Assembly: GCA_025455065.1 (NCBI GenBank)
Contig: JALONG010000016.1
Location: 1 to 64,000 of the forward strand
From: Candidatus Kapaibacterium sp.
Lineage (GTDB): Bacteria; Bacteroidota; Ignavibacteria; Kapaibacteriales; UBA4661
Direction: 5' to 3'
DNA length: 64,000 nucleotides
Both the position numbers and the translations under genes were made by a program. The notes beneath the pieces are model-generated. The model saw only the letters and a program-made list of their open reading frames with translations, was not told where the DNA came from and did not search any database. This document shows, piece after piece, positions 1 to 64,000 of this stretch (within the stretch, counting starts at the first letter, position 1; each line of letters starts with the position of its first letter).

Positions 1-1359
1 CTTGCTGCAATGGAACGCCGCAATAGCTTTTATGCGGTGTTTGTGGCTGGCGCTATTCTTCTTGTGCTTGTGCTGGTCATTGTCTTGTCTAATGCTATTT
101 CGACGCTGGTTGTCGAGCGGATTATTCGCCTCCGCAATGCCGCGCAGAATGTGGAACGTGGCGATTTAGCCGTGAATACCGCCGATAATTTGGCTGATGA
201 AATCGGCGAACTTGCTACATCGTTTAATGGCATGGTGGGGGCAATAAAACAGGGCATTACGGATTTGGCTGAGGAAAAAGCAAGTGTGGAACGCAAAGTG
301 GAAGAAGCTGTGCGGGAAATGAGCGACCAACGGGCGTATTTGCAGGAAAGTGTTGCCGAAATGCTCAGTGCCGTAGAACGCTTTGCACAAGGCGACCTCA
401 CGAAACGCCTGAAACCACGCCGCAACGACGATATTGGGCGGTTGTTTGAAGGATACAACCAAGCAACCGAAAATGTTCGGCAGATAATGGCAAAAATTAT
501 TGAGGAATCAGAAATTACCGCCAGCGCGAGCGTAGAAATCACCAGCAGCATCGAACATATGACACGCGGAATCCAGCGCCAGCAGCAGCAATCAACGCAT
601 ATTGCCGTTTCAACCGAAGAAATGAGCAAGACAATTGAAGAGACGACGCAAAACACAACGCTTGTGGCAACGCAAGCCCAAGCCGCCAGAAAAGAAGCCG
701 AGTCGGGGGGCGATTCGCTGCGCACCATGATTGAAGCTATCGGTCGTGTAAACGAGATTGTGAGCCGTTCCGCAGGAAGTATGCAGCATTTGAGCAGCAG
801 CAGCGAACAAATTAGCGAAATGGCGGCTTCGATTGCCGATATTGCAGACCAAACGAACTTGCTGGCGCTTAATGCTGCCATCGAAGCGGCACGTGCAGGC
901 GAGCAGGGGCGAGGCTTTGCGGTGGTTGCCGATGAAGTACGCAAACTTGCCGAGCGTACCCAAACTGCTACCAAAGAAATTTCTCAGGTTGTTCGGACGA
1001 TTAAGCAGGATACCGAAAGCGTTGTTGAGACCATGAACGCAGGGGTGCGTGAAGTAGAAACGGCGCATTTGCTTGTGGGGCAAACTTCTTCGTCGCTCAA
1101 TCAAATTATCACCGCAATTCGGGAAATCTCGGATTTTATCACGCAATTAGCGACAACCAGCGAGGAGCAACACGCCACAAGTAGTGATATTGCGGGGAAT
1201 ATGGACACGATGACGATGGTGATTTCGCAGTCGGTGGCAGTGAGCGAGGAAATTGCCCGCACAGCAGACAGCCTGAGCCAAATGACGATGACCGTGCAGC
1301 GTATGATGCAGACCTTTACGGTGGAAGAGAAAAATTCCTCGGTGAAGCAATTGGTGTAA
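1..1359 (+). CDS. Methyl-accepting chemotaxis protein, 3' part
   Basis: This is the C-terminal part of a chemoreceptor; the frame is open to the left edge, so the start and the ligand-binding domain lie outside the window. From the first visible Met (base 10), residues 8-30 form a membrane helix that should be TM2. A HAMP domain follows at about 33-85 (P-like linker then [16 protein letters not shown]). A second HAMP-like unit lies at about 108-165 ([10 protein letters not shown] ... [13 protein letters not shown]), and the signalling coiled coil runs from about 185 to 440. The hairpin tip contains [20 protein letters not shown] and [16 protein letters not shown], the invariant CheA/CheW contact region of the family. 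No CheR/CheB-tethering pentapeptide is seen at the C-terminus (ends SVKQLV). The same second HAMP-like unit and tip recur in the beta-propeller chemoreceptor at 53727-57362. The ligand cannot be inferred. Confidence 0.95.
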
Positions 1360-1498
1360 CAATACGATACGGTGCGGGAATCATCATTGCTACATGAAAT
1401 AAATTCATCATTGTTCAAATCTTATCCTTTGTTTTCAACGTTTTTACCAATAAATTTGCTGTACTACCACACACTACAAATTATTTCAGAGGCAAACA

Positions 1499-1885
1499 AT
1501 GGAAAACATCACCTACACCATTGACGGCAATAATATTCGTTCCCTTGATGAATTTTGGCATGAGTTTTCCCAAAAACTCAACGTTCCGCAACCACATAAA
1601 AAAACTCTGGATACCTTGGCAGAGTATGTTCAAACCGCTCCCGGGACAATGGGCAAAAGAATACTTGTTGTTTGGAAAAACCATGATGTTTCCAAGAAGC
1701 AATTAGGTTACACTGCAACGATACAGTATTACTCTACGCAGTTGCAACAGTGCCACCATTCTGAGGTACTAGCACTCCATAAAGAACTTACACGCGCCAA
1801 GCGCAAAAATACAGCCCTTTTCGATGCAATTGTGGAGACTGTTCGGCAGAATGCCAACACAAGTATCGAAATGCGCTTAGAATAA
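1499..1885 (+). CDS. Barstar-like protein (putative ribonuclease inhibitor)
   Basis: The 128-residue product resembles barstar, the intracellular inhibitor of barnase-type ribonucleases. The opening YTIDGNNIRSLDEFWHEF followed by a long helix and KTLDTLAEYV matches the family order (strand, IxS/helix, then the LDALWDCL-like helix). LVVWKNHDVSK corresponds to the second core strand, and FDAIVETVRQNA to the C-terminal helix before the last strand. It is longer than classical barstar (about 90 residues), with an insertion around residues 70-105, and the acidic Tyr/Asp barnase-binding face is poorly kept. An AGAGG lies upstream of the ATG. No ribonuclease is encoded beside it: upstream is a chemoreceptor and the downstream kinase is convergent. 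It could be an orphan immunity protein or a divergent fold relative. The assignment is by eye and moderate. Confidence 0.55.
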   Translation: MENITYTIDGNNIRSLDEFWHEFSQKLNVPQPHKKTLDTLAEYVQTAPGTMGKRILVVWKNHDVSKKQLGYTATIQYYSTQLQQCHHSEVLALHKELTRAKRKNTALFDAIVETVRQNANTSIEMRLE

Positions 1886-1898
1886 GGCGTTGCTTCGT

Positions 1899-1936
1899 GC
1901 ATTTGCTTTACGCATTTGCTTTACGCATTTGCTTTT
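1899..1936. repeat. Three tandem copies of a 13-bp unit over a stop codon
   Basis: The unit GCATTTGCTTTAC occurs at 1899-1911 and 1912-1924, with a third near-identical copy from 1925. It spans the stop codon (1921-1923) of the leftward histidine kinase, so the last kinase residues (KANA) are encoded by the repeat. Because 13 is not a multiple of three, gain or loss of a unit would change the C-terminal tail frame. Confidence 0.85.
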
Positions 1937-4257
1937 GAAGCAGAAGGAATTTCTACAATAAACTTCGCCCCTTTGCCGATTTCCGACTCGCACCACACCC
2001 GACCGTTCATTGCTTCTGCCATGCGTTTGACAATGCTCAAACCAAGACCATTGCTTTGTTCTCCGGCAGTCGGGCGGGCGCTTAGGCGGACAAATTTGCC
2101 AAAAAGTTTGCTCATCTCTTCTTGCGAAATACCCGGACCTTCGTCCTGTACCTGTATCCGAACTACACCCACACCTTGTGTAACCCGCACCCATACTTGC
2201 TTTCCGAGTGGCGAGTATTTGACAGCATTAGAAATAAGATTGTCAAGAATTTGTGTCATTGCCTGTAAATCCGCCGTTGCACAGTACGTTCCGGCGCTTT
2301 CTGCGTTGGTAGGCTCAATGTGCAGAAGTATTTGTTTTTGTGCTGCCCGTGCTTGATAATCATCGGCGATTTGGTGTGTGAGAGCAACAATATCAACCGA
2401 TGTAGGGCGAAAATTGAGTTTTCCCGATTCAATCGCGTTTATATCCAAAAGATTCGTAATAATTTCCGACATCCTCTGTGCCGTCAGTGAGATAATCTGC
2501 GCCCTCTCAATGGTTTCTTCCTTCGAGAGTTTCTCAGAGAATTGCATGATAAGCGCTGCGTTGAGCTGTATGGAAGTTAATGGGTTTTTCAAATCGTGTG
2601 CCGCAATGCCCAAAAACTCATTCTTTTCCTGATTTAATGCCTCCAACTGTACGTTTTGTTCTTGAAGTTCCGTATTGGCAATTTGAATTGTTGCCGCTTG
2701 CTCTTCGAGGAGTTCCTGTTGGCGAAGAATTTCACTGTTCTGCTCTTGAACGGTGGCAAAAGCGTGAGCATTATTAAGCGCCGCAGCCAAATACGCCGCA
2801 AGAGTGCGGATAATGTCTAATTGATAGGTGCTGATAGCATTGCGGCGAAAACATTGCACCGTCAGCACACCAACTGCTTTATCCACGACAAGCAACGGAA
2901 TAAACAGCAGCGATTGGGGAAATTCCTGCGGCGCAAAGATGTCCTTGGGAACGTACATCTCCTGAACATAGCGTGAATACTCATTTGCATAATCGTTGAT
3001 ATAAACTTCGTTTTGGTGAACCAGACACCAGACCGCGAGACTGTTTTTACTCGCCATAGATATTTGGCAAGGAGCAATACGTTGTCCGTCCTTGACGGTG
3101 AGAATGTCTTCAATAGTCGAATTTTGCTCGTTGTAAATACCGATAGCGAAAACATCAACATCAATGAGTTGAATCAGATTGTGATAGAGAATATCCACAA
3201 TGCGCTCGGTTTCCAGCGAAGACGAGAGATTTCTGCCGATGCTGCTTAAAATGCGCAGATTGGAATACGACGCATTGAGTTGTTGCATATGTTCTCGTAC
3301 GCTCGTGGTCATGCTGTTAAACACCCGCCCCAAGTCGGCAATCTCGTCATTGCTTGTCGTTGTCACAACAACGGAATAATCCCCTTCGGAAAGGCGACGC
3401 GAGGCTTGTTGTAAGGCAACAATCGGTGCTGCGATGCGCCGTGCAAGCGTAAAAGCGGCAATAATGCTGACAATAATGGAAAGGAGCGTAATAACAAGGG
3501 TTTGTTGCTCCTGCGCTGAGGATTCTTCTTGTTTGAGGGTTTCAATGCGGCGTATAATTGGCTCTATTGCTTCAAACTCTTTGTCGAGGCTTTGTTCCAA
3601 CAGCATCAGTTCTTGGAGAAGCAACACGGTTCGTTCAAAATCCTGAAGATAGGCAAACGCTAATTTCTGCATTTCCTGTTGTTTGGACAAAGCAAGACCG
3701 GAAGCACTAAGGGTGGTCAGCAACGATAAAATACTGCTGCGTACTTTTGTGGCATAGCTTGTGTCATTGCGTAAAAAATAGTCCTTCTCACGGCGGCGTG
3801 TCTCCAAAACGATGATGTTGAGCCGCTCAAGACCTAATTCTTCCACCATATTTTGGAGCTTGTGCGCATTGCGCCGAAACGCTCCTTCGGTGCCGGAATT
3901 TTCATCGTAGCCGCGTTCTTTAATTTTTGTGCCTATTTGCTCTGAAGTAGCCGAAAAGCGCTGTATTCCTAAAAGGAGTTCTGTTGTGAACCATTCGTTG
4001 GGGTAGCCGAGAAGCGTTTTCCGAAATCTGGTACAAGATTCCCTCACTTCTCGTAAATCCTGTGTTCGGCGAGTTCTGAGAAAGAGCCGTGCGTTGGTGT
4101 GCGCTTTGAGTAAATCCACATACAAAAGCTGCACATCGTTTTTGGTTTTTAATGCTTGACCGCGAACAAGCGATACAAAAGCAACGATGATAGTAAAAAG
4201 CACAAGAAGCAATGCAAAGCCGAGAAGTTTTGCATTTAGGGTAAATCGTTGCTGCAT
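1921..4257 (-). CDS. Membrane sensor histidine kinase (4-helix sensor, HAMP, GAF)
   Basis: A 778-residue transmembrane histidine kinase. It has TM1 at about 10-32 and a mostly helical periplasmic region of about 220 residues. TM2 (TLVITLLSIIVSIIAAFTLA) lies near 252-275. A HAMP domain follows to about 325, then a GAF domain at about 335-495 and a short coiled coil. The HisKA helix carries EFLGIAAHDLKNPL (phospho-acceptor His), and the HATPase domain ends the protein with NAVKYSPLG, DEGPGIS and GLGLSIVKRM boxes. The frame is open 27 codons further up, but the Met at 4257 directly precedes the TM1 signal anchor and is preferred. No response regulator is adjacent. The catalytic core closely resembles four other kinases in the window, and the tail is encoded in a tandem repeat. 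The signal is unknown. Confidence 0.9.
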   Translation of the reverse strand: MQQRFTLNAKLLGFALLLVLFTIIVAFVSLVRGQALKTKNDVQLLYVDLLKAHTNARLFLRTRRTQDLREVRESCTRFRKTLLGYPNEWFTTELLLGIQRFSATSEQIGTKIKERGYDENSGTEGAFRRNAHKLQNMVEELGLERLNIIVLETRRREKDYFLRNDTSYATKVRSSILSLLTTLSASGLALSKQQEMQKLAFAYLQDFERTVLLLQELMLLEQSLDKEFEAIEPIIRRIETLKQEESSAQEQQTLVITLLSIIVSIIAAFTLARRIAAPIVALQQASRRLSEGDYSVVVTTTSNDEIADLGRVFNSMTTSVREHMQQLNASYSNLRILSSIGRNLSSSLETERIVDILYHNLIQLIDVDVFAIGIYNEQNSTIEDILTVKDGQRIAPCQISMASKNSLAVWCLVHQNEVYINDYANEYSRYVQEMYVPKDIFAPQEFPQSLLFIPLLVVDKAVGVLTVQCFRRNAISTYQLDIIRTLAAYLAAALNNAHAFATVQEQNSEILRQQELLEEQAATIQIANTELQEQNVQLEALNQEKNEFLGIAAHDLKNPLTSIQLNAALIMQFSEKLSKEETIERAQIISLTAQRMSEIITNLLDINAIESGKLNFRPTSVDIVALTHQIADDYQARAAQKQILLHIEPTNAESAGTYCATADLQAMTQILDNLISNAVKYSPLGKQVWVRVTQGVGVVRIQVQDEGPGISQEEMSKLFGKFVRLSARPTAGEQSNGLGLSIVKRMAEAMNGRVWCESEIGKGAKFIVEIPSASKANA

Positions 4258-4441
4258 AAATGTACACCAAGCCCGATGAATATCGGTGCTGAAAATGAGT
4301 TGGACAAAAAGGATGAAGAGCGCGAATTTGCAAGGCAATGGTGAATATGCCGTTGTATTCCCTGACCAATTTTTTGCAGGGGAGTCGCGTTATTGGGTGT
4401 TGAAAAATAAGGCAGTAAAATTAGAGAAACGGGCGGAATAT

Positions 4442-7400
4442 TCAGTGTAACGTGTTGGTTACAAGCACATTCTGCATACCGTAATTTTGTGAAGAGCCAT
4501 TTGTTTGTAAACCGCCGTTTGTGCCGGAAGTACCGTTGGTTTCGCTTGTAAAGGAAGGCAATTCGACGATAAATGTCGCGCCTTTTCCGGCTTCCGATTC
4601 ACACCAAACCGTGCCGTCCATTGATTCGACCAATCGTTTGACGATATTCAAGCCTAATCCCGAACTATGCTCACCGCCCGTTGGTCGAGCGGACAAGCGT
4701 GTAAATTTCTTAAACAGCAGCAACGTATCTTCAGGTGTAATTCCCGGACCTTGGTCTTGAACCGAAAAGCGAATCTGCGTTGGGGATTCATTCCAAATCC
4801 GAACAAAAATGCGTGTTTCCGAAGGAGAAAATTTGATTGCGTTCGAGACCAGATTGGTAACAATTTGCTGCACAGCGCGTTTGTCAATCATGGTGCAGCG
4901 CTGATGCGAATAATCGGCAAAATGCAGAATAATCTGCTTATTCGCCGCCAATCCGCTTAATTCCTCAAGTGTTTCTGCGACAAGCGGCGCGAGGTGATGA
5001 CAAGCGATGTCCAACTTCATCGTTCCGGAGTCCAACGCATCAATATCAAGCAAATCCGTGATGATTTTGGTCATACGCTCACCGACCAGACGGATGCGGC
5101 GAATTTGGGTAACAATTTCTTCCGACGACATTTTTTCTGTGTACCGCTCCAGCGTTGAAGAAGACAAAATAATGCTTGAAAGCGGGTTTTTCAGGTCATG
5201 CGCGACAATGCGTATCATCTCGTTTTTCATGGCACTGATTTCATGCAGTTGTGCATTGGCAAGTTGTAATCCGGCATTACTTTCGAGTATCTCACTGTTC
5301 GCAATTTCAATATTCCGAGCCTGCTCTTCCAAGACCTGTTGTTGTCGTAAAATTTCTTCGTTTTGTTCGCGGATATGTTTTGTTCGCTTTTCCACCAAAT
5401 GCAGTAATGCTTTTTTCTGCGCACGTAACTGCCAAACACGCAGAAGGAAAAGTGCATACACAATACCTGTAAACAGCACTGCGCAGACCAGCAAAAACCA
5501 CCACGTTTGAAAAAAATACGGCTCAATGTTCACATAAACATCCATGCCCGTCGTATTCCACATCTCATCGTTGTTGCAAGCAATCACGCGGAAGCGATAA
5601 ACGTTTGGCGGCAAATTCGTGTAATAGGCTTTGCGGCGCGTCCCGACATCAATCCATGTTGTATCAAACCCTTCCAAGCGAAACCGAAAGCGCGTTTTTG
5701 TCGGGGTCATCATGCTCAGACCGGTGTAGGAAAATTCAATAGAGCGTGTTCCCGCAGGGAGCGTGATTGTGTCGGCATTCCGTGTATCGGCATTGCGAGG
5801 GGATGTGCCTGATGGAAGAGGTGAAGAATACAAACTCTGCCGCATTGGTGATGAAATCCGCAGAAGTGAATCATACACAGAATAAACACGGTTATCGGCG
5901 GTGATTTTTTCAATATACACTGCCGGAATGACGGTATTACGCCGAACATTGCGCGTATCAAGCACCGAAACGCCCCCCAGCGTCGGAAACCAAGCACGCC
6001 CAAGCGCTGCATCGAAATAGGCTTTGCTTGCGCCCGTACACTCGGTTGCGCTCATTCCGTCGGCTTTGGTAAAACGGGAAAAAAGAATTGTCCTAATCAA
6101 CCCATTTGCGCACTGTTCGAGTTCTTTTTGGGAAACCATGATAACACCATCCGGCGTTGTAAGCCAGAAATGGTCGTTGTTGTCTTGGAGAATATCGAAA
6201 ATAACGGCGCTGCTAAGTCCTTGTTTTGTGCCTACGGCGGAAAAAATTCCTCTGCGCTCGTCGTCCATTCGCGCTAACCCATTTACCGTAGCAAACCAGA
6301 GTTTGCCGTGTGAATCTTCCAGAACTTGAAACACCACATTCGCGGGAAGTCCTTCGCTTGTGGTATAATTCCGAAAAACACCGTTCCGAAAGGCAATCAC
6401 TCCTCCGCCGTCAGTGCCGAACCACATCGTTCCTTTCGAGTCTTGGGTAATGGACAGGAAATAATCATGCTGTAAATCCATGTTTTCGCGGGAGTACCGC
6501 GTAATGGTCATTTTGCCGTTCTTTTCTTCCAACACGTTCAGTCCCTTGCGCGTACCAACCCAGATTTTACCGTCGTTGTCCTCAAAGACCAAACGCACTT
6601 CATTGTAGGAAAGACCATCATCAACAGTGTAGGTTTTTTTTCGTTTGCCGTCCCAACAAACAACCCCAGCAAAGGTCGCAATCCAAAGCCTACCGCGCTT
6701 GTCGCGCACAATATGGCGCACGGTGTTATCGGGTAACGATTTGTTTTCAAGGGTGAATTGGCGGATAATTGGTCTATTTCCATTGCTGAATCGCAGGTGA
6801 TGTAATCCTTTGTTCGTCCCAATCCAAAATGAACCGTTGCGGTCTTTGTAAATATGATGAACCAGCGAATTGGATAAGCCTTCCAAGGTTGTATAATTCG
6901 TGAATTTACCGTCGCTGAGACTTGTCAAGGCGGTGTAGTAGGTTCCAATCCAAATATTGCCTTCAATATCCTCGCTAATAGCTTCAACGTTGGTGAGTTT
7001 ATCCCCCAAAGTAAATGAATCAGTCAATCCGTTACTATACCGTGCCAAGCGAGCATTGACCATACCTATCCACAAGGTGCGATGCCTGTCGGTAAAAACT
7101 TTTCTAACAACACTTCGCCGAAAATATGCTCCCGAAGCGCCTTCTAGGGTGTAGTGATACTTATCCGTAATGTGGTGCTTGCTAACAATAAACCCAAGCC
7201 CTTGTTCCATACCCGCAACCCAAAGCGTGTCGCCACGTCCTTGCGTAAACGAAACAGCATTTGCACTTGTTCCGAAACGGGAAGCAACAGGTTGAACATG
7301 ATGATTTTTGGCAGAAAGCACGTAGATGCCCTTCCCGCGAGTGCCAACCCAGAGATTTCCCGCGCTGTCAAGATGCAGCGCCCAAATTTGCATTCCGGCG

Positions 7401-8101
7401 AAAAACGGAACAGTTTCGATTTGTGGTGCGTTATTGGGTTCAATTCGTGCTTGTTGTAAGCCTGCGCTTGTGCCTATCCACAATGTGCCGATGCTGCTCT
7501 GGTGCTGCTTATGCTGCTGCTTATACTGCTGCGCGGATATTACTTGTGGGTCTGAAACAAAAAGGAGGGAATGAATTGTTGAGGAGGCGGGATGAGCTTT
7601 GTTGTCGTTGTTTTGAAAGGCGATAAAATTTCCATTGGCGAAGCGGTAAAGTCCGTCGTTGCTGGTGCTGCCAGCCCAAATCGCGCCCGAACTGTCTTGG
7701 CATAGACAATAAAATCCTGCTGAGCGAATACTCGGCACGGTTGAACGGTTAAACGCCGTAAACTGTGAGCCGTCGAACCGAGCAAGACCATTAAACGTTG
7801 CAAGCCATAAATAACGGTCACGGGATTGCAAAATATCCAGCACAGCCGTTGAAGGTGAGCCTTCGTCGGTACTCCATGAACGCAGCGTATATTGGGTGAG
7901 AAGTTTTTGCGGTGAAAGCCCTTGTGGAAGAAGTCTCAGGGGGGCGATAATAAGCAAACAACCAAGACACAGGAGATTACACCAATGACCCGCTCCCTTC
8001 TGTTCGTGGCATAACGAAGCGAGAGCAGACAGTATTCGGCTGACATAAACCTTTATCCGTTGTTGAAGCGAGAACATAACCATTGTCTGGAAAGTACACA
8101 A
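4442..8101 (-). CDS. Two-component sensor kinase with periplasmic beta-propeller
   Basis: A 1219-residue sensor of the reg_prop/Y_Y_Y class. A hydrophobic signal/anchor segment lies at about 39-58. From about 70 to 735 there are roughly 14 propeller repeats of the type DSxGxLWVGTxxGL (LWIGTSAGLQQA, LWVGTRGKGIYVL, IWVGTRKGLNVL). A Y_Y_Y domain follows at about 790-855 (IEFSYTGLSMMTPTKTRFRF, LEGFDTTWIDVG), then a TM helix at about 862-884 and a coiled coil. The HisKA domain contains MIRIVAHDLKNPLSSI, and a HATPase domain runs from about 1070 to 1190. Unlike the hybrid two-component systems of gut Bacteroides, it has no receiver or AraC domain, so its response regulator must be elsewhere. The N-terminus is uncertain: several Met codons occur in the first ten residues. 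The family usually senses polymers or their fragments; the ligand here is unknown. Confidence 0.93.
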   Translation of the reverse strand: MCTFQTMVMFSLQQRIKVYVSRILSALASLCHEQKGAGHWCNLLCLGCLLIIAPLRLLPQGLSPQKLLTQYTLRSWSTDEGSPSTAVLDILQSRDRYLWLATFNGLARFDGSQFTAFNRSTVPSIRSAGFYCLCQDSSGAIWAGSTSNDGLYRFANGNFIAFQNNDNKAHPASSTIHSLLFVSDPQVISAQQYKQQHKQHQSSIGTLWIGTSAGLQQARIEPNNAPQIETVPFFAGMQIWALHLDSAGNLWVGTRGKGIYVLSAKNHHVQPVASRFGTSANAVSFTQGRGDTLWVAGMEQGLGFIVSKHHITDKYHYTLEGASGAYFRRSVVRKVFTDRHRTLWIGMVNARLARYSNGLTDSFTLGDKLTNVEAISEDIEGNIWIGTYYTALTSLSDGKFTNYTTLEGLSNSLVHHIYKDRNGSFWIGTNKGLHHLRFSNGNRPIIRQFTLENKSLPDNTVRHIVRDKRGRLWIATFAGVVCWDGKRKKTYTVDDGLSYNEVRLVFEDNDGKIWVGTRKGLNVLEEKNGKMTITRYSRENMDLQHDYFLSITQDSKGTMWFGTDGGGVIAFRNGVFRNYTTSEGLPANVVFQVLEDSHGKLWFATVNGLARMDDERRGIFSAVGTKQGLSSAVIFDILQDNNDHFWLTTPDGVIMVSQKELEQCANGLIRTILFSRFTKADGMSATECTGASKAYFDAALGRAWFPTLGGVSVLDTRNVRRNTVIPAVYIEKITADNRVYSVYDSLLRISSPMRQSLYSSPLPSGTSPRNADTRNADTITLPAGTRSIEFSYTGLSMMTPTKTRFRFRLEGFDTTWIDVGTRRKAYYTNLPPNVYRFRVIACNNDEMWNTTGMDVYVNIEPYFFQTWWFLLVCAVLFTGIVYALFLLRVWQLRAQKKALLHLVEKRTKHIREQNEEILRQQQVLEEQARNIEIANSEILESNAGLQLANAQLHEISAMKNEMIRIVAHDLKNPLSSIILSSSTLERYTEKMSSEEIVTQIRRIRLVGERMTKIITDLLDIDALDSGTMKLDIACHHLAPLVAETLEELSGLAANKQIILHFADYSHQRCTMIDKRAVQQIVTNLVSNAIKFSPSETRIFVRIWNESPTQIRFSVQDQGPGITPEDTLLLFKKFTRLSARPTGGEHSSGLGLNIVKRLVESMDGTVWCESEAGKGATFIVELPSFTSETNGTSGTNGGLQTNGSSQNYGMQNVLVTNTLH

Positions 8102-8184
8102 TAATCACGTTCCAAATTACGGGAAATCCCCAATGCGTCCAACAAGTGGGTTGTGTGTTGCGAAATGGTATTATTGGCTGAGAT

Positions 8185-9792
8185 TTACTTATTCTTCGCT
8201 AGTTTCTGGACTTCAGGAAAAAGCTGAATTGCCTTTTGAACCTGTTTGTCGGCGGTGATGTCCACCATTGTTTTTTCGTTCAGATTCCAGATATTACGCG
8301 CTATTTGAGCCTTTATGTAGGTTTTGATGGTGCGTTCATCGGTTTTGTACTGTGCTTCGTTCCACTGAATACCCTTTTTTTCTGCCATAGCACCTAAACG
8401 AGAAATGGCTTCATTGCTGACGGTATAGCTGCTCAAAAAACGCGGCATTTCCGTTTGGTATTGCTTGCGAAGTTGTTCGCCGTTTTCGCTGATGTACGCA
8501 TCGGTAAATTCGCGTAAAACCTTGCTTGCAAGCTCAATTAGCAGTTTTGTTGCTGTGTCGTGTTTGACGACGTAATCCGGCACAATGCCGCCACCGCCAT
8601 AGACAACACGCCCTCCCAGCGTTTTGAAGGCGGGACGCGATGAATCACCTTTTTCTTTGTGGGTGAAATTATCACCTTCTTCGGCTTCGGTGCGTCCTTG
8701 CAAAGCACGATATTTCTTGGCATCCTTGTAATCACGCTGAATGGAACGCCCCGACGGAGTGTAATACCGGGAGACAGTCAGTCGGTACGATGAGCCGTCA
8801 GACATATCGTATGAACGCTGAACTAAGCCTTTGCCAAAGGATGTTTCTCCCACAATTAAGCCTCTGTCTAAATCCTGAACGGCTCCCGCAACAATTTCGC
8901 TTGCGGAGGCAGAACCTGCATCAATCAAAATGATAAGTGGAATATCTTCAAACTCTCCGCCTCCGGTTCCAATATATTCATCAGTTGTAGAGGCATCACG
9001 CCCTTTGGTATAAACAATTTTTTTGCCGTCGGGAATAAACGCATCCGCCATTTCATAGGCTTGTTCCAAAAGCCCGCCCGGATTGCCGCGCAAATCCAAA
9101 ATCATCCGTTTCATGCCTTCGGAACGCAACTTTCGTGAGGCTTGCACGAACTCTTCAAACATGGTGGCGCGGAATTGATTGACTGAAATATAGCCAATAT
9201 CGGTGTTGGGAATAAGAAATGCTGCACTGACGCTGTAAATCGGGATTTTGTCGCGGGTGATGGTGAAATCTACAAGGTCAGTCATCATGCCGCGTTTGAT
9301 GCTCACGGTTACTTGTGTGCCTTTTTCGCCTTTCAAACGCCGCACAACGGCTGTGTCGGCAAGCCCAATCGCATTTTTGCCGTCAATTTTTACGATTTTG
9401 TCTCCGGCACGAATCCCCAATTTTTCACTCGGACCGCCAATTATCGGCGTTGCGACGGTGATAGTGTCGTTAATGATTTCAAACTGAATCCCGATACCTT
9501 CAAAACTGCCAAAAAGATCTTCGCGTTCACGCTGTTTGAGCGATGCGGGAACATAGACCGAATGCGGGTCTAATTCGGAGAGCATTGCTTTTATCGCCGT
9601 TTCGGTGAGGTCTCGCGTTTTGACGGAATCTACATAATTCTTTTCGGCATTTTCGAGGATGCTTTCAAATTTTCGTGCCTGTTCGCGTGTCGGTGTTAAA
9701 CCCGGAATGCGAGACATGAAGCGTTGTGCAATGAATATTCCGGCAACAATGCCGATGATAATTCCAACAAGTACAAGGGCTGTTTTTTTCAT
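8185..9792 (-). CDS. ctpA: C-terminal processing peptidase, S41 family (CtpA/Prc type)
   Basis: A 535-residue envelope serine protease. It starts with an N-terminal signal anchor (MKKTALVLVGIIIGIVAGIF). A PDZ domain at about 90-175 (GIGIQFEI, AGDKIVKIDGK) selects C-terminal tails of substrates. The S41 catalytic domain follows: the nucleophile lies in LIDAGSASASEIVAGA and the lysine in GETSFGKGLVQ, the Ser/Lys dyad of the family. GGRVVYGGGGIVPDYV is typical of the Bacteroidota branch. A helical region of about 110 residues ends the protein. The start was placed at the Met beginning the signal anchor; the open frame adds six codons upstream. It is transcribed divergently from the giant T9SS protein gene, about 220 bp apart. 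Known relatives trim or degrade periplasmic and exported proteins; a specific substrate cannot be deduced. Confidence 0.93.
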   Translation of the reverse strand: MKKTALVLVGIIIGIVAGIFIAQRFMSRIPGLTPTREQARKFESILENAEKNYVDSVKTRDLTETAIKAMLSELDPHSVYVPASLKQREREDLFGSFEGIGIQFEIINDTITVATPIIGGPSEKLGIRAGDKIVKIDGKNAIGLADTAVVRRLKGEKGTQVTVSIKRGMMTDLVDFTITRDKIPIYSVSAAFLIPNTDIGYISVNQFRATMFEEFVQASRKLRSEGMKRMILDLRGNPGGLLEQAYEMADAFIPDGKKIVYTKGRDASTTDEYIGTGGGEFEDIPLIILIDAGSASASEIVAGAVQDLDRGLIVGETSFGKGLVQRSYDMSDGSSYRLTVSRYYTPSGRSIQRDYKDAKKYRALQGRTEAEEGDNFTHKEKGDSSRPAFKTLGGRVVYGGGGIVPDYVVKHDTATKLLIELASKVLREFTDAYISENGEQLRKQYQTEMPRFLSSYTVSNEAISRLGAMAEKKGIQWNEAQYKTDERTIKTYIKAQIARNIWNLNEKTMVDITADKQVQKAIQLFPEVQKLAKNK

Positions 9793-9923
9793 AACGGCGA
9801 AAAGATACATCGAAAGTGAAGTTTCCGTAAACTAGCAAAAATGCGGCTTTCAAGCAATCCAAAACCGAACTTCTTCACAAAAAATATGACTTTTTGTCAT
9901 GGTAAAATAGGACTTTTCAGGTC

Positions 9924-9954
9924 TTGTAACAATCGAAAAAGTTCTGTATTTTAC
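9924..9954 (+). promoter_or_regulatory. Possible Bacteroidota-type promoter of the giant protein gene
   Basis: CTTG (TTG at 9924-9926) is followed after 20 bases by TATTTTAC (9947-9954). This resembles the Bacteroidota -33 TTTG / -7 TAnnTTTG pattern. Transcription would start about 50 bases before the ATG at 10012. It is a motif match only. Confidence 0.3.
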
Positions 9955-10011
9955 AGGCTACTTCCTACCTTCTTTCTCGTCAGTATGTATCATGCTTTAA
10001 AGGCAACCATC

Positions 10012-13000
10012 ATGTTGTATTTTTCTCCTTCATCTCATCGTTTTTCCCTTTTGCAACGTTGTGTGATGCACCTGTTTATGGTGTTTTGCATTGTGTTCGC
10101 TTCGTTTGCGGAGGCAACGGCTGTAACATATTTTTACAAAGCAGGCTCACCGGATCCGAATATGCCGACAAGTTGGAATGACAATATTGGCGGCGGTGGT
10201 GCGGATGCCGTGAATTTCACAACCGCTACCGATGTGTTTATCATTCCTGCAGGGCGGACGGCGATTCTAACGGGGAATTTATCGTTAGGTGCTATGGTGA
10301 CACTCACAGTGGATAATGGGGGAACCTTATCGACGCTGAATTTTCTTGTGCTTGGAATGGGGAATTTTACATTACTCGCCGGAGGTACACTGAGTACGAC
10401 CAATGACGGCGGTTTTAACGGTGGTGCAATACAAGTTGCCGGAACCAGAACGTATAACGTTGCCGCAAACTATAATTTTACTCCCTCAGCCGGTCCCGAT
10501 AAAGACATAAACATTTCTTCGGGACAGTGTAATAATCTTGCTCTTTTTGGCGGTACCAGCAGAATCAATGTCCCGCTCACTGTGAATGGAGCTATGACTG
10601 CAACAGGGCGTGTGGTAATTTGCGGGGCGAATTTAACCTTGCAAGGTGCCGGTCCGCATATCATTATGAGTAGCGAAATATGGATTGGTGGCGGCGGACT
10701 AACTGTGAACGGTACGCTGAATGTGAATGGAACGGGAAATCTTGCGCTTATCGGGGCAGGCGGTGGTTGTGGTGTGGGAAGCATAACAGGAACGGGGACA
10801 ATAGTGTACGCGGCAACAGCTAGATTGAATACCGGTGGCGACTGGACCGGAACGCTTGATACTCCTGAATTGCCGATTGCTCCTACTCCAATGAACGGCA
10901 ATCTTGATTTAACAGGCTCCGGCGGTCCTGCTACTATTGCGAATGATTTGCTGCTGAACGGCAATCTGACGCTCATGGCGGCTGCCGGAAATGAAATGAT
11001 TTTGGGTGCAGGACGATCACTCACTCTTGCCGGAGCAGGGACAATCTTGCCTGCCAATCCCGGCTCGAAAATCCAAGCAAACAACAATAACTCTGTCATT
11101 GTCGAGCGCACAACAATAAGCGGAGACCATTTTGTCGGCTCGTGGATTTATCGGTTGGCAATAAATAGTGGTCCAAATGTTAGCCTTGTGAGCAACATTA
11201 CCGCAGGCAATGGCGGGCTGAGTTTTCTCGGAGCAGGGCATTTCGATTTGAATGGCAATACGCTGACGTTGGGCGACGGAGTAAATTTTTCTATTGTCGG
11301 CGGTGGCACGGGAAGAATACTTGGGACAGGAGCAGGTTCTACCGTTATCACACAAGGTACGGGAACACTTGACGGAAACAGGTTTACGGGTCCGGCTGTG
11401 ACAAATCTGACCATTGACGGCGGGGGAACAAATACCACCACGTTGATTAATAATTTAACCGTTGGCGGCACACTGAGCCTTCCTTCTGCAATGCGGACAC
11501 TCGTTCTTGGCAATCCTTCTCAGCTGACCATTCCAACTGCGACAATGATAACCGGACCGGGATTGATAAATGCACAAGGAGCCGGCTCCACCGTTGTTTG
11601 GTCTCCGGCAGCCTTTCCCGCAGACCGCTTTGTGAATAAAACGCTGCTCAATCTCACTATCAATTCTCCGGTAAACGTAACGCTCACCAACGCAGCAGGT
11701 ACGCCGCTTGTGATTGGTGGAGTGCTGACGATGCAAGGGGCAGGGAATTTTGGGGTGTATGTTGGGGGAACGATGAATTATCTTCGCCTGCTCAATGCCG
11801 CAACGTTGAACATACCAGGTACGGGGCGTTTAGCGATGAATCAGCTGAATTCGGGCATAGAAGTGCAAGCGGCAGCCTTTAATGCCAATGCGCTCTTTAA
11901 CAATCAAGTGAGAGATTTGCAGATAAACCGGGCTACGAATGTTGCTCTTGGCGGTAATCTCTCGCTGTTGGGAAACCTTACCATTCCAAACACAGGAAAT
12001 TTCGACCTGAATGGCAATAATTTGACTGTTGCCGGAACAGCGAGTTTCGGTGCGCTTATGGGGCGTGTTAATGCGCAAGGTGCAGGCTCTCATGTTATCT
12101 ATCAACAAGGAGCGCTCAATCCGGCAAATTTTCTTGGGAATACGTTTCAAAATTTAACGATTGACCTGCTGGCGGGAGTGACGGCAAGCGGAAATATCAC
12201 CATGCTTGGAACGCTGAATTTTGCTGCGTCAAACGGAAGTTTGAATATGGGCGCAAATACGCTGATATTGGAAAGCCTTGCGGCGATTACGCAAATGGGC
12301 GCGGGGCGGGTAAACCTTGCTGCCGGAGGTATTGCTGAGATTCGTAATGCAACGCTGGACGGGAACTGGTTTACGGGCAATCAAGTACCCACGCTGCGTA
12401 TCAATCGGACAATGATGCCCATTGGTATCACTCTAACGAATAATCTCGGTGCTTTCACGCAATTAGACATGGTTAATGGCATTGTTACAACTGCTGTCGG
12501 TTCGGCAATAACTCTTACCAATACCGCTACGGTCGTGGGCGGCAGTGCCACTGCTCACATCAACGGACCGATGGAGCGCGATTTGAATGCTGCCGGAACA
12601 TTTATCTACCCGCTTGGCAAAGGGGGCGTGTATCTTCCTTTCACTATCAATAACCCGGGCGCAACTTCTACTGTGCGTACTGAGGCATTCAATACCAATG
12701 CAATGGGCGCTCCGGGAACAGGTATGGGAAATCTTTCCACCGCAGAACATTGGCGCACACAAACGCTTGCTGGAGCGTGGACAGCAGGAAATGTTACCTT
12801 GCAACCGACAACAGCGCCAATAGCTGGGCAGCTCGTAGGGCGCTCCGACGGCACTGTTCCAGCCGGAACGTACAACAATATTGGCGGAAACGTGACTCCA
12901 CCGACGATAACTAGTGTGAATTTGACAACAACAGCAACCGCGCCGTCTATGTTCTTTTTGCAAAGTGCTACGCTTGCAATTCCTACCACAGCCAGCGCGA

Positions 13001-16000
13001 TTGCTTTTGGTACGGTGAATACGACGGACTTTTCCGGCTCATTTACAGCCGCAACGCCCGCTCCAACGGGGTATTTGGTTGTTCGCCGATTGGCTGCCAA
13101 TGCAGGAACGCAGCCTGTCAATGGGACAGTTTACACTGTTGGGAATACCTTTGGCATGAGTACGGTTATTGCTGTTGGGGCAGGAACAACCTTTGCTTCT
13201 GCCGGATTAACCGCAAACACGAATTATTCCGTTGATGTTTTTTCCTACAACGGTGCAGGTGCTGCCATTACCTATTCTTCCGTGCCGCTTTCCGGTAATG
13301 TTACAACGCTCTCCGGCGCTGTAATTTGTACTTCCGGCACAATCGCGCTGCCCGTTACAAGGAACGTGCTGGAGCGCAATATGCAATTCACGGCGCTTGC
13401 CATCAATGGTGCAGGAGTGATAAGCGGTGCAGGAACGAATAACGTATTTGTTAATCCAGGTGGGCAGTTTCAAATTTCGTACACGTATGCTTCAACGACT
13501 TCAGGGTCGTATTGCCCGGGTTGCGTAACGCAAGTATATCTTGGTATGAATGGTGTGTTTACGCACTGTATCGCAACCCACGTTCCACAAACTTCCGCCG
13601 GGACTGGCATGACAGGGGTAATCAATGCACCTGTCGCTCCCGGAATCTACTATATCGCTTTGAACGCTTCATGGGATTATTCCTGTTACGGAACGGTTGG
13701 TTTTTCGACGAATCCTGCGGATGCGATTGCCACAATCATTGTGGGAGCGCCCTGTCTATCAAATGCCGGTGATATTCAACAGCCCCCTGCTGTTCCATTT
13801 GTCTATCCTGCAAACATTGCCTACGCCGCGAACACCAATGTTCCCGTTACAGCGGCGAATCCTGCTGTTTGGACATTTCGCGTACGCGACGGCGGAGGCG
13901 CACCCGATGCGGACTTTTTACCAACCGTTGTTACAGGCTTTACGCTGAATCTGACCGATGCAAACAATGTTGTAAACCGCGTTGCGCTCTATGATGCCAC
14001 AGGTACAACCAAACTCGTGGAAGTCGCTGCTGCGCCTGTGATGAACTTTACAGGCTTGGATACGTTTGGTCCTTTGGTAACCGCCCCGGACGGCGGAAAC
14101 GTAGATTTCATCGTGCGTGTGAGCTTTCGCACTAGTCCCGTTACCGACAACAGCCAATTTAGTTTGTCGCTGAACGGCTTAACTACATTCGCGGGGCGCT
14201 CCGGTATGGGTGTTACAATGACAGGTCCAAGTTCGACGGCGGGGAATGACAATCGTATTGTCGTTACCGCCGACCGACCGTCATGGCTTGTGGGATTAGG
14301 TGCAGTGCAGCCCGGAACTGTGGGACTGAACCCGCTTCAGACAACACCTGATGTGCGTGTCGCGGCGGTGGACGTGAACGGCAATTTAGATGCGGATTAC
14401 ACGGGACCGATTCAACTCTCGAATCCACCTTCGCTTGTTGGCGGACCATTGACCGTGAACGCCGTAGCCGGCGTTGCAACGTTCACCGGCGCAAATGCGG
14501 TGCGGCACAATACATCGGGAACTATGCAACTTACTGCAAGAATCGGCGCAAATACCGCCCTCAGTAATAATTTTATGGTCAATCCCGCGCTTTTGACCGC
14601 AGCACCAAATGTGGTGAACTTTGGCAATGTCGCTCTTGGGCAAGTCGTTGAGCAGGCAGTCACGCTGAACGGCTCGACGATTCCGAGTAATGGCGTAGCC
14701 CAGTTTGCTCTCAATCACCCACACGTGAGCATTTCTGCAACGGGTGGCGGTGCTTTTGCTACGGTTGCCTCGATTGCGTTGAATCCTGCTCCCGCAGCCC
14801 CAAGTTCACCCAATGGAAGTACGCTCACACAAACAATTTTTGTTCGTTATGCTCCGACATCGAACTCTGCAATGAACTCTATTGTTTCGGCAGGATTTAC
14901 AGGCAGTGTGGCAGCACCGATTTCGCTTTCGGGACAGGGAATGTCCACCAGCATTACCACAAGCGCAACAATGCTGGATTACGGAACGGTTTTTCTTGGC
15001 TCATCGGGCTTCATAAATTATACACTTTCTGCCGCAAATATCGTCGGACCGCTCACACTGACAGCTACGGGACCGTTGCAACTTTCAACCACAGGCACAG
15101 CGCCATTTACATCAAGTTTGACCATTTATCCCTCGGCAAACACTATTCCCACGCAAACAATAACAGCGCGGTTTACGCCGCCGGGGTTTGGAACAACCTA
15201 CTCCGGTACGATTTCGCACACGAATTCGTTTACCACTGCGACGGTTATTTCGTGGCAAGGCGTGGGTGGCAACCCGTTCCCGACCGCCTTGGGCTTTGCT
15301 GCTACGCTGGAAATTTCCAGCACCGCAACAGGAGGCGTTCCGGGCGGTTTGCAAGACGATACGCCGTTTACCGTGCAAGCCGGAGCATTTCGTCCTGACG
15401 GCGTTTTGGCAAACACCAATGCAAGTGTACAAGTGCAAGTGAGCGCTGCTCCGGGAGGTGTAGCATCGTTTGCCGTGATTGACGGAGCATCTTCGTTCCT
15501 GAATACAAGCCGTATAACGATTCCCAATGTCCGTGTGCAATGGTTAAACGCGCCTTTGGCTGGCGGCACAACACAAGCAATTATCTCGCTTGTGCGCACC
15601 AGTGGTAATGTGTTGCAATCCACGCAAGCGCTCATTACCATCAACAAAGGTCCTATCATCCCCCAAATTACAGGTGTTTCACCCACGATCATCGGTTCAG
15701 GCTCGACAGTAACAATCACGGGAACAAATTTCTTCAGTTCGACAACCGTGACCTTTGGCGGTATCAGGGCAAGAAGTTTTGTGATTAATTCTCCAACCCG
15801 CATCACTGCTGTTGTTGCGGCGAATGGCGGAAGCGGTGATGTGGCAATCTTCGCTCCGGGAGGAAATGCCAGAACGCGCACCATGGGCAACAGCACTGAC
15901 ACCGTACGCTTTTTCGGTCCGCCTGTTATCACGGATTTTAATCCTAAAGAAGCGAAAGCCGGAGATATTATTACCATTCTCGGAACAAACTTTGACCCGT

Positions 16001-19000
16001 CCGCAAATGCAGGCTTCGGCGGCGTAGAAGCGCAAGCCGTAACGGTCAATTCCATGGGACAGTTAAGCGCCAGAGTTGCTGCAAATGGCGAGAATGGTGC
16101 TGTGCAAGTTGTTGCAATCGGCGGTTCGACCACAGCCAGCGTACCATTTTCCTTTGTACGACCGCCGGACGTTCTCAGTATTACGCCGCGTCTAGGCAGA
16201 TTGGGAACGGAAATTATCGTTACAGGAGCGAACTTTAAGGCGCTCCGAGAGGTGTGGCTTGGTCCGGTGATGATTACGTTGGCAACCGTGAATGTTATTT
16301 CGGAAAGCGAAATTCGTTTTCGCGTTCCCGAAGCGGTGAGCGGGGCAGTAACTGTGCGGAATATCGCGGGAACGGCAATGAGTTCCGACGGTTTCACGTT
16401 TGTGCATCCTCCACAAATTATTTCGATGACTCCCGACAGTGGTAGCATCGGTAATCAAATCACGATTCGCGGGCAGAATTTTATCGGTGTCAGTTCGCTG
16501 ACCATCGGCGGTGTAGCGCCTTTGCAGACATTTGTGGTTTCTTCAACGCAGATTGTTGCCATTGCGGGGCGTGGCGAAACAGGCACTGCGCCTGTACGCT
16601 TGCAAACAATCGGAGGAGCGACTTCCTCAACCATTCAATTTACGTTTATCAACCCGCCGCAAGTGATGTCTATTCGCCCTCTTATTGGCGGACAGCGCAC
16701 AGTCATAACAATTACAGGCGCAAACTTCAGTGTCATTGACCGCGTAACGATTGGCGGCGTGGATGCTCGAAGTTTTGAGGTCATTTCCACAACGCAAATA
16801 GTTGCCGTTGTCTCTGACGACGGCGGAAGCGGACTTGTGCAGGTGACAAATCGCTTGGGCGCTTCCAATTCCCGTGAACAATTTACGTTTCTTTTCCCGC
16901 CACTTGTGCAGAATTTCGACCCCATGCAAGGTTCGACCGGTTCTACCATTACGATAAACGGCGGCGGATTCGTCAGTTCGACAACGACCATTGTCACAGT
17001 CGGCGGTGTACCTGTGGCGGAGTATGAAGTTGTCAATCCAACCCGCATTATTGCTGTTGTTTCCACAGGTGCAACGGGACGAGTTGCCGTCAGAACAGAT
17101 GGCGGTTTTTCGGAAACACCAACCGTCTTCCGATTTGTTCCGCCAACGGTCATTCCGCCGCCGCGCATCATTAACTTTGCACCGGATTCCGCTGCTCCGG
17201 GCGATGTGGTTTTGGTGGAAGGATTAAACTTTATCAACGTCCGTTCAGTGCGCCTTTCGGGTGTGACGATTGCGACATTTTCGGTTAATTCTGCTTCGGC
17301 GCTTAGTTTTATTATGCCGGAGCGTGTCAGTTCGGGAACACTCGAAATTCAGACCACCACAGGCACGGCGATTGCAAGGAAAGCGCTCATTGCCATTCCT
17401 CCTCGTGTCATATTAACGCCACTACAGCGTGATTCTCTGGCGCTTGTGCAGATTTACCGCTCGACAAACGGTGAAGATTGGACGCGCAAAAGAAATTGGC
17501 TGACCGTGCAGCCGCTTTCGCAGTGGCAGGGCGTGGTGATAGAAAACAACCGTGTCAGCAGCTTGACCTTAGACAGCGCAGGATTGCGCGGTTTGCTGCC
17601 GATTGCCGTGAGTAATCTTACCGCTATGCGGACCTTGCGATTAACCGGAAATAGCTTGGAAGGCGCTTTCCCGCAAGGTTTACTGCTATTGCCCGATTTA
17701 CAGGAATTACAACTGGCAGGAAATTTTTTCACGGGTGAAATTCCTGCCGGAATCTCTTCAATGGCAGGTTTGACCACGCTCAATCTTTCGCGCAATTCCT
17801 TCTCCGGTGCAATTCCAAATGATGTATGCCGAATGGGTAGGCTGCGTGAGATAAATCTTGCCAACAACCGTTTGATAGGCACAATTCCTGCGTGTCTGGG
17901 GCAACTTGCGGTCTTGGAACGATTAGATTTGAGCAATAACCAACTCACAGGCGGCATACCGACTGATTTCGGAGCATTAACCGGATTACAGGAATTGCTT
18001 TTGAACAACAACATCCTTTCCGGGACGCTGCCGCGCACTGTCTGGGCTTCGGCAAACAATCTACTTGCGGAAAAAGGTACAGCAGGCTTGACCAATAGCG
18101 GCTTGCGTTCATTGCGGCGTTTGAATCTGAGTAATAACCAATTTACCGGAGAATTGCCGTCGGAGTTGTTTAATTCCACACTGTTGCAAGAACTCCTCTT
18201 GGCAAATAACCAACTCCGAGGCACGATTCCAAGCGCTCTTGGCGGCATCAGCACATTGCGTGTATTCGATATTTCGCAAAATCAATTCTCCGGTGTTGTA
18301 CCGTCGGCAATCCGCGATTTACGCATGGTTGAGCGCTTTGCTGTCAGTCGGAATCAGTTTTCGGGAACGCTTCCTGCGGAAGTGGCGCAAATGGTGAATT
18401 TGCGAGAGTTTGCGGTGGATAATAATGCTTTTTCAGGTAGTGCGCCGGACGGTTTGGCAACGCTGGGACGCTTGCAAATACTCCGCTTGCAGGGAAATCG
18501 TTTTACGGCAATTCCTAATTTGAGCGCAGTTTCATCGCTGACCGTTTTGGCAGTAGAGAATAATCGCTTGCAATTTGAAACCTTAGAAGCAAATCTTCGC
18601 AGCGCCGCAACAGCATTTTCGTACACGTATTCTCCGCAAGACAGCGTTGGAGAAGCTCGTGATACAGCCGCCGCCGTAGGCTTGCCGTTTGGCATTTCAG
18701 CGCGGATGCGTAGCGAAAATAATCGTTATCAATGGTTCAAAAACGGTCGTGAAATAAACGGCGCAACGCAGCTTGTTCTCACGTTTCCCGCGTTCTCACG
18801 CTTGGATACAGGCTCGTACAATGTGCGGGTAACAAATACCGCCGTGCGAGGTTTGACGCTCTTTTCGCGTTCAGTTCGCGTGATGGCTTCGGCTGCTCCA
18901 GTGCCGTCAAGCCCGCCCTTGTTGCTTCAGCCGACAAGCGCTGCGCAAAATGTTTCACTCAATGCCCAGTTTGAATGGCTGCCTGTGCTTGGCGCAACGG

Positions 19001-20586
19001 CGTATGATATTCATGTTGCCCAAGATTCCAGCTTTAGAACGCTCTTGTGGGATACGACCGTCAGTGCTGCTCAAGTACGCATTGCTTCAGGATTACTGAG
19101 GAGTTTTTCGGGTTATGCGTGGCGTGTGAGAGCAAGGAACGAAAGTGGCGTAAGTGCTTGGTCTCCGGCATGGCTTTTCACAACGATTGATGCCGGAGCG
19201 CTGGTGCAAATTCCGACGACGGACATCGGGCGTTCGGTTGTAGGGCGCACTCGTTCAGGGTTTGTGGATATTGTGAGCGTCAGCGATGTTCCGGTGCGTA
19301 TTATCGGAGCGCGTTTGGAAGGCACAGATGTTTCGTCATTCCGCATAGATTCTGCTGCCGCGCCTTTCCGCGACAGCACGATTCGCCCCTTTGGACGGTA
19401 TCGTATTCGCGTGAATTTTACGCCGAGTTCACTCGGTCTGAAACAAGCACGGTTGGTTGTTGCCATTAGCAACGGTACGGCAAGCACCGAGCGAAGCGGG
19501 AATGTGCGTGGTACGCCTACATTCGTTGAGGTGAATGACCTCAATTTTGATACGGTGCTTGTGGGCATAGGTAAAGTGCGGAATTTGCTTGTGTCAAATG
19601 TAGGACGCGATACGATACGGATTCGAGAAAATATTCGCATTATGCAATCCGAAAACAGCATGGATTCTTCGTCGGTTTTTCGATTAGATGCTTCTGCACC
19701 GCAAGCACCATACACGATTTTGCCGAATGAAACCTTGTTTTTGCCAATTGTGGCAATATCATCCCAAATTGGTGAAACATCTGCAACTGCTATTATTACA
19801 ACAACGCTCGAAACCTTCAACGTGAGGTTACAAGCCTCGGTGCGGGAAAAAAGTGAGCGTGATGAACTTCTTCGTTTAAGCGTTACTCCTTCAATTACAG
19901 TTGCTACCCCGGGTTCGCGTATTCGTGTGAATGTAGGTTTGGTGCGGAGCGCATCAACGGCAACTATTGAGGGAATCAATCGTGCAGGAAATCCGAGTTT
20001 TTCGTTTAATATTCGGATGAATCGTAATGTTCTCATTCCCGCACCGAATGAAACAAAACTTATTCCGGGATTTACTCCCGGTGTTTACCGAGTAGAGCAA
20101 GACCGAATCACACTTCCAGTGCTTGATTCTACGACATTTCTCAGTTTTGATTGCCTTGTTGTTGCGGGAAATACGAATGTAACGGATATTGAACTGTTCG
20201 AGCCTGTTTGGCAATCCCCGCAAATTTTCCAACTTCCGCCGATAAATGGACGTTTTACGGCAAACGTCTCCCGTGCAGGCGGTGTGCGGTTGATTGCACC
20301 CGTGACACGGCAAAGCACCAGTGCAACGGTCATTACATCCGTCACACCCAATCCGGCAAGCGCGGAAACGACTGTTTCTTACGAAATGCTTTCAAGCGAA
20401 ACTATCGAAATCATGCTCTATGATGCGCGTGGCAATGCACTTCGTACGCTACTTCCGCCAACTGAGCAGCGCGAAGGAGAGCATCAAATTTCGGTCAAGA
20501 CGGCAGACTTAGCAAGCGGACAATACCGAATTGTCATCAAAACGCCATTTGGTGCGGTTCAGAGGGAAATTACGGTGGTGAGGTAA
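10012..20586 (+). CDS. Giant multidomain T9SS-secreted surface protein
   Basis: The 3524-residue product is probably exported and anchored or released by T9SS. A signal peptide lies within the first 40 residues (QRCVMHLFMVFCIVFASFAEA). Residues about 40-980 are low-complexity beta-rich repeats (GNLTL/GAGxxx/LNGNTLTLG units, Gly, Asn and Thr rich) suggestive of a beta-helix. An FN3-like unit covers about 990-1100. A cysteine-containing domain follows at about 1103-1250 (SYCPGCVTQVYLG ... NASWDYSCYGT). Abnormal-spindle/HYDIN-like Ig folds occupy about 1520-1740. Seven IPT/TIG repeats lie at about 1884-2463 (PPxIxxxxPxxGxxGxxITIxGxNF). Plant-type leucine-rich repeats lie at about 2470-2863 (LSNNQLTGGIPTDFGAL). 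Then come an Ig-like domain, an FN3 domain, two HYDIN-like units and a cohesin-like unit. The C-terminal 85 residues are a T9SS type A sorting domain (VTPNPASAETTVSYEM ... GQYRIVIKT). The ATG at 10012 has AAAGG upstream and precedes the signal peptide; the frame is open 57 codons further up. It is probably an adhesin or matrix protein, but the function is inferred only. Confidence 0.92.
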   Translation: MLYFSPSSHRFSLLQRCVMHLFMVFCIVFASFAEATAVTYFYKAGSPDPNMPTSWNDNIGGGGADAVNFTTATDVFIIPAGRTAILTGNLSLGAMVTLTVDNGGTLSTLNFLVLGMGNFTLLAGGTLSTTNDGGFNGGAIQVAGTRTYNVAANYNFTPSAGPDKDINISSGQCNNLALFGGTSRINVPLTVNGAMTATGRVVICGANLTLQGAGPHIIMSSEIWIGGGGLTVNGTLNVNGTGNLALIGAGGGCGVGSITGTGTIVYAATARLNTGGDWTGTLDTPELPIAPTPMNGNLDLTGSGGPATIANDLLLNGNLTLMAAAGNEMILGAGRSLTLAGAGTILPANPGSKIQANNNNSVIVERTTISGDHFVGSWIYRLAINSGPNVSLVSNITAGNGGLSFLGAGHFDLNGNTLTLGDGVNFSIVGGGTGRILGTGAGSTVITQGTGTLDGNRFTGPAVTNLTIDGGGTNTTTLINNLTVGGTLSLPSAMRTLVLGNPSQLTIPTATMITGPGLINAQGAGSTVVWSPAAFPADRFVNKTLLNLTINSPVNVTLTNAAGTPLVIGGVLTMQGAGNFGVYVGGTMNYLRLLNAATLNIPGTGRLAMNQLNSGIEVQAAAFNANALFNNQVRDLQINRATNVALGGNLSLLGNLTIPNTGNFDLNGNNLTVAGTASFGALMGRVNAQGAGSHVIYQQGALNPANFLGNTFQNLTIDLLAGVTASGNITMLGTLNFAASNGSLNMGANTLILESLAAITQMGAGRVNLAAGGIAEIRNATLDGNWFTGNQVPTLRINRTMMPIGITLTNNLGAFTQLDMVNGIVTTAVGSAITLTNTATVVGGSATAHINGPMERDLNAAGTFIYPLGKGGVYLPFTINNPGATSTVRTEAFNTNAMGAPGTGMGNLSTAEHWRTQTLAGAWTAGNVTLQPTTAPIAGQLVGRSDGTVPAGTYNNIGGNVTPPTITSVNLTTTATAPSMFFLQSATLAIPTTASAIAFGTVNTTDFSGSFTAATPAPTGYLVVRRLAANAGTQPVNGTVYTVGNTFGMSTVIAVGAGTTFASAGLTANTNYSVDVFSYNGAGAAITYSSVPLSGNVTTLSGAVICTSGTIALPVTRNVLERNMQFTALAINGAGVISGAGTNNVFVNPGGQFQISYTYASTTSGSYCPGCVTQVYLGMNGVFTHCIATHVPQTSAGTGMTGVINAPVAPGIYYIALNASWDYSCYGTVGFSTNPADAIATIIVGAPCLSNAGDIQQPPAVPFVYPANIAYAANTNVPVTAANPAVWTFRVRDGGGAPDADFLPTVVTGFTLNLTDANNVVNRVALYDATGTTKLVEVAAAPVMNFTGLDTFGPLVTAPDGGNVDFIVRVSFRTSPVTDNSQFSLSLNGLTTFAGRSGMGVTMTGPSSTAGNDNRIVVTADRPSWLVGLGAVQPGTVGLNPLQTTPDVRVAAVDVNGNLDADYTGPIQLSNPPSLVGGPLTVNAVAGVATFTGANAVRHNTSGTMQLTARIGANTALSNNFMVNPALLTAAPNVVNFGNVALGQVVEQAVTLNGSTIPSNGVAQFALNHPHVSISATGGGAFATVASIALNPAPAAPSSPNGSTLTQTIFVRYAPTSNSAMNSIVSAGFTGSVAAPISLSGQGMSTSITTSATMLDYGTVFLGSSGFINYTLSAANIVGPLTLTATGPLQLSTTGTAPFTSSLTIYPSANTIPTQTITARFTPPGFGTTYSGTISHTNSFTTATVISWQGVGGNPFPTALGFAATLEISSTATGGVPGGLQDDTPFTVQAGAFRPDGVLANTNASVQVQVSAAPGGVASFAVIDGASSFLNTSRITIPNVRVQWLNAPLAGGTTQAIISLVRTSGNVLQSTQALITINKGPIIPQITGVSPTIIGSGSTVTITGTNFFSSTTVTFGGIRARSFVINSPTRITAVVAANGGSGDVAIFAPGGNARTRTMGNSTDTVRFFGPPVITDFNPKEAKAGDIITILGTNFDPSANAGFGGVEAQAVTVNSMGQLSARVAANGENGAVQVVAIGGSTTASVPFSFVRPPDVLSITPRLGRLGTEIIVTGANFKALREVWLGPVMITLATVNVISESEIRFRVPEAVSGAVTVRNIAGTAMSSDGFTFVHPPQIISMTPDSGSIGNQITIRGQNFIGVSSLTIGGVAPLQTFVVSSTQIVAIAGRGETGTAPVRLQTIGGATSSTIQFTFINPPQVMSIRPLIGGQRTVITITGANFSVIDRVTIGGVDARSFEVISTTQIVAVVSDDGGSGLVQVTNRLGASNSREQFTFLFPPLVQNFDPMQGSTGSTITINGGGFVSSTTTIVTVGGVPVAEYEVVNPTRIIAVVSTGATGRVAVRTDGGFSETPTVFRFVPPTVIPPPRIINFAPDSAAPGDVVLVEGLNFINVRSVRLSGVTIATFSVNSASALSFIMPERVSSGTLEIQTTTGTAIARKALIAIPPRVILTPLQRDSLALVQIYRSTNGEDWTRKRNWLTVQPLSQWQGVVIENNRVSSLTLDSAGLRGLLPIAVSNLTAMRTLRLTGNSLEGAFPQGLLLLPDLQELQLAGNFFTGEIPAGISSMAGLTTLNLSRNSFSGAIPNDVCRMGRLREINLANNRLIGTIPACLGQLAVLERLDLSNNQLTGGIPTDFGALTGLQELLLNNNILSGTLPRTVWASANNLLAEKGTAGLTNSGLRSLRRLNLSNNQFTGELPSELFNSTLLQELLLANNQLRGTIPSALGGISTLRVFDISQNQFSGVVPSAIRDLRMVERFAVSRNQFSGTLPAEVAQMVNLREFAVDNNAFSGSAPDGLATLGRLQILRLQGNRFTAIPNLSAVSSLTVLAVENNRLQFETLEANLRSAATAFSYTYSPQDSVGEARDTAAAVGLPFGISARMRSENNRYQWFKNGREINGATQLVLTFPAFSRLDTGSYNVRVTNTAVRGLTLFSRSVRVMASAAPVPSSPPLLLQPTSAAQNVSLNAQFEWLPVLGATAYDIHVAQDSSFRTLLWDTTVSAAQVRIASGLLRSFSGYAWRVRARNESGVSAWSPAWLFTTIDAGALVQIPTTDIGRSVVGRTRSGFVDIVSVSDVPVRIIGARLEGTDVSSFRIDSAAAPFRDSTIRPFGRYRIRVNFTPSSLGLKQARLVVAISNGTASTERSGNVRGTPTFVEVNDLNFDTVLVGIGKVRNLLVSNVGRDTIRIRENIRIMQSENSMDSSSVFRLDASAPQAPYTILPNETLFLPIVAISSQIGETSATAIITTTLETFNVRLQASVREKSERDELLRLSVTPSITVATPGSRIRVNVGLVRSASTATIEGINRAGNPSFSFNIRMNRNVLIPAPNETKLIPGFTPGVYRVEQDRITLPVLDSTTFLSFDCLVVAGNTNVTDIELFEPVWQSPQIFQLPPINGRFTANVSRAGGVRLIAPVTRQSTSATVITSVTPNPASAETTVSYEMLSSETIEIMLYDARGNALRTLLPPTEQREGEHQISVKTADLASGQYRIVIKTPFGAVQREITVVR

Positions 20587-20622
20587 AGCAGGGAGTGATG
20601 AATTTGCAATACAACAATAACG

Positions 20623-20652
20623 CGCCTTGCAAGGTTTTTTTTCTGCAAGGCG
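20623..20652. terminator. Hairpin between convergent genes
   Basis: CGCCTTGCA (20623-20631) and TGCAAGGCG (20644-20652) are perfect inverted repeats around a T-rich loop. They lie between the end of the giant protein gene and the end of the anti-sigma gene. A bidirectional terminator role is likely from the position, although there is no long T tract after the stem. Confidence 0.5.
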
Positions 20653-20693
20653 GGTTTGATGTTTGAAGGCGTTTCTGACCGTTTTCGGTAACA

Positions 20694-21518
20694 TTATTGT
20701 CGTGATGCCGCAAGCAGAGTTGTTACTTCGCAAAGGGCATCATCAGTGCGATGTTGAATGTTGCGAATTGTACCGGCATTGACTAAAGAAGGCTGCGTTG
20801 CAGCGAGTTCCGCTAACGCAGATTCCACCTGCATAATGACTTGTGTGAAGTGTTGCCGCTCTTGCGGAGGGAGGTTTTGCCGTAAGGATTGCGCACGGGA
20901 GAGCAGTTCCACACAACGCTCACGTTGCGCAACAAGCGTCTGCGGGTGTGGCAGACCACATTCCGCATTCATCGCCATTACGCCAAGCATAAGCAGATGG
21001 GCATCGTGCAAAAAATTGGTGAGTTCTTCATCGTTGGTTGTAAGAGAATTGCTTGTAAGGCTCACTGTTGCTTGTTGTTGGGACTGAGCCTCTAAAGAAG
21101 AATTATTCGTTTGAAGACCAACAAATATTCCTCCGACAAACATTGCTGCAAGTGCCGCAGTACGGATAAATACTTGCCTTCCGGGCAATCGTTGAATGAG
21201 TGTGAGCGGTTTTGAAGTAGGAGATTTGGTCGGCGATTGTGCTAAAAGTGCTTCTAAGCGAGTGTTGATGCGGTTTTCAAGATTTTGCCATTCATCGGTG
21301 TTGTTATTCGGAGAAGGAATTGCACGGCAGCGCTCTGTGATTGATTGTAGTTCGACAAACTCACTATGCAACTGAGGAAAGGAGCGAAAAAGTTCTGTAA
21401 GTCGCATACTTTCTGCATCCGTAAGAGTACCTGCGAGTGCTTCCTGCATCAGTTCTTCGCACGCTGCGGCAAGATTCTGAGGGTTTTCTGGTGCATTATG
21501 GTTTGATGTAGGATTCAT
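20694..21518 (-). CDS. Putative membrane anti-sigma factor
   Basis: The 274-residue protein is encoded 62 bases downstream of an ECF sigma gene on the same strand. The first 110 residues are hydrophilic and helical; ACEELMQEALAGTLTDAESM and LTELFRSFPQLHSEFVELQ resemble the N-terminal anti-sigma domain that clamps region 2/4 of ECF factors. The zinc-binding HxxxCxxC motif of the ZAS class is absent. One TM helix lies at about 118-136 (TAALAAMFVGGIFVGLQ). The remaining 138 residues, presumably periplasmic, are helical with three cysteines and match nothing I recognise. The order sigma, anti-sigma, single TM and periplasmic sensor domain is the usual arrangement, and the call rests mainly on it. 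Confidence 0.7.
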   Translation of the reverse strand: MNPTSNHNAPENPQNLAAACEELMQEALAGTLTDAESMRLTELFRSFPQLHSEFVELQSITERCRAIPSPNNNTDEWQNLENRINTRLEALLAQSPTKSPTSKPLTLIQRLPGRQVFIRTAALAAMFVGGIFVGLQTNNSSLEAQSQQQATVSLTSNSLTTNDEELTNFLHDAHLLMLGVMAMNAECGLPHPQTLVAQRERCVELLSRAQSLRQNLPPQERQHFTQVIMQVESALAELAATQPSLVNAGTIRNIQHRTDDALCEVTTLLAASRQ

Positions 21519-21580
21519 GTTCTTTTTCAGATGAGTGAGGTGAAGAATGATGCAAAGTAAGCAAGGAAAATAGTTCGTTC

Positions 21581-22201
21581 TTAGGATAAATGTTGTGATG
21601 GCGAAAACTCTTTTTCGTAGATACGCAAAGCCTCGCGCAGTGAACGAACAGCCCGAAACACCAGCGTTTTAACCGTTCCTACACTAACGCCGAGTTCTTC
21701 GGCAATTTCTTCCAGCGAATACTCCTGTACAAAGCGCAGCACGACGACGGTACGCTGCTGTGGAGAAAGTGTCTTGAGGGCATTTTCAAAGTGAGTCTGC
21801 TGAAAAGCTGCATGAGTGCTTGCATCGGGAAGAGGTGCTGCGTTTGCTGTCCACGTCGTGGTGGCATTATTGTCGCGTTCATCATCCCACGCCGCAGAGT
21901 AGCGGTAGCGCCCGCTTCGGGTGAAATCTATGTGGAGATTAACCGCAATGCGGTGCAGCCACGTAGCAAGCGACGATGAGCCGGAAAATTGTGGTAATGC
22001 CTCCACAGCCCGCACAAATACTTCTTGCGTGAGGTCGTCCGCGTCGTCTGCATTCCCGGAAAGTTTGTAGGCAAGAGTGTACAAGCGTTGCATATGGCTT
22101 CGGACAAATTCCCGAAACGCCGCATTGCGCAAAGCCGCGTCGCTGCTTTGCAAACGTTGTACTAAACCGTGTTCGTCATTCAGCGAATGAATCTGTGCCA
22201 T
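21581..22201 (-). CDS. RNA polymerase ECF sigma factor (sigma-70 family)
   Basis: A 206-residue group 4 sigma factor. Region 2 spans about 27-92 (MQRLYTLAYKLSGNADDADD, LTQEVFVRAVEALPQF, LATWLHRIAVNLHIDFTR), the core-binding and -10 recognition helices. Region 4 spans about 135-190 (LSPQQRTVVVLRFVQEYSLE, EIAEELGVSVGTVKTLVFRA), a helix-turn-helix for the -35 element. The variable linker between them is Thr, Asn and Asp rich. AAGG lies four bases before the ATG. It is encoded immediately upstream of a membrane anti-sigma factor, so its activity is probably released by an envelope signal. Targets cannot be determined from the window. Confidence 0.95.
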   Translation of the reverse strand: MAQIHSLNDEHGLVQRLQSSDAALRNAAFREFVRSHMQRLYTLAYKLSGNADDADDLTQEVFVRAVEALPQFSGSSSLATWLHRIAVNLHIDFTRSGRYRYSAAWDDERDNNATTTWTANAAPLPDASTHAAFQQTHFENALKTLSPQQRTVVVLRFVQEYSLEEIAEELGVSVGTVKTLVFRAVRSLREALRIYEKEFSPSQHLS

Positions 22202-22285
22202 GAAACCTTAGTAATGACGCGATGAACGGACAATAAATCTTAGACGAAGGAAGGAAGAAAAAGGATGACAAGGAGCGCAACTTGC

Positions 22286-23056
22286 CTATAACCCCAGCAA
22301 AATGGACACGTGCAGTCCAAGCGTTAATCGCGTCCAAGCAGTATTTGTTTGAATATCTCGAATTTGCCACGTTGCAAAAAGTGCCGGAGAAGCATATAAG
22401 CCCTTTGCAAGCGAAACATCCGCACCCAACCGCACTGTTGCTGCAAAGCTCAGGGGATTTATAGCAAAAAAAGTCGGCGAAAGAACTTGTTCGGGAAAAT
22501 TATACGCACCGCGTGAACTTGTTGAAATCTGCTCTACAAGCCGATTCTGTGCTTGAACAACATACGCCGAGCTTATCCCCAAAGCAGCAAATACGGGCAG
22601 TGGATAAAACTTATATTTTGCTCCCAATTCCAGCGAAGTTTGAAAAAGATTATTCGTAAAGAGATATTCGGTGATGAGGTCGGGTGTGTTGGGGAAAATA
22701 TTTGGATTCACAGGCAGAGCGCGGCTTTGCGCGGAAAATGTCTCGCGTTGATTGTGCAGCGTGATTGCCCCAAAGAGCGCAAATGCGCCGTCTTCAATCC
22801 ACTGTTCCGCTACAAGCCCAATACGCCATTCCTGCCCCTGAGCGCCTGAAAACTCAGCGCACAAGCACGTGTCACCGTTTGTCTGAATTTCTTTGTATGG
22901 CAGTTGGAGGGTGTTCTGGGAATACGGTGCAAATCCCCCTTGAACACCGACAAAGAGCGTCGGTGAACTTGTCGGAAAACGGCTTGAATACTGCCAGTTG
23001 AAGCCTTGGGCAAAGGTGCTGTTGTTGCAAAAACAGGCAAGCAACCATACCAACAT
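22286..23056 (-). CDS. Putative outer-membrane beta-barrel protein
   Basis: A 256-residue protein with an N-terminal signal peptide (MLVWLLACFCNNSTFAQG). Alternating hydrophobic and aromatic strands follow (SPTLFVGVQGGFAPYS, FALFGAITLHNQR, TSLELGAKYKFYPLPVFAAL, ATVRLGADVSLAKGLYASPA). The C-terminus is hydrophobic and beta-like (TRLTLGLHVSILLGL). The pattern fits a small outer-membrane barrel of the porin-like/OmpA-barrel type, without a recognised family. The open frame continues 80 codons upstream, but that stretch crosses a REPIN repeat (23129-23206) and encodes its translation rather than protein, so I start at the signal-peptide Met. No clear Shine-Dalgarno is seen. Function unknown. Confidence 0.65.
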   Translation of the reverse strand: MLVWLLACFCNNSTFAQGFNWQYSSRFPTSSPTLFVGVQGGFAPYSQNTLQLPYKEIQTNGDTCLCAEFSGAQGQEWRIGLVAEQWIEDGAFALFGAITLHNQRETFSAQSRALPVNPNIFPNTPDLITEYLFTNNLFQTSLELGAKYKFYPLPVFAALGISSAYVVQAQNRLVEQISTSSRGAYNFPEQVLSPTFFAINPLSFAATVRLGADVSLAKGLYASPALFATWQIRDIQTNTAWTRLTLGLHVSILLGL

Positions 23057-23128
23057 CGTCGAGCAGAAAGCCCGTGAAATGAAGGATTGAAGCGGGGAGG
23101 AAGGAAACTGAGTTGATATGTTTTGCCC

Positions 23129-23206
23129 GTAGCACAGACATTCCTGTCTGTGTCTTTTAGCCGCAAAGCGGCTTGAGGTCTGCACAGACAAGAATGTCTG
23201 CGCTAC
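23129..23206. repeat. REPIN-like palindromic element, copy 1
   Basis: Two inverted arms GTAGCACAGACATTCCTGTC and (complement) GTAGCGCAGACATTCTTGTC face each other across a short centre. Each arm is itself a hairpin (CAGACA/TGTCTG). The centre holds another small hairpin, AGCCGC-AAA-GCGGCT. It is intergenic, upstream of the outer-membrane protein gene. Related copies lie at 48381, 52810 and 59671. Confidence 0.88.
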
Positions 23207-23309
23207 GTCGGGAAAATTTTTCCCCAGCGTTAATTCAAGTATATCTTTTTTTGTTGCCAAAGTTTGCATAACATCAGCGCTGACATGGAAACACATATAA
23301 AATCAACAT

Positions 23310-24935
23310 TTACAACTGCCGAAGGAGTTCTGAAGCGGCTGCACCGAGTGAAGGCTCGGAAGGCGAAAAGGTGCATAAAAACACGTCTGCCGGGAATGTT
23401 TCGCGCAAATACGGGTTTCCGAACAGCACCGCGAGTGTGGGTTTACCATTTGCCAAGCGCAGCGCAATTTTTTCTAACCGTTCAGAAACTTTGATTGTGC
23501 CTTGTTCGGCTTGCGGTCTGACAAAAATAGCAAAAATTACCACTTCTGCATCATTCGTTCCGGCAAGAAGTTCGGCAATATCTTCTTCGCTAATGCTTGC
23601 ATCCACAAAAGCAAAATCGCAGTCGGAGCGATACAGTTGTGCAAGGTATCGGAAAAAGTTTGTTGCAGCAGGGACATCGCGCTCTTCAACAAGAGCAAAC
23701 CCCGCAATATTGCTGAATTTGTCGAGCGGCTGCACGAGTGACTTCTCGCCGAACCATCGTAGAGCGGGTTTTGCCGCATCAAGCGCCAAAAGCCCGTGTT
23801 CTTGTTTGTTGATTTCGGGGATTTCGTTTGGGCGGCTGCGAATGCGCTGTATTTGTGTGGTCTCCAGTGCATTTACTCTCCATCCGACTTCTGCCTCAAT
23901 GTTCACTAAACCGCACCATTGCTTGGCTTCAAGGATTCGCTGCGCTGAAGCAATCACCTTCTCCAATGAAACATCTCCTGCCTCGACAGCTTTTTCGAGA
24001 GCATCCAAGGCACGACGCGGGTCGGGAGGAAGCAGTACCACATCTGTGCCGGCGCTAAATGCCGATACTGCTGATTCTTCCACGCTCCAATCATTCGTAA
24101 TTGCCTTCATATCCAAACCGTCAGTAACGATAAGCCCCGTAAAACCTAATGTTTCACGAAGAAGTTTGGTCATGATTTCAGAAGAAAGCGAGGCGGGAAG
24201 AGGCTTTGCGGAATGTTGCTCGGAAGGTTGCAATGCAGGAACAGCCAAATGCCCGACCATGATTGAGCGTACTCCGCTTGCTATTGCTGCTCGGAATGGC
24301 GCTAATTCAACTGTTTCAAGGCGTTCTGCATCAAAAGGCAGTGTGGGAAGTTCGAGATGTGAATCTGCTTGCGTGTCGCCGTGTCCGGGAAAATGTTTCG
24401 CCGTTGCAATGATATTTTCCGCCTGAGTGCCGCGAATATAGGCGCTTGCATGGCGCGAGACCACATCCGGTGTTTCGCCGAAGGCGCGGATGTTGATAAT
24501 AGGGTTTAGTTTGTTGCAATTCACATCCGCCACAGGCGCGAAATTCCAATGAACGCCCAGCACTTTTGCCTCTAATGCAATCGCACGGGCAACTTTTTCC
24601 GTCATTAGGGGATTATCTGCCATTCCCAGCGCCATAGCGTGTGGAAACGCTGTTCCGCCCGAAAGCCGCATCGCAACACCATGTTCAAAATCGCTGCTGA
24701 CAAGAAGCGGGGGATGTTGCGCCCGTGCTGCTATGGTTTGGAGTTCTTGCAGCATTTGTGCGGTTTCCAAAGCATTCCCCGCAAACACGCACACGCCACC
24801 GATACCTTCTTCTTGAATCAAGCTGTGAAGCGCTTTGCGTGTTTCTTCGCCGCGTTCCGCATCAAAATATGCTTCTGCGGAAATGCGTGGCATGATACAC
24901 TGCGCAATGAGGCTGCGTGTGGTGAAATGGGGCAT
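23310..24935 (-). CDS. Glycoside hydrolase family 3 (beta-N-acetylhexosaminidase-like)
   Basis: The 541-residue protein matches the NagZ-like branch of GH3, which removes beta-1,4-linked N-acetylglucosamine from muropeptides or chitooligosaccharides. The TIM-barrel shows LVSSDFEHGVAMRL and VHWNFAPVADVNCN. It also has the loop AKHFPGHGDTQADSHLELP carrying the His/Asp acid-base pair of this branch, and VTDGLDMKAI with the nucleophile Asp272. After about residue 350 there is an additional alpha/beta domain of about 190 residues (FVDASISEEDIAEL, GKPTLAVLFGNPYL), as in two-domain GH3 enzymes. No signal peptide is seen, which suggests a cytoplasmic location. The start at 24935 keeps the family N-terminal helix (RSLIAQCIMPRI). 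Two palindromic repeats lie just upstream of the start. Substrate choice is inferred from motifs only. Confidence 0.88.
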   Translation of the reverse strand: MPHFTTRSLIAQCIMPRISAEAYFDAERGEETRKALHSLIQEEGIGGVCVFAGNALETAQMLQELQTIAARAQHPPLLVSSDFEHGVAMRLSGGTAFPHAMALGMADNPLMTEKVARAIALEAKVLGVHWNFAPVADVNCNKLNPIINIRAFGETPDVVSRHASAYIRGTQAENIIATAKHFPGHGDTQADSHLELPTLPFDAERLETVELAPFRAAIASGVRSIMVGHLAVPALQPSEQHSAKPLPASLSSEIMTKLLRETLGFTGLIVTDGLDMKAITNDWSVEESAVSAFSAGTDVVLLPPDPRRALDALEKAVEAGDVSLEKVIASAQRILEAKQWCGLVNIEAEVGWRVNALETTQIQRIRSRPNEIPEINKQEHGLLALDAAKPALRWFGEKSLVQPLDKFSNIAGFALVEERDVPAATNFFRYLAQLYRSDCDFAFVDASISEEDIAELLAGTNDAEVVIFAIFVRPQAEQGTIKVSERLEKIALRLANGKPTLAVLFGNPYLRETFPADVFLCTFSPSEPSLGAAASELLRQL

Positions 24936-24943
24936 TGGAAAGA

Positions 24944-24992
24944 TATTTCAGAAAAAATGAAATAAACGTGTGTATTTCAGAAAAAATGAAAT
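24944..24992. promoter_or_regulatory. Two tandem 20-bp palindromic sites upstream of GH3 gene
   Basis: TATTTCAGAAAAAATGAAAT occurs at 24944-24963 and again at 24973-24992, a 29-base period. Each copy contains the perfect dyad ATTTCA-n7-TGAAAT. They lie between the end of siaC and the start of the GH3 gene, beginning 9 bases before the GH3 start codon. Twin identical dyads are typical of an operator. A role as mRNA hairpins is also possible. Confidence 0.55.
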
Positions 24993-25019
24993 ACTGCCGC
25001 TCAAGCAAGCAAATATCAA

Positions 25020-25400
25020 CTATTCAACAAAAGAAACAAGTTGGAACGGCATCGTGAAATCAACCGAAAATGCTTTGCCGATTTCCAGCATATCATCGTC
25101 GTCCTCTTCGTAATACCATTCCACAGAAATCATCTTGTCTTGCCCGTGATATTTTTGCAGAAGTGTCATAAAATTCAACATACATTTTGCTGAACTTGTG
25201 TTGAAATAATTGAGCCGAAAGACAGCACGTAAGCGGTCTGAGCCACTTTTGAAATACTCATCAATCCAATCAAAAATTTGTTGGTAAAACTCGAACGCAT
25301 TTTCGGGATAGGAGTTGCCCTCTAATTCTACCACAGCACCGCTTACGTCCATACGAACACTTGGTGTTTCGGTGGTTTTCGATAAAAAAACAGATTCCAT
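25020..25400 (-). CDS. siaC: SiaC-family regulatory phosphoprotein (DUF1987)
   Basis: The 126-residue protein fits the SiaC/DUF1987 family. It has GNSYPENAFEFYQQIFDWID near the N-terminus, the central motif YFNTSSAKCMLNFM, and VEWYYEEDDDDMLEIGKAFS. In the Pseudomonas system, SiaC is phosphorylated by the SiaB kinase on a threonine of the equivalent NTSS motif and dephosphorylated by the PP2C phosphatase SiaA; unphosphorylated SiaC activates the diguanylate cyclase SiaD. Here the motif threonine is Thr68. AAGG lies eight bases before the ATG. It is the last gene of a three-gene operon behind siaB and a SiaA-like phosphatase. No diguanylate cyclase is encoded nearby, so the effector bound by SiaC is unknown. 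Confidence 0.88.
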   Translation of the reverse strand: MESVFLSKTTETPSVRMDVSGAVVELEGNSYPENAFEFYQQIFDWIDEYFKSGSDRLRAVFRLNYFNTSSAKCMLNFMTLLQKYHGQDKMISVEWYYEEDDDDMLEIGKAFSVDFTMPFQLVSFVE

Positions 25401-25465
25401 TGTACTAACCTTGTTTGAAAATGAAGTGAATAATAATAATAATATTTCACAAAAAAAGAGAGGTT

Positions 25466-26056
25466 TTATGCGGGTTTGGCTTCATCATCCGCAATTTTAC
25501 TTTTAGCAATATACGCCGTAATGAGAAAAAATACACGGTTTTCTTCCATTGGGTGAAATTCGTATTCCCAATTTCCTCCTGCTTTCAGGGCAATATCCAG
25601 AAACCCCACACCCGCGCCTTTGCTTGTCGGCTCTTGGTTTTGTCGCAGTTGTTCGTTGTAACGAGAACGAAGCTCTTCCGTTGGTGTATTTTTTACACGT
25701 TCACATTTTTGTTGGATGCGCTCAAAGTCCTCACTGCGAATGCAATTTCCGGCAGTAACGGTGAAGCACAGGCTTTCCTCGCTAACGCGGATAATTCCTA
25801 CACCTTCGCCTGTTTCGTCGTTTGAGTCGGGGTTTGAGATGGAGCGTTCAGCAGAGTAATTTTTGATATTTTGAATGAGTTCGATAAAAATACCGAAGAC
25901 CTTCTTGAACCGCGCCCCTGCTGTCGGCATGAGGTTTTGTTCAAGCTCTTTGCTGAGGCGGACAATGGTTTCATGTGTACACACGCCCTCATATTGCAGT
26001 AGCAATGAGCCAATTTCAGGTGTCAGTATTTTTGAATATGCACTTGTTTGAAGCAT
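25466..26056 (-). CDS. siaB: SiaB-family protein kinase (DUF6272)
   Basis: A 196-residue soluble protein of the SiaB family, GHKL-fold kinases related to anti-sigma kinases. The N-box-like helix is VFGIFIELIQNIKNYSAERS, and the G-box-like segment is SKGAGVGFLDIALKAGGNWE. The strand pattern between them (GVGIIRVSEESLCFTVTAGN) fits a reduced HATPase fold. SiaB phosphorylates SiaC in the characterised system. I start at the Met at 26056, preceded by GGAG; the frame is open 15 codons upstream. It lies between the SiaA-like phosphatase gene (84-base gap) and siaC (65-base gap), which strongly supports the assignment. Confidence 0.87.
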   Translation of the reverse strand: MLQTSAYSKILTPEIGSLLLQYEGVCTHETIVRLSKELEQNLMPTAGARFKKVFGIFIELIQNIKNYSAERSISNPDSNDETGEGVGIIRVSEESLCFTVTAGNCIRSEDFERIQQKCERVKNTPTEELRSRYNEQLRQNQEPTSKGAGVGFLDIALKAGGNWEYEFHPMEENRVFFLITAYIAKSKIADDEAKPA

Positions 26057-26140
26057 AATGTGAAACTCCGTCGGAAATAATTGAGTGTTCAGAGTAAGCA
26101 AAAATCAGATTCTCCGCGCTATTGAAGACCTTCGTGTACA

Positions 26141-29100
26141 TTACACACGAACACCAATGACCAGCATATCATCAATCTGTTTGTGTTCTGTTCCCATCCA
26201 TGCCGCCATAGTTTCGTCGAGTTTGTTTTTCTGCTCTTCCGCGCTAAAGGTATGAATTTGCTGAAGCGTTTCAACGAATCGTTTCGATGAAAATTTCTTC
26301 CCTTTTTCGCCGCCGAATTGGTCTTTGAAGCCGTCGGATGTGAGGTAGAGCATGGTTTTTCCGGGTGGGGTGTCGTTCAAATTCACACTTTGATTGCTGA
26401 AAATTCTCTCGTCGGTTTCCGTTCCGCCAATCGGTTTTTTGTCGGCTTTTAATTCGACAAACTCACCATTTTTCATAACGTACAGCGAGTTCATAGCTCC
26501 GGCAAAATCTACGATGCGCTTCTTTTTGTCAATCATGCACAGCGTAATGTCCATGCCATCGCGGTTGTTTGTTTCGGTCTGACGCAAAGAGCGCTGTACG
26601 CCTTTGTGTAATTCCGAAAGCAGAGTGCCGGGCGTTGGTGTTCCGTGCGTGTTCACCACCTCATTCAACAGCGAGTTCCCGATAAGGCTCATAAATGCTC
26701 CCGGTACGCCGTGTCCGGTGCAGTCCACCGCCGCAATGTAGATGTGGTCGCCTTTGTCGCAATACCAATAAAAATCACCGCTGACCACATCACGTGGTTT
26801 GAAGAGAATAAAATAATCCGAAAGTGACTGACCGATATGGTCAGAATCCGGCAGCATCGCTGTTTGGATGCGCTTTGCATAGTTGATGCTGTCGGTGATG
26901 TGTTTGTTAAATTCCATGATAAGGCGCTGCTTGCGCTGCAATTCCTCGAACTGTTCGGCGTTACTGATAGCGATTGCGGCATAATTCGCCAGCGTCCGCA
27001 CGATTTCTACGTGGTTGGCGGTATAGGCATTGCGTTTGTAGCTCTGCACCGAAAGCGCACCTATCACGTCGCCGCGCACGGTGAGCGGTATGTAAATAAG
27101 CGATTTTGCATAATCCTCATCAATTTCCGGCATCATCCCTTCAAACGGGTTGATAGTTTTGCGGAAATCAGGAATGTAATTTTTTGCTTCTTTGTCGGCA
27201 TCTTGAATCACAATTTCTTTCCCGTTTTGAATACACCACACGGGAAATTGATTTTTTTCTGCCATATCACGCTCATAGTAAGGAAGCCTCATTCCTTTGT
27301 CTATCGCCATTGCATATTCGATTTTTTCTTTCCAAGGGCGGTAAAGACCAATGCCGAAAATTGTGGCATCCATGACCTCGTAAATGCGCTGGTAAATCGT
27401 TGTTACGATAGTTTCCATCGTAAGCGACGATGTGAGTTCTCGCCCGATACGACTCACAACCGCCAAACGCTCGTTTTTCTCTTTAAGTTCTCCGTTAGCG
27501 CGTTCAATTTCCTTGGCTTGACGGCGTACTTCTTCGGTGCGCTCATGGACGATACGCTCTAATTCTTCGTTGCGTTTTTGAATGCGGCTCAGGCGATAAC
27601 GGTAAAATGCAAATGCCGCCGCAAGCACGGCAATCACGCAGAGTGTAATAAACCAGGGTGTTTCGTAAAAATGCGGCTTCAAATAAAATGATGTTGCAAC
27701 ATCGGTTTCGCTCCAAACACCGTCGTTGTTGGATGCCATAACGCGGAAGCGATATTCTTTGCCGCGTGGAAGGCTTGTGTAAAATGCGCTGCGACGCGAA
27801 CCCGCATCAACCCAATCTTCGTCGAAGCCTTCGAGCATAAATTTGAAGCGCACACGTTCCGGCATAAGAATACTCGTGGCAGTGTACTGAAACTCGAATT
27901 TATCAATGCCCGGAGGCAGTTCGACAACTTTACCCGAACCGTCCGCACGTTCTACCATTGCTGTTGAATCCCCTTCAAAGCTGTCTTTGGTGGATGCGTC
28001 GGTGTATTGCAAGGGTGATACCCCCGGAAGCCTCAATAATGCTTCGTCAGCAATAACGCGCTCAATGATAACCGTTGGCGGGAGCGGGTTGTAAGGGATG
28101 GTGAGTGGCTCAACAACAGCAGCACCTTTGATTGTCGGATACCAAAACCGCCCGTCGCGGGATTTCCAAACGGAAGGCTGTGTGCCACCATTGCAAACAT
28201 TCGATTTTAAGCCGTCGGTAACGCTGTACGCAATGCAGGATAGGCGTTTTTCTCTGCGGTCTAAAACATCATTCAAGTGGCTTTTTCTCACACGGAAAAT
28301 GCCTTTGTTGCAACTCATCCAAAGCCAGCCTGCATCGTCCTCCTGAATCGAAAAAATGACATCGCTGTGCAAGCCCTGACGTGCTGTAATAGTGCTGAAT
28401 TTGCCGTCTTTAAGCCGCGAAAGTCCGCCACCTGAGCCAACCCAAATTGTGCCATCGCGGTCTTCATAAATTGACCAAACGTAATTGCTTGCAAGTCCTT
28501 CTCGAATCGTATATTTCGTGAACGAACCGTTTTTGAGAGCATTGATGCCGCCTCCGCGTGTGCCAAACCACATCGTGCCGCGTGAATCCTGCATTATGGC
28601 ATAAATCGTATTGCTACCAAGTCCGTCTTTGGTTGTATAGACCTTCATTGTAGCGGCAGTTGAATCTATACCCGCAGAACCCGCACCAATACTCATTTTT
28701 ACCAGTCCGTTATCTGTGCCAATCCACATAGCTTCATCGGAATCTTCGTAAATGGCTTGTACACGATTGCTGGGAAGCCCGTTATTGGTCGTGTAACTCG
28801 TCAGAACGCCGTTTTTCCTGCTTTGCAAGCCGCCACCGGTGCCAATCCAGAGTTTGCCGGAGCGGTCGCTCCAAAGCGAGGTAATGACGTTGTTGAGCAA
28901 ACCTTGTTCGGTGGTGAGATTTGTCCACGTTCCGGCAGAAAACATATTTAACCCGCCGTTAGTGCCGAAGTACATCGTGCCGTCGCCACCTTCCACAACC
29001 ACGTTCACGTTGTTGTGCGAAAGCCCATCTTTGGCGGTGTAGGTGCTGAAACGGCGGTCTCTAAATCTACCAATACCTCCGCCGTCTGTGCCGAACCAGA

Positions 29101-30112
29101 CAGCGCCTTCGCGGTCTTCCAAAACAGCAAACACCTCATCTGCGCCCAAGCCTTGTTGCGACGTAAAGGCGGAAAGCTGCCCCGCGCTTGTGAGACGATT
29201 CACACCACCGCCGTTTGTGCCAATCCAAAGCGTTCCTTCGCGGTCAAGCGAAAGTGAGCGTACATCGTTTTTGGTCAAGCCGTTTGTAGTATTGTAAAAC
29301 GCCGTAGCAGAGCCGTTCTCAACACGAAAAAGCCCGTCAGCACTACCCACCCAAAGTGTACCGTTGCGTGTTGCCAAAAGTGCGTGAACGCCGTCGCCAA
29401 CCAAGCCTTCATCGGGCGTGTAGGGTCGGAATTGCCCTTCAATCGCTACAAACGGCGTAAATTTCCCGTTTTCCCAATGATTCACACCGCCGCCATTTGT
29501 TCCAACCCAGATGCCGCCTTTGAGGTCGGAGGTAAGCGATAAAATTGTCGCTCCCGTCAAGCCGTTTTCGGTATTGTACTTCGTAAATTTCCCATTTTGC
29601 CACAGAGCCAAGCCGTTTTCCGTCCCAATCCAGACATTACCTTGCGTGTCTTCGCAAAGCGAAAAAATCACATTGTCCGGTAGCCCTTCTTTGACGGTGT
29701 AGAGCGTAAACGCGCCATTGCTGATGCGCAAAAGCCCGTTTTCCGTTCCCACCCAAAATGTGCCGCTTTTATCTTCCAAAAGCGCAAGGATTTCCGTGCT
29801 TTTGAGCGGCAAATTTGATTTATCAAACGTGACAAATCGCGCTCCGTCAAAGCGTACCAGACCTTCTGCTGCGCCTATCCACAAATAGCCGTCGCGTGTT
29901 TGGTACATCGTGCGGACGGCGCTTTGTTGGAAGCCGTTATCGCTTTTCCACGTGTCGAAAACGTATTGTGTAATCGGTTTTGTGGGGTTTAATCCGCGAA
30001 CTCGCTCCGTTACAACGGTTTCGGGTGTTTTTTGTGCAGTCGTAATTGCAATGCTGCCCGCAAAAGCAGCAAATATCAGGGCTGTAAGTATGAATAAACG
30101 ACGCAGTTTCAT
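26141..30112 (-). CDS. SiaA-like PP2C phosphatase with periplasmic beta-propeller and GAF
   Basis: A 1323-residue transmembrane phosphatase. A signal peptide (MKLRRLFILTALIFAAFAGS) is followed by about 14 reg_prop propeller repeats at about 42-665 ([27 protein letters not shown]). A Y_Y_Y domain lies at about 735-812 (FEFQYTATSILMPERVRFKF), then a TM helix at about 818-838 and a coiled coil. A GAF domain spans about 878-1040 (FGIGLYRPWKEKIEYAMAID). The C-terminal SpoIIE/PP2C domain runs from about 1074 to the end, with metal-binding SGDFYW, AVDCTGHGVPGAFMS and TSDGFKDQ. It precedes siaB and siaC on the same strand and so should act as the SiaC phosphatase, in place of the smaller HAMP-type SiaA of Pseudomonas. 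The open frame extends 58 codons further, but the signal peptide fixes the start at 30112. The same sensor is fused to a kinase and a chemoreceptor elsewhere in the window. Confidence 0.9.
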   Translation of the reverse strand: MKLRRLFILTALIFAAFAGSIAITTAQKTPETVVTERVRGLNPTKPITQYVFDTWKSDNGFQQSAVRTMYQTRDGYLWIGAAEGLVRFDGARFVTFDKSNLPLKSTEILALLEDKSGTFWVGTENGLLRISNGAFTLYTVKEGLPDNVIFSLCEDTQGNVWIGTENGLALWQNGKFTKYNTENGLTGATILSLTSDLKGGIWVGTNGGGVNHWENGKFTPFVAIEGQFRPYTPDEGLVGDGVHALLATRNGTLWVGSADGLFRVENGSATAFYNTTNGLTKNDVRSLSLDREGTLWIGTNGGGVNRLTSAGQLSAFTSQQGLGADEVFAVLEDREGAVWFGTDGGGIGRFRDRRFSTYTAKDGLSHNNVNVVVEGGDGTMYFGTNGGLNMFSAGTWTNLTTEQGLLNNVITSLWSDRSGKLWIGTGGGLQSRKNGVLTSYTTNNGLPSNRVQAIYEDSDEAMWIGTDNGLVKMSIGAGSAGIDSTAATMKVYTTKDGLGSNTIYAIMQDSRGTMWFGTRGGGINALKNGSFTKYTIREGLASNYVWSIYEDRDGTIWVGSGGGLSRLKDGKFSTITARQGLHSDVIFSIQEDDAGWLWMSCNKGIFRVRKSHLNDVLDRREKRLSCIAYSVTDGLKSNVCNGGTQPSVWKSRDGRFWYPTIKGAAVVEPLTIPYNPLPPTVIIERVIADEALLRLPGVSPLQYTDASTKDSFEGDSTAMVERADGSGKVVELPPGIDKFEFQYTATSILMPERVRFKFMLEGFDEDWVDAGSRRSAFYTSLPRGKEYRFRVMASNNDGVWSETDVATSFYLKPHFYETPWFITLCVIAVLAAAFAFYRYRLSRIQKRNEELERIVHERTEEVRRQAKEIERANGELKEKNERLAVVSRIGRELTSSLTMETIVTTIYQRIYEVMDATIFGIGLYRPWKEKIEYAMAIDKGMRLPYYERDMAEKNQFPVWCIQNGKEIVIQDADKEAKNYIPDFRKTINPFEGMMPEIDEDYAKSLIYIPLTVRGDVIGALSVQSYKRNAYTANHVEIVRTLANYAAIAISNAEQFEELQRKQRLIMEFNKHITDSINYAKRIQTAMLPDSDHIGQSLSDYFILFKPRDVVSGDFYWYCDKGDHIYIAAVDCTGHGVPGAFMSLIGNSLLNEVVNTHGTPTPGTLLSELHKGVQRSLRQTETNNRDGMDITLCMIDKKKRIVDFAGAMNSLYVMKNGEFVELKADKKPIGGTETDERIFSNQSVNLNDTPPGKTMLYLTSDGFKDQFGGEKGKKFSSKRFVETLQQIHTFSAEEQKNKLDETMAAWMGTEHKQIDDMLVIGVRV

Positions 30113-30424
30113 TGAGAGCTTTGAAAAAAGTTGGTGAAGTCCGTTTAGGCAACGCCTTAGCGTGATAGAGAACTTGTCAAAAAAAGAGCAGGGCGCAAAA
30201 TACCTGCTTTGAAACTCGCTCAAAATAGTATTCTTTCGTGAATTTTGTACAGAATTTTGGTGTTTTAGGGGAAAAAGTTTTGGCAAGAAAAATATTTTCT
30301 CTTTTGCTGTGAGAATATGCTGGAAATTGAGGAAAATTGCGATATTTGTGCTTGAACTTCAAAAAAAGTTTTAGCAATAATTCTCACGCATTTGGTATTG
30401 TTCAACTTCGGGGAAAAAGGAAAT
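30113..30424. other. 312-bp divergent intergenic region
   Basis: This AT-rich spacer separates the leftward phosphatase/siaBC operon from the rightward 7TMR-DISM kinase gene and must hold promoters for both. It contains a small hairpin (AGCAGG at 30187-30192, CCTGCT at 30203-30208) and a direct repeat of GAATTTTG near 30240-30260. I see no convincing -33/-7 pair, RNA gene or conserved small ORF. Confidence 0.6.
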
Positions 30425-32704
30425 ATGCGACTTCTACGGTACTTCATTGTTGTTGTTGTCGCTAGTATTTTTTTCGGCATCAGCAGTGGGCGCATTGCCG
30501 CTCAAACATTTTCCCCCTCTCTCAACAATTCCCCTACTGAAAATTCACCCCGTGCCGCCGTTATCGTCCCTCTCGAAACCCCTGCATCCGTCAGCCCTTT
30601 AGCGGAAATAGTCTTGGACACCAAGCGCAGCATGACTTTGCGCGATGTGCGCTCTATGCCTACGCTTTTTTCACCCGTCAAATCGCCGATTATTCATTTT
30701 GGATTTACCGGTGCGGCAGTCTGGATGCGGTTTTGGGTGCAGAATCCTTACGGTATTCGCTCGTATTTGCAAGTGTTTAATGCGCCATTGGACACGCTGG
30801 AGGTGATGATTCCTCGCTCCGACGGCACTGTCTTTACAAAACGGTACGGTGCGGCACTGAGGCGTGATGTTGCCATGAGCAGCACCTATCCCGTCTTGGC
30901 GTTGGAAGAACTTGATACGGCGCTCACCATGCCGCGTGAAATCTATGTTCGCGTTGTGAGCAATGGCGTGATGTATCTTCCGATCGAAATTGCCGGAGAA
31001 CAAGCAATAATGCGCTCTTCGCTCACGTATTCGTGGTTTAATGCGGCTTCCTTCACAGTGCTTGCGGTTATGGTGCTGTACAATTTTTTCGTGTATTTGA
31101 CCGTGCGCCAACGCTCGTATTTGTTTTATGTTCTGTATGGGCTTGCCATTTCACTTTTTTTCGCTTACCAAAAAGGCTATGTGGTCTTGCTATTAGGAAA
31201 TAGCATTGCAGAATGGATGTATGCAAAGCCGTTTATGCCTGATATTTTAGTGCTGTTGCCAACGTTGCTTATTTGTCTTTTTACGATTTCTTTTTTGCGT
31301 ACTTTCGAGATTTTACCGCGCCTACATAGGGTTTTGTTGGGCTTGATTGCCGTTTTTGCAATACTGATTCTTGTTGAAAGCCTAAGTGGTTGGACATTAG
31401 CGCGAAAAGCCTTGTCGTTTATGGTGATGGTTTCGTCGGTTGTTAATCTTAGTTGTGGGATTGCGGCTTGGAGACAGGGCTACAGACCGGCGCTGTTTTA
31501 TTTAATTGGCTGGGGAATATGGCTTGTCGCAACGATTGTCTATGCAATGTATGTGGAGCGCATACTGCCAATATCGCGGTTTATTGAACTTGTGTTGCAA
31601 CTTGGTGCTGTTTCTGAAGCAGTGCTGATGTCGTTTGCCTTGGGCGACCGCATCAATCTTTTACAACAAAATTTAGTCGAAGAGCGGCACAAACGCACCC
31701 TTTCGGAGCGGGAGCGGGAATTGGAGCATATTCGCAATACCGAATTAGAAAAAGCAAATGCACAGATTCAAGCACAAAGTGATAAGATAACTGACTACAA
31801 CCTCAGCATTGAAGCCGCAAACACGGAATTACAGCAAATCAACGAGCAACTGACGCAGCAGCAACGTCTTTTGGAGCGCCGCTCACGAGAAATCGAAGTG
31901 ATGAATGGGCAGCTTCAACGCCAAAACACGCAACTGTACTCGCTTAATGAAGAGAAAAATGAGTTTTTGGGCATTGCGGCGCATGACCTCAAAAATCCGC
32001 TGACAGGCTTGCGTGGAATGTTGGAAATACTCAGTGGCGACGACGAATTGCCGAAAGAATATCGTCAGCGAATGGTCGCTGTGATGCGGCAATCAGTGGA
32101 CAGAATGTTCGAGATTGTCAGCAAATTTTTGGATGTGAACGCTTTGGAGCAGGGCGCAATTATTCCCAGTGCTGAAACCCTTGCAATCATGCCGCTTGTG
32201 CAGTCGGTTGTGGGAAATTATGCTTTGCCTGCTGCCGACAAGCACATACGCATCAGCGTAAGCGGCAATGAACGCGCAGAATGTTTTTCGGACAAACAAT
32301 TAACGCTGCAAGTATTGGACAATCTCGTCTCCAATGCTGTTAAATACTCGCCTCTCGGCTCCTCAGTGCGAATCACTGTTACGATGGGAACTGCACCGGA
32401 ACTTTGCGAGCAAGAACTTGGGGAACATCACGAGGAAATTGCTCAAAACGCTGACAAATACACGTTTATCACGGTGGAGGACAAAGGACCCGGATTAACG
32501 GAAGAAGACCGCAAGAACCTTTTTCGCAAATTTGCCCGTTTATCGGCAAAACCCACCGGCGGGGAACATTCAACGGGTTTGGGGCTTTCGATTGCGAAGC
32601 GGCTTGTAGAGGCAATGCGCGGAGAAATTCTCTGCGTTTCCGAACAGGATAAAGGGTCAGCATTTGTATTGGTCTTGCCGACAAAAGAATCGCAAAAAGC
32701 GTGA
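30425..32704 (+). CDS. 7TMR-DISM sensor histidine kinase
   Basis: A 759-residue receptor kinase. After a signal peptide (MRLLRYFIVVVVASIFFGIS) comes an extracellular 7TMR-DISMED2 jelly-roll domain at about 60-190 (FGFTGAAVWMRFWVQNPYG). A seven-helix DISM membrane domain spans about 195-400 (FVYLTVRQRSYLFYVLYGLA). A long Gln/Glu coiled coil follows at about 405-500. The HisKA domain contains EFLGIAAHDLKNPLTGLRGM, and the HATPase domain (NLVSNAVKYSPLGSS, STGLGLSIAKRL) ends the protein. The start at 30425 has AAGGA six bases upstream and precedes the signal peptide. DISMED2 domains usually bind carbohydrate-like ligands; the ligand here is unknown. It is divergent from the SiaA-like operon and its stop is only three bases from the end of the convergent dipeptidase gene. 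No response regulator is adjacent. Confidence 0.92.
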   Translation: MRLLRYFIVVVVASIFFGISSGRIAAQTFSPSLNNSPTENSPRAAVIVPLETPASVSPLAEIVLDTKRSMTLRDVRSMPTLFSPVKSPIIHFGFTGAAVWMRFWVQNPYGIRSYLQVFNAPLDTLEVMIPRSDGTVFTKRYGAALRRDVAMSSTYPVLALEELDTALTMPREIYVRVVSNGVMYLPIEIAGEQAIMRSSLTYSWFNAASFTVLAVMVLYNFFVYLTVRQRSYLFYVLYGLAISLFFAYQKGYVVLLLGNSIAEWMYAKPFMPDILVLLPTLLICLFTISFLRTFEILPRLHRVLLGLIAVFAILILVESLSGWTLARKALSFMVMVSSVVNLSCGIAAWRQGYRPALFYLIGWGIWLVATIVYAMYVERILPISRFIELVLQLGAVSEAVLMSFALGDRINLLQQNLVEERHKRTLSERERELEHIRNTELEKANAQIQAQSDKITDYNLSIEAANTELQQINEQLTQQQRLLERRSREIEVMNGQLQRQNTQLYSLNEEKNEFLGIAAHDLKNPLTGLRGMLEILSGDDELPKEYRQRMVAVMRQSVDRMFEIVSKFLDVNALEQGAIIPSAETLAIMPLVQSVVGNYALPAADKHIRISVSGNERAECFSDKQLTLQVLDNLVSNAVKYSPLGSSVRITVTMGTAPELCEQELGEHHEEIAQNADKYTFITVEDKGPGLTEEDRKNLFRKFARLSAKPTGGEHSTGLGLSIAKRLVEAMRGEILCVSEQDKGSAFVLVLPTKESQKA

Positions 32705-32707
32705 TGG

Positions 32708-33421
32708 TTACTTTATTTCCGAAAAATCAATATCCAAAATCGGATATTCCCGCCAATCTTTGTAATCGAAGTGCCACCATTCAATAGAAAACACGGTAAA
32801 ACCTTGCTTCTCCATTTCCGCACGAAGAAGTTCGCGTACGCGGGTCTGCTCAGGCGTTCCTCCGGTGTAGGTAGGATATGCACGGTCGGTCATTTCATCG
32901 TACTCGCTTGGCATCGGCACTTCTTTGCCTGTTTTGAGGTCAAAAAGCGATAAATCCACTGCGCAGCCGCGATTGTGCCGTGAGCCGTTTTTCGGATTGG
33001 CAACAAACTTTTTTAATGCCGCAGGCGTAACATCCCAAAAAAGTTTCGTAATACGCCAAGGACGATAACCGTCAAAAATCAGCAAACCGTAGCCGTGCTT
33101 CTTCAAGTTTTGATGCGCTCTGACGAGTGCTTCGGCTGCGGGGCGCTGCAAAAAAGCCCGTTCTTCCTTGTAAAGCGGTCTGCCGACGAAGTTATTGGAT
33201 TTCGCGTAGCGTACATCCAAGCGAATCGTGGGGTCGAGTTTGATAAGTTCGGCAAGTTCAGATTTGCGAAGATTGCTCTCCGGTGGGGGCGGGGCGCTTG
33301 CTCCGGCGGAAACTTCTTCTTGAGCATACAGCAAGGAAAGACACGAAAGGAAAACCGCTACAACACAAGCACTAATGCGTCGTAGAGCTGAATTAACGAA
33401 AGAGTTGAGGAGAGCGTCCAT
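32708..33421 (-). CDS. ddpX: D-Ala-D-Ala dipeptidase, M15D family (VanX/DdpX-like)
   Basis: A 237-residue exported zinc dipeptidase that cleaves free D-alanyl-D-alanine. A signal peptide (VVAVFLSCLSLLYAQ) precedes the catalytic domain. It has LRLDVRYAxxNNFVGxxLY-type N-terminal features (IRLDVRYAKSNNFVGRPLY) and FDGYRPWRI. The zinc site is SRHNRGCAVDL (His149, Asp156) and EWWHF (catalytic Glu214, zinc His217). All required residues are present. In bacteria without the vancomycin cluster these enzymes recycle cell-wall D-Ala-D-Ala; no van genes surround this one. The start was placed at the Met before the signal peptide; the frame is open 24 codons further upstream. Confidence 0.9.
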   Translation of the reverse strand: MDALLNSFVNSALRRISACVVAVFLSCLSLLYAQEEVSAGASAPPPPESNLRKSELAELIKLDPTIRLDVRYAKSNNFVGRPLYKEERAFLQRPAAEALVRAHQNLKKHGYGLLIFDGYRPWRITKLFWDVTPAALKKFVANPKNGSRHNRGCAVDLSLFDLKTGKEVPMPSEYDEMTDRAYPTYTGGTPEQTRVRELLRAEMEKQGFTVFSIEWWHFDYKDWREYPILDIDFSEIK

Positions 33422-33511
33422 AGTGCAAAAAATGAGATTCCCAAAATCAGTAATTACTCGAAAAATATACGGAATTTCTGCGGTTGCAAACATTGATTAT
33501 TGCGTCCAACA

Positions 33512-35653
33512 TTAGACAGTAGAAGTGCTACTGCGGTTTGCTCTGTGTAAAAAATCCTCTAACGCGCTTTTTCCCACAAGCGGTTCTTGGCACACATAAC
33601 CCTCACAAATGTAGGTGGTTGCTTGGTTTTTGATAGCAACTTGGTATTCTGCCTGCTCAATATAGTGTTTCAGTTCTTCGGGCGAATGATTAAGCGCGAC
33701 AACAGCATGAGGCAAGTATTCTTCGGCGACGGTGCGCACAATGCCGTGTGTTTCGTTGTCTCCTGTGCGTCCTGCAATGATGATTTCTTGCGTATTCCCA
33801 ATCAAAAAGTCGTTAGCAATAAGCATTTGCGCGAATCCTGTCGGGTGATGCTGAATTGGTGCGGCAAAGCGGCGAATTGTCTGTTCTGCAAGATCTTGGT
33901 ATTCTTTATTGCTCGTCAGTTTGCCCAAACGCGCCAAAACACTAGCCGCAATCGAATTTCCCGAAGGAATCGCCCCGTCATAGCCTTCTTTGCTTTGCAG
34001 CAATAGTGCCTCGTTGTCGGCTGCCGAAAAACGAAAACCACGGTCTGCTTTGTCGTAAAAAAGGCGAATCATCTCATCAGCAAGCCTAAGGGCGGTCTTG
34101 AGGTGCTTGAGGGCAAAGGTTGTTTGGTACAATTCCAACGCTCCCCATGCAAGAAAAGCATAATCATCCAAAAATGCGGGAATAGCTGCCTCGCCGTCAC
34201 GGAAACGGTGCAAAAGCCGCTCGGTGCTTGCTGTTGTAAGTTTTTGTGCAATAAATTCCAAAGCCCGCTCTGCTGCTTGTGTGTAAAGGGCATTGTCTAA
34301 AACCCGTCCACCAATCGCAAACGCAGCAATCATCAGCCCGTTCCAATCAGTCAAAATTTTATCGTCTTTAAGCGGGTGAACACGCTCTTCGCGGTGGTAA
34401 AAAAGCTGCTCACGCATGACTGCAAGCCTTACGCGGAGCTCATGAATTTCCGTGCCGTGATGCTTGGCAAAATCCTCAATACTTGTCCGCAAATGCGGAA
34501 TATTTTCGCCTGTCTGCGAACCGCTTGCTTCATCAAAAAAATTACCGTCGAGGCTGAAATTGTACGCAGCCGCAAAAAGTTTTGCATTGTCATCACCCAA
34601 AACCCGCTTCAATTCTTCTTCCGACCACACATAAAACTTTCCTTCATGCCCTTCGCTGTCGGCATCTTCCGCAGAATAGAAACCGCCTTCGGGCGAGGTC
34701 ATATCCCGCAAAACGTAGGTAAAGACTTCCTCCGCCACTTGGGCGAATACTTCTTTTTTGTCCTTGTCCGGCGAGGCTTGATGCGCTTCCAAATACGCAA
34801 CAGCTAGCATTGCTTGGTCATAAAGCATTTTTTCAAAATGCGGCAAAAGCCACTCGCGGTCAGTGCTGTAACGGTGAAAGCCATAGCCGATATGGTCAAA
34901 TAACCCTCCATGACGCATGGAGATGAGCGTCCGCTCCACCATTGCAAGCGCAGTTCGATTACCCGTGCGTTTGTAGTACCGCAAAAGAAACAAGAGATTC
35001 TGCGGTGAAGGGAACTTTGGTTGGCTGCCAAAGCCGCCAAATTGCGGGTCGAAGGTTTGTTCGTACCGTTGAAACGCGATGTCGTTTATGGTTGGAGAAA
35101 GCGCAGAGGAAGCATGATTACTACTTTTCTCAGAAAAATGCTCCAAAATAGCGTCGCAGGATTCTTCGACTTTTGCACGTTCATTTGTCCACGCATGGAG
35201 AATCTGCTCCAAAATATGCGGGAAGCCCGGACGGTTGCGATAATTGGCTGGTGGAAAATATGTTCCCGCAAAAAATGGTTTTTTGTCAGGGGACATAAAA
35301 ATTGTGAGGGGCCAGCCACCGTGTCCGGTCATTGCTTGGCAAACCCGCATATAGATTGCATCAACGTCGGGGCGCTCTTCCCTATCAACCTTTATCGCTA
35401 CAAAATGCTCGTTCAAAAACTCGGCAATCGCCTCGTTTTCAAAGGATTCCCGCTCCATCACATGGCACCAATGGCACGTCGCATAGCCGATACTGAGGAA
35501 AATCGGCTTGTCCTCGCGTTTCGCTTTCGCAAACGTCTCTTCGTTCCAAGCGTACCAATTCACCGGATTATGGGCGTGTTGCAGCAAATACGGCGATTTC
35601 TCACGAATGAGTGCGTTGGTAAATTTTGGAGAATGTGTTGTTGAGGCGGACAT
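33512..35653 (-). CDS. Thioredoxin-domain protein, DUF255/YyaL (SPATA20-like)
   Basis: The 713-residue protein belongs to the widespread DUF255 family. It opens with [17 protein letters not shown] and the thioredoxin-like segment [20 protein letters not shown], with a CxxC motif, followed by [19 protein letters not shown] and [11 protein letters not shown]. The rest is an (alpha/alpha) barrel-like region resembling N-acylglucosamine 2-epimerase/cellobiose epimerase folds ([20 protein letters not shown]). Length is normal for the family. The cellular role of these proteins is not settled; redox or sugar-related functions have been suggested. No signal peptide is seen. It shares strand with its neighbours but the gaps do not prove an operon. 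Confidence 0.9.
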
Positions 35654-35788
35654 GGCGAAAAAACAAGATTTGATGCGGTATCAGCAAACTTAAGGCTTAG
35701 GGTGATTTTTGTACAGACAAGGAAGTTACGAAAAATTTTCGGCTCAAGACGCATAAAAAAAGTAGTATCCTTCGTGGGGTGGAGTAAA

Positions 35789-37888
35789 TTACCGCACAAT
35801 AAATCGAAACATCTGCACAGCGCCATTATAGCGCACTTGCACAAAATAAATCCCACGTCCGTACTGTGAAACAGGAAAGGGAATCGTACTGATACCCGCC
35901 GAAACCCGCACTGTATCACTTGCAATCGGGCTTCCGTAAGTTGAATACACGGTATATTCGAGTTCGGCAGTTTCGGGTGTTGTCAAAAGTAGTGTTGCAA
36001 AACCCGCATCAGCGCTCACAGGAGAAGGCACAATGCCTTCACGCACAAAATCGGGTTTGTTTATTGGAAGCACTTGAGCCGGAATACCGCAGGGAACGGA
36101 GGTTTGGCGCGGTAAAAATCGCATAAAACCTTGCGCGGGGATGCGTCGCACTTGAGAACCGTCTTCCACAACAGCATAACACTCGGCAGGATTGCCACCA
36201 AAGCGCGTCCATGCTATATCGGTGAGATACAGCGAGGTAGGGGGATTCGGGCGAAGTTCAAGCGGAGAAAATTGTTGCTCTCCTTGAAAACGGACGAACA
36301 GCGTGGCGCGAAGCGACATTCCACGCGGTACGGCGGAAATTCCCACCCGTTGCGCATCCCAGAGCGGATAGGAGAGTATTTCCGGTGCAACGACTGTTCC
36401 CGCTTGCCTCAGTGCCGCATACACATTGGCGATGCCGTACCCCAAAATAGAATCGGGTTTTGTTGCCTGTGAAGCCGTAGAAGTGAGTAATCGCCGCACT
36501 TCGTAAGCGGGAAGTTCGGGAAATGCCGACAAAATCAAGGCTGCTGCACCTGCAACAAGTGGCGATGCAAAAGAAGTCCCCGCCGCCGCTTGATATTCGC
36601 GTCCCGTCGGTGCGGCAACGATGACCGTATCACCTTGTGCGGCAATATCAGGCTTGATTTTTCCGTCGCCTCGTGGTCCGCGTGAGGAAAAATTCACCAC
36701 TGCGGCTGTATCGGCTCTCAATGCCGCCACTGCAAGAACGCTGTCTGCATCAGCAGGCGCGTTGAGCGACCGAAAACCGCGCCGCCCCGCATTTCCTGCG
36801 GAAACCACGCATAAAACGCCTCTTGCGGCGGCATTGTTTAATGCTCGGCTAATAATGGCGGTGTTGCCGTTCAGTTCGCTGTACGTGTAGCTTTCATCGG
36901 GTTGGTCAAATTCGGCATAGCCCAGCGAAGCGTTCACAACGTCCACTCCACGCGCTTCCAGCCATTCCAAAGCCGCAACAACATTATCTTCCTCAATGTG
37001 GCGCTCATAGCGTAAATCTTCTGTCTTTGCCAATAAATATGACGCTCCGAAAGCAGCACCAACAAGGTTTTGCGGATGATAACCCGCTAAAACCGATAAA
37101 ACCTTTGTTCCATGGTCGTCTTGGTCAGGAAGGTCGGTCAAAAGTCCGCTTCGTCCATTGGCAGTATTAGAATCATTTTGAATAAAATCGTATTCTGCAA
37201 GTACTGATGCTGCTTTAAGCGAATTTTGCTCGCGCCAGCGAAATCCTGCGTCCATAACACCTACACGAACACCTTTGCCCGAAAGCCCGATTTCATGGGC
37301 TTGGGGAATGGCAATGCTTTGATTTTGTCTTCGTGAATCTCCATAAAGCAGTGTCCCGCAATTTGAACCAAGCGCAGTAACAGCGTTCATCATTTGCATA
37401 AATGCTGAACTTTGTAGCGCTGTTTGGGCTTGTGGAGCGAGAGTGTGAGCGTCCCGTTGCGGAAAAAGTTTTGCCGTTGCGGGTTGCACAGCACGGACAA
37501 AGGAAAAACGTCGTATTTGCTCAAGCTGAAGCGTGGAGCAGGTTACAAGCGAATAATTTTGCCAGCGCAATCGCAAAAGAATACTTGCCCCCACACGCCT
37601 GAGACTGTCTAAATACGGCTCAAAGACAGGTGCATCGGCAAGGGTGAGCAATCGGTCTTGCGGAAGAGATTTAGCGCGGCGTTTGAGTGCTTCTGGGCTG
37701 TGAAGCGCTTCAGTTCTTGCATAGAGGGCTGTGCCGCGTTGGAATGTTTCCGTGCCTTTGTCCCGAAAAAAAACGCGGTATGTTGCGCTGGTTGCACTCA
37801 CGAGTTGTTGGCTCAAAAGCGCTTGAAATGGTGCTTGCAAAAGAAGAAGTACGAAATAAACCGAAATAATGATGTAATTTTTTCTCAT
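35789..37888 (-). CDS. Subtilisin-like serine protease (S8) with T9SS sorting domain
   Basis: A 699-residue secreted protease. A signal peptide (IIISVYFVLLLLQAPFQALL) is followed by an inhibitor-like pro-region of about 180 residues. The S8 catalytic triad is complete: Asp213 in RVGVMDAGF, His259 in DDHGTKVLS and Ser439 in GTSFASPLVAG, with the oxyanion Asn region in VVSAGNAGRRG. A beta-sandwich follows, and the last 80 residues form a T9SS type A sorting domain (YTVYSTYGSPIASDTVRVSA, GRGIYFVQVRYNG). Export across the outer membrane by T9SS is therefore expected. The start was placed at the Met before the signal peptide; the frame is open 17 codons upstream. Substrates are unknown; nutrient proteolysis or maturation of surface proteins are both possible. 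Confidence 0.92.
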   Translation of the reverse strand: MRKNYIIISVYFVLLLLQAPFQALLSQQLVSATSATYRVFFRDKGTETFQRGTALYARTEALHSPEALKRRAKSLPQDRLLTLADAPVFEPYLDSLRRVGASILLRLRWQNYSLVTCSTLQLEQIRRFSFVRAVQPATAKLFPQRDAHTLAPQAQTALQSSAFMQMMNAVTALGSNCGTLLYGDSRRQNQSIAIPQAHEIGLSGKGVRVGVMDAGFRWREQNSLKAASVLAEYDFIQNDSNTANGRSGLLTDLPDQDDHGTKVLSVLAGYHPQNLVGAAFGASYLLAKTEDLRYERHIEEDNVVAALEWLEARGVDVVNASLGYAEFDQPDESYTYSELNGNTAIISRALNNAAARGVLCVVSAGNAGRRGFRSLNAPADADSVLAVAALRADTAAVVNFSSRGPRGDGKIKPDIAAQGDTVIVAAPTGREYQAAAGTSFASPLVAGAAALILSAFPELPAYEVRRLLTSTASQATKPDSILGYGIANVYAALRQAGTVVAPEILSYPLWDAQRVGISAVPRGMSLRATLFVRFQGEQQFSPLELRPNPPTSLYLTDIAWTRFGGNPAECYAVVEDGSQVRRIPAQGFMRFLPRQTSVPCGIPAQVLPINKPDFVREGIVPSPVSADAGFATLLLTTPETAELEYTVYSTYGSPIASDTVRVSAGISTIPFPVSQYGRGIYFVQVRYNGAVQMFRFIVR

Positions 37889-38015
37889 ATTGTTCGTCAA
37901 AATGATGGTGAAGAAACCTCGTTGAGGAAACCTCTTCAAACCTTACTGTTGTGGTGGAAATCACGACTGCAAGCTACAAATTTCGCCGCTTTTGTCCAAT
38001 TATCTCCCATTCATT

Positions 38016-39074
38016 ATGCTCACCAACGGCTCTATTCCTAGTCTCAAGAATCCTTTTTCCATTAACCTCGACGCATACAAAACAGCAAAAAACTCTGTCG
38101 GCTGGCGTAAGCACCCGCAGGACATTGTTCTCGCTCGCGGTAAGGACAGTTACGACCTGTTGCAGCGTATGACGACCAATAATGTCCTTGGGTTGCAAGG
38201 CTCGGATACAGGCGGCGTGGGCGTTCAGAATATCTTGCTCACCGACAAAGCTCGTATTATAGACGTTTTTACGGTGCTGCCCCGTCAAAACGACCTTTTG
38301 ATGATGTATTCGGGCGGTATGGGGCAAAAAGCAATCGAATGGCTGGACAAATACACCTTTGTTGATGATATTGTTACAGAAAACATCACCTCAAACTACG
38401 CATCATTCCTTGTCTTTGGGGTAAGAGCATTGCAACTGTTGGAAGAAATAAGCGGCTTACACCTTGGCGAAGTTCGTACCTCTTCGTGGCTGGAAGCGAG
38501 TATTTACGGTATTCCGGGCTGCATTGTTGTCAAACAAGCACCACTGTGTGAGTTTTGTTATACCGTGCTTGTGCCAAGCGATTTAGCAAGCGGCTTTGAG
38601 GATTTTATTCGGTCGTTGGAAGGCATCGCGGAAATTGATGATGCTACGTTTGAAACGCTGAGAATTGAAGCGGCTTGGGGGAAACTTGGTGCGGAATGGA
38701 CGGACTTGTACAACCCATTGGAAGCGGGTTTGGTGGGTTTGGTAGATTTCAAAAAAGGCTGCTACATTGGGCAGGAAGTCATTGCGCGGCTGGATACCTA
38801 CAACAAAGTAAAAGTGCGTCTCATGGGCTTTACGGCAAATGAACCTATTGCTCCAAACGCTCATTTTTACGATGAATCGGACGGAAAGCGCACGGACATT
38901 GGCGTTGTGAGCAGCAAAACGTATTCTCCCGAATTGCAACAGTATATTGCTTTGGGCTATATTCGGTCGCAATTTGCCAATCCGGGCGCAGAGGCGCTTG
39001 CTTGCAGTACCGACGCGGAAGGCGTGGAAACAAGGCAAGTTTTGACAATGACAAAATTGCCCTTTGTGATGTAA
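38016..39074 (+). CDS. ygfZ: YgfZ/GcvT-like folate-binding protein
   Basis: A 352-residue cytoplasmic protein of the YgfZ family, folate-binding relatives of glycine-cleavage T protein that assist iron-sulfur enzymes such as the tRNA methylthiotransferase MiaB. The signature KGCYIGQEVIARLDT is present, with the conserved cysteine. The N-terminal barrel includes DSYDLLQRMTTNNVLGLQ and NILLTDKARIIDVFTVL. The C-terminal barrel includes VRLMGFTANEP and ALGYIRSQFANPG. The ATG at 38016 is preferred over an upstream TTG. It is divergent from the T9SS protease and stands alone before the tRNA-Phe pair. Confidence 0.9.
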   Translation: MLTNGSIPSLKNPFSINLDAYKTAKNSVGWRKHPQDIVLARGKDSYDLLQRMTTNNVLGLQGSDTGGVGVQNILLTDKARIIDVFTVLPRQNDLLMMYSGGMGQKAIEWLDKYTFVDDIVTENITSNYASFLVFGVRALQLLEEISGLHLGEVRTSSWLEASIYGIPGCIVVKQAPLCEFCYTVLVPSDLASGFEDFIRSLEGIAEIDDATFETLRIEAAWGKLGAEWTDLYNPLEAGLVGLVDFKKGCYIGQEVIARLDTYNKVKVRLMGFTANEPIAPNAHFYDESDGKRTDIGVVSSKTYSPELQQYIALGYIRSQFANPGAEALACSTDAEGVETRQVLTMTKLPFVM

Positions 39075-39189
39075 ATGCTTGGAAAGCAAGATAATTGCTT
39101 GCGTTCCCGATGCACAGATTCGATTCTGTAAGAAAAAAATCTTGCATAATCTTTTCACAGGCTGTATATTGCAAGTCTGTTCTTTCGCG

Positions 39190-39262
<73 letters not shown>

Positions 39263-39311
39263 TTGTGAAAATTTGCTGAACATTGACAATTTCAACAAAA
39301 AACCGACATTC

Positions 39312-39384
<73 letters not shown>

Positions 39385-39391
39385 CATCCCC

Positions 39392-39428
39392 AAAACCCGC
39401 ATGGTGCTTTATGCCGTGCGGGTTTTTT
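39392..39428 (+). terminator. Rho-independent terminator after tRNA-Phe pair
   Basis: A stem with arms ACCCGCA and TGCGGGT is followed by TTTTTT ending at 39428. It starts eight bases after the second tRNA gene and should end the tRNA transcript. Confidence 0.8.
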
Positions 39429-39478
39429 GTTGTTATTGGAATGTATCGTTGGCACACCTTTTTGACACTTCTTTTTTT

Positions 39479-40378
39479 ATGTCAAGCATCACAACACCGC
39501 ATAAAAACTCACTTGCGCCGATGTACGGCGTACTGCTCGTTCAACAATCCATAGCCGCCAGCACACATTTTATCGCAAAATACGCCAACCAAGGCGCTGA
39601 CCCGTTTACGATTGTGTTTGTGCGGGGTGTCATAACTGTTGTAGCGTTTGCAGTAATTCTCTTCCTCCAACGCAAGCAATTACGCCCTGTCGAACGCGAA
39701 GATTGGCGCTTAATTGTGTTTTTGGGTTTGCTGAACATCCCTTGTAATCAACTCTTATTTGTGGCTGGTTTGCGCTACACCATTCCGCCCAACGCGGCGC
39801 TTGCCTACGCTCTTGTTCCGGCGTTTGTGTTGCTTTTTTCGGTGATGTTTTTTGGTGAAAAAACAACGATAGCAAAAACGCTCGGAGTGGCTTTGGCATT
39901 TGCCGGAACGCTGGTGGTTATTTTTGAACGAGGATTGGATTTTACCTCGACATTTTTTCTGGGAAATATGATGGAACTTTGCGCTGCCGTTTCATGGGCT
40001 TGGTACAGCCTTTTGGGGCGGAAACTCGCTTTGAAATATGGCGCGTCCTTCGCTACCGGATTAACGATGATTGTTGGTATGGCTTGGTATTCGGTGATTT
40101 TTCCCTTTCTCCCCACCACCGCACCACTACTAGCGATGGACGGTATGACGCTAATGTATGCGGGATATTTGGCGTTGATTTCTTCGGTGCTGGGATATTG
40201 GCTCTGGTATGTCGTTCTGGCACGTATTCCCGCAAGCAACGCTGCGGTCTTCAGCAATTTACAGCCTGTTATGGTAACGGTTTTTTCCGTGCTGGTTTTG
40301 GGAACAAATCCTTCGGCGGTATTTTTTGTTGGCGGGGCGCTTGTCTTGGTCGGGGTATTGCTTACGCAGCGAGGATAG
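39479..40378 (+). CDS. EamA/DMT-family transporter
   Basis: A 299-residue inner-membrane protein with about ten TM helices in two EamA repeats. The first repeat includes PFTIVFVRGVITVVAFAVIL, LFVAGLRYTIPPNAALAYAL and VPAFVLLFSVMFFGEKTT. The second includes MMELCAAVSWAWYSLLGRKL, SVLGYWLWYVVLARIPASNA and SNLQPVMVTVFSVLVLG. The family exports metabolites such as amino acids or nucleosides; the substrate cannot be told. The frame is open to 39401, inside the preceding terminator, so the ATG at 39479 is chosen, although no Shine-Dalgarno is visible. Confidence 0.9.
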   Translation: MSSITTPHKNSLAPMYGVLLVQQSIAASTHFIAKYANQGADPFTIVFVRGVITVVAFAVILFLQRKQLRPVEREDWRLIVFLGLLNIPCNQLLFVAGLRYTIPPNAALAYALVPAFVLLFSVMFFGEKTTIAKTLGVALAFAGTLVVIFERGLDFTSTFFLGNMMELCAAVSWAWYSLLGRKLALKYGASFATGLTMIVGMAWYSVIFPFLPTTAPLLAMDGMTLMYAGYLALISSVLGYWLWYVVLARIPASNAAVFSNLQPVMVTVFSVLVLGTNPSAVFFVGGALVLVGVLLTQRG

Positions 40379-40400
40379 GCGAGGCTTTGAGAGGATTTTA

Positions 40401-40444
40401 CCAAAAAACGTGCAGGCTGCAGCAAGGCAATCCGCACGTTTTGG
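40401..40444. terminator. Bidirectional terminator between transporter and mscL
   Basis: CCAAAAAACGTGC (40401-40413) pairs with GCACGTTTTGG (40434-40444), with A and T tracts on both sides. It lies between the convergent ends of the EamA transporter and mscL genes. Confidence 0.75.
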
Positions 40445-40459
40445 CAAGTGTGACTATGC

Positions 40460-40867
40460 TTATTTTTTCAGGGCATCACGAATTTCCATGAGCAGTTTTT
40501 CTTGTGCCGATGGCTCAGGCGGTGCCGGAGGCGGCGCTGCTGCTTCTTTCTTCTTCAAATTGTTAATGGCTTTGACCATAATAAAAATCACGAATGCCAA
40601 AATTGCGAAATCAAACACAGTTTGAATAAACGCACCGTATTTCAGCATCACAGCCGGAACTTTGCCGTCTACTGAAGCAGCTTTGAGGGTCAAAGCGAGT
40701 TCCTTAAAATTGACACCACCTAATGCCAAGCCAATCGGCGGCATAATAACATCATCCACCAGTGATGACACAATTTTACCAAATGCGCCGCCGATAATGA
40801 CACCGACGGCGAGATCAACAACATTGCCTTTCACGGCAAATTCTTTGAATTCTTGCATCAATCCCAT
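40460..40867 (-). CDS. mscL: Large-conductance mechanosensitive channel MscL
   Basis: A 135-residue channel subunit that opens under membrane tension and releases osmolytes on hypo-osmotic shock. It shows the MscL signature: [20 protein letters not shown] in the amphipathic helix and TM1, [20 protein letters not shown], and a periplasmic loop. TM2 is [21 protein letters not shown] Pro/Ala-rich linker leads to the cytoplasmic helix bundle ([13 protein letters not shown]). Length is normal. A strong AAGGAG lies eight bases before the ATG and settles the start. It lies 71 bases after the DUF3078 gene on the same strand. Confidence 0.97.
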
Positions 40868-40938
40868 GACGCAACTCCTTGTAAGAATGGAAAAAAATGA
40901 ATTATATCGAAATGTAAAAGTGTGATAACCGATTACCC

Positions 40939-41868
40939 TTAAAAGGGCAGTACAAAGCCAATCGCAGCAATACCGCGCAGTTGCAAAAGATTGGTCGAAT
41001 TTGGCACGGGAACGCCATAAATAAGGTCTCCCGCGAGGCTCACATTCAAGAATTTATTGACTTTGAGAATAATGAGGTTCTCCCAATTTACAATCGGAGC
41101 CGTAAAATTTGAATACGGTGCAAAAACGTTCAATCGTGTCGCTACATTCACATTTTCCCAAATATCACGTTTGAGCTGCACATTGACCAGCGCACCAAGA
41201 TTGGCAAAACTTGACTGCCCCGCAGGAACACCAAACGCGCCGCGCCTCGACAAATCAGGGTCTCCGACAAAAATAAAGCGACCTGTCACCGGTGCAACCA
41301 AAACACTCATGTAATCAGCAGGTTTCCATTCCGCACCCAGCGCCACCGTCAGAAAAGCAGGAGCAAAAAGATTCGAGATTTTACGCTGCTCAGAGCCGAC
41401 AGGTTTTGTGTAATCTTCACCAATGGCAAATTGTGTACGGAAATCTAACAACGCCGTCCAACGCAGGTTTTCTGCGGCTGCCAGAGCTGCTTTCGAGATA
41501 ATGATAATGCGGTCATCACTTTTCCGCGCCGTTGGGTTTGGTCCGAGCCACGTTAAGCCGTACCCAAATTCCGCCGCATTATCCCACGCAAAGGTTTTGG
41601 TGTGATAATTCGCCGTGAGATTCAGTAAACCAAGAACCGACGTAGCATTATCACCACCGCCAGCCCAATTCGACAAACCGATACTGGTGAAGTTTATGCC
41701 AAAATTACCTTTCACCGTCCAGCCTGTTGTGTCCATTGCGGGAGTTGCTTTTCGCAAATCATCTGCTCCAGGTTGAGCAAACAGGCGGGGTGTGAAGCAG
41801 AACGTCATCAATGCTGTGAAGCACAATGTCCAAAACAGCACAGCACGAGAAAGAAATCGAATCTTCAT
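40939..41868 (-). CDS. DUF3078 outer-membrane protein
   Basis: The 309-residue protein has a signal peptide ([20 protein letters not shown]) and the typical opening of the Bacteroidota/Chlorobiota DUF3078 family: [20 protein letters not shown] followed by [20 protein letters not shown]. The body is a series of amphipathic strands ([38 protein letters not shown]), ending [10 protein letters not shown], as expected for an outer-membrane barrel. A strong GGAGG six bases before the ATG fixes the start. The function of the family is unknown. It precedes mscL and follows the DAHP synthase gene on the same strand. Confidence 0.85.
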
Positions 41869-41900
41869 ACGACCTCCAAAAAAATAGAAAAAGTAAGGAT

Positions 41901-42908
41901 TTATGCCTGTTGCACGTCCAGAATGGCACGAATTTGCTTAAAGAGGAGAGCAGATTCTTCGTAATTCAGTGTTTGTGCGCCGTCGGATGCGGCTTCTTCA
42001 GGCGTTTCGTGGATTTCGATAATAATTCCGTCTGCTCCCGCAGCCACGCCTGCAAGTGCAACGGGCGCAACAAATTCCCGAATCCCGATAGCGTGAGAAG
42101 GGTCCACAATGACGGGAAGATGCGTTTTGTCGCGTAAAATGGGAATAGCGTTGATGTCGAAGGTATTGCGGCTCGCCCGCTCGTAGGTGCGGATGCCGCG
42201 CTCACAAAGCATAAGGCGCTCATTGCCTGCGGAAAAAACGTACTCTGCGGAATAGAGCAGTTCTTCTATCGTGCCGGATATACCGCGTTTTATCATCACA
42301 GGTTTATCTACTTTGCCGAGTTCGTCGAGTAAGTTGAAATTTTGGCTGTTTCGTGCGCCGACTTGGTAAACATCAATATAGTCGTACATTGGCTCAATTT
42401 GAGCAAGTTCCATGACTTCGGTGATAAGTTTTATGCCGTTTGCGCGGCAGACAGCCGAAAACATTTTTAAGCCGTCTAAGCCCATTCCGCGAAAACTGTA
42501 CGGCGACGAGCGAGGTTTGAAAACTCCACCGCGCATAACGCGAACACCGCATCGTTTCAGGTGCTGAACGATACTTTCTACTTGGGCTTCGCTTTCAATC
42601 GAACACGGTCCCGCCATGATTTGAAACGCACCATTACCAATTTTTACGCCGTCTCCAAGGTCAATCGCCGTGCGCTCGACCTTCCATTTGCGCGAAACGA
42701 GTTGGTAATCGTCGGAAACGTAGTGAATATCGCGTACTCCGGGCAAACTCCCGATGGCACGAATATCAAAATCTTTCTTTCCAATGCACACAACATAGTT
42801 GCCAAACTGAGTATTGACGGGGCTTGGTTTGTAGCCGATTTTTTTTATTGCTTGTAATACATCGGTTTTTGTCGAATCGTTCAGTTTGGGTTCGAGTTGA
42901 ATAATCAT
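41901..42908 (-). CDS. aroF: 3-deoxy-7-phosphoheptulonate synthase
   Basis: The 335-residue enzyme condenses phosphoenolpyruvate and erythrose-4-phosphate to DAHP, the first step of the shikimate pathway. An N-terminal ferredoxin-like/ACT-like regulatory domain (about 1-70) precedes the type I-beta TIM barrel, the arrangement of the Thermotoga/Bacillus class. Motifs include IMAGPCSIESEAQVESI, RVMRGGVFKPRSSPYSFRG, KPVMIKRGISGTIEELLYSA and VDPSHAIG. The metal-binding Cys, His, Glu and Asp positions of the family all appear present. The regulatory domain suggests feedback control by an aromatic amino acid. No Shine-Dalgarno is seen and no other aro gene is nearby. Confidence 0.95.
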   Translation of the reverse strand: MIIQLEPKLNDSTKTDVLQAIKKIGYKPSPVNTQFGNYVVCIGKKDFDIRAIGSLPGVRDIHYVSDDYQLVSRKWKVERTAIDLGDGVKIGNGAFQIMAGPCSIESEAQVESIVQHLKRCGVRVMRGGVFKPRSSPYSFRGMGLDGLKMFSAVCRANGIKLITEVMELAQIEPMYDYIDVYQVGARNSQNFNLLDELGKVDKPVMIKRGISGTIEELLYSAEYVFSAGNERLMLCERGIRTYERASRNTFDINAIPILRDKTHLPVIVDPSHAIGIREFVAPVALAGVAAGADGIIIEIHETPEEAASDGAQTLNYEESALLFKQIRAILDVQQA

Positions 42909-43019
42909 AAATGGTTTTGATGATTTGCGGAATAAATTTCTTTTAATCTACGGAACATTTTTTGTCAATGCAAAAAATACCAGCAAGTGTGAGGTTTCGT
43001 CAGAAATCACTCAGAAGAT

Positions 43020-44813
43020 TTACTGCGGAATTTCCACGATAAAATTTGCTCCTTTGCCCTGTTCAGACTCGCACCAAACACGCCCTTGCTGCAATTCCAC
43101 CAATTTTTTTACGATAAACAGCCCCAAACCTGTTGAGTGTTCTCCGGCTGTCGGGCGGGCGGTCAGTCGTGCAAACTTAGAAAATAAGCGCTTTCTATCC
43201 TCTTGTGAAATTCCCTGACCTTCATCTTGAATTTCTATGCGTAATTGTGGGGCAATGCCCGAAGAAGCGCTTGGAACAAGGGATGCCGTCACGGTAATTC
43301 TTTTCCATTGAGGCGAGTATTTGACAGCATTGGAAAGGAGATTGTCCAGAATATGGTGCAGGGCTTCTTTGTCGGCTCGGAAGGTGAAATTTTTCGGTGA
43401 TTGTTCGTACAAAATAGTGATTCCTTTTTCCGCCGCACGTTCCATATAGGACATGACCAATTTTTTTAAGTATAAATCATCGCATTCGGCAGGGGAGACT
43501 GAGAACTGTCCGCTTTCAAGTTTGTTGATGTCGAGAAGGTTGTCAATGATGCTCAACATACGCTCTGAAGCCATGTTGATTGTTTGTGCAACACTGGGAA
43601 TTATCGCAAATGTTTCGCGCTTGTAATGTAAAAGAATTCTTTCGGCACTCATTTTAATTGCCGCAAGAGGGTTCTTCAAATCGTGTGCTGCAATGCCCAA
43701 AAATTCGTCTTTTTCGCGGTTGAGGTCTTGTAGTTCCTTTGTGCGCTCAGTTACACGTTTTTCGAGGGTTTTGTTGAGTTCGGTAAGTTCCGTTTGAAAC
43801 GCCTCTGCGCGGCGCTCTGCATCTCGTCTTTCGGTAATATCACGCCCGAAGCACTGAATTTGATACGGATTGCCTTGTTCATCCAAAACAGCAATAAATT
43901 CCCATTCCGTTTCCAGATATGTTCCGTGAACAGTTGGCTTGCGGAGCAGGACTGTTTTCATTTTGCCAGGATTTTGCAAACAGTATGTTACTGTGGCTGT
44001 GCAAGCCTCTCTGTCGTCAGGATGAATGGTTTCCAGGGCATCAAAGCCCAAAATTTTTTCAGAAATGCCAAAATGCTTGACAAATCCCTCGTTCACGTAG
44101 GTATAGCGACCTTCCAAGTCTGTTCTGACCAAATAGTGCGTTTGAGATTCGACTAATGAGCGCAAGAATTGTTCTTTGTGGTGTAGATGTTCGTTTGCTT
44201 GGCGAAGTTCCTCAACGTGCGCTTCGTGCGCCTGTCTTTCGTGCAGTGCATCAATAATAACAGCACAAGTGTCGGTGAGAGGTTGCAGAAACGCGATGAT
44301 TTCTTCGTTGTAGCCGCCTTGACGGTTTGCAATACCGAACATTCCCAACATAGCGTTTTCGCCACAAATTGGAACTCCTAAAAATGCCTTCAAAGGCGGA
44401 TGACCACTAGGAGTACCGTGACGTTTTGGATCTACTGCGGGTGAATTGGCGATAAAAGGTCGTTCAGAAGTCAAAACCTCACCATACAGTGAAAAGAGTT
44501 TCGTAAACTCCATTCCTTCAGTTTCGTAGTGTTTATAGAGTGCCTGTGTTTCCTCGTTCCAAGCAATATTGGTCATAGAAATCACCTTCAAATAAGGCTT
44601 TCCCTCGGCATCTAAGAGCCTACGCCCGATAAAGCCATACTCGCTCGCTGTAACATCCAAGAGCCGCTCCAAAAGGACATCAAAAACCTCTTTTACAGTA
44701 CGCTTTCCACGAATAAACGCTTGCTGCGCTTGATGTACAGCACTGAGCAGGCGCAAAGAGTTTAATGCGTCATGCGCGTTTATACCCTGATTGTTCTGGC
44801 TGCCATATGTCAT
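43020..44813 (-). CDS. Soluble GAF-PAS sensor histidine kinase
   Basis: A 597-residue cytoplasmic kinase without TM segments. A GAF domain at about 20-190 (EVFDVLLERLLDVTASEYGF, FLGVPICGENAMLGMFGIAN) is followed by a PAS domain at about 215-335 (YLVRTDLEGRYTYVNEGFVK, IQCFGRDITERRDAER). A coiled coil precedes HisKA (EFLGIAAHDLKNPLAAIKMS) and the HATPase domain (LLSNAVKYSPQWKR, STGLGLFIVKKL). GAGG seven bases before the second ATG favours a start at 44813 over the Met seven codons upstream. It is the last gene of a same-strand run: 7TMR-DISM kinase, receiver-kinase and this kinase, with a 94-base gap before it. It could receive or pass phosphate within that set, but this is inference. Confidence 0.9.
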   Translation of the reverse strand: MTYGSQNNQGINAHDALNSLRLLSAVHQAQQAFIRGKRTVKEVFDVLLERLLDVTASEYGFIGRRLLDAEGKPYLKVISMTNIAWNEETQALYKHYETEGMEFTKLFSLYGEVLTSERPFIANSPAVDPKRHGTPSGHPPLKAFLGVPICGENAMLGMFGIANRQGGYNEEIIAFLQPLTDTCAVIIDALHERQAHEAHVEELRQANEHLHHKEQFLRSLVESQTHYLVRTDLEGRYTYVNEGFVKHFGISEKILGFDALETIHPDDREACTATVTYCLQNPGKMKTVLLRKPTVHGTYLETEWEFIAVLDEQGNPYQIQCFGRDITERRDAERRAEAFQTELTELNKTLEKRVTERTKELQDLNREKDEFLGIAAHDLKNPLAAIKMSAERILLHYKRETFAIIPSVAQTINMASERMLSIIDNLLDINKLESGQFSVSPAECDDLYLKKLVMSYMERAAEKGITILYEQSPKNFTFRADKEALHHILDNLLSNAVKYSPQWKRITVTASLVPSASSGIAPQLRIEIQDEGQGISQEDRKRLFSKFARLTARPTAGEHSTGLGLFIVKKLVELQQGRVWCESEQGKGANFIVEIPQ

Positions 44814-44907
44814 TGTTGAACCTCGTCTCCACAAAAAAATTCCCTGAAAAACAAGCTAATTTACTGCGTAATAAACCGAAAGAATCCTTGCAATCTGAAA
44901 TTGGCAA

Positions 44908-46092
44908 TTACAACGCTGCTGTTGGTAATTCAATAAAAAACGTCGCTCCTTCTCCTAGCGTTGATTCACACCAAACTCTTCCGTGCATATATTCGACAAT
45001 TTTTTTGACAATAGACAGCCCCAAGCCGGTAGAATCTTCGCCTCCCGTCGGGCGAGCGGTCAAGCGTGAGAATTTCCCAAAAAGTTTTTTTCTGTCTTCT
45101 TCCGAAATGCCGGGTCCTTCGTCTTTAACAGCCAATTGAACAAGATTTGACGGGCTTTTGGAGATTGTTATGAAAATATTTTTGTCACGAGGTGAATACT
45201 TGACTGCGTTAGAAACAAGGTTTTCGATAACCTGAATTGTCAAGGATTCATCAGCATAGACGACGTTTTCACTGTCGCTCTGAAAATGGAGATTGATATT
45301 TTTTGCTGCCGAAGGTTTGGCGTAATCTTTCAGCACGTATTCTGTTGCCGAAGCTATATTAAATCTCACTGCTTGGATGTTCATCGCGCCGCGTTCCAGC
45401 GCGTTGATGTCCAACAAATTACGAATAATTGCAAACATTCTGTTCGATGTTTTGACAATACTTTTCAGCATCATTGAACGCTGTTCTTGAGGCATATTCG
45501 GCTCATCGTTACACATTTCGGCGTATTCACGAATGACTTGCAGAGGGTTTTTCAAATCGTGCGCGACAATTCCTAAAAACTCATCTTTTTCCTTATCCAA
45601 CTCTTTCAATTTCTGAAGTGCTTCGGCAAGTTCGATATTTCTGGTCATTATATCATAATGCTCAAAGCAGAGCCGGACCGCCTCCAAGAGTTCGTCGCGT
45701 TGCCAAGGTTTCGTCATAAACCTGTACACATTGCCCAGATTGATGCTGTCAATAATGTCCTGCACATCGGTATAACCCGTCAAAATCACGCGCACAGCTT
45801 CGGGAGCGAAAGGGATGCTCCGCGCAAGGAACTGTGCGCCCGACATACCGCCCATGCGTTGGTCGGCGATTATGACTTCCGGTTGCCACTCTCCTGCAAG
45901 GATGTCCATTGCTGCTTCGCCGGACTCAGCCGTTTTCAAATCATAGTGTGCTTGAAAAATATCCGTCAGCACCATAAGCAACATTGTTTCATCATCCACA
46001 ATCAGCAATTTCCTTTTCGAGATTGCTACGGAATGAAGTGGTTGTGGGGATAACTGCTGAGCCGTTCCGGGCGGTGTGAGATTCAGTTTCAT
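44908..46092 (-). CDS. Receiver domain fused to histidine kinase
   Basis: The 394-residue protein has an N-terminal receiver domain (about 28-145) with acidic pocket VDDE (Asp33, Asp34), phospho-acceptor Asp77 in IIADQRMGGMSG, LTGYTD and the lysine in FMTKPW. A short coil leads to HisKA (EFLGIVAHDLKNPLQVI) and a HATPase domain (NLVSNAVKYSPRDK, STGLGLSIVKKI). It has no TM segment. This input-receiver type of soluble kinase is usually driven by phosphotransfer from another kinase. Its ATG overlaps the TGA of the upstream 7TMR-DISM kinase by four bases (ATGA), which implies translational coupling and a shared pathway. No DNA-binding output is attached. Confidence 0.93.
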   Translation of the reverse strand: MKLNLTPPGTAQQLSPQPLHSVAISKRKLLIVDDETMLLMVLTDIFQAHYDLKTAESGEAAMDILAGEWQPEVIIADQRMGGMSGAQFLARSIPFAPEAVRVILTGYTDVQDIIDSINLGNVYRFMTKPWQRDELLEAVRLCFEHYDIMTRNIELAEALQKLKELDKEKDEFLGIVAHDLKNPLQVIREYAEMCNDEPNMPQEQRSMMLKSIVKTSNRMFAIIRNLLDINALERGAMNIQAVRFNIASATEYVLKDYAKPSAAKNINLHFQSDSENVVYADESLTIQVIENLVSNAVKYSPRDKNIFITISKSPSNLVQLAVKDEGPGISEEDRKKLFGKFSRLTARPTGGEDSTGLGLSIVKKIVEYMHGRVWCESTLGEGATFFIELPTAAL

Positions 46093-48281
46093 GCGTGATT
46101 AACCTTCGTAAAACGTATGGTAAATGTTGTGCCTGAGCCAAGTTCTGATGCTACGTTCAAGTGCGCACCGTGTTTATCCAAAATTCCCTTACTGATGCTG
46201 AGTCCCAAACCGCTATTTCCTGCGCCTTTGGTCGTGAAAAATGGGTCAAACATTCGCTCCAAAATCGGTTTGGGTATTCCCGGACCGTTATCGCGGACAG
46301 CAAGTGTATATGCGCTGTCCTGAGCAATTTCCCGACCTTCGAGAACAATGCTCGTTGCTCCGGCTTGGGCAGCATTCACCAGCAAATTTAACACTACTTG
46401 ATTGATTTCCCCAAAGTTTGCTTCAATCGAACTATTCCCTTGAAAGTCTCTTATTACCTGCACTTCTTTGAATTGATAGCGAAACATTTCGATTGTAGCA
46501 AAAAGTTCTTCCTGCAAATGCCCAAGTTTATTGCCGACTTCCTGATGTTTGGTGAAATTGCGCAGCGAAGCCACAATGTGTTTTACACGAGTAGAACCGT
46601 CCTTCGCAATAGTAATCATGCGCTTTGCATCATTTGTCAATGTACTAAATTTGTCCGCTTCCGCAGATTGTTTGTCCTCGTCACTTAATAACGAAAAAAA
46701 GAAGGTCTGAATATCCAGAAGAGTAATCTGCAACTGCTCCAAAGCCGCATAAACAGCCGCATTCGGGTTGTTGATTTCGTGCATCACGCCGGAAGTTAAA
46801 AGCCCCACAGCCGCAACGCGCTCGCTTGCCACCAACTGTGATTGCGTTTCTTTCAAATCAGTCAGTGCTGCGTCTAATTCCAATACAACCTCGTTCAAAT
46901 GTGCATTGGCGAGTTCAATTTCTTTCGATTGCTCTTCCAAAATACTGTTTTGGCGGCTAATTTCCATGTTTGCCGAAGCAAGTTCTGCATTGCGATAACG
47001 CTCTTGCTCCCGCATTTTTTCGGCAAGTTCACGCTCTTGTCGCTCATGGATGACCTGTTCCCGCATTTGCGTTAATCGCCCCGAAAGGGCAAAGGAAAAA
47101 AGCAGTGTTTCACCAACGCCAAAGGTGCTGCGAACAAGGTTTTCATACTGCACACCAAGAATTTGTATGAACATTTCCAACAACGTATATCCAAGCATGG
47201 TAAGTGTGTAAATACGTGTCGGTAGGTTGCGGGATTTGATGAGTTCGATAGAAAAAATACCCAGAGCAAGCACTCCGCCAAAGCCGAAAACAAGGGGACG
47301 AGCATTGATATAATAACGCCCTAAGCCAAGTGGTATGAGGAGAAAAACCAAGCCTATCATCACAATCACAACGACCATAAGGCGGTCAAAGAGAACTGGT
47401 AATCGGTTTTTGACATCTAAAAAAACACGTGCGAATTGGAGAAAAATAGCGTAAGTACTCAGCCGAACAGCCGCATTGAGACCGGGTTTCCAGCTTGTCT
47501 CTAAAAAACGCTCCGTAAGCACCGTGCAAGCAAGCAGCGTCAAAACAAAGAGCGAAGCGATATGAATGATGTACCAGAAATACACTTTGTCCCGCACGAT
47601 AACAAGCGGCACAAGGTTGAACAATCCCGCGAAAAGCAACATTCCCAGCAAAATAAACGCAGCAATATCCAAAAGCCGTGAGCCTTCGGAGAACCATTCT
47701 GCGGGCGTTATGCGGAAAATCGGTACTGCTCCAAGATATATCGCACGAATTTTCACGTAAAACGTGTATGCACCGTCGTCAGCCAAAACAAGCGGAAAGT
47801 TTGCATCTTTCGTTTGCATCGCCCGAATGCGCATTGAGGTCATTTCACCGGAATGGGAGACGAGGTAGTCATTCGTATCCAAGGTCAGTTTTGATGCGGT
47901 GTTTGGTGTGTAGAGCGTTACGGAATCCATGCGAGAATTTCCCACAAGCAGCACCCAATCCAGCAATTTCGTGTTGCGCACGGTAAACCGCACCCACACA
48001 GCTTCTTGACCTCGTACCCTCAGCGTTTTTGCCCCAACATTTGTGAATTGACCACGCTCCGAAGCCCGTAAAACCTCGTGAAATGCGAGGTTTCCCGTTT
48101 CATCGTAAAGAAAACTGCACGACGAAAACATATCGAAGTTACGCATAGAATCTAGCGTTACGGTTGTCTCGTTGAGTGATTGCTGCGTTGTGCCTTGAGC
48201 GGATAATTGCTGAATAAGACCGCCACAAAGCATCACGCAAAGCAAGCATTGGCGCTGTATATGACGAAAAACGTGATTCAT
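46089..48281 (-). CDS. 7TMR-DISM sensor histidine kinase (HExN type)
   Basis: A 730-residue receptor kinase. A signal peptide (LLCVMLCGGLIQQLSAQ) is followed by a DISMED2 extracellular domain at about 45-185 (EAVWVRFTVRNTKLLDWVLL). A seven-helix DISM domain lies at about 190-390 (AAFILLGMLLFAGLFNLVPL), then a coiled coil. The phospho-acceptor region is VMHEINNPNAAVYAAL, and the HATPase domain has RDNGPGIP and NSGLGLSISKGI. The HEINNP core differs from the HDLKNPL core of the other five kinases. The frame is open to 48419, but that part reads into a REPIN repeat; I start at the Met before the signal peptide (Met at 48317 is an alternative). It overlaps the next gene by four bases. Confidence 0.9.
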   Translation of the reverse strand: MNHVFRHIQRQCLLCVMLCGGLIQQLSAQGTTQQSLNETTVTLDSMRNFDMFSSCSFLYDETGNLAFHEVLRASERGQFTNVGAKTLRVRGQEAVWVRFTVRNTKLLDWVLLVGNSRMDSVTLYTPNTASKLTLDTNDYLVSHSGEMTSMRIRAMQTKDANFPLVLADDGAYTFYVKIRAIYLGAVPIFRITPAEWFSEGSRLLDIAAFILLGMLLFAGLFNLVPLVIVRDKVYFWYIIHIASLFVLTLLACTVLTERFLETSWKPGLNAAVRLSTYAIFLQFARVFLDVKNRLPVLFDRLMVVVIVMIGLVFLLIPLGLGRYYINARPLVFGFGGVLALGIFSIELIKSRNLPTRIYTLTMLGYTLLEMFIQILGVQYENLVRSTFGVGETLLFSFALSGRLTQMREQVIHERQERELAEKMREQERYRNAELASANMEISRQNSILEEQSKEIELANAHLNEVVLELDAALTDLKETQSQLVASERVAAVGLLTSGVMHEINNPNAAVYAALEQLQITLLDIQTFFFSLLSDEDKQSAEADKFSTLTNDAKRMITIAKDGSTRVKHIVASLRNFTKHQEVGNKLGHLQEELFATIEMFRYQFKEVQVIRDFQGNSSIEANFGEINQVVLNLLVNAAQAGATSIVLEGREIAQDSAYTLAVRDNGPGIPKPILERMFDPFFTTKGAGNSGLGLSISKGILDKHGAHLNVASELGSGTTFTIRFTKVNHA

Positions 48282-48380
48282 GGAACGTAGGTAACGTAAA
48301 AGGGTAACAATAGACATTATACGGATTAGCTGTTTATGGCAATAGAAACTCCTGTAAAGCGCATCAATACTGATGTTCAG

Positions 48381-48456
48381 TGGCACAGACATTTTTGTCT
48401 GTGCGTAGTCCTTGAACATAGCGCTGATACTCGCACAGGCAGAAATGCTTGTGCCA
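48381..48456. repeat. REPIN-like palindromic element, copy 2
   Basis: TGGCACAGACATTTTTGTCT at the left and the complement TGGCACAAGCATTTCTGCCT at the right form inverted arms about 28 bases apart. The arms match copies 1 and 3 except that TGGC replaces TAGC. It lies between the TonB receptor gene and the 7TMR-DISM kinase gene. Confidence 0.82.
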
Positions 48457-48501
48457 ATGAAAGGTTCTCAATGCTTCATCTGTATAATGACTAATAGCAA
48501 T

Positions 48502-50673
48502 TCAAAACTTTACGGTTATCCCGCCATAGAAGGCGCGTCCGGGAAACATCGGTAAAGAATTGATACGACGTGTAACATCAGGAATCCAGATATTGTCAGC
48601 ATTCAAAAGGTTTTCTCCGCGTAGGTTGAGGATAAAATGCGGTAAACCTCGCAGGTCTGCAATTTCGGAAATATCAAGGTTTACCTGAGCGCTGAGAAGG
48701 CTGAATGCGGTTGCGGCGGGATTTACCACCGGTGTGGGCATAGCCCCCATTTGCATTGGTGGAATCAAAGGCGCAGCATTGTACACATTAAAAAGGCTCA
48801 CTGCAATGCCGTTTTTATTGTCATAGCCAAAGCCTGCTTTGAGCATAACCGACGAAAGCAAGGTTATATCGCGTGAAGAATGTCCGTCTTGCGTTCCTCC
48901 GTTGGTCTGGTACGACACCGAACCAAGAATATAGACCTCGTTGAAAGGAGCGTATTTTGCCTCAAACTCCGCGCCTTCAAGTTGGAAGGTGAGATAATTT
49001 TGCGTAACGTTATTTGGTGGCTGTCCGGGAGGTGCGATATTACGCGGCGCGATAAGATTCGATTGCCATGTCCGATAATACACTGCTGCAATGCGCATAT
49101 TTGCTTGTTCCCAGAAAATTTCTCCGTCAAGGGATTCATTGGTCTCCGGGCGCAAGCGAGGATTCCCTCTAGCATTCATGGAAAGCGTAAAATTCTCAAA
49201 CCCTGAAGCAGCCCTGAAAGCCTGACCGTAAAAGGCTTTGATACCAAATTCAGAGGTGATGTTCCAAATTGCAGCCACGCGCGGCGACACATCCGCATCA
49301 ATGTTTACAGCCTTATTGAACTGCGCTCCCACGCGGAGTTTCAGGTTTTCAAGCGGCTGCCATTGCGCTTCGGCGTAGGCACTCCACCAAATTTGGTTGT
49401 ACTCCGGCACAAGCACATTCCCTGTTGTGGCAGATGTACCAATACCGCTCCGAGCGTGAGCCACGCCGCCAAGCAATAACTGAAGCGTCTTTTGGGGTTT
49501 GTAGGCGATGGTCAGTTCTGCAAGCGCGTCATTCGATTGCAAAATTTCCACGTGCCGCGTGTTGTAGAGATTCAGCGTACCATTCACAGAGGCGCTTAAA
49601 ACCTCGCTAAACTCGTGTGTATAGCCAATGTCGGCGTTGAGGGTGCGGTTTGTCAGCAGTATCTGTGGGCGACGCGCCTCCGGTCCAAGCGTTGCGGCGG
49701 CATAGTCCGTCGCAAAAATTTGTGCCTTGAAACCGCCCAGCGAAGCCGTCAGCATCCCACTAAGCGAGCGTTGGTAAGGATTATAGGTAATCCGGGCGGG
49801 CGGGCGATTACCAATAGGTTGCAGAGAAAACGGCACATTCCACGTTGTGTTATTGTTATTGTAGAGCAAACCCGCATCAATTCTTGCTTCACCGAGTGAT
49901 GTTGGAAGTGAAACTCCCACATTTCCCGTAGCTGAAACGGTTCCGTTGCCACCGCCTAGTATGCTCAAAGACGCTCCATTACTTGTTTTCGTGATGATAT
50001 TCACTGTTCCCGTAAACGCATTTGTGCCATACAACACCGAACCGGGACCGCGCAAAACTTCAATCTGTTCCACTGAAGCAAGCGGAAAGCCGTTCAGTGC
50101 TTGTGCGTAGATTCCTCCAAACAGCGATTCCCGAAGCGGACGACCGTTTATCAAAATCAAAATATGCTTAGACGTAATGGTGCGATATAAATCGCCCCGC
50201 ATCGTGATATTTTCTTGATAAAGCGTCGTTCCGAAAAGTTGAATAGAAACCACGTAGTTCAGCGCGTCGGCAAGTGTTCGTGCGCCAAAAAGTTCCATTT
50301 CTTTTGCCGTGATGACCGAGATTACGCCCGGAGCATCGTTCAGCGTTTCATTCGTCTTAGAGGCAGTATTGACGAGGAGTTTCAGCAGTTCATCCACCGA
50401 CGAAACGCCTACGATGGAAGATAATTCTGTGAGTTCTTCCAGCGATAACGCGCTTAATTCCTCGAACTTCATGGAAAGAATTTGCTTGCGAGTTGGTTTC
50501 GTTTTGAATACCCGCTCTTCAGCCGCTTGTTTGCTTGCTGGTGCGAGAGTCTGTGCGAAAAGTGTGTCCGAAAAACTATGAAGAACAAAACTCATCACAA
50601 AGAAACACAACATACCTCTGAGCCTTACAAAATAAGGCTTGATGGGCAGTATGCTATGATGAACGTTTGTCAT
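48502..50673 (-). CDS. TonB-dependent receptor, second of tandem pair
   Basis: A 723-residue outer-membrane receptor. After a signal peptide (MLCFFVMSFVLHSFSDTLFA) there is a helical pre-plug segment (TRKQILSMKFEELSALSLEE and VDELLKLLVNTASK). The plug domain shows APGVISVITAKEMELFGART, ILILINGRPLRES and VEQIEVLRGPGSVLYGTNAF. A 22-strand barrel of about 500 residues ends with the aromatic terminus FYGGITVKF. No TonB box is obvious. It starts 15 bases after the stop of a paralogous receptor, so both are co-transcribed. Receptors with this pre-plug region are often encoded beside YfiR proteins, as here. The cargo (siderophore, vitamin or glycan) cannot be told. The first Met (50673) is used; Met21 is an alternative. 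Confidence 0.92.
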   Translation of the reverse strand: MTNVHHSILPIKPYFVRLRGMLCFFVMSFVLHSFSDTLFAQTLAPASKQAAEERVFKTKPTRKQILSMKFEELSALSLEELTELSSIVGVSSVDELLKLLVNTASKTNETLNDAPGVISVITAKEMELFGARTLADALNYVVSIQLFGTTLYQENITMRGDLYRTITSKHILILINGRPLRESLFGGIYAQALNGFPLASVEQIEVLRGPGSVLYGTNAFTGTVNIITKTSNGASLSILGGGNGTVSATGNVGVSLPTSLGEARIDAGLLYNNNNTTWNVPFSLQPIGNRPPARITYNPYQRSLSGMLTASLGGFKAQIFATDYAAATLGPEARRPQILLTNRTLNADIGYTHEFSEVLSASVNGTLNLYNTRHVEILQSNDALAELTIAYKPQKTLQLLLGGVAHARSGIGTSATTGNVLVPEYNQIWWSAYAEAQWQPLENLKLRVGAQFNKAVNIDADVSPRVAAIWNITSEFGIKAFYGQAFRAASGFENFTLSMNARGNPRLRPETNESLDGEIFWEQANMRIAAVYYRTWQSNLIAPRNIAPPGQPPNNVTQNYLTFQLEGAEFEAKYAPFNEVYILGSVSYQTNGGTQDGHSSRDITLLSSVMLKAGFGYDNKNGIAVSLFNVYNAAPLIPPMQMGAMPTPVVNPAATAFSLLSAQVNLDISEIADLRGLPHFILNLRGENLLNADNIWIPDVTRRINSLPMFPGRAFYGGITVKF

Positions 50674-50687
50674 TCTTCAAAAAACGA

Positions 50688-52754
50688 TTAAAATTTGACA
50701 ATAATGCCACCATAAATGCCGCGTCCGGGCGAGAGTGGTAGCGCATTGGTATTCGCTCCCGGATTCGGATACCACTTTTCTTCATTCAACGCATTTTCAA
50801 TACGAAGATTCAGAATAATATGTGGTAACCCTGACAAATTCAGGAGTTCTACAATGTCGGCATTGATGTTTGCGGTCAAAAAGTGATAGGGGCGCGGAAT
50901 CGGATTCGGGGTGAAATTATTTGTATTTCGCAATCCGTATTCACCCGTATAGATGTAAAAAATGCTTGCAGACAGCCCGTCGTGGTTATCGTATCCTGCG
51001 CCAAATTTTACGGTCAGATTCGGTGTTGGGGCGGAAGTAGCAATTGTACTATTGAGCAAATTCCTTTGCAACAGCACCGAACCAAGCAGATACAGGTCAT
51101 TCGACGGTGCAACTTTGCCTTCAAATTCTATGCCCTCCATTTGATACTGCCCTTGATTAACAGGTGTATTGCGGTTTCCGACGCGCCCCGTGGGAGTAAT
51201 AACATCGGTTTGCAACCCATTGAAGTATGCCAGAGAAAGGCGCGTTTGCGAGGTTTCCCAGAACAATTCCGCATCAATCGTCGCAACTTTTTCAGGGCGT
51301 AAATTCCTATTTCCGACTGAAACCGGACCATCCAAAAACATTTCAAACGCAGACGGGGCACGGTATGCCTGACCGTACAATGCTTTGAGACCAATTTCGG
51401 GTGTGAAATTGACAATAACATTCAAGCGGGGAACAATGTCGAAATCCGTCAATTCCGGCTTGTTTACTTGCACTCCGGCACTCAGGCGCAGTGCCTCTAA
51501 TGGCTGCCATTGCGCTTCGGCGTAGCCGGTAAACCAAAGTTGATTATACGGAGCAATCAGTATAATAGCGCTGTTCGCAGCGTTCACGATTGTTCCTTGC
51601 CGCGCATTAAGAAAGCCGCCCAGCAGGAATTTGAAATTTTGATTGGGTTCGTAATAATTTGTCAGTTCCAAAATAAAATCTTGAGCATTGGTGCGGCTTT
51701 CGTAAGCGGATTGGTAGTGCTTTGCCGTAAAATTCAGCGACGACGAAAACGCATCGGTAAATTGATGTTTGTACCCCGCATCAGCACTGACGCTCAGGAT
51801 AGTATGTTCAATCGTCGGAAAAACAGGCGTAATGCCCAAAACTGTTGCGGAGTAATTGGTGATGGAGGCTTGTGCGTGGAAACCGCCTATTTCTGCCGTT
51901 ACTAAGCCGCTCAGTGCCTGACGTGAGGGCGTATAGGTGTTGGTAGTGAGCGGTACATTCCCGGCTGCACGAGCGCGATAGGGGACGCTCCAATCGTTGC
52001 GATTGTGGTAATATGCCGCTGCGCTCAATTTCAGGTCACCGAGTGTAGTCGGAAGGTTCACTCCGCTTTGTGCTGAAGCCGTTATCGTACCAAATGAACC
52101 TGCACGAGCCGTAAGTATGGTGTTGAAAGTGGATTTGGTGATAATGTTTACCGTGCCGGTAAATGCGCCTGTTCCATACAACACCGAGCCGGGTCCGCGC
52201 ACTAACTCAATCCGCTCAATCGCATGAATCGGAAAGCCCGTCAGAATTTCGGTGTAAATCCCTCCGATGAGTGTTTCCCGCATCGGGCGACCATTGAGCA
52301 GAAAAAGAACGTGATTGTTGGTCAGACCTTGCGAGGTTTCACCGCGCAGATGGAGGTTTTCGGGGTAGAGAAAATTTGTACCGAGATTCACCGAAACCAT
52401 GTAATTCAGCACATCTTCGAGCGTTTGTGCGCCAAAAAGTTCGATTTCTCGTGCTGTAATCACCGACACAATGCCGGGCGCGTCGTTTAAGCGTTCATTT
52501 GTCTTGGAAGCAGTATTGACGAGGAGTTTCAAGAGTTCATCAACAGATTGCACACCGACAATCGCTGACAATTCCGTGAGTTCTTGTAGCGACAAGGCGC
52601 TTAAATCCTCGAACTTCATCGCAAGAATCTGCTTGCGTGTGGGTTTGGTTTTGAAAGAATGGTTGGTTGTTTGTGTAGTATCTTGCTGCGCGGGAAGTGT
52701 TGGTGAGGCATAGATTGTCGCAAAACTTATCGTAATAAGTACCAGAAACAGCAT
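50688..52754 (-). CDS. TonB-dependent receptor, first of tandem pair
   Basis: A 688-residue outer-membrane receptor paralogous to the next gene. A signal peptide (MLFLVLITISFATIYA) is followed by the same pre-plug helix (TRKQILAMKFEDLSALSLQE; VDELLKLLVNTASK). The plug is APGIVSVITAREIELFGAQT, VLFLLNGRPMRETLIGG and IERIELVRGPGSVLYGTGAF, and the barrel ends IYGGIIVKF. The pre-plug segment is more alike between the two receptors than the barrel strands, which suggests a shared partner and different ligands. The open frame runs 74 codons further up to 52976, but this crosses a REPIN repeat (52810-52937) and is not coding in my view. The YfiR-like gene lies upstream on the same strand. Confidence 0.92.
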   Translation of the reverse strand: MLFLVLITISFATIYASPTLPAQQDTTQTTNHSFKTKPTRKQILAMKFEDLSALSLQELTELSAIVGVQSVDELLKLLVNTASKTNERLNDAPGIVSVITAREIELFGAQTLEDVLNYMVSVNLGTNFLYPENLHLRGETSQGLTNNHVLFLLNGRPMRETLIGGIYTEILTGFPIHAIERIELVRGPGSVLYGTGAFTGTVNIITKSTFNTILTARAGSFGTITASAQSGVNLPTTLGDLKLSAAAYYHNRNDWSVPYRARAAGNVPLTTNTYTPSRQALSGLVTAEIGGFHAQASITNYSATVLGITPVFPTIEHTILSVSADAGYKHQFTDAFSSSLNFTAKHYQSAYESRTNAQDFILELTNYYEPNQNFKFLLGGFLNARQGTIVNAANSAIILIAPYNQLWFTGYAEAQWQPLEALRLSAGVQVNKPELTDFDIVPRLNVIVNFTPEIGLKALYGQAYRAPSAFEMFLDGPVSVGNRNLRPEKVATIDAELFWETSQTRLSLAYFNGLQTDVITPTGRVGNRNTPVNQGQYQMEGIEFEGKVAPSNDLYLLGSVLLQRNLLNSTIATSAPTPNLTVKFGAGYDNHDGLSASIFYIYTGEYGLRNTNNFTPNPIPRPYHFLTANINADIVELLNLSGLPHIILNLRIENALNEEKWYPNPGANTNALPLSPGRGIYGGIIVKF

Positions 52755-52809
52755 GAGATATTGTGGAAACGCAAAAAACGTTTGACTAGAATATGTAAAA
52801 CGCTCTTCT

Positions 52810-52937
52810 GTAGCACAGACATTCTTGTCTGTGTCCTTAACGCCGAAAGGCGTACATACAAGAAGTTTCCGATAAAAAAACTGTTGAAGATAATACGCTT
52901 CGCGTATAAATGGCACAGACAAGAATGTCTGTGCTAC
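52810..52937. repeat. REPIN-like palindromic element, copy 3
   Basis: The outer arms are GTAGCACAGACATTCTTGTC and its exact complement (GACAAGAATGTCTGTGCTAC), 128 bases end to end. The interior holds two small hairpins, ACGCC-GAAA-GGCGT and ATACGC-TTC-GCGTAT. It sits inside the putative operon between the YfiR-like and first TonB-receptor genes. Confidence 0.9.
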
Positions 52938-52972
52938 AAATGAAGTCTTGGGGAGAAAGTGGCAAATGGGAT

Positions 52973-53500
52973 TCATTGACCGCCCCCTTCCACGACGGTC
53001 GAAAGCCGCAATAAATCGTCCTGCATCTTCAAACCGACGGCTTCGGCAGCTTTTTTATTCACTTCAAATTTTTTATCACCGCTCGGCAAAATACTGATGT
53101 GGCTTCCTTCCCGCGCCATTCCTAAGCCTTTGGTGATGACCAACACAGGTTTTGAGCGCACGGCATCCAGCACACGTTGAAGTTTTTTGCTGTATTGGTC
53201 GGGAAGAAAAATGACGTGGCACGAGGAAAGACCGGAGGTTTCGTCAAACAGGCGTACTTTGATTGTCTGTTCACCCACTTTTTTCCCCGTGAGTGAACGC
53301 TCAATTTGTGCAGCAATATCGGGACTTCCTACAACCCCAATAAGATATTCACCCGACAAACGGTCTGCCGGAAAGCGCACCAATGCTGTCATCTTGAGGA
53401 TATAGAGCGATTCAAACAAGCCCTGCTGCGCAGAGATACTGAATCTTCCTGTGTGGAACAAAACAAGTGAAAGTAGAACTATAAGAAGCCGTTGTTTCAT
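52973..53500 (-). CDS. YfiR-like periplasmic protein (DUF4154)
   Basis: A 175-residue protein with a signal peptide (MKQRLLIVLLSLVLFHTGRF) and the YfiR/DUF4154 pattern. This includes LKMTALVRFPADRLSGEYLI at the N-terminus, GVVGSPDIAAQIERSL, LSSCHVIFLPDQYSKKLQRV, VLVITKGLGMAREGSHISIL and the C-terminal KFEVNKKAAEAVGLKMQDDL. In Pseudomonas, YfiR is a periplasmic repressor of the diguanylate cyclase YfiN. In many other bacteria YfiR-like proteins are encoded with TonB receptors and sensor kinases, as here, and their role is less clear. The frame is open upstream from a GTG, but AGGG before the ATG at 53500 and the signal peptide set the start. It is probably the first gene of the receptor operon. 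Confidence 0.82.
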   Translation of the reverse strand: MKQRLLIVLLSLVLFHTGRFSISAQQGLFESLYILKMTALVRFPADRLSGEYLIGVVGSPDIAAQIERSLTGKKVGEQTIKVRLFDETSGLSSCHVIFLPDQYSKKLQRVLDAVRSKPVLVITKGLGMAREGSHISILPSGDKKFEVNKKAAEAVGLKMQDDLLRLSTVVEGGGQ

Positions 53501-53726
53501 ACTCACCCTAAAAAAAGTAGTAATAGCGCGGTTTACAGCCACAACAAGCAGTAATGAATCTGCCAAAATACAACGAAGTCTTTGCTTTGCCAAACAAGAA
53601 ATAGCGAGTGTGTTTTCTTGGAAAGCATAGCCAAGAATCAAGAAAAAACCTTGCACCGCGTGAAAACTTTTCGCAGATTCGCGCCAATCATTGTGTGTGA
53701 AGTATTCGCTATTCTCAAGGAGAGGA

Positions 53727-56700
53727 ATGAGGATGAAAATGATTGTTCAAAAGAAAAGTCAAGAAATAGTCGTTGTATTCTTGTGGTTCGTGGTGATGCT
53801 TTTTTGTGGACAAGGAGTAAGCGAAGCACAGGAGAAAATCCAACGAACCTCACAAACACTCAATCCCACGAAAGCCATGACGCAATATCATCACGACGTT
53901 TGGTCGCGTGATGAGGGACTGCCGTCGAATAGTATTTTGACATTGCATCAAGCATCGGACGGATACATTTGGTTCGGCACGTTTGACGGTTTGGTGCGGT
54001 TTAACGGCATCAACTTTACGGTGTTCAGCAAGGCAGTTACCGACGGTATTAACAATAACGGAATGTGGAGCATCGTCGAGACGCAGGAAAAAGGTCAATC
54101 GGTGCTATGGATAGGCACAAATGGGGGCGGGCTGTTGCGGTATGCAAATGGCGTATTTACGACCTTTGGCGTAAAAGAAGGGCTTCCCGCCGATGTTGTT
54201 TTGTCGTTGCGTGTCGCTTCGGACGGTACACTGTGGATTGGGACAAGGAAAGGTTTAGCACGGATGCAAAACGGCGTGATTACTGCCTTCGGAAAAGAGC
54301 AGGGCGTTCCGGCAGCACCCGTGAATGCACTTGTGGAAGACCAATCGAAAACACTCTGGATTGCATCGGCGCAAGGATTGTTTCAATTTGCCGGAGGCAA
54401 GGCACAAAGCGCTTTTCAAGGCATTTCGGGAAGTGATTCCCTTCTGAAAACTCCCGTCAAAGCCTTGTTTGAAGATTCACGCGGAACATTGTGGATAGGA
54501 ACACTTGGAAAGGGCTTATTTGCTGCAAAAGACGGTAGGAATGCTCAATCGCTGGAGCGTATAACAACGGCAAACGGGCTTGCCGACAACCGCATTCAAG
54601 CGCTCACCGAAGATGCCGCAGGAACGCTGTGGATAGGCACAACGGGAGGGCTTTCAAGGCTTCGTGTCGGTGAAAATGTAATAGCCAAAACGCTTGACAA
54701 TTATACCAAAAAAGAGGGTTTGACCGACAATCAAGTTTGGTCGCTTATGGCTGACCGCGAAGGCAGTCTCTGGGTTGGGACGTATCGTGGGGGATTACAT
54801 CGCTTCAAAAACGGGAAATTTCTCACGTACACCACGCAAGAAGGATTGGTGGACGATTACACCTACGCAGTGCATGAAACCTCGCGTGGCGAACTGTGGA
54901 TAGCTACAGCCGAAGGCGCAAGCCGCTTTGCAAAGGGAACGTTTACGAATTTTACCAAAGCAAACGGTTTGCCGGACAATATGGTGCGCAGCATCACCTC
55001 AAGTGCCGATGGTGAAACGGTTTGGTTGGGGACATATCAGGGGTTATGCCGCTTGCAGGGCGAAAAAATTACAGTGTTTTCCACCAACGAAGGATTACCG
55101 GAAAACCGCGTCAGAACGCTCTTTCTTGATGGTGAAGGAACATTGTGGATAGGCACAAACGCTGGTTTTGCGCGGCTTCGTGGCGGTGCATTGGAAACAA
55201 TTACCGATGCAAACGGCGTTTTGAAAGGCACTTCGATTATCGGTATTGTTCCTGCGAAAGACGGTTCGTTGCTTATTTCTACCGAAGGCAAGGGTTGGTG
55301 CCGCTTTCAGAATGGTAGCATTGTTGAGCATTTGACGACTAAACAGGGCTTGGCTTCAGACGTGGTGATGTGCTCTTTTCAGGATGCCGACGGCACGGTG
55401 TGGATTGCGACCAATGCAGGCTTTTATCGTTGGAAAAACAAGGTTTTATCGGCTCTGACGCTGAAAGATGGCTTGCAAAGCGAATCTGTCTATACGATGT
55501 TGGAAGACAAGCAAGGAATGTTCTGGCTTGGGGGCAACGACGGGATTCAACTTGTAGTAAAGCAGGATTTGAACACTATTGCCGATGCAAAAGCCGCGAA
55601 TCAAGCAGTGAAGCCATTTTCGGCGCGACTCTTTGGAAAGTGGGACGGTATGAAAAACAGCCAAGTAAGCGCACCATCGCTTGCTTGTGCGACTCGGAGC
55701 GGGATGTTTTGGATTCCGACGCTCAAGGGCATTGTGGGCATTGACCCAAGCAATGTGCAGTATAATCCTTTGCCGCCTCCGGTCAAAATTGAGCGATGTA
55801 TCACTGAGCGCGATACGGCTTTAAGCAGCGTAAATACTGCTTTTGCAGCCGGAACAACCCGTTTTGCCATTGAGTACACGGGGCTTTCCTATCTTGCGCC
55901 GACGCGAGTGCAGTTTCGGGTGAAATTGGACGGTGTTGATGAGGATTGGCAGGACGTAGGAACGCGCCGCGAAGCGCTCTACATGAATCTTGCGCCCGGT
56001 TCTTACACTTTTCGCGTCCGCGCAGCCAATAACGACGGGGTTTGGAACGACGAAGGCGCTGAATTTACGTTTGCGTTGCAGCCGTATTTTTACCAAACAT
56101 GGTGGTTTCGTGGATTGCTTTTGATTGGTGTTATTGCTTGTGGTTTTGCTGCTTACCGATACCGAGAAAACCTTGCTGCAAGGAGGGAAGGCGAGTTACT
56201 TGCTCTTGTGAATGAGCGCACACAAACTATTACCGAAGAAAAAGAAAAAACCGAGTTTGCCCTTGCCGAAGCGCAAAACCTACGACAAGCGGCAGAGCGC
56301 TTGCAGCAACACGCAGAGGCGAAACGCTTGTACCTGAGCGAAAGTGTGCAGTATATTTTGCAGGCGCTGGATGAAGTCGCACAAGGAAATTTAGCCATGC
56401 AATTAGAAATCGCTGAGGCTGCAAACACAAGTATTGATGCGGGTAACAGCGATGTGAACGGTGACATTCACGACCTTTCCGAGGGCATCAATCAAACTAT
56501 TTCGGTCATGCGGGAAATTGTTGCCGGAGTAATGGAAGCATCGGCTTCGGTAGCGGATTCTGGGGAAAATATTTCGCGTTCCGCACAGGTGCTTGCCTCC
56601 TTTGCACAAGAGCAAACGCGCAATGCAGGAACCGTTACAACGTTGATGCAATCTGCTGCGGAGGAGATTGCGCAAAACGCTTCCAGCGTTCAAGCCTCGT

Positions 56701-57362
56701 TGCTTATTGCTTACGATGAGCGGAAAATTGCGCAAGAAGGCGAGAGGAATGTAAACCACACCGTTGAGAAAATCCACGAAATAGCGCGGCTTGTGGAGCG
56801 GTCTTCGGGTAATGTGGCAGAATTAGCGGCACTGAGCGACCATATCAGTGAAATCACCGAAACGATTCAAGGAATAGCCGACCAAACAAACCTTCTGGCG
56901 CTGAATGCTGCGATTGAAGCTGCCCGTGCAGGCGAGCAGGGGCGCGGTTTTGCGGTGGTTGCCGATGAAGTGCGCAAACTTGCCGAAAATACTGCCAAGG
57001 CAACCAAGCAAATTAGCGTAACCATGCGTACAATACAGCAGGAAATCGCGTCCGCCGTTACATCGCTTGCCGAAGGAAAAAAACAAATGGAAGAAGGAGT
57101 GCGCCTTGCAGAGCAGACCAGAGGGACGCTTCAGCGCGTGGTGCAAAGCGCCGACGAAAATGCCAAAGAGATGATGCGTATTTCGCAAATGAGTTTATCG
57201 CAATCGGAACGAAGTGCGCAAAGCCTTGAAAGCATAGAATCTATGCGCTCTGCAACGGAACGCGCCGCGTCGGGCATTAACGAAATCGCCACAGCCGCAG
57301 AAAATCTCCGTTTGCTCACCGAAGCAATGCAAAAGCAAGTTGCGCGGTTTTCGTTGGAGTAA
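53727..57362 (+). CDS. Chemoreceptor with periplasmic reg_prop beta-propeller
   Basis: The 1211-residue protein joins a two-component-type sensor to a chemotaxis output. A signal peptide ([20 protein letters not shown]) is followed by about 14 propeller repeats at about 48-660 ([39 protein letters not shown]). A Y_Y_Y domain lies at about 711-788 ([20 protein letters not shown]) and a TM helix at about 790-812. A coiled coil with a HAMP-like unit ([15 protein letters not shown] ... [12 protein letters not shown]) leads to a full MCP signalling domain, with tip [20 protein letters not shown] and [16 protein letters not shown]. No kinase or receiver is present. AAGGAG before the ATG at 53727 sets the start. 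It is divergent from the YfiR-receptor operon. It probably reports a polymer-type ligand to CheA/CheW; this is inferred from the domains. Confidence 0.93.
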
Positions 57363-57488
57363 AAACCTTGATTATATCGTGCTTAGAGAACAATTTCGCA
57401 GCTTGAATCGCGTAGAATGGGGATTTTTTCGTAAATTGGGGATTGCTTCACTTTCCTTGTATAGCTTTTGTGAAAAGATTCAGCATCT

Positions 57489-58118
57489 ATGAGCGCTGCA
57501 CCTAAAATTTACCTTCAACCTCACGAATACTTGCAGTCTGAACGAAGTTCCGAAGAGCGGCATGAATACTATGCCGGAAAAATTTACCCGAAAATAGGCT
57601 CAAATTCACGGCATAATCGAATTGTTGGAAGAACCCTGATTGCTTGTATGCAATTACTTGACAATACTGATTTTGAGCCGTTTGCTCTTGATATGCGCAC
57701 AAAAGTTGATTACGGCTACAAGTATCCCGATGTCGTGATTGCTTGCAATCCCCATTTTGAAGATGATGAAATGGATACGCTGACCAATGCGGTTGTCATT
57801 ATCGAAGCGCTTTCTTCTTCCACAGAGCGCTACGACCGCACAACCAAATTCGACCGATACCGCACCATTCCTACGCTGCGGGAATATGTGTTGATTGCGC
57901 AAGCACAGCCGCGCATAGAGCGCTTTTCGCGGATAGACAACCCAAATGTAGCACCGGAACAAACCTTGTGGGCATATCAAGCATGGTCGGGATTGGAAAG
58001 CCGCATTACGCTTGATTCCGTTGATTGTACGTTGGAGGCTGCGGAAATGTACCAAAATATCGAATTTGATGAGACGGAAGCAGACTCGCCATTTGACCTT
58101 CGACGCAAGGTTTCGTGA
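57489..58118 (+). CDS. Uma2-family (DUF820) nuclease-like protein
   Basis: A 209-residue protein of the Uma2/DUF820 family, which has a PD-(D/E)XK restriction-endonuclease fold. It shows [20 protein letters not shown] (N-terminal Glu and Gly), [22 protein letters not shown] (catalytic Asp) and [20 protein letters not shown] followed by [14 protein letters not shown]. These are the main conserved blocks, so the nuclease site looks intact (Asp, then E-x-L in place of the usual E-V-L). The biological role of the family is unknown; it is abundant in cyanobacteria, Chloroflexota and some FCB bacteria. It lies 58 bases before glyA on the same strand. No toxin-antitoxin partner is seen. Confidence 0.88.
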
Positions 58119-58176
58119 GGCGTGTAACCATTTTTCTTTGACCAATTATTCTTGTTTCATTGTTATTGCAAAAATC

Positions 58177-59628
58177 ATGTACAATCACATAAAACACCAA
58201 GACCCTGAGCTATTCCGTGCCTTAGAAGGTGAATACTCGCGTCAGAGCGACAAATTGGAACTCATCGCCAGCGAGAACTACGCTTCTCCGGCGGTTTTGG
58301 AAGCACAAGGGTCGCTGATGACCAACAAATACGCCGAGGGCTATCCGGGCAAGCGCTATTATGGCGGTTGTGAGTGGGTGGATGTGGCGGAAAATCTCGC
58401 TATTGACCGCGCAAAAGCCTTATTCGGTGCGGAATACGCGAATGTTCAGCCGAATAGCGGTTCGACGGCAAATATGGCGGTGTACTATAGTTTTATCAAA
58501 TTTGGTGATACCGTTTTGGGCATGGATTTGTCGCACGGCGGACACCTTACGCACGGCTCTCCCGTGAACTTTTCGGGACGGTTCTACAATTTTATTCCCT
58601 ACGGTTTGGATAAGGAAACCGAGCGCCTTGATTACGATGTTGTTGCAGATTTAGCAAAAAAACACAAGCCGAAAATGATTACCGTAGGAGCGTCGGCATA
58701 CTCGCGGAACATTGATTACAAGGCGTTTCGTGAGATTGCGGATTCGGTCGGTGCGTTTCTTTTTGCCGATATTGCGCACCCGGCGGGCTTGATTGCCAAA
58801 GGGCATTTGGATACGCCTATTCCATACGCGCACGTCGTGGCTTCAACAACGCATAAAACCTTGCGCGGTCCGCGTTCCGGTGTGATTCTCATGGGCAAAG
58901 ATTTTGAAAATCCCTTTGGTTTAACTGCCCCCAAATCCGGCAGAACAAAGATGATGAGCGAAGTGATTGATTCGTGGGTGATGCCCGGAATCCAAGGCGG
59001 TCCGCTTATGCACGTGATTGCGGCGAAAGCAGTGGCGTTCAAAGAAGCGCTCACCGATGATTTCAAAGAATACACCGCACAAATCATCCGCAATTCCCAA
59101 GCATTGGCTTCAGCACTGACTTCGCGTGGGTACAAAATTATTTCCGGCGGAACGGATAATCATTGTATGCTCGTGGATTTGCGCAACAAAGGCGTAACGG
59201 GCAAAAATGCTGAAATTGCGCTGGATGCAGCCGGAATTACCTGCAACAAAAATATGGTTCCTTACGATGACCAGCCCGCGCTCGTAACTTCGGGAATCCG
59301 CTTGGGAACTGCTGCCGTCACCACTCGCGGCATGAACGAAAGTGATATGGAAACGATTGCGTCGCTTATTGACCGCGTAATTGTTGCTTCGGGCGATGAA
59401 GCTAATCTCAAAGCCGTCAAAAACGACGTAAAATCGCTCTGCGCAGGCTTCCCGCTCACCAAAGAACTTCCGCACATCAACAATAGCGGAAACGGTTTTT
59501 TTGCGAATAATCCCGTCTTGCAAGGTGGCTTAGACCGCTTGCAAACAGGCGCGGCGGTTGCTGCTGAAACGGCAGGTTCGCTGTTGGAAAAAATTGGTGG
59601 AGAACTGAAAACCGCGTTTAAGAAATAA
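58177..59628 (+). CDS. glyA: Serine hydroxymethyltransferase
   Basis: A 483-residue PLP enzyme converting serine and tetrahydrofolate to glycine and methylene-tetrahydrofolate, the main one-carbon source. Motifs are [83 protein letters not shown] and the PLP lysine in [16 protein letters not shown]. The insert [20 protein letters not shown] is typical of Bacteroidota enzymes. The C-terminus extends about 45 residues beyond the usual end ([20 protein letters not shown]). The frame is open to 58012 inside the Uma2 gene, but the family N-terminus begins at the ATG at 58177. No Shine-Dalgarno is seen. Confidence 0.96.
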
Positions 59629-59670
59629 GCCCAGTTTGAGTTGATAATTTTGCCTACTATCCGGCTTCAG

Positions 59671-59694
59671 TGGCAGAGACATTCTTGTCTGTGC
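59671..59694. repeat. Single REP-like palindrome
   Basis: TGGCAGAGACATTCTTGTCT, followed by GTGC, matches one arm of the REPIN elements at 48381 and 52810. No opposing arm is found within 150 bases, so this is a lone or decayed copy between glyA and the sigma54 regulator gene. Confidence 0.75.
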
Positions 59695-59781
59695 GAGTAT
59701 TTGTGCTGATTCTGAAGCGAGACCAGAAAAAATACAATCATCTACTCAATGTCATACAATTTTGAATCGTAGGTATATTCG

Positions 59782-59814
59782 AGCCTCTTGCGCTTTGTGT
59801 GTGAGAGGCTTTTC
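59782..59814. terminator. Terminator between glyA and sigma54 regulator
   Basis: AGCCTCT (59782-59788) and AGAGGCT (59804-59810) form a stem followed by TTTT. It lies between two convergent genes and should end glyA transcription; it may also serve the opposite strand weakly. Confidence 0.65.
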
Positions 59815-59835
59815 TGTGGGGATATTTTGAGAACT

Positions 59836-61989
59836 TCACCGTTTCTCGCGCTGAATCCCTAATTTTTTCATGCGATATTCCAGCGTAGTCGGTTTCATAT
59901 TGAGCAGCGCCGCAGCGCCTTTTTCTCCGCTCACGCGCCAATTTGTCTCCGCCAAAGCGCTCAAAATATGCGCTTTTTCAGCATCCTGCATTGATTGAAC
60001 TTTTGATTGAACTTTTTCCGGCTTTGCCTCCAAAGCGTCGTGTGGAGAGGCTTTTAGGGGTTCTTTCGTTTGCATGATGCCGACAATGTTCAGTACCGGG
60101 GGCGTGGAAAGTATCGCAGAACGTTCAATCAAATTTTCCAATTCGCGGATATTGCCTTGCCACGAATGGCTCATGAGTGCTTGCATGGAGGCATTATCAA
60201 TCGAAGTAAAGTTTTTCCCGATACGCTCGTTTGCACGATGAACAAAATGCTCCACCAAAAGCGGAATGTCGTCGCGGCGCTCGCGGAGCGGGGGAATCGT
60301 GATGGGGAACACGTTCAAACGGTAGTACAAATCAGCACGGAAGCGCCCTTTGGCGGACTCTTCCGCTAAACTGCGATTTGTTGCCGCTACAACCCGCACA
60401 TCCAGTCGAATTATTTCTTTCCCACCAACCCGCTCCAATTCTCGCTCTTGAAGCGTTCTGAGAAGTTTTGCCTGCACTTCAAGCGGCATTTCGCCGATTT
60501 CATCCAAAAAAATTGTTCCCGTTTGTGCCTGCTCGAATTTCCCGATGCGACGCTCCGTAGCGCCTGTAAATGCGCCCTTTTCATGCCCAAAAAGTTCCGA
60601 TTCAATTAAGTTCGCAGGCAGCGCCGCACAGTTGAGCGCCACAAACGGCTTTGCGGCTCTCTCCGAAAGCGCATGAACAGCCCTTGCAATGCGCTCTTTG
60701 CCCGTTCCCGTCTCACCTTCCAGCAATACCGTTGCGCTCGTCGGCGCTACTTGACGGACGGCACTCGCAACATCACGAATGGCGTTGCTTCTGCCGACAA
60801 CATTCGGTAACACCTCGTTGTGTTGTTCGGTTGTGCTTGATGATAGGGAAAGTGGCACGATTACTTGCTCCGACGGGGAAGTATGGAGAAATTGTGCTGC
60901 GTTTTTCACCCGCTCCAATTCAATGCGCGATTGCAAACTCATCCACGCCAAAGCAAGCTGTGGTGCGGTTCGGTCAAGTATTTCCCAATCTTGTTCCGCG
61001 AATCCGTAAGGTTGTTTTTCTCCAAGCGTAATGATGCCCGATTGACCGCCGGGAAGTGGGAATATCGTTTGTATGCTTGATTCTATGCCGTGTTCGGTGT
61101 GAATATGCTGAAATGCCGTGTTTTGCTCCCGTGCTTCGGCAAATTCTTCCCCCAGCAAGATATGTTCCTGAAGGGATGTTCGCTCTTGTTTGGGTGAAAG
61201 GCTCTCCATTGCTTGGTTTTCGGGCAACTGTTCCCATGATTGAATTGGTTGTTTGGCAAAAGAATATGCGCGGACATTGTTTGTCAGAGAAATAACAGAC
61301 CATGCCAGAAAAGCGCATGGAATCTCATTTGCAAGTGATTCCGCGACGATGCGCAAAAATTCTTCTTCCGTTTCGGTACGTTGTAATTCTTGCTGTAAAC
61401 GGCGTTGCATCCGGATTTCACGCTCTCCTGTGCGAAGTTTTTCATTGGCAAAAACTGCTCTGACGGCAAGTGCAGCGTGGTCGGTGAGCGCTTTGAAGAG
61501 CGCTGCGTCGCGTGATTGGAAATGATTCTCCGTTTTGGAAGCAAGATTCATAAAGCCAACCGCCTCTGCGCCGCACCAAAGCGGGGCTGCCATGACGTGG
61601 CGAATGCCCGCAACACGGCGCAGCATCTTGAACGGGCTAAAATCGTAGTATTGCGCAACAAATTCGGGTGTGGTTAAAAACGGTTCGCGGAAGCTGAGAA
61701 GCGCTTCAAATGGCGTGTCTTTGAGGGTGATAGTTTTTCGCAAAAAACGCTGAAAAAAATCCGTTTGCAGCATTTCGGGCAAAAAAACGTGTGCAAAAAG
61801 GCGTACACGCTTGCCGTCAGGTTCGACCATGCCCACAATCGCAGCATCAAAGCGGAATACGGGCTTGAGGTGTTTCACCAGCACAGAAATTACGTCTTCC
61901 CGTGTGGAAACCGAAGAAAATGCAACACTGAGCGAAGCGAGTATTTGTGCCTCTTCGGAGAGAATTGTCGGGCTGTGCATGGTGTACAA
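59836..61989 (-). CDS. Sigma54-dependent activator with GAF domains (FhlA-like)
   Basis: The 717-residue enhancer-binding protein has two N-terminal GAF-like domains at about 10-185 ([20 protein letters not shown]) and about 200-350. The central AAA+ domain lies at about 385-625. It has Walker [16 protein letters not shown], the sigma54-contact loop [20 protein letters not shown], Walker [21 protein letters not shown], and [21 protein letters not shown] Fis-type helix-turn-helix ends the protein ([20 protein letters not shown]). No receiver domain is present, so it is controlled by a ligand or redox signal through the GAF domains rather than by phosphorylation. Target genes are unknown; I saw no clear -24/-12 promoter nearby. 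Met4 is an alternative start. Confidence 0.94.
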
Positions 61990-62044
61990 GAAAATTCTAC
62001 AAAAAGCGTTACTGGTCGGTTCAGTATAAAGCCGAAAGAATATT

Positions 62045-62168
62045 GAACGCGGATGAAGCCCAGATGCTGAGGATTGGCGCGGATTTTAAGAGGCATAGAA
62101 ACTATCCGCAATAACTGATATAGTGTTCAATCCGTCTTTATCTGCCTAATCCGCGTCATCCGCGTTCC
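62045..62168. repeat. Degenerate inverted-repeat intergenic element (CGCGGAT family)
   Basis: The left end GAACGCGGATGAAGCCCAGA and the complement of the right end GGAACGCGGATGACGCGGAT are inverted over about 15-40 bases. Multiple CGCGGAT words occur inside. It lies between the sigma54 regulator start and the DUF2147 gene. Similar CGCGGATnACGCGGAT repeats are common between genes in Bacteroidota. It is unrelated to the REPIN family here. Confidence 0.6.
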
Positions 62169-62186
62169 ACATTGACGAAAAGCTGA

Positions 62187-62624
62187 TTATTTCCTGCGCC
62201 ACGTGGTAGTTCGCCCTAAAAAAGGAATCCCCAGAACATACCCGCGCAAATCAAGGTTCTCTCCGTTGAAAGCTGCTTTGCAGCTATATTCTTTGCCATT
62301 TTCGGGGTCGTAAATCGTGCCGCCTATCCACTCATGTTGCTCAAATTTGAGATTATTCAGGATTTGTAAGCCCACAACAGGCTGAAAACGGCGTTGTTCC
62401 TGCGGATTGTGAATATCCAAGCGCGGTTTTCCGTTTTCGAGCGAGTCCCGAATCCAGATGATTTTCCCCGTGTAGGTGTTGTTTGATTTCGTGATTTCCA
62501 CGATAGATTTGTCGCTCTCGGTGTACCATTTGCCCAAAATTGCATCGGCGTTTTGTGCTGCGAGATGATATTGTATCAGTATGAGCGAGAACAGAAGTAA
62601 TGTAACGCGGCGAATACAACGCAT
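62187..62624 (-). CDS. DUF2147 exported protein
   Basis: A 145-residue protein with a signal peptide (LLLFSLILIQYHLAAQ). The DUF2147 fold begins ILGKWYTESDKSIVEITKSN, continues YTGKIIWI and LQILNNLKFEQHEWIGGTIY, and then shows the family motif DPENGKEYSCKAAFNGENLD before RGYVLGIPFLGRTTTWRR. Length is normal for these periplasmic beta-barrel (lipocalin-like) proteins. The family role is unknown. It stands alone between an inverted-repeat element and a divergent flavin monooxygenase gene. Confidence 0.9.
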   Translation of the reverse strand: MRCIRRVTLLLFSLILIQYHLAAQNADAILGKWYTESDKSIVEITKSNNTYTGKIIWIRDSLENGKPRLDIHNPQEQRRFQPVVGLQILNNLKFEQHEWIGGTIYDPENGKEYSCKAAFNGENLDLRGYVLGIPFLGRTTTWRRK

Positions 62625-62910
62625 AATCCTTTTCCCTTGAGAAGTTATGATGTTTGGTTTGACGCTGCTCGTGAGCGCATATTATGTGTGCTTCAGAAGC
62701 ATGTTCCCAAAATACCGTGAATTTTGTCGTTTTCCCAAATTGCGGTGAAAAATTTATTGGGAAATAGTATTGTGAAAAAAGAGGTACAGCTTGTAAAGCG
62801 CATAGAAACTTACGTTTGGTGCTCCTGTTTTTCTGGCATTGAAATTGGCTGAAAAGAAGTATCAAAACAATAATCTCGCTGTCTTTCAACATTTTTCAAG
62901 GAAAAACCAT

Positions 62911-64000
62911 GAAAACGAACACGAACATTGACGCACTGATTATCGGTGCAGGTCCTGTCGGACTGACAATGGCTTCAGAACTGACGCGCTACGGAGCAAC
63001 GTGCCGCATTATTGACAAACTCCCTACACCTTCGCCCTTCTCCAAAGCGCTTGGTGTGCAGGTGCGGACGCTGGAAGTTTTCGAGGATATGGGCGTATTG
63101 GAGCCGTTTTTGGAGGAAGGTGTGAAACTTGTGGGCATCAATCTTTTCGGCGACGGCAAAAAACTTGCGCACATTCGCTTTGATGCACTCGACCTTTCGG
63201 ATTTGCCCTATCCTTTCGGTGTTCTCCTGCCGCAGAGCCACACGGAGCGTATTTTGATGGCGCATCTGGCAAAACAAGGCGGTGCGGTGGAGCGTCCGAA
63301 AGAATTAGTGCGGTTTTCTGAGGATGCCGGCGGCATTGAAGCCGTTGTGCAATGCGCCGACGGAACACAAGAAACGGTGCGGGCTGCGTACCTCATTGCC
63401 TGCGACGGTGCAAGCAGCACAATTCGGCAAACACTTGGTTTGTCCTTCAACGGCGACACCTACAAAGAAGCCTTCTGGGCAGCAGACGTAATGCTCCGCG
63501 AGGCGCTTCCCGGCACGGAAGTAAACACGATTTTTCACCCCGACGGCGTAATGATGATGTTTCCACTTCGTCCCGAAGAGCGCTTGTATAGGCTTGCGAT
63601 GAACGTGGATACGGGCGAACCCATTGCAGAGCGCCCGAAACCGCCGACTTTGGAACAGGTGAAAGACGTGCTTGCAAAACGCGCTCCGTTTCCTGTTGAA
63701 ATCGCGGAATCGCACTGGTTATCAGCCTTTCGGATTCATCACCGAAAAATTGAGCAATATCAGCACGGGCGCATTTTCTTGTGTGGTGATGCGGCGCATA
63801 TTCACAGCCCGATGGGCGGTCAGGGCATGAACACCGGCATACAAGACGCATACAATCTGGCGTGGAAGATTGCGCTGGTGCAAAAAGGGCTTGCGGCGGA
63901 AGAGTTCTTGGAATCGTATCACGCAGAGCGCGAACCCATTGCCGAAGATTTGCTCAAAACAACTGACCGCGCTACGCGGGGCGCTACGCTCAGGAATCCG
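62911..64000 (+). CDS. FAD-dependent monooxygenase, class A (5' part)
   Basis: The reading frame stays open to the window end, so only the first 363 residues are seen. The product resembles p-hydroxybenzoate/phenol hydroxylase-type flavin monooxygenases. It has the Rossmann dinucleotide motif ALIIGAGPVGLTMASELTRY, the middle motif YLIACDGASSTIRQTLGLSF (DG fingerprint) and the FAD ribityl-binding motif FLCGDAAHIHSPMGGQGMNT followed by GIQDAYNLAWKIAL. These enzymes hydroxylate aromatic rings using NAD(P)H and oxygen. AAGGA seven bases before the ATG supports the start. It is divergent from the DUF2147 gene. The substrate cannot be deduced, and tetracycline-inactivating or rifampicin-type relatives cannot be ruled out without the C-terminus. 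Confidence 0.92.

Follow-up and report, generated by a model that had tools for sequence, protein, structure and literature searches.

A conserved, uncommon chemoreceptor design joining a Reg_prop/Y_Y_Y propeller sensor to an MCP signaling domain in Candidatus Kapaibacterium

Gene and domain architecture

The window analyzed here, a 64,000-nucleotide stretch of contig JALONG010000016.1 from Candidatus Kapaibacterium sp. (assembly GCA_025455065.1), carries on its forward strand a single uninterrupted open reading frame of 1,211 amino acids (Table 1), which starts at an ATG with an AAGGAG a few bases 5' of it and closes with a stop codon at 57360 to 57362. The encoded protein runs from an N-terminal hydrophobic segment through Reg_prop repeats, a Y_Y_Y domain, a transmembrane (TM) helix, a coiled coil, and a degenerate HAMP-like unit to a full methyl-accepting chemotaxis protein (MCP) signaling hairpin. 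Pfam matches to Reg_prop (2e-59, in 10 stretches at a relaxed threshold), Y_Y_Y (6e-15), and MCPsignal (6e-42) are each far above the Pfam cut-off, and together with the open frame they bear out the first-pass annotation, which had read the frame as continuous from a signal peptide to an MCP tip. Thirteen blade motifs of the LW[IV]GT type recur at a spacing of ∼42 residues, with a 14th recognized by eye near residue 660, and 14 such motifs fit two 7-bladed propellers. Hydropathy supports the TM segment in all 11 aligned homologs and, with the N-terminal hydrophobic segment, gives a layout with a predicted periplasmic sensor. MCPsignal is the sole output after the TM helix; histidine kinase, receiver, and AraC domains are all absent, so the protein is not a hybrid two-component sensor (HTCS).

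Table 1. Features of the Reg_prop/Y_Y_Y-MCP receptor gene, in window coordinates
Feature	Residues	Coordinates	Strand	Basis
Whole gene, Reg_prop/Y_Y_Y-MCP receptor, 1,211 aa		53727..57362	+	Open frame, Pfam, orthologs
N-terminal hydrophobic segment (signal peptide or anchor)	1-36	53727..53834	+	Hydropathy
Two 7-bladed Reg_prop beta-propellers	44-690	53856..55796	+	Pfam PF07494, motif spacing, AF2 model pLDDT ∼90, match to 4a2l/4a2m
Y_Y_Y domain core	722-782	55890..56072	+	PF07495
Transmembrane helix	793-810 (approximate)	56103..56156	+	Hydropathy in 11 homologs; helix in model
Coiled-coil linker	814-872	56166..56342	+	Pairwise alignments; homology to sister histidine kinases stops in or just after the linker (residues 843-884)
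Putative degenerate HAMP-like unit with inserted loop	873-932 (approximate)	56343..56522	+	Alignment to HAMP-like region of paralogs; no direct detection
MCP signaling domain	997-1175	56715..57251	+	PF00015
Hairpin tip (CheA/CheW contact region)	1047-1087	56865..56987	+	Near-invariant in 11 homologs; 88% identity among orthologs

For the HAMP-like unit named in the first-pass annotation, alignment with paralogs suggests a putative unit with an inserted loop that would follow ∼60 residues of coiled coil rather than adjoin the TM helix; Pfam itself returns no HAMP match here, even with the threshold relaxed to E = 1, and in 7 of the 11 aligned homologs it matches HAMP weakly (best 1e-5). The CheA/CheW contact tip is intact over 31 residues and near-invariant in the same homologs. 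The hairpin keeps its colinearity with PcaY_PP all the way to the C terminus and, relative to the Escherichia coli serine receptor, has a 14-residue gap on the N side, which together suggest a hairpin of the 40-heptad type. Because most of the genome's MCPs have the same distance from tip to C-terminal end (141 residues), the receptor may share an array with them. A strict methylation pattern, [ASTG][ASTG]xx[EQ][EQ]xx[ASTG][ASTG], had no match in the four full-length orthologs, the pattern being approximate and missing from many other MCPs of the genome as well. Set beside canonical chemoreceptors (PcaY_PP, 6s18; Tsr, 1qu7; the Thermotoga MCP, 2ch7), the protein has the same MCP hairpin and conserved tip but differs in its ectodomain, ∼750 residues with propellers where theirs is a small helical or Cache domain, in a putative HAMP that is degenerate and displaced from the TM helix, and in the absence of the strict methylation motif.

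Elsewhere in the window, positions 1 to 1356 (forward strand) encode another MCP, open at the contig start and with two HAMP stretches, and the reverse strand encodes two more large Reg_prop/Y_Y_Y proteins at about 4445 to 8105 and about 26144 to 30359, with open frames of 1,220 and 1,405 amino acids. Upstream of the receptor gene and divergent from it, positions 46089 to 53656 (reverse strand) hold genes for a YfiR-like protein, two paralogous TonB-dependent receptors, and a 7TMR-DISM histidine kinase, a group that matches the NCBIfam models TOL_0243/TOL_0244 below their cut-offs.

Conservation and distribution

Orthologs ∼70% identical to the window protein cross the TM/coiled-coil junction in four other species of the genus (G002, G005, G006, and G007), that of G002 losing its C terminus to a contig end; in a further genome (G001) the two halves of the ortholog lie on separate contigs. 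Identity among orthologs is highest in the sensor (72 to 79%) and the tip (88%), and no internal stops occur in those recovered. A group of paralogs (group B, e.g., L010), ∼35 to 37% identical and with the same domain order, is present in all eight species of the genus; it forms a separate clade in both the sensor and the tip trees, and the members examined carry the strict methylation motif. The first-pass annotation had raised the concern that an assembly or sequencing join might have brought a propeller gene and an MCP gene together. Apart from the draft state of the genome (131 contigs), nothing was found that speaks for such a chimera. Because independent orthologs in separate assemblies cross the TM helix and coiled coil, chance and chimera are both excluded as sources of the architecture, and with a paralog of the same architecture in every member of the genus we consider the probability of a chimera negligible.

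Among 391 genomes of the class, the full-length architecture was found in the genus and in two further genomes (G122 and G572), and among 396 genomes of the phylum in the genus and G122; both counts are lower bounds, since scoring was confined to the top two candidates of each genome and distant fusions (such as those of group C, below) would escape. Treponema saccharophilum (WP_002704105.1, on plasmid pTS2) and two near-identical metagenome-assembled genome (MAG) records have the architecture as well; its spread outside the phylum is known from plasmids and one pattern scan. The Treponema protein likewise combines Reg_prop, Y_Y_Y, and MCP in one chain, but it is only 26% identical overall to the window protein, both its sensor and its tip take other positions in the trees, and its record names the propeller part alone. 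On a second T. saccharophilum plasmid (NZ_AP025289.1, 52882 to 55089), a related propeller sensor (38.7% identical) belongs to a protein whose annotation reads adenylate/guanylate cyclase domain-containing, a further case of output swapping.

The propeller-MCP architecture is uncommon but not unique, and it occurs in several lineages. A search of mostly open-access literature gave no description of it, in keeping with the earlier remark that no characterized example was known; the first-pass annotation had held that its proposal would fall if the architecture were already common and characterized, and what was found is an architecture that is uncommon and, in the open literature, uncharacterized, though shared by several lineages. 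The receptor is a real, conserved, and uncommon chemoreceptor design.

Origin of the fusion

The sensor tree places the window group as sister (100/98) to proteins from another family of the phylum, and both sister-clade proteins scanned have HisKA and HATPase_c at their C-terminal end; pairwise alignment places the end of homology to these kinases at residues 857 to 884, or at 843 for a third. The tip tree instead groups the window proteins (97/90) with L142, an MCP of the same genome in which two hydrophobic segments flank a TPR array, and with L151, a Y_Y_Y-like MCP that ends at a contig edge. Group B, group C (L085/L086), G122, the Treponema protein, and the L047 and L058 MAG proteins are all placed elsewhere. 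The AU test rejected a common origin for the window group and group B (p = 0.001); constraining the two into one clade cost 80 log units. The fused label requires six changes on each tree, and in the last sensor tree five are forced by starred branches, although such label changes do not separate gain from loss. On the evidence of these trees and of the orthologs, the union of propeller and MCP is real and conserved and arose more than once.

Among 24 sampled Reg_prop sensors of one genome, the outputs include 15 kinases, 3 cyclases, 2 SpoIIE phosphatases, and 2 MCPs. Because kinases are the usual output in this genome, repeated swapping of kinase outputs would be the simplest reading of the trees, with kinase to MCP as the presumed direction. 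The original observation of a chemotaxis output fused to a Reg_prop/Y_Y_Y sensor, a type that ordinarily feeds kinases, has held up.

Ectodomain fold and candidate ligand

Reg_prop/Y_Y_Y sensors usually turn genes on in the presence of polysaccharide-derived sugars, and one of them, the Bacteroides HTCS BT4663, a sensor of heparin/heparan sulfate, has a solved structure. An AlphaFold2 model of the window ectodomain (pLDDT ∼90) fits two 7-bladed propellers, and Foldseek ranked the BT4663 periplasmic sensor (4a2l/4a2m) first among its matches (TM-score on target up to 0.82), followed by BT3049; sequence searches led to the same BT4663-type structures. Of the modeled cytoplasmic/MCP part, which is of low confidence, its helical character alone was used. 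The two sensors share a double 7-bladed Reg_prop propeller followed by Y_Y_Y but differ in output, with histidine kinase, receiver, and AraC domains in BT4663-type proteins and an MCP hairpin in the window protein. Relatives of this ectodomain bind specific oligosaccharides, as measured by calorimetry (PMC3243724). By analogy, the ligand of the window receptor would be an oligosaccharide; the polymer gradient proposed in the first-pass annotation is likewise conjectural.

No ligand or sugar-utilization locus could be tied to the window gene. We also considered a conserved gene neighborhood as a clue to the ligand and dropped it: a YfiR-TonB pair lies ∼4 kb from the G005 ortholog in another arrangement and is not beside those of G006 and G007.

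Chemosensory genes and proposed function

The genome (G000, 99.5% complete) contains 49 MCP matches, one of which (G000:C36:31235-31774) has an in-frame TGA and is possibly a pseudogene or a sequence error. Five proteins contain a CheW domain, two of them CheA, and CheA, CheW, CheR, CheB, CheY, and a CheZ-like protein are all present. The main che cluster consists of cheW, a HEAT protein gene, cheR, cheY, a cheZ-like gene, cheA, and cheB, and a second cluster comprises cheA, an MCP gene, cheR, a receiver-CheD fusion (L080:3583-4632), and an Hpt-receiver protein gene. Neither FliG nor a PilT-family ATPase was matched in the genome with models that were positive in controls, leaving a flagellar or type IV pilus output unsupported. 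Swimming along a gradient, as raised at first pass, is hence unlikely, even though the genome has so many MCP matches and a pair of che clusters. Two GldM models also gave no match, one of them silent in its controls, and divergent homologs may have escaped both. Since parts of the type IX secretion system (T9SS) are present (SprA and 144 C-terminal sorting tails), gliding is possible even with GldM undetected.

We consider it probable that the window gene encodes a transmembrane chemoreceptor-type protein in which a BT4663-like ectodomain has had its kinase output exchanged for an MCP, so that ligand binding would change CheA activity. The architecture, its conservation, the modeled ectodomain fold, the conserved tip, and the che genes are the observed ground for this explanation. 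The receptor would have arisen from a Reg_prop histidine kinase whose output was swapped for an MCP, keeping a periplasmic double propeller and Y_Y_Y domain. A ligand in the propeller region would most likely displace the paired ectodomains of a dimer relative to one another; the single TM helix, the coiled coil, and the HAMP-like unit would carry this displacement to the MCP hairpin and thence to CheA, probably that of the main che cluster, with motility as the presumed final output. The lack of a strict methylation motif in the orthologs, a HAMP below detection, the low confidence of the modeled MCP part, and the absence of any identified motility motor in the genome count against this explanation.

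Some chemosensory pathways control processes other than motility, and the receptor might couple to CheA with secretion, attachment, extracellular matrix, or gene expression as its output in place of taxis. The missing FliG and PilT-family ATPase in so complete a genome, the undetected GldM, and the Hpt-receiver protein and receiver-CheD fusion of the second che cluster all fit such an output, which we nonetheless regard as unlikely, if deserving of serious weight: the complete cheA-cheW-cheR-cheB-cheY-cheZ-like set and the number of MCP matches are typical of taxis, the T9SS parts keep gliding available, and the GldM result is softened by the uninformative control and the chance of divergent homologs. 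The same missing methylation motif and degenerate HAMP could also mark a drifting receptor, one that is still incorporated into arrays but has lost adaptation or sensing and acts as a decoy or constitutively. This we consider very improbable, as sensor and tip are the best-conserved parts of the protein among orthologs and the recovered orthologs are free of internal stops. Returning to the chemoreceptor with an exchanged output, a bolder and distinctly doubtful extension is that HTCS-type sensors have repeatedly been rewired to arrays, and that a bacterium with neither flagella nor type IV pili would use such receptors, lacking canonical methylation sites, to steer T9SS-type gliding or another surface behavior along polysaccharide breakdown products.

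Implications

The case for recurrent fusion goes beyond the one example originally observed, in a receptor each half of which is well known. From the repeated unions and the varied outputs within one genome, it is evident that a single input module has been connected to many outputs. Chemoreceptors gain a class of sensor for whose relatives structures have been solved and oligosaccharide ligands measured, which makes the coupling of ligand to CheA across a double propeller open to domain-swap tests.
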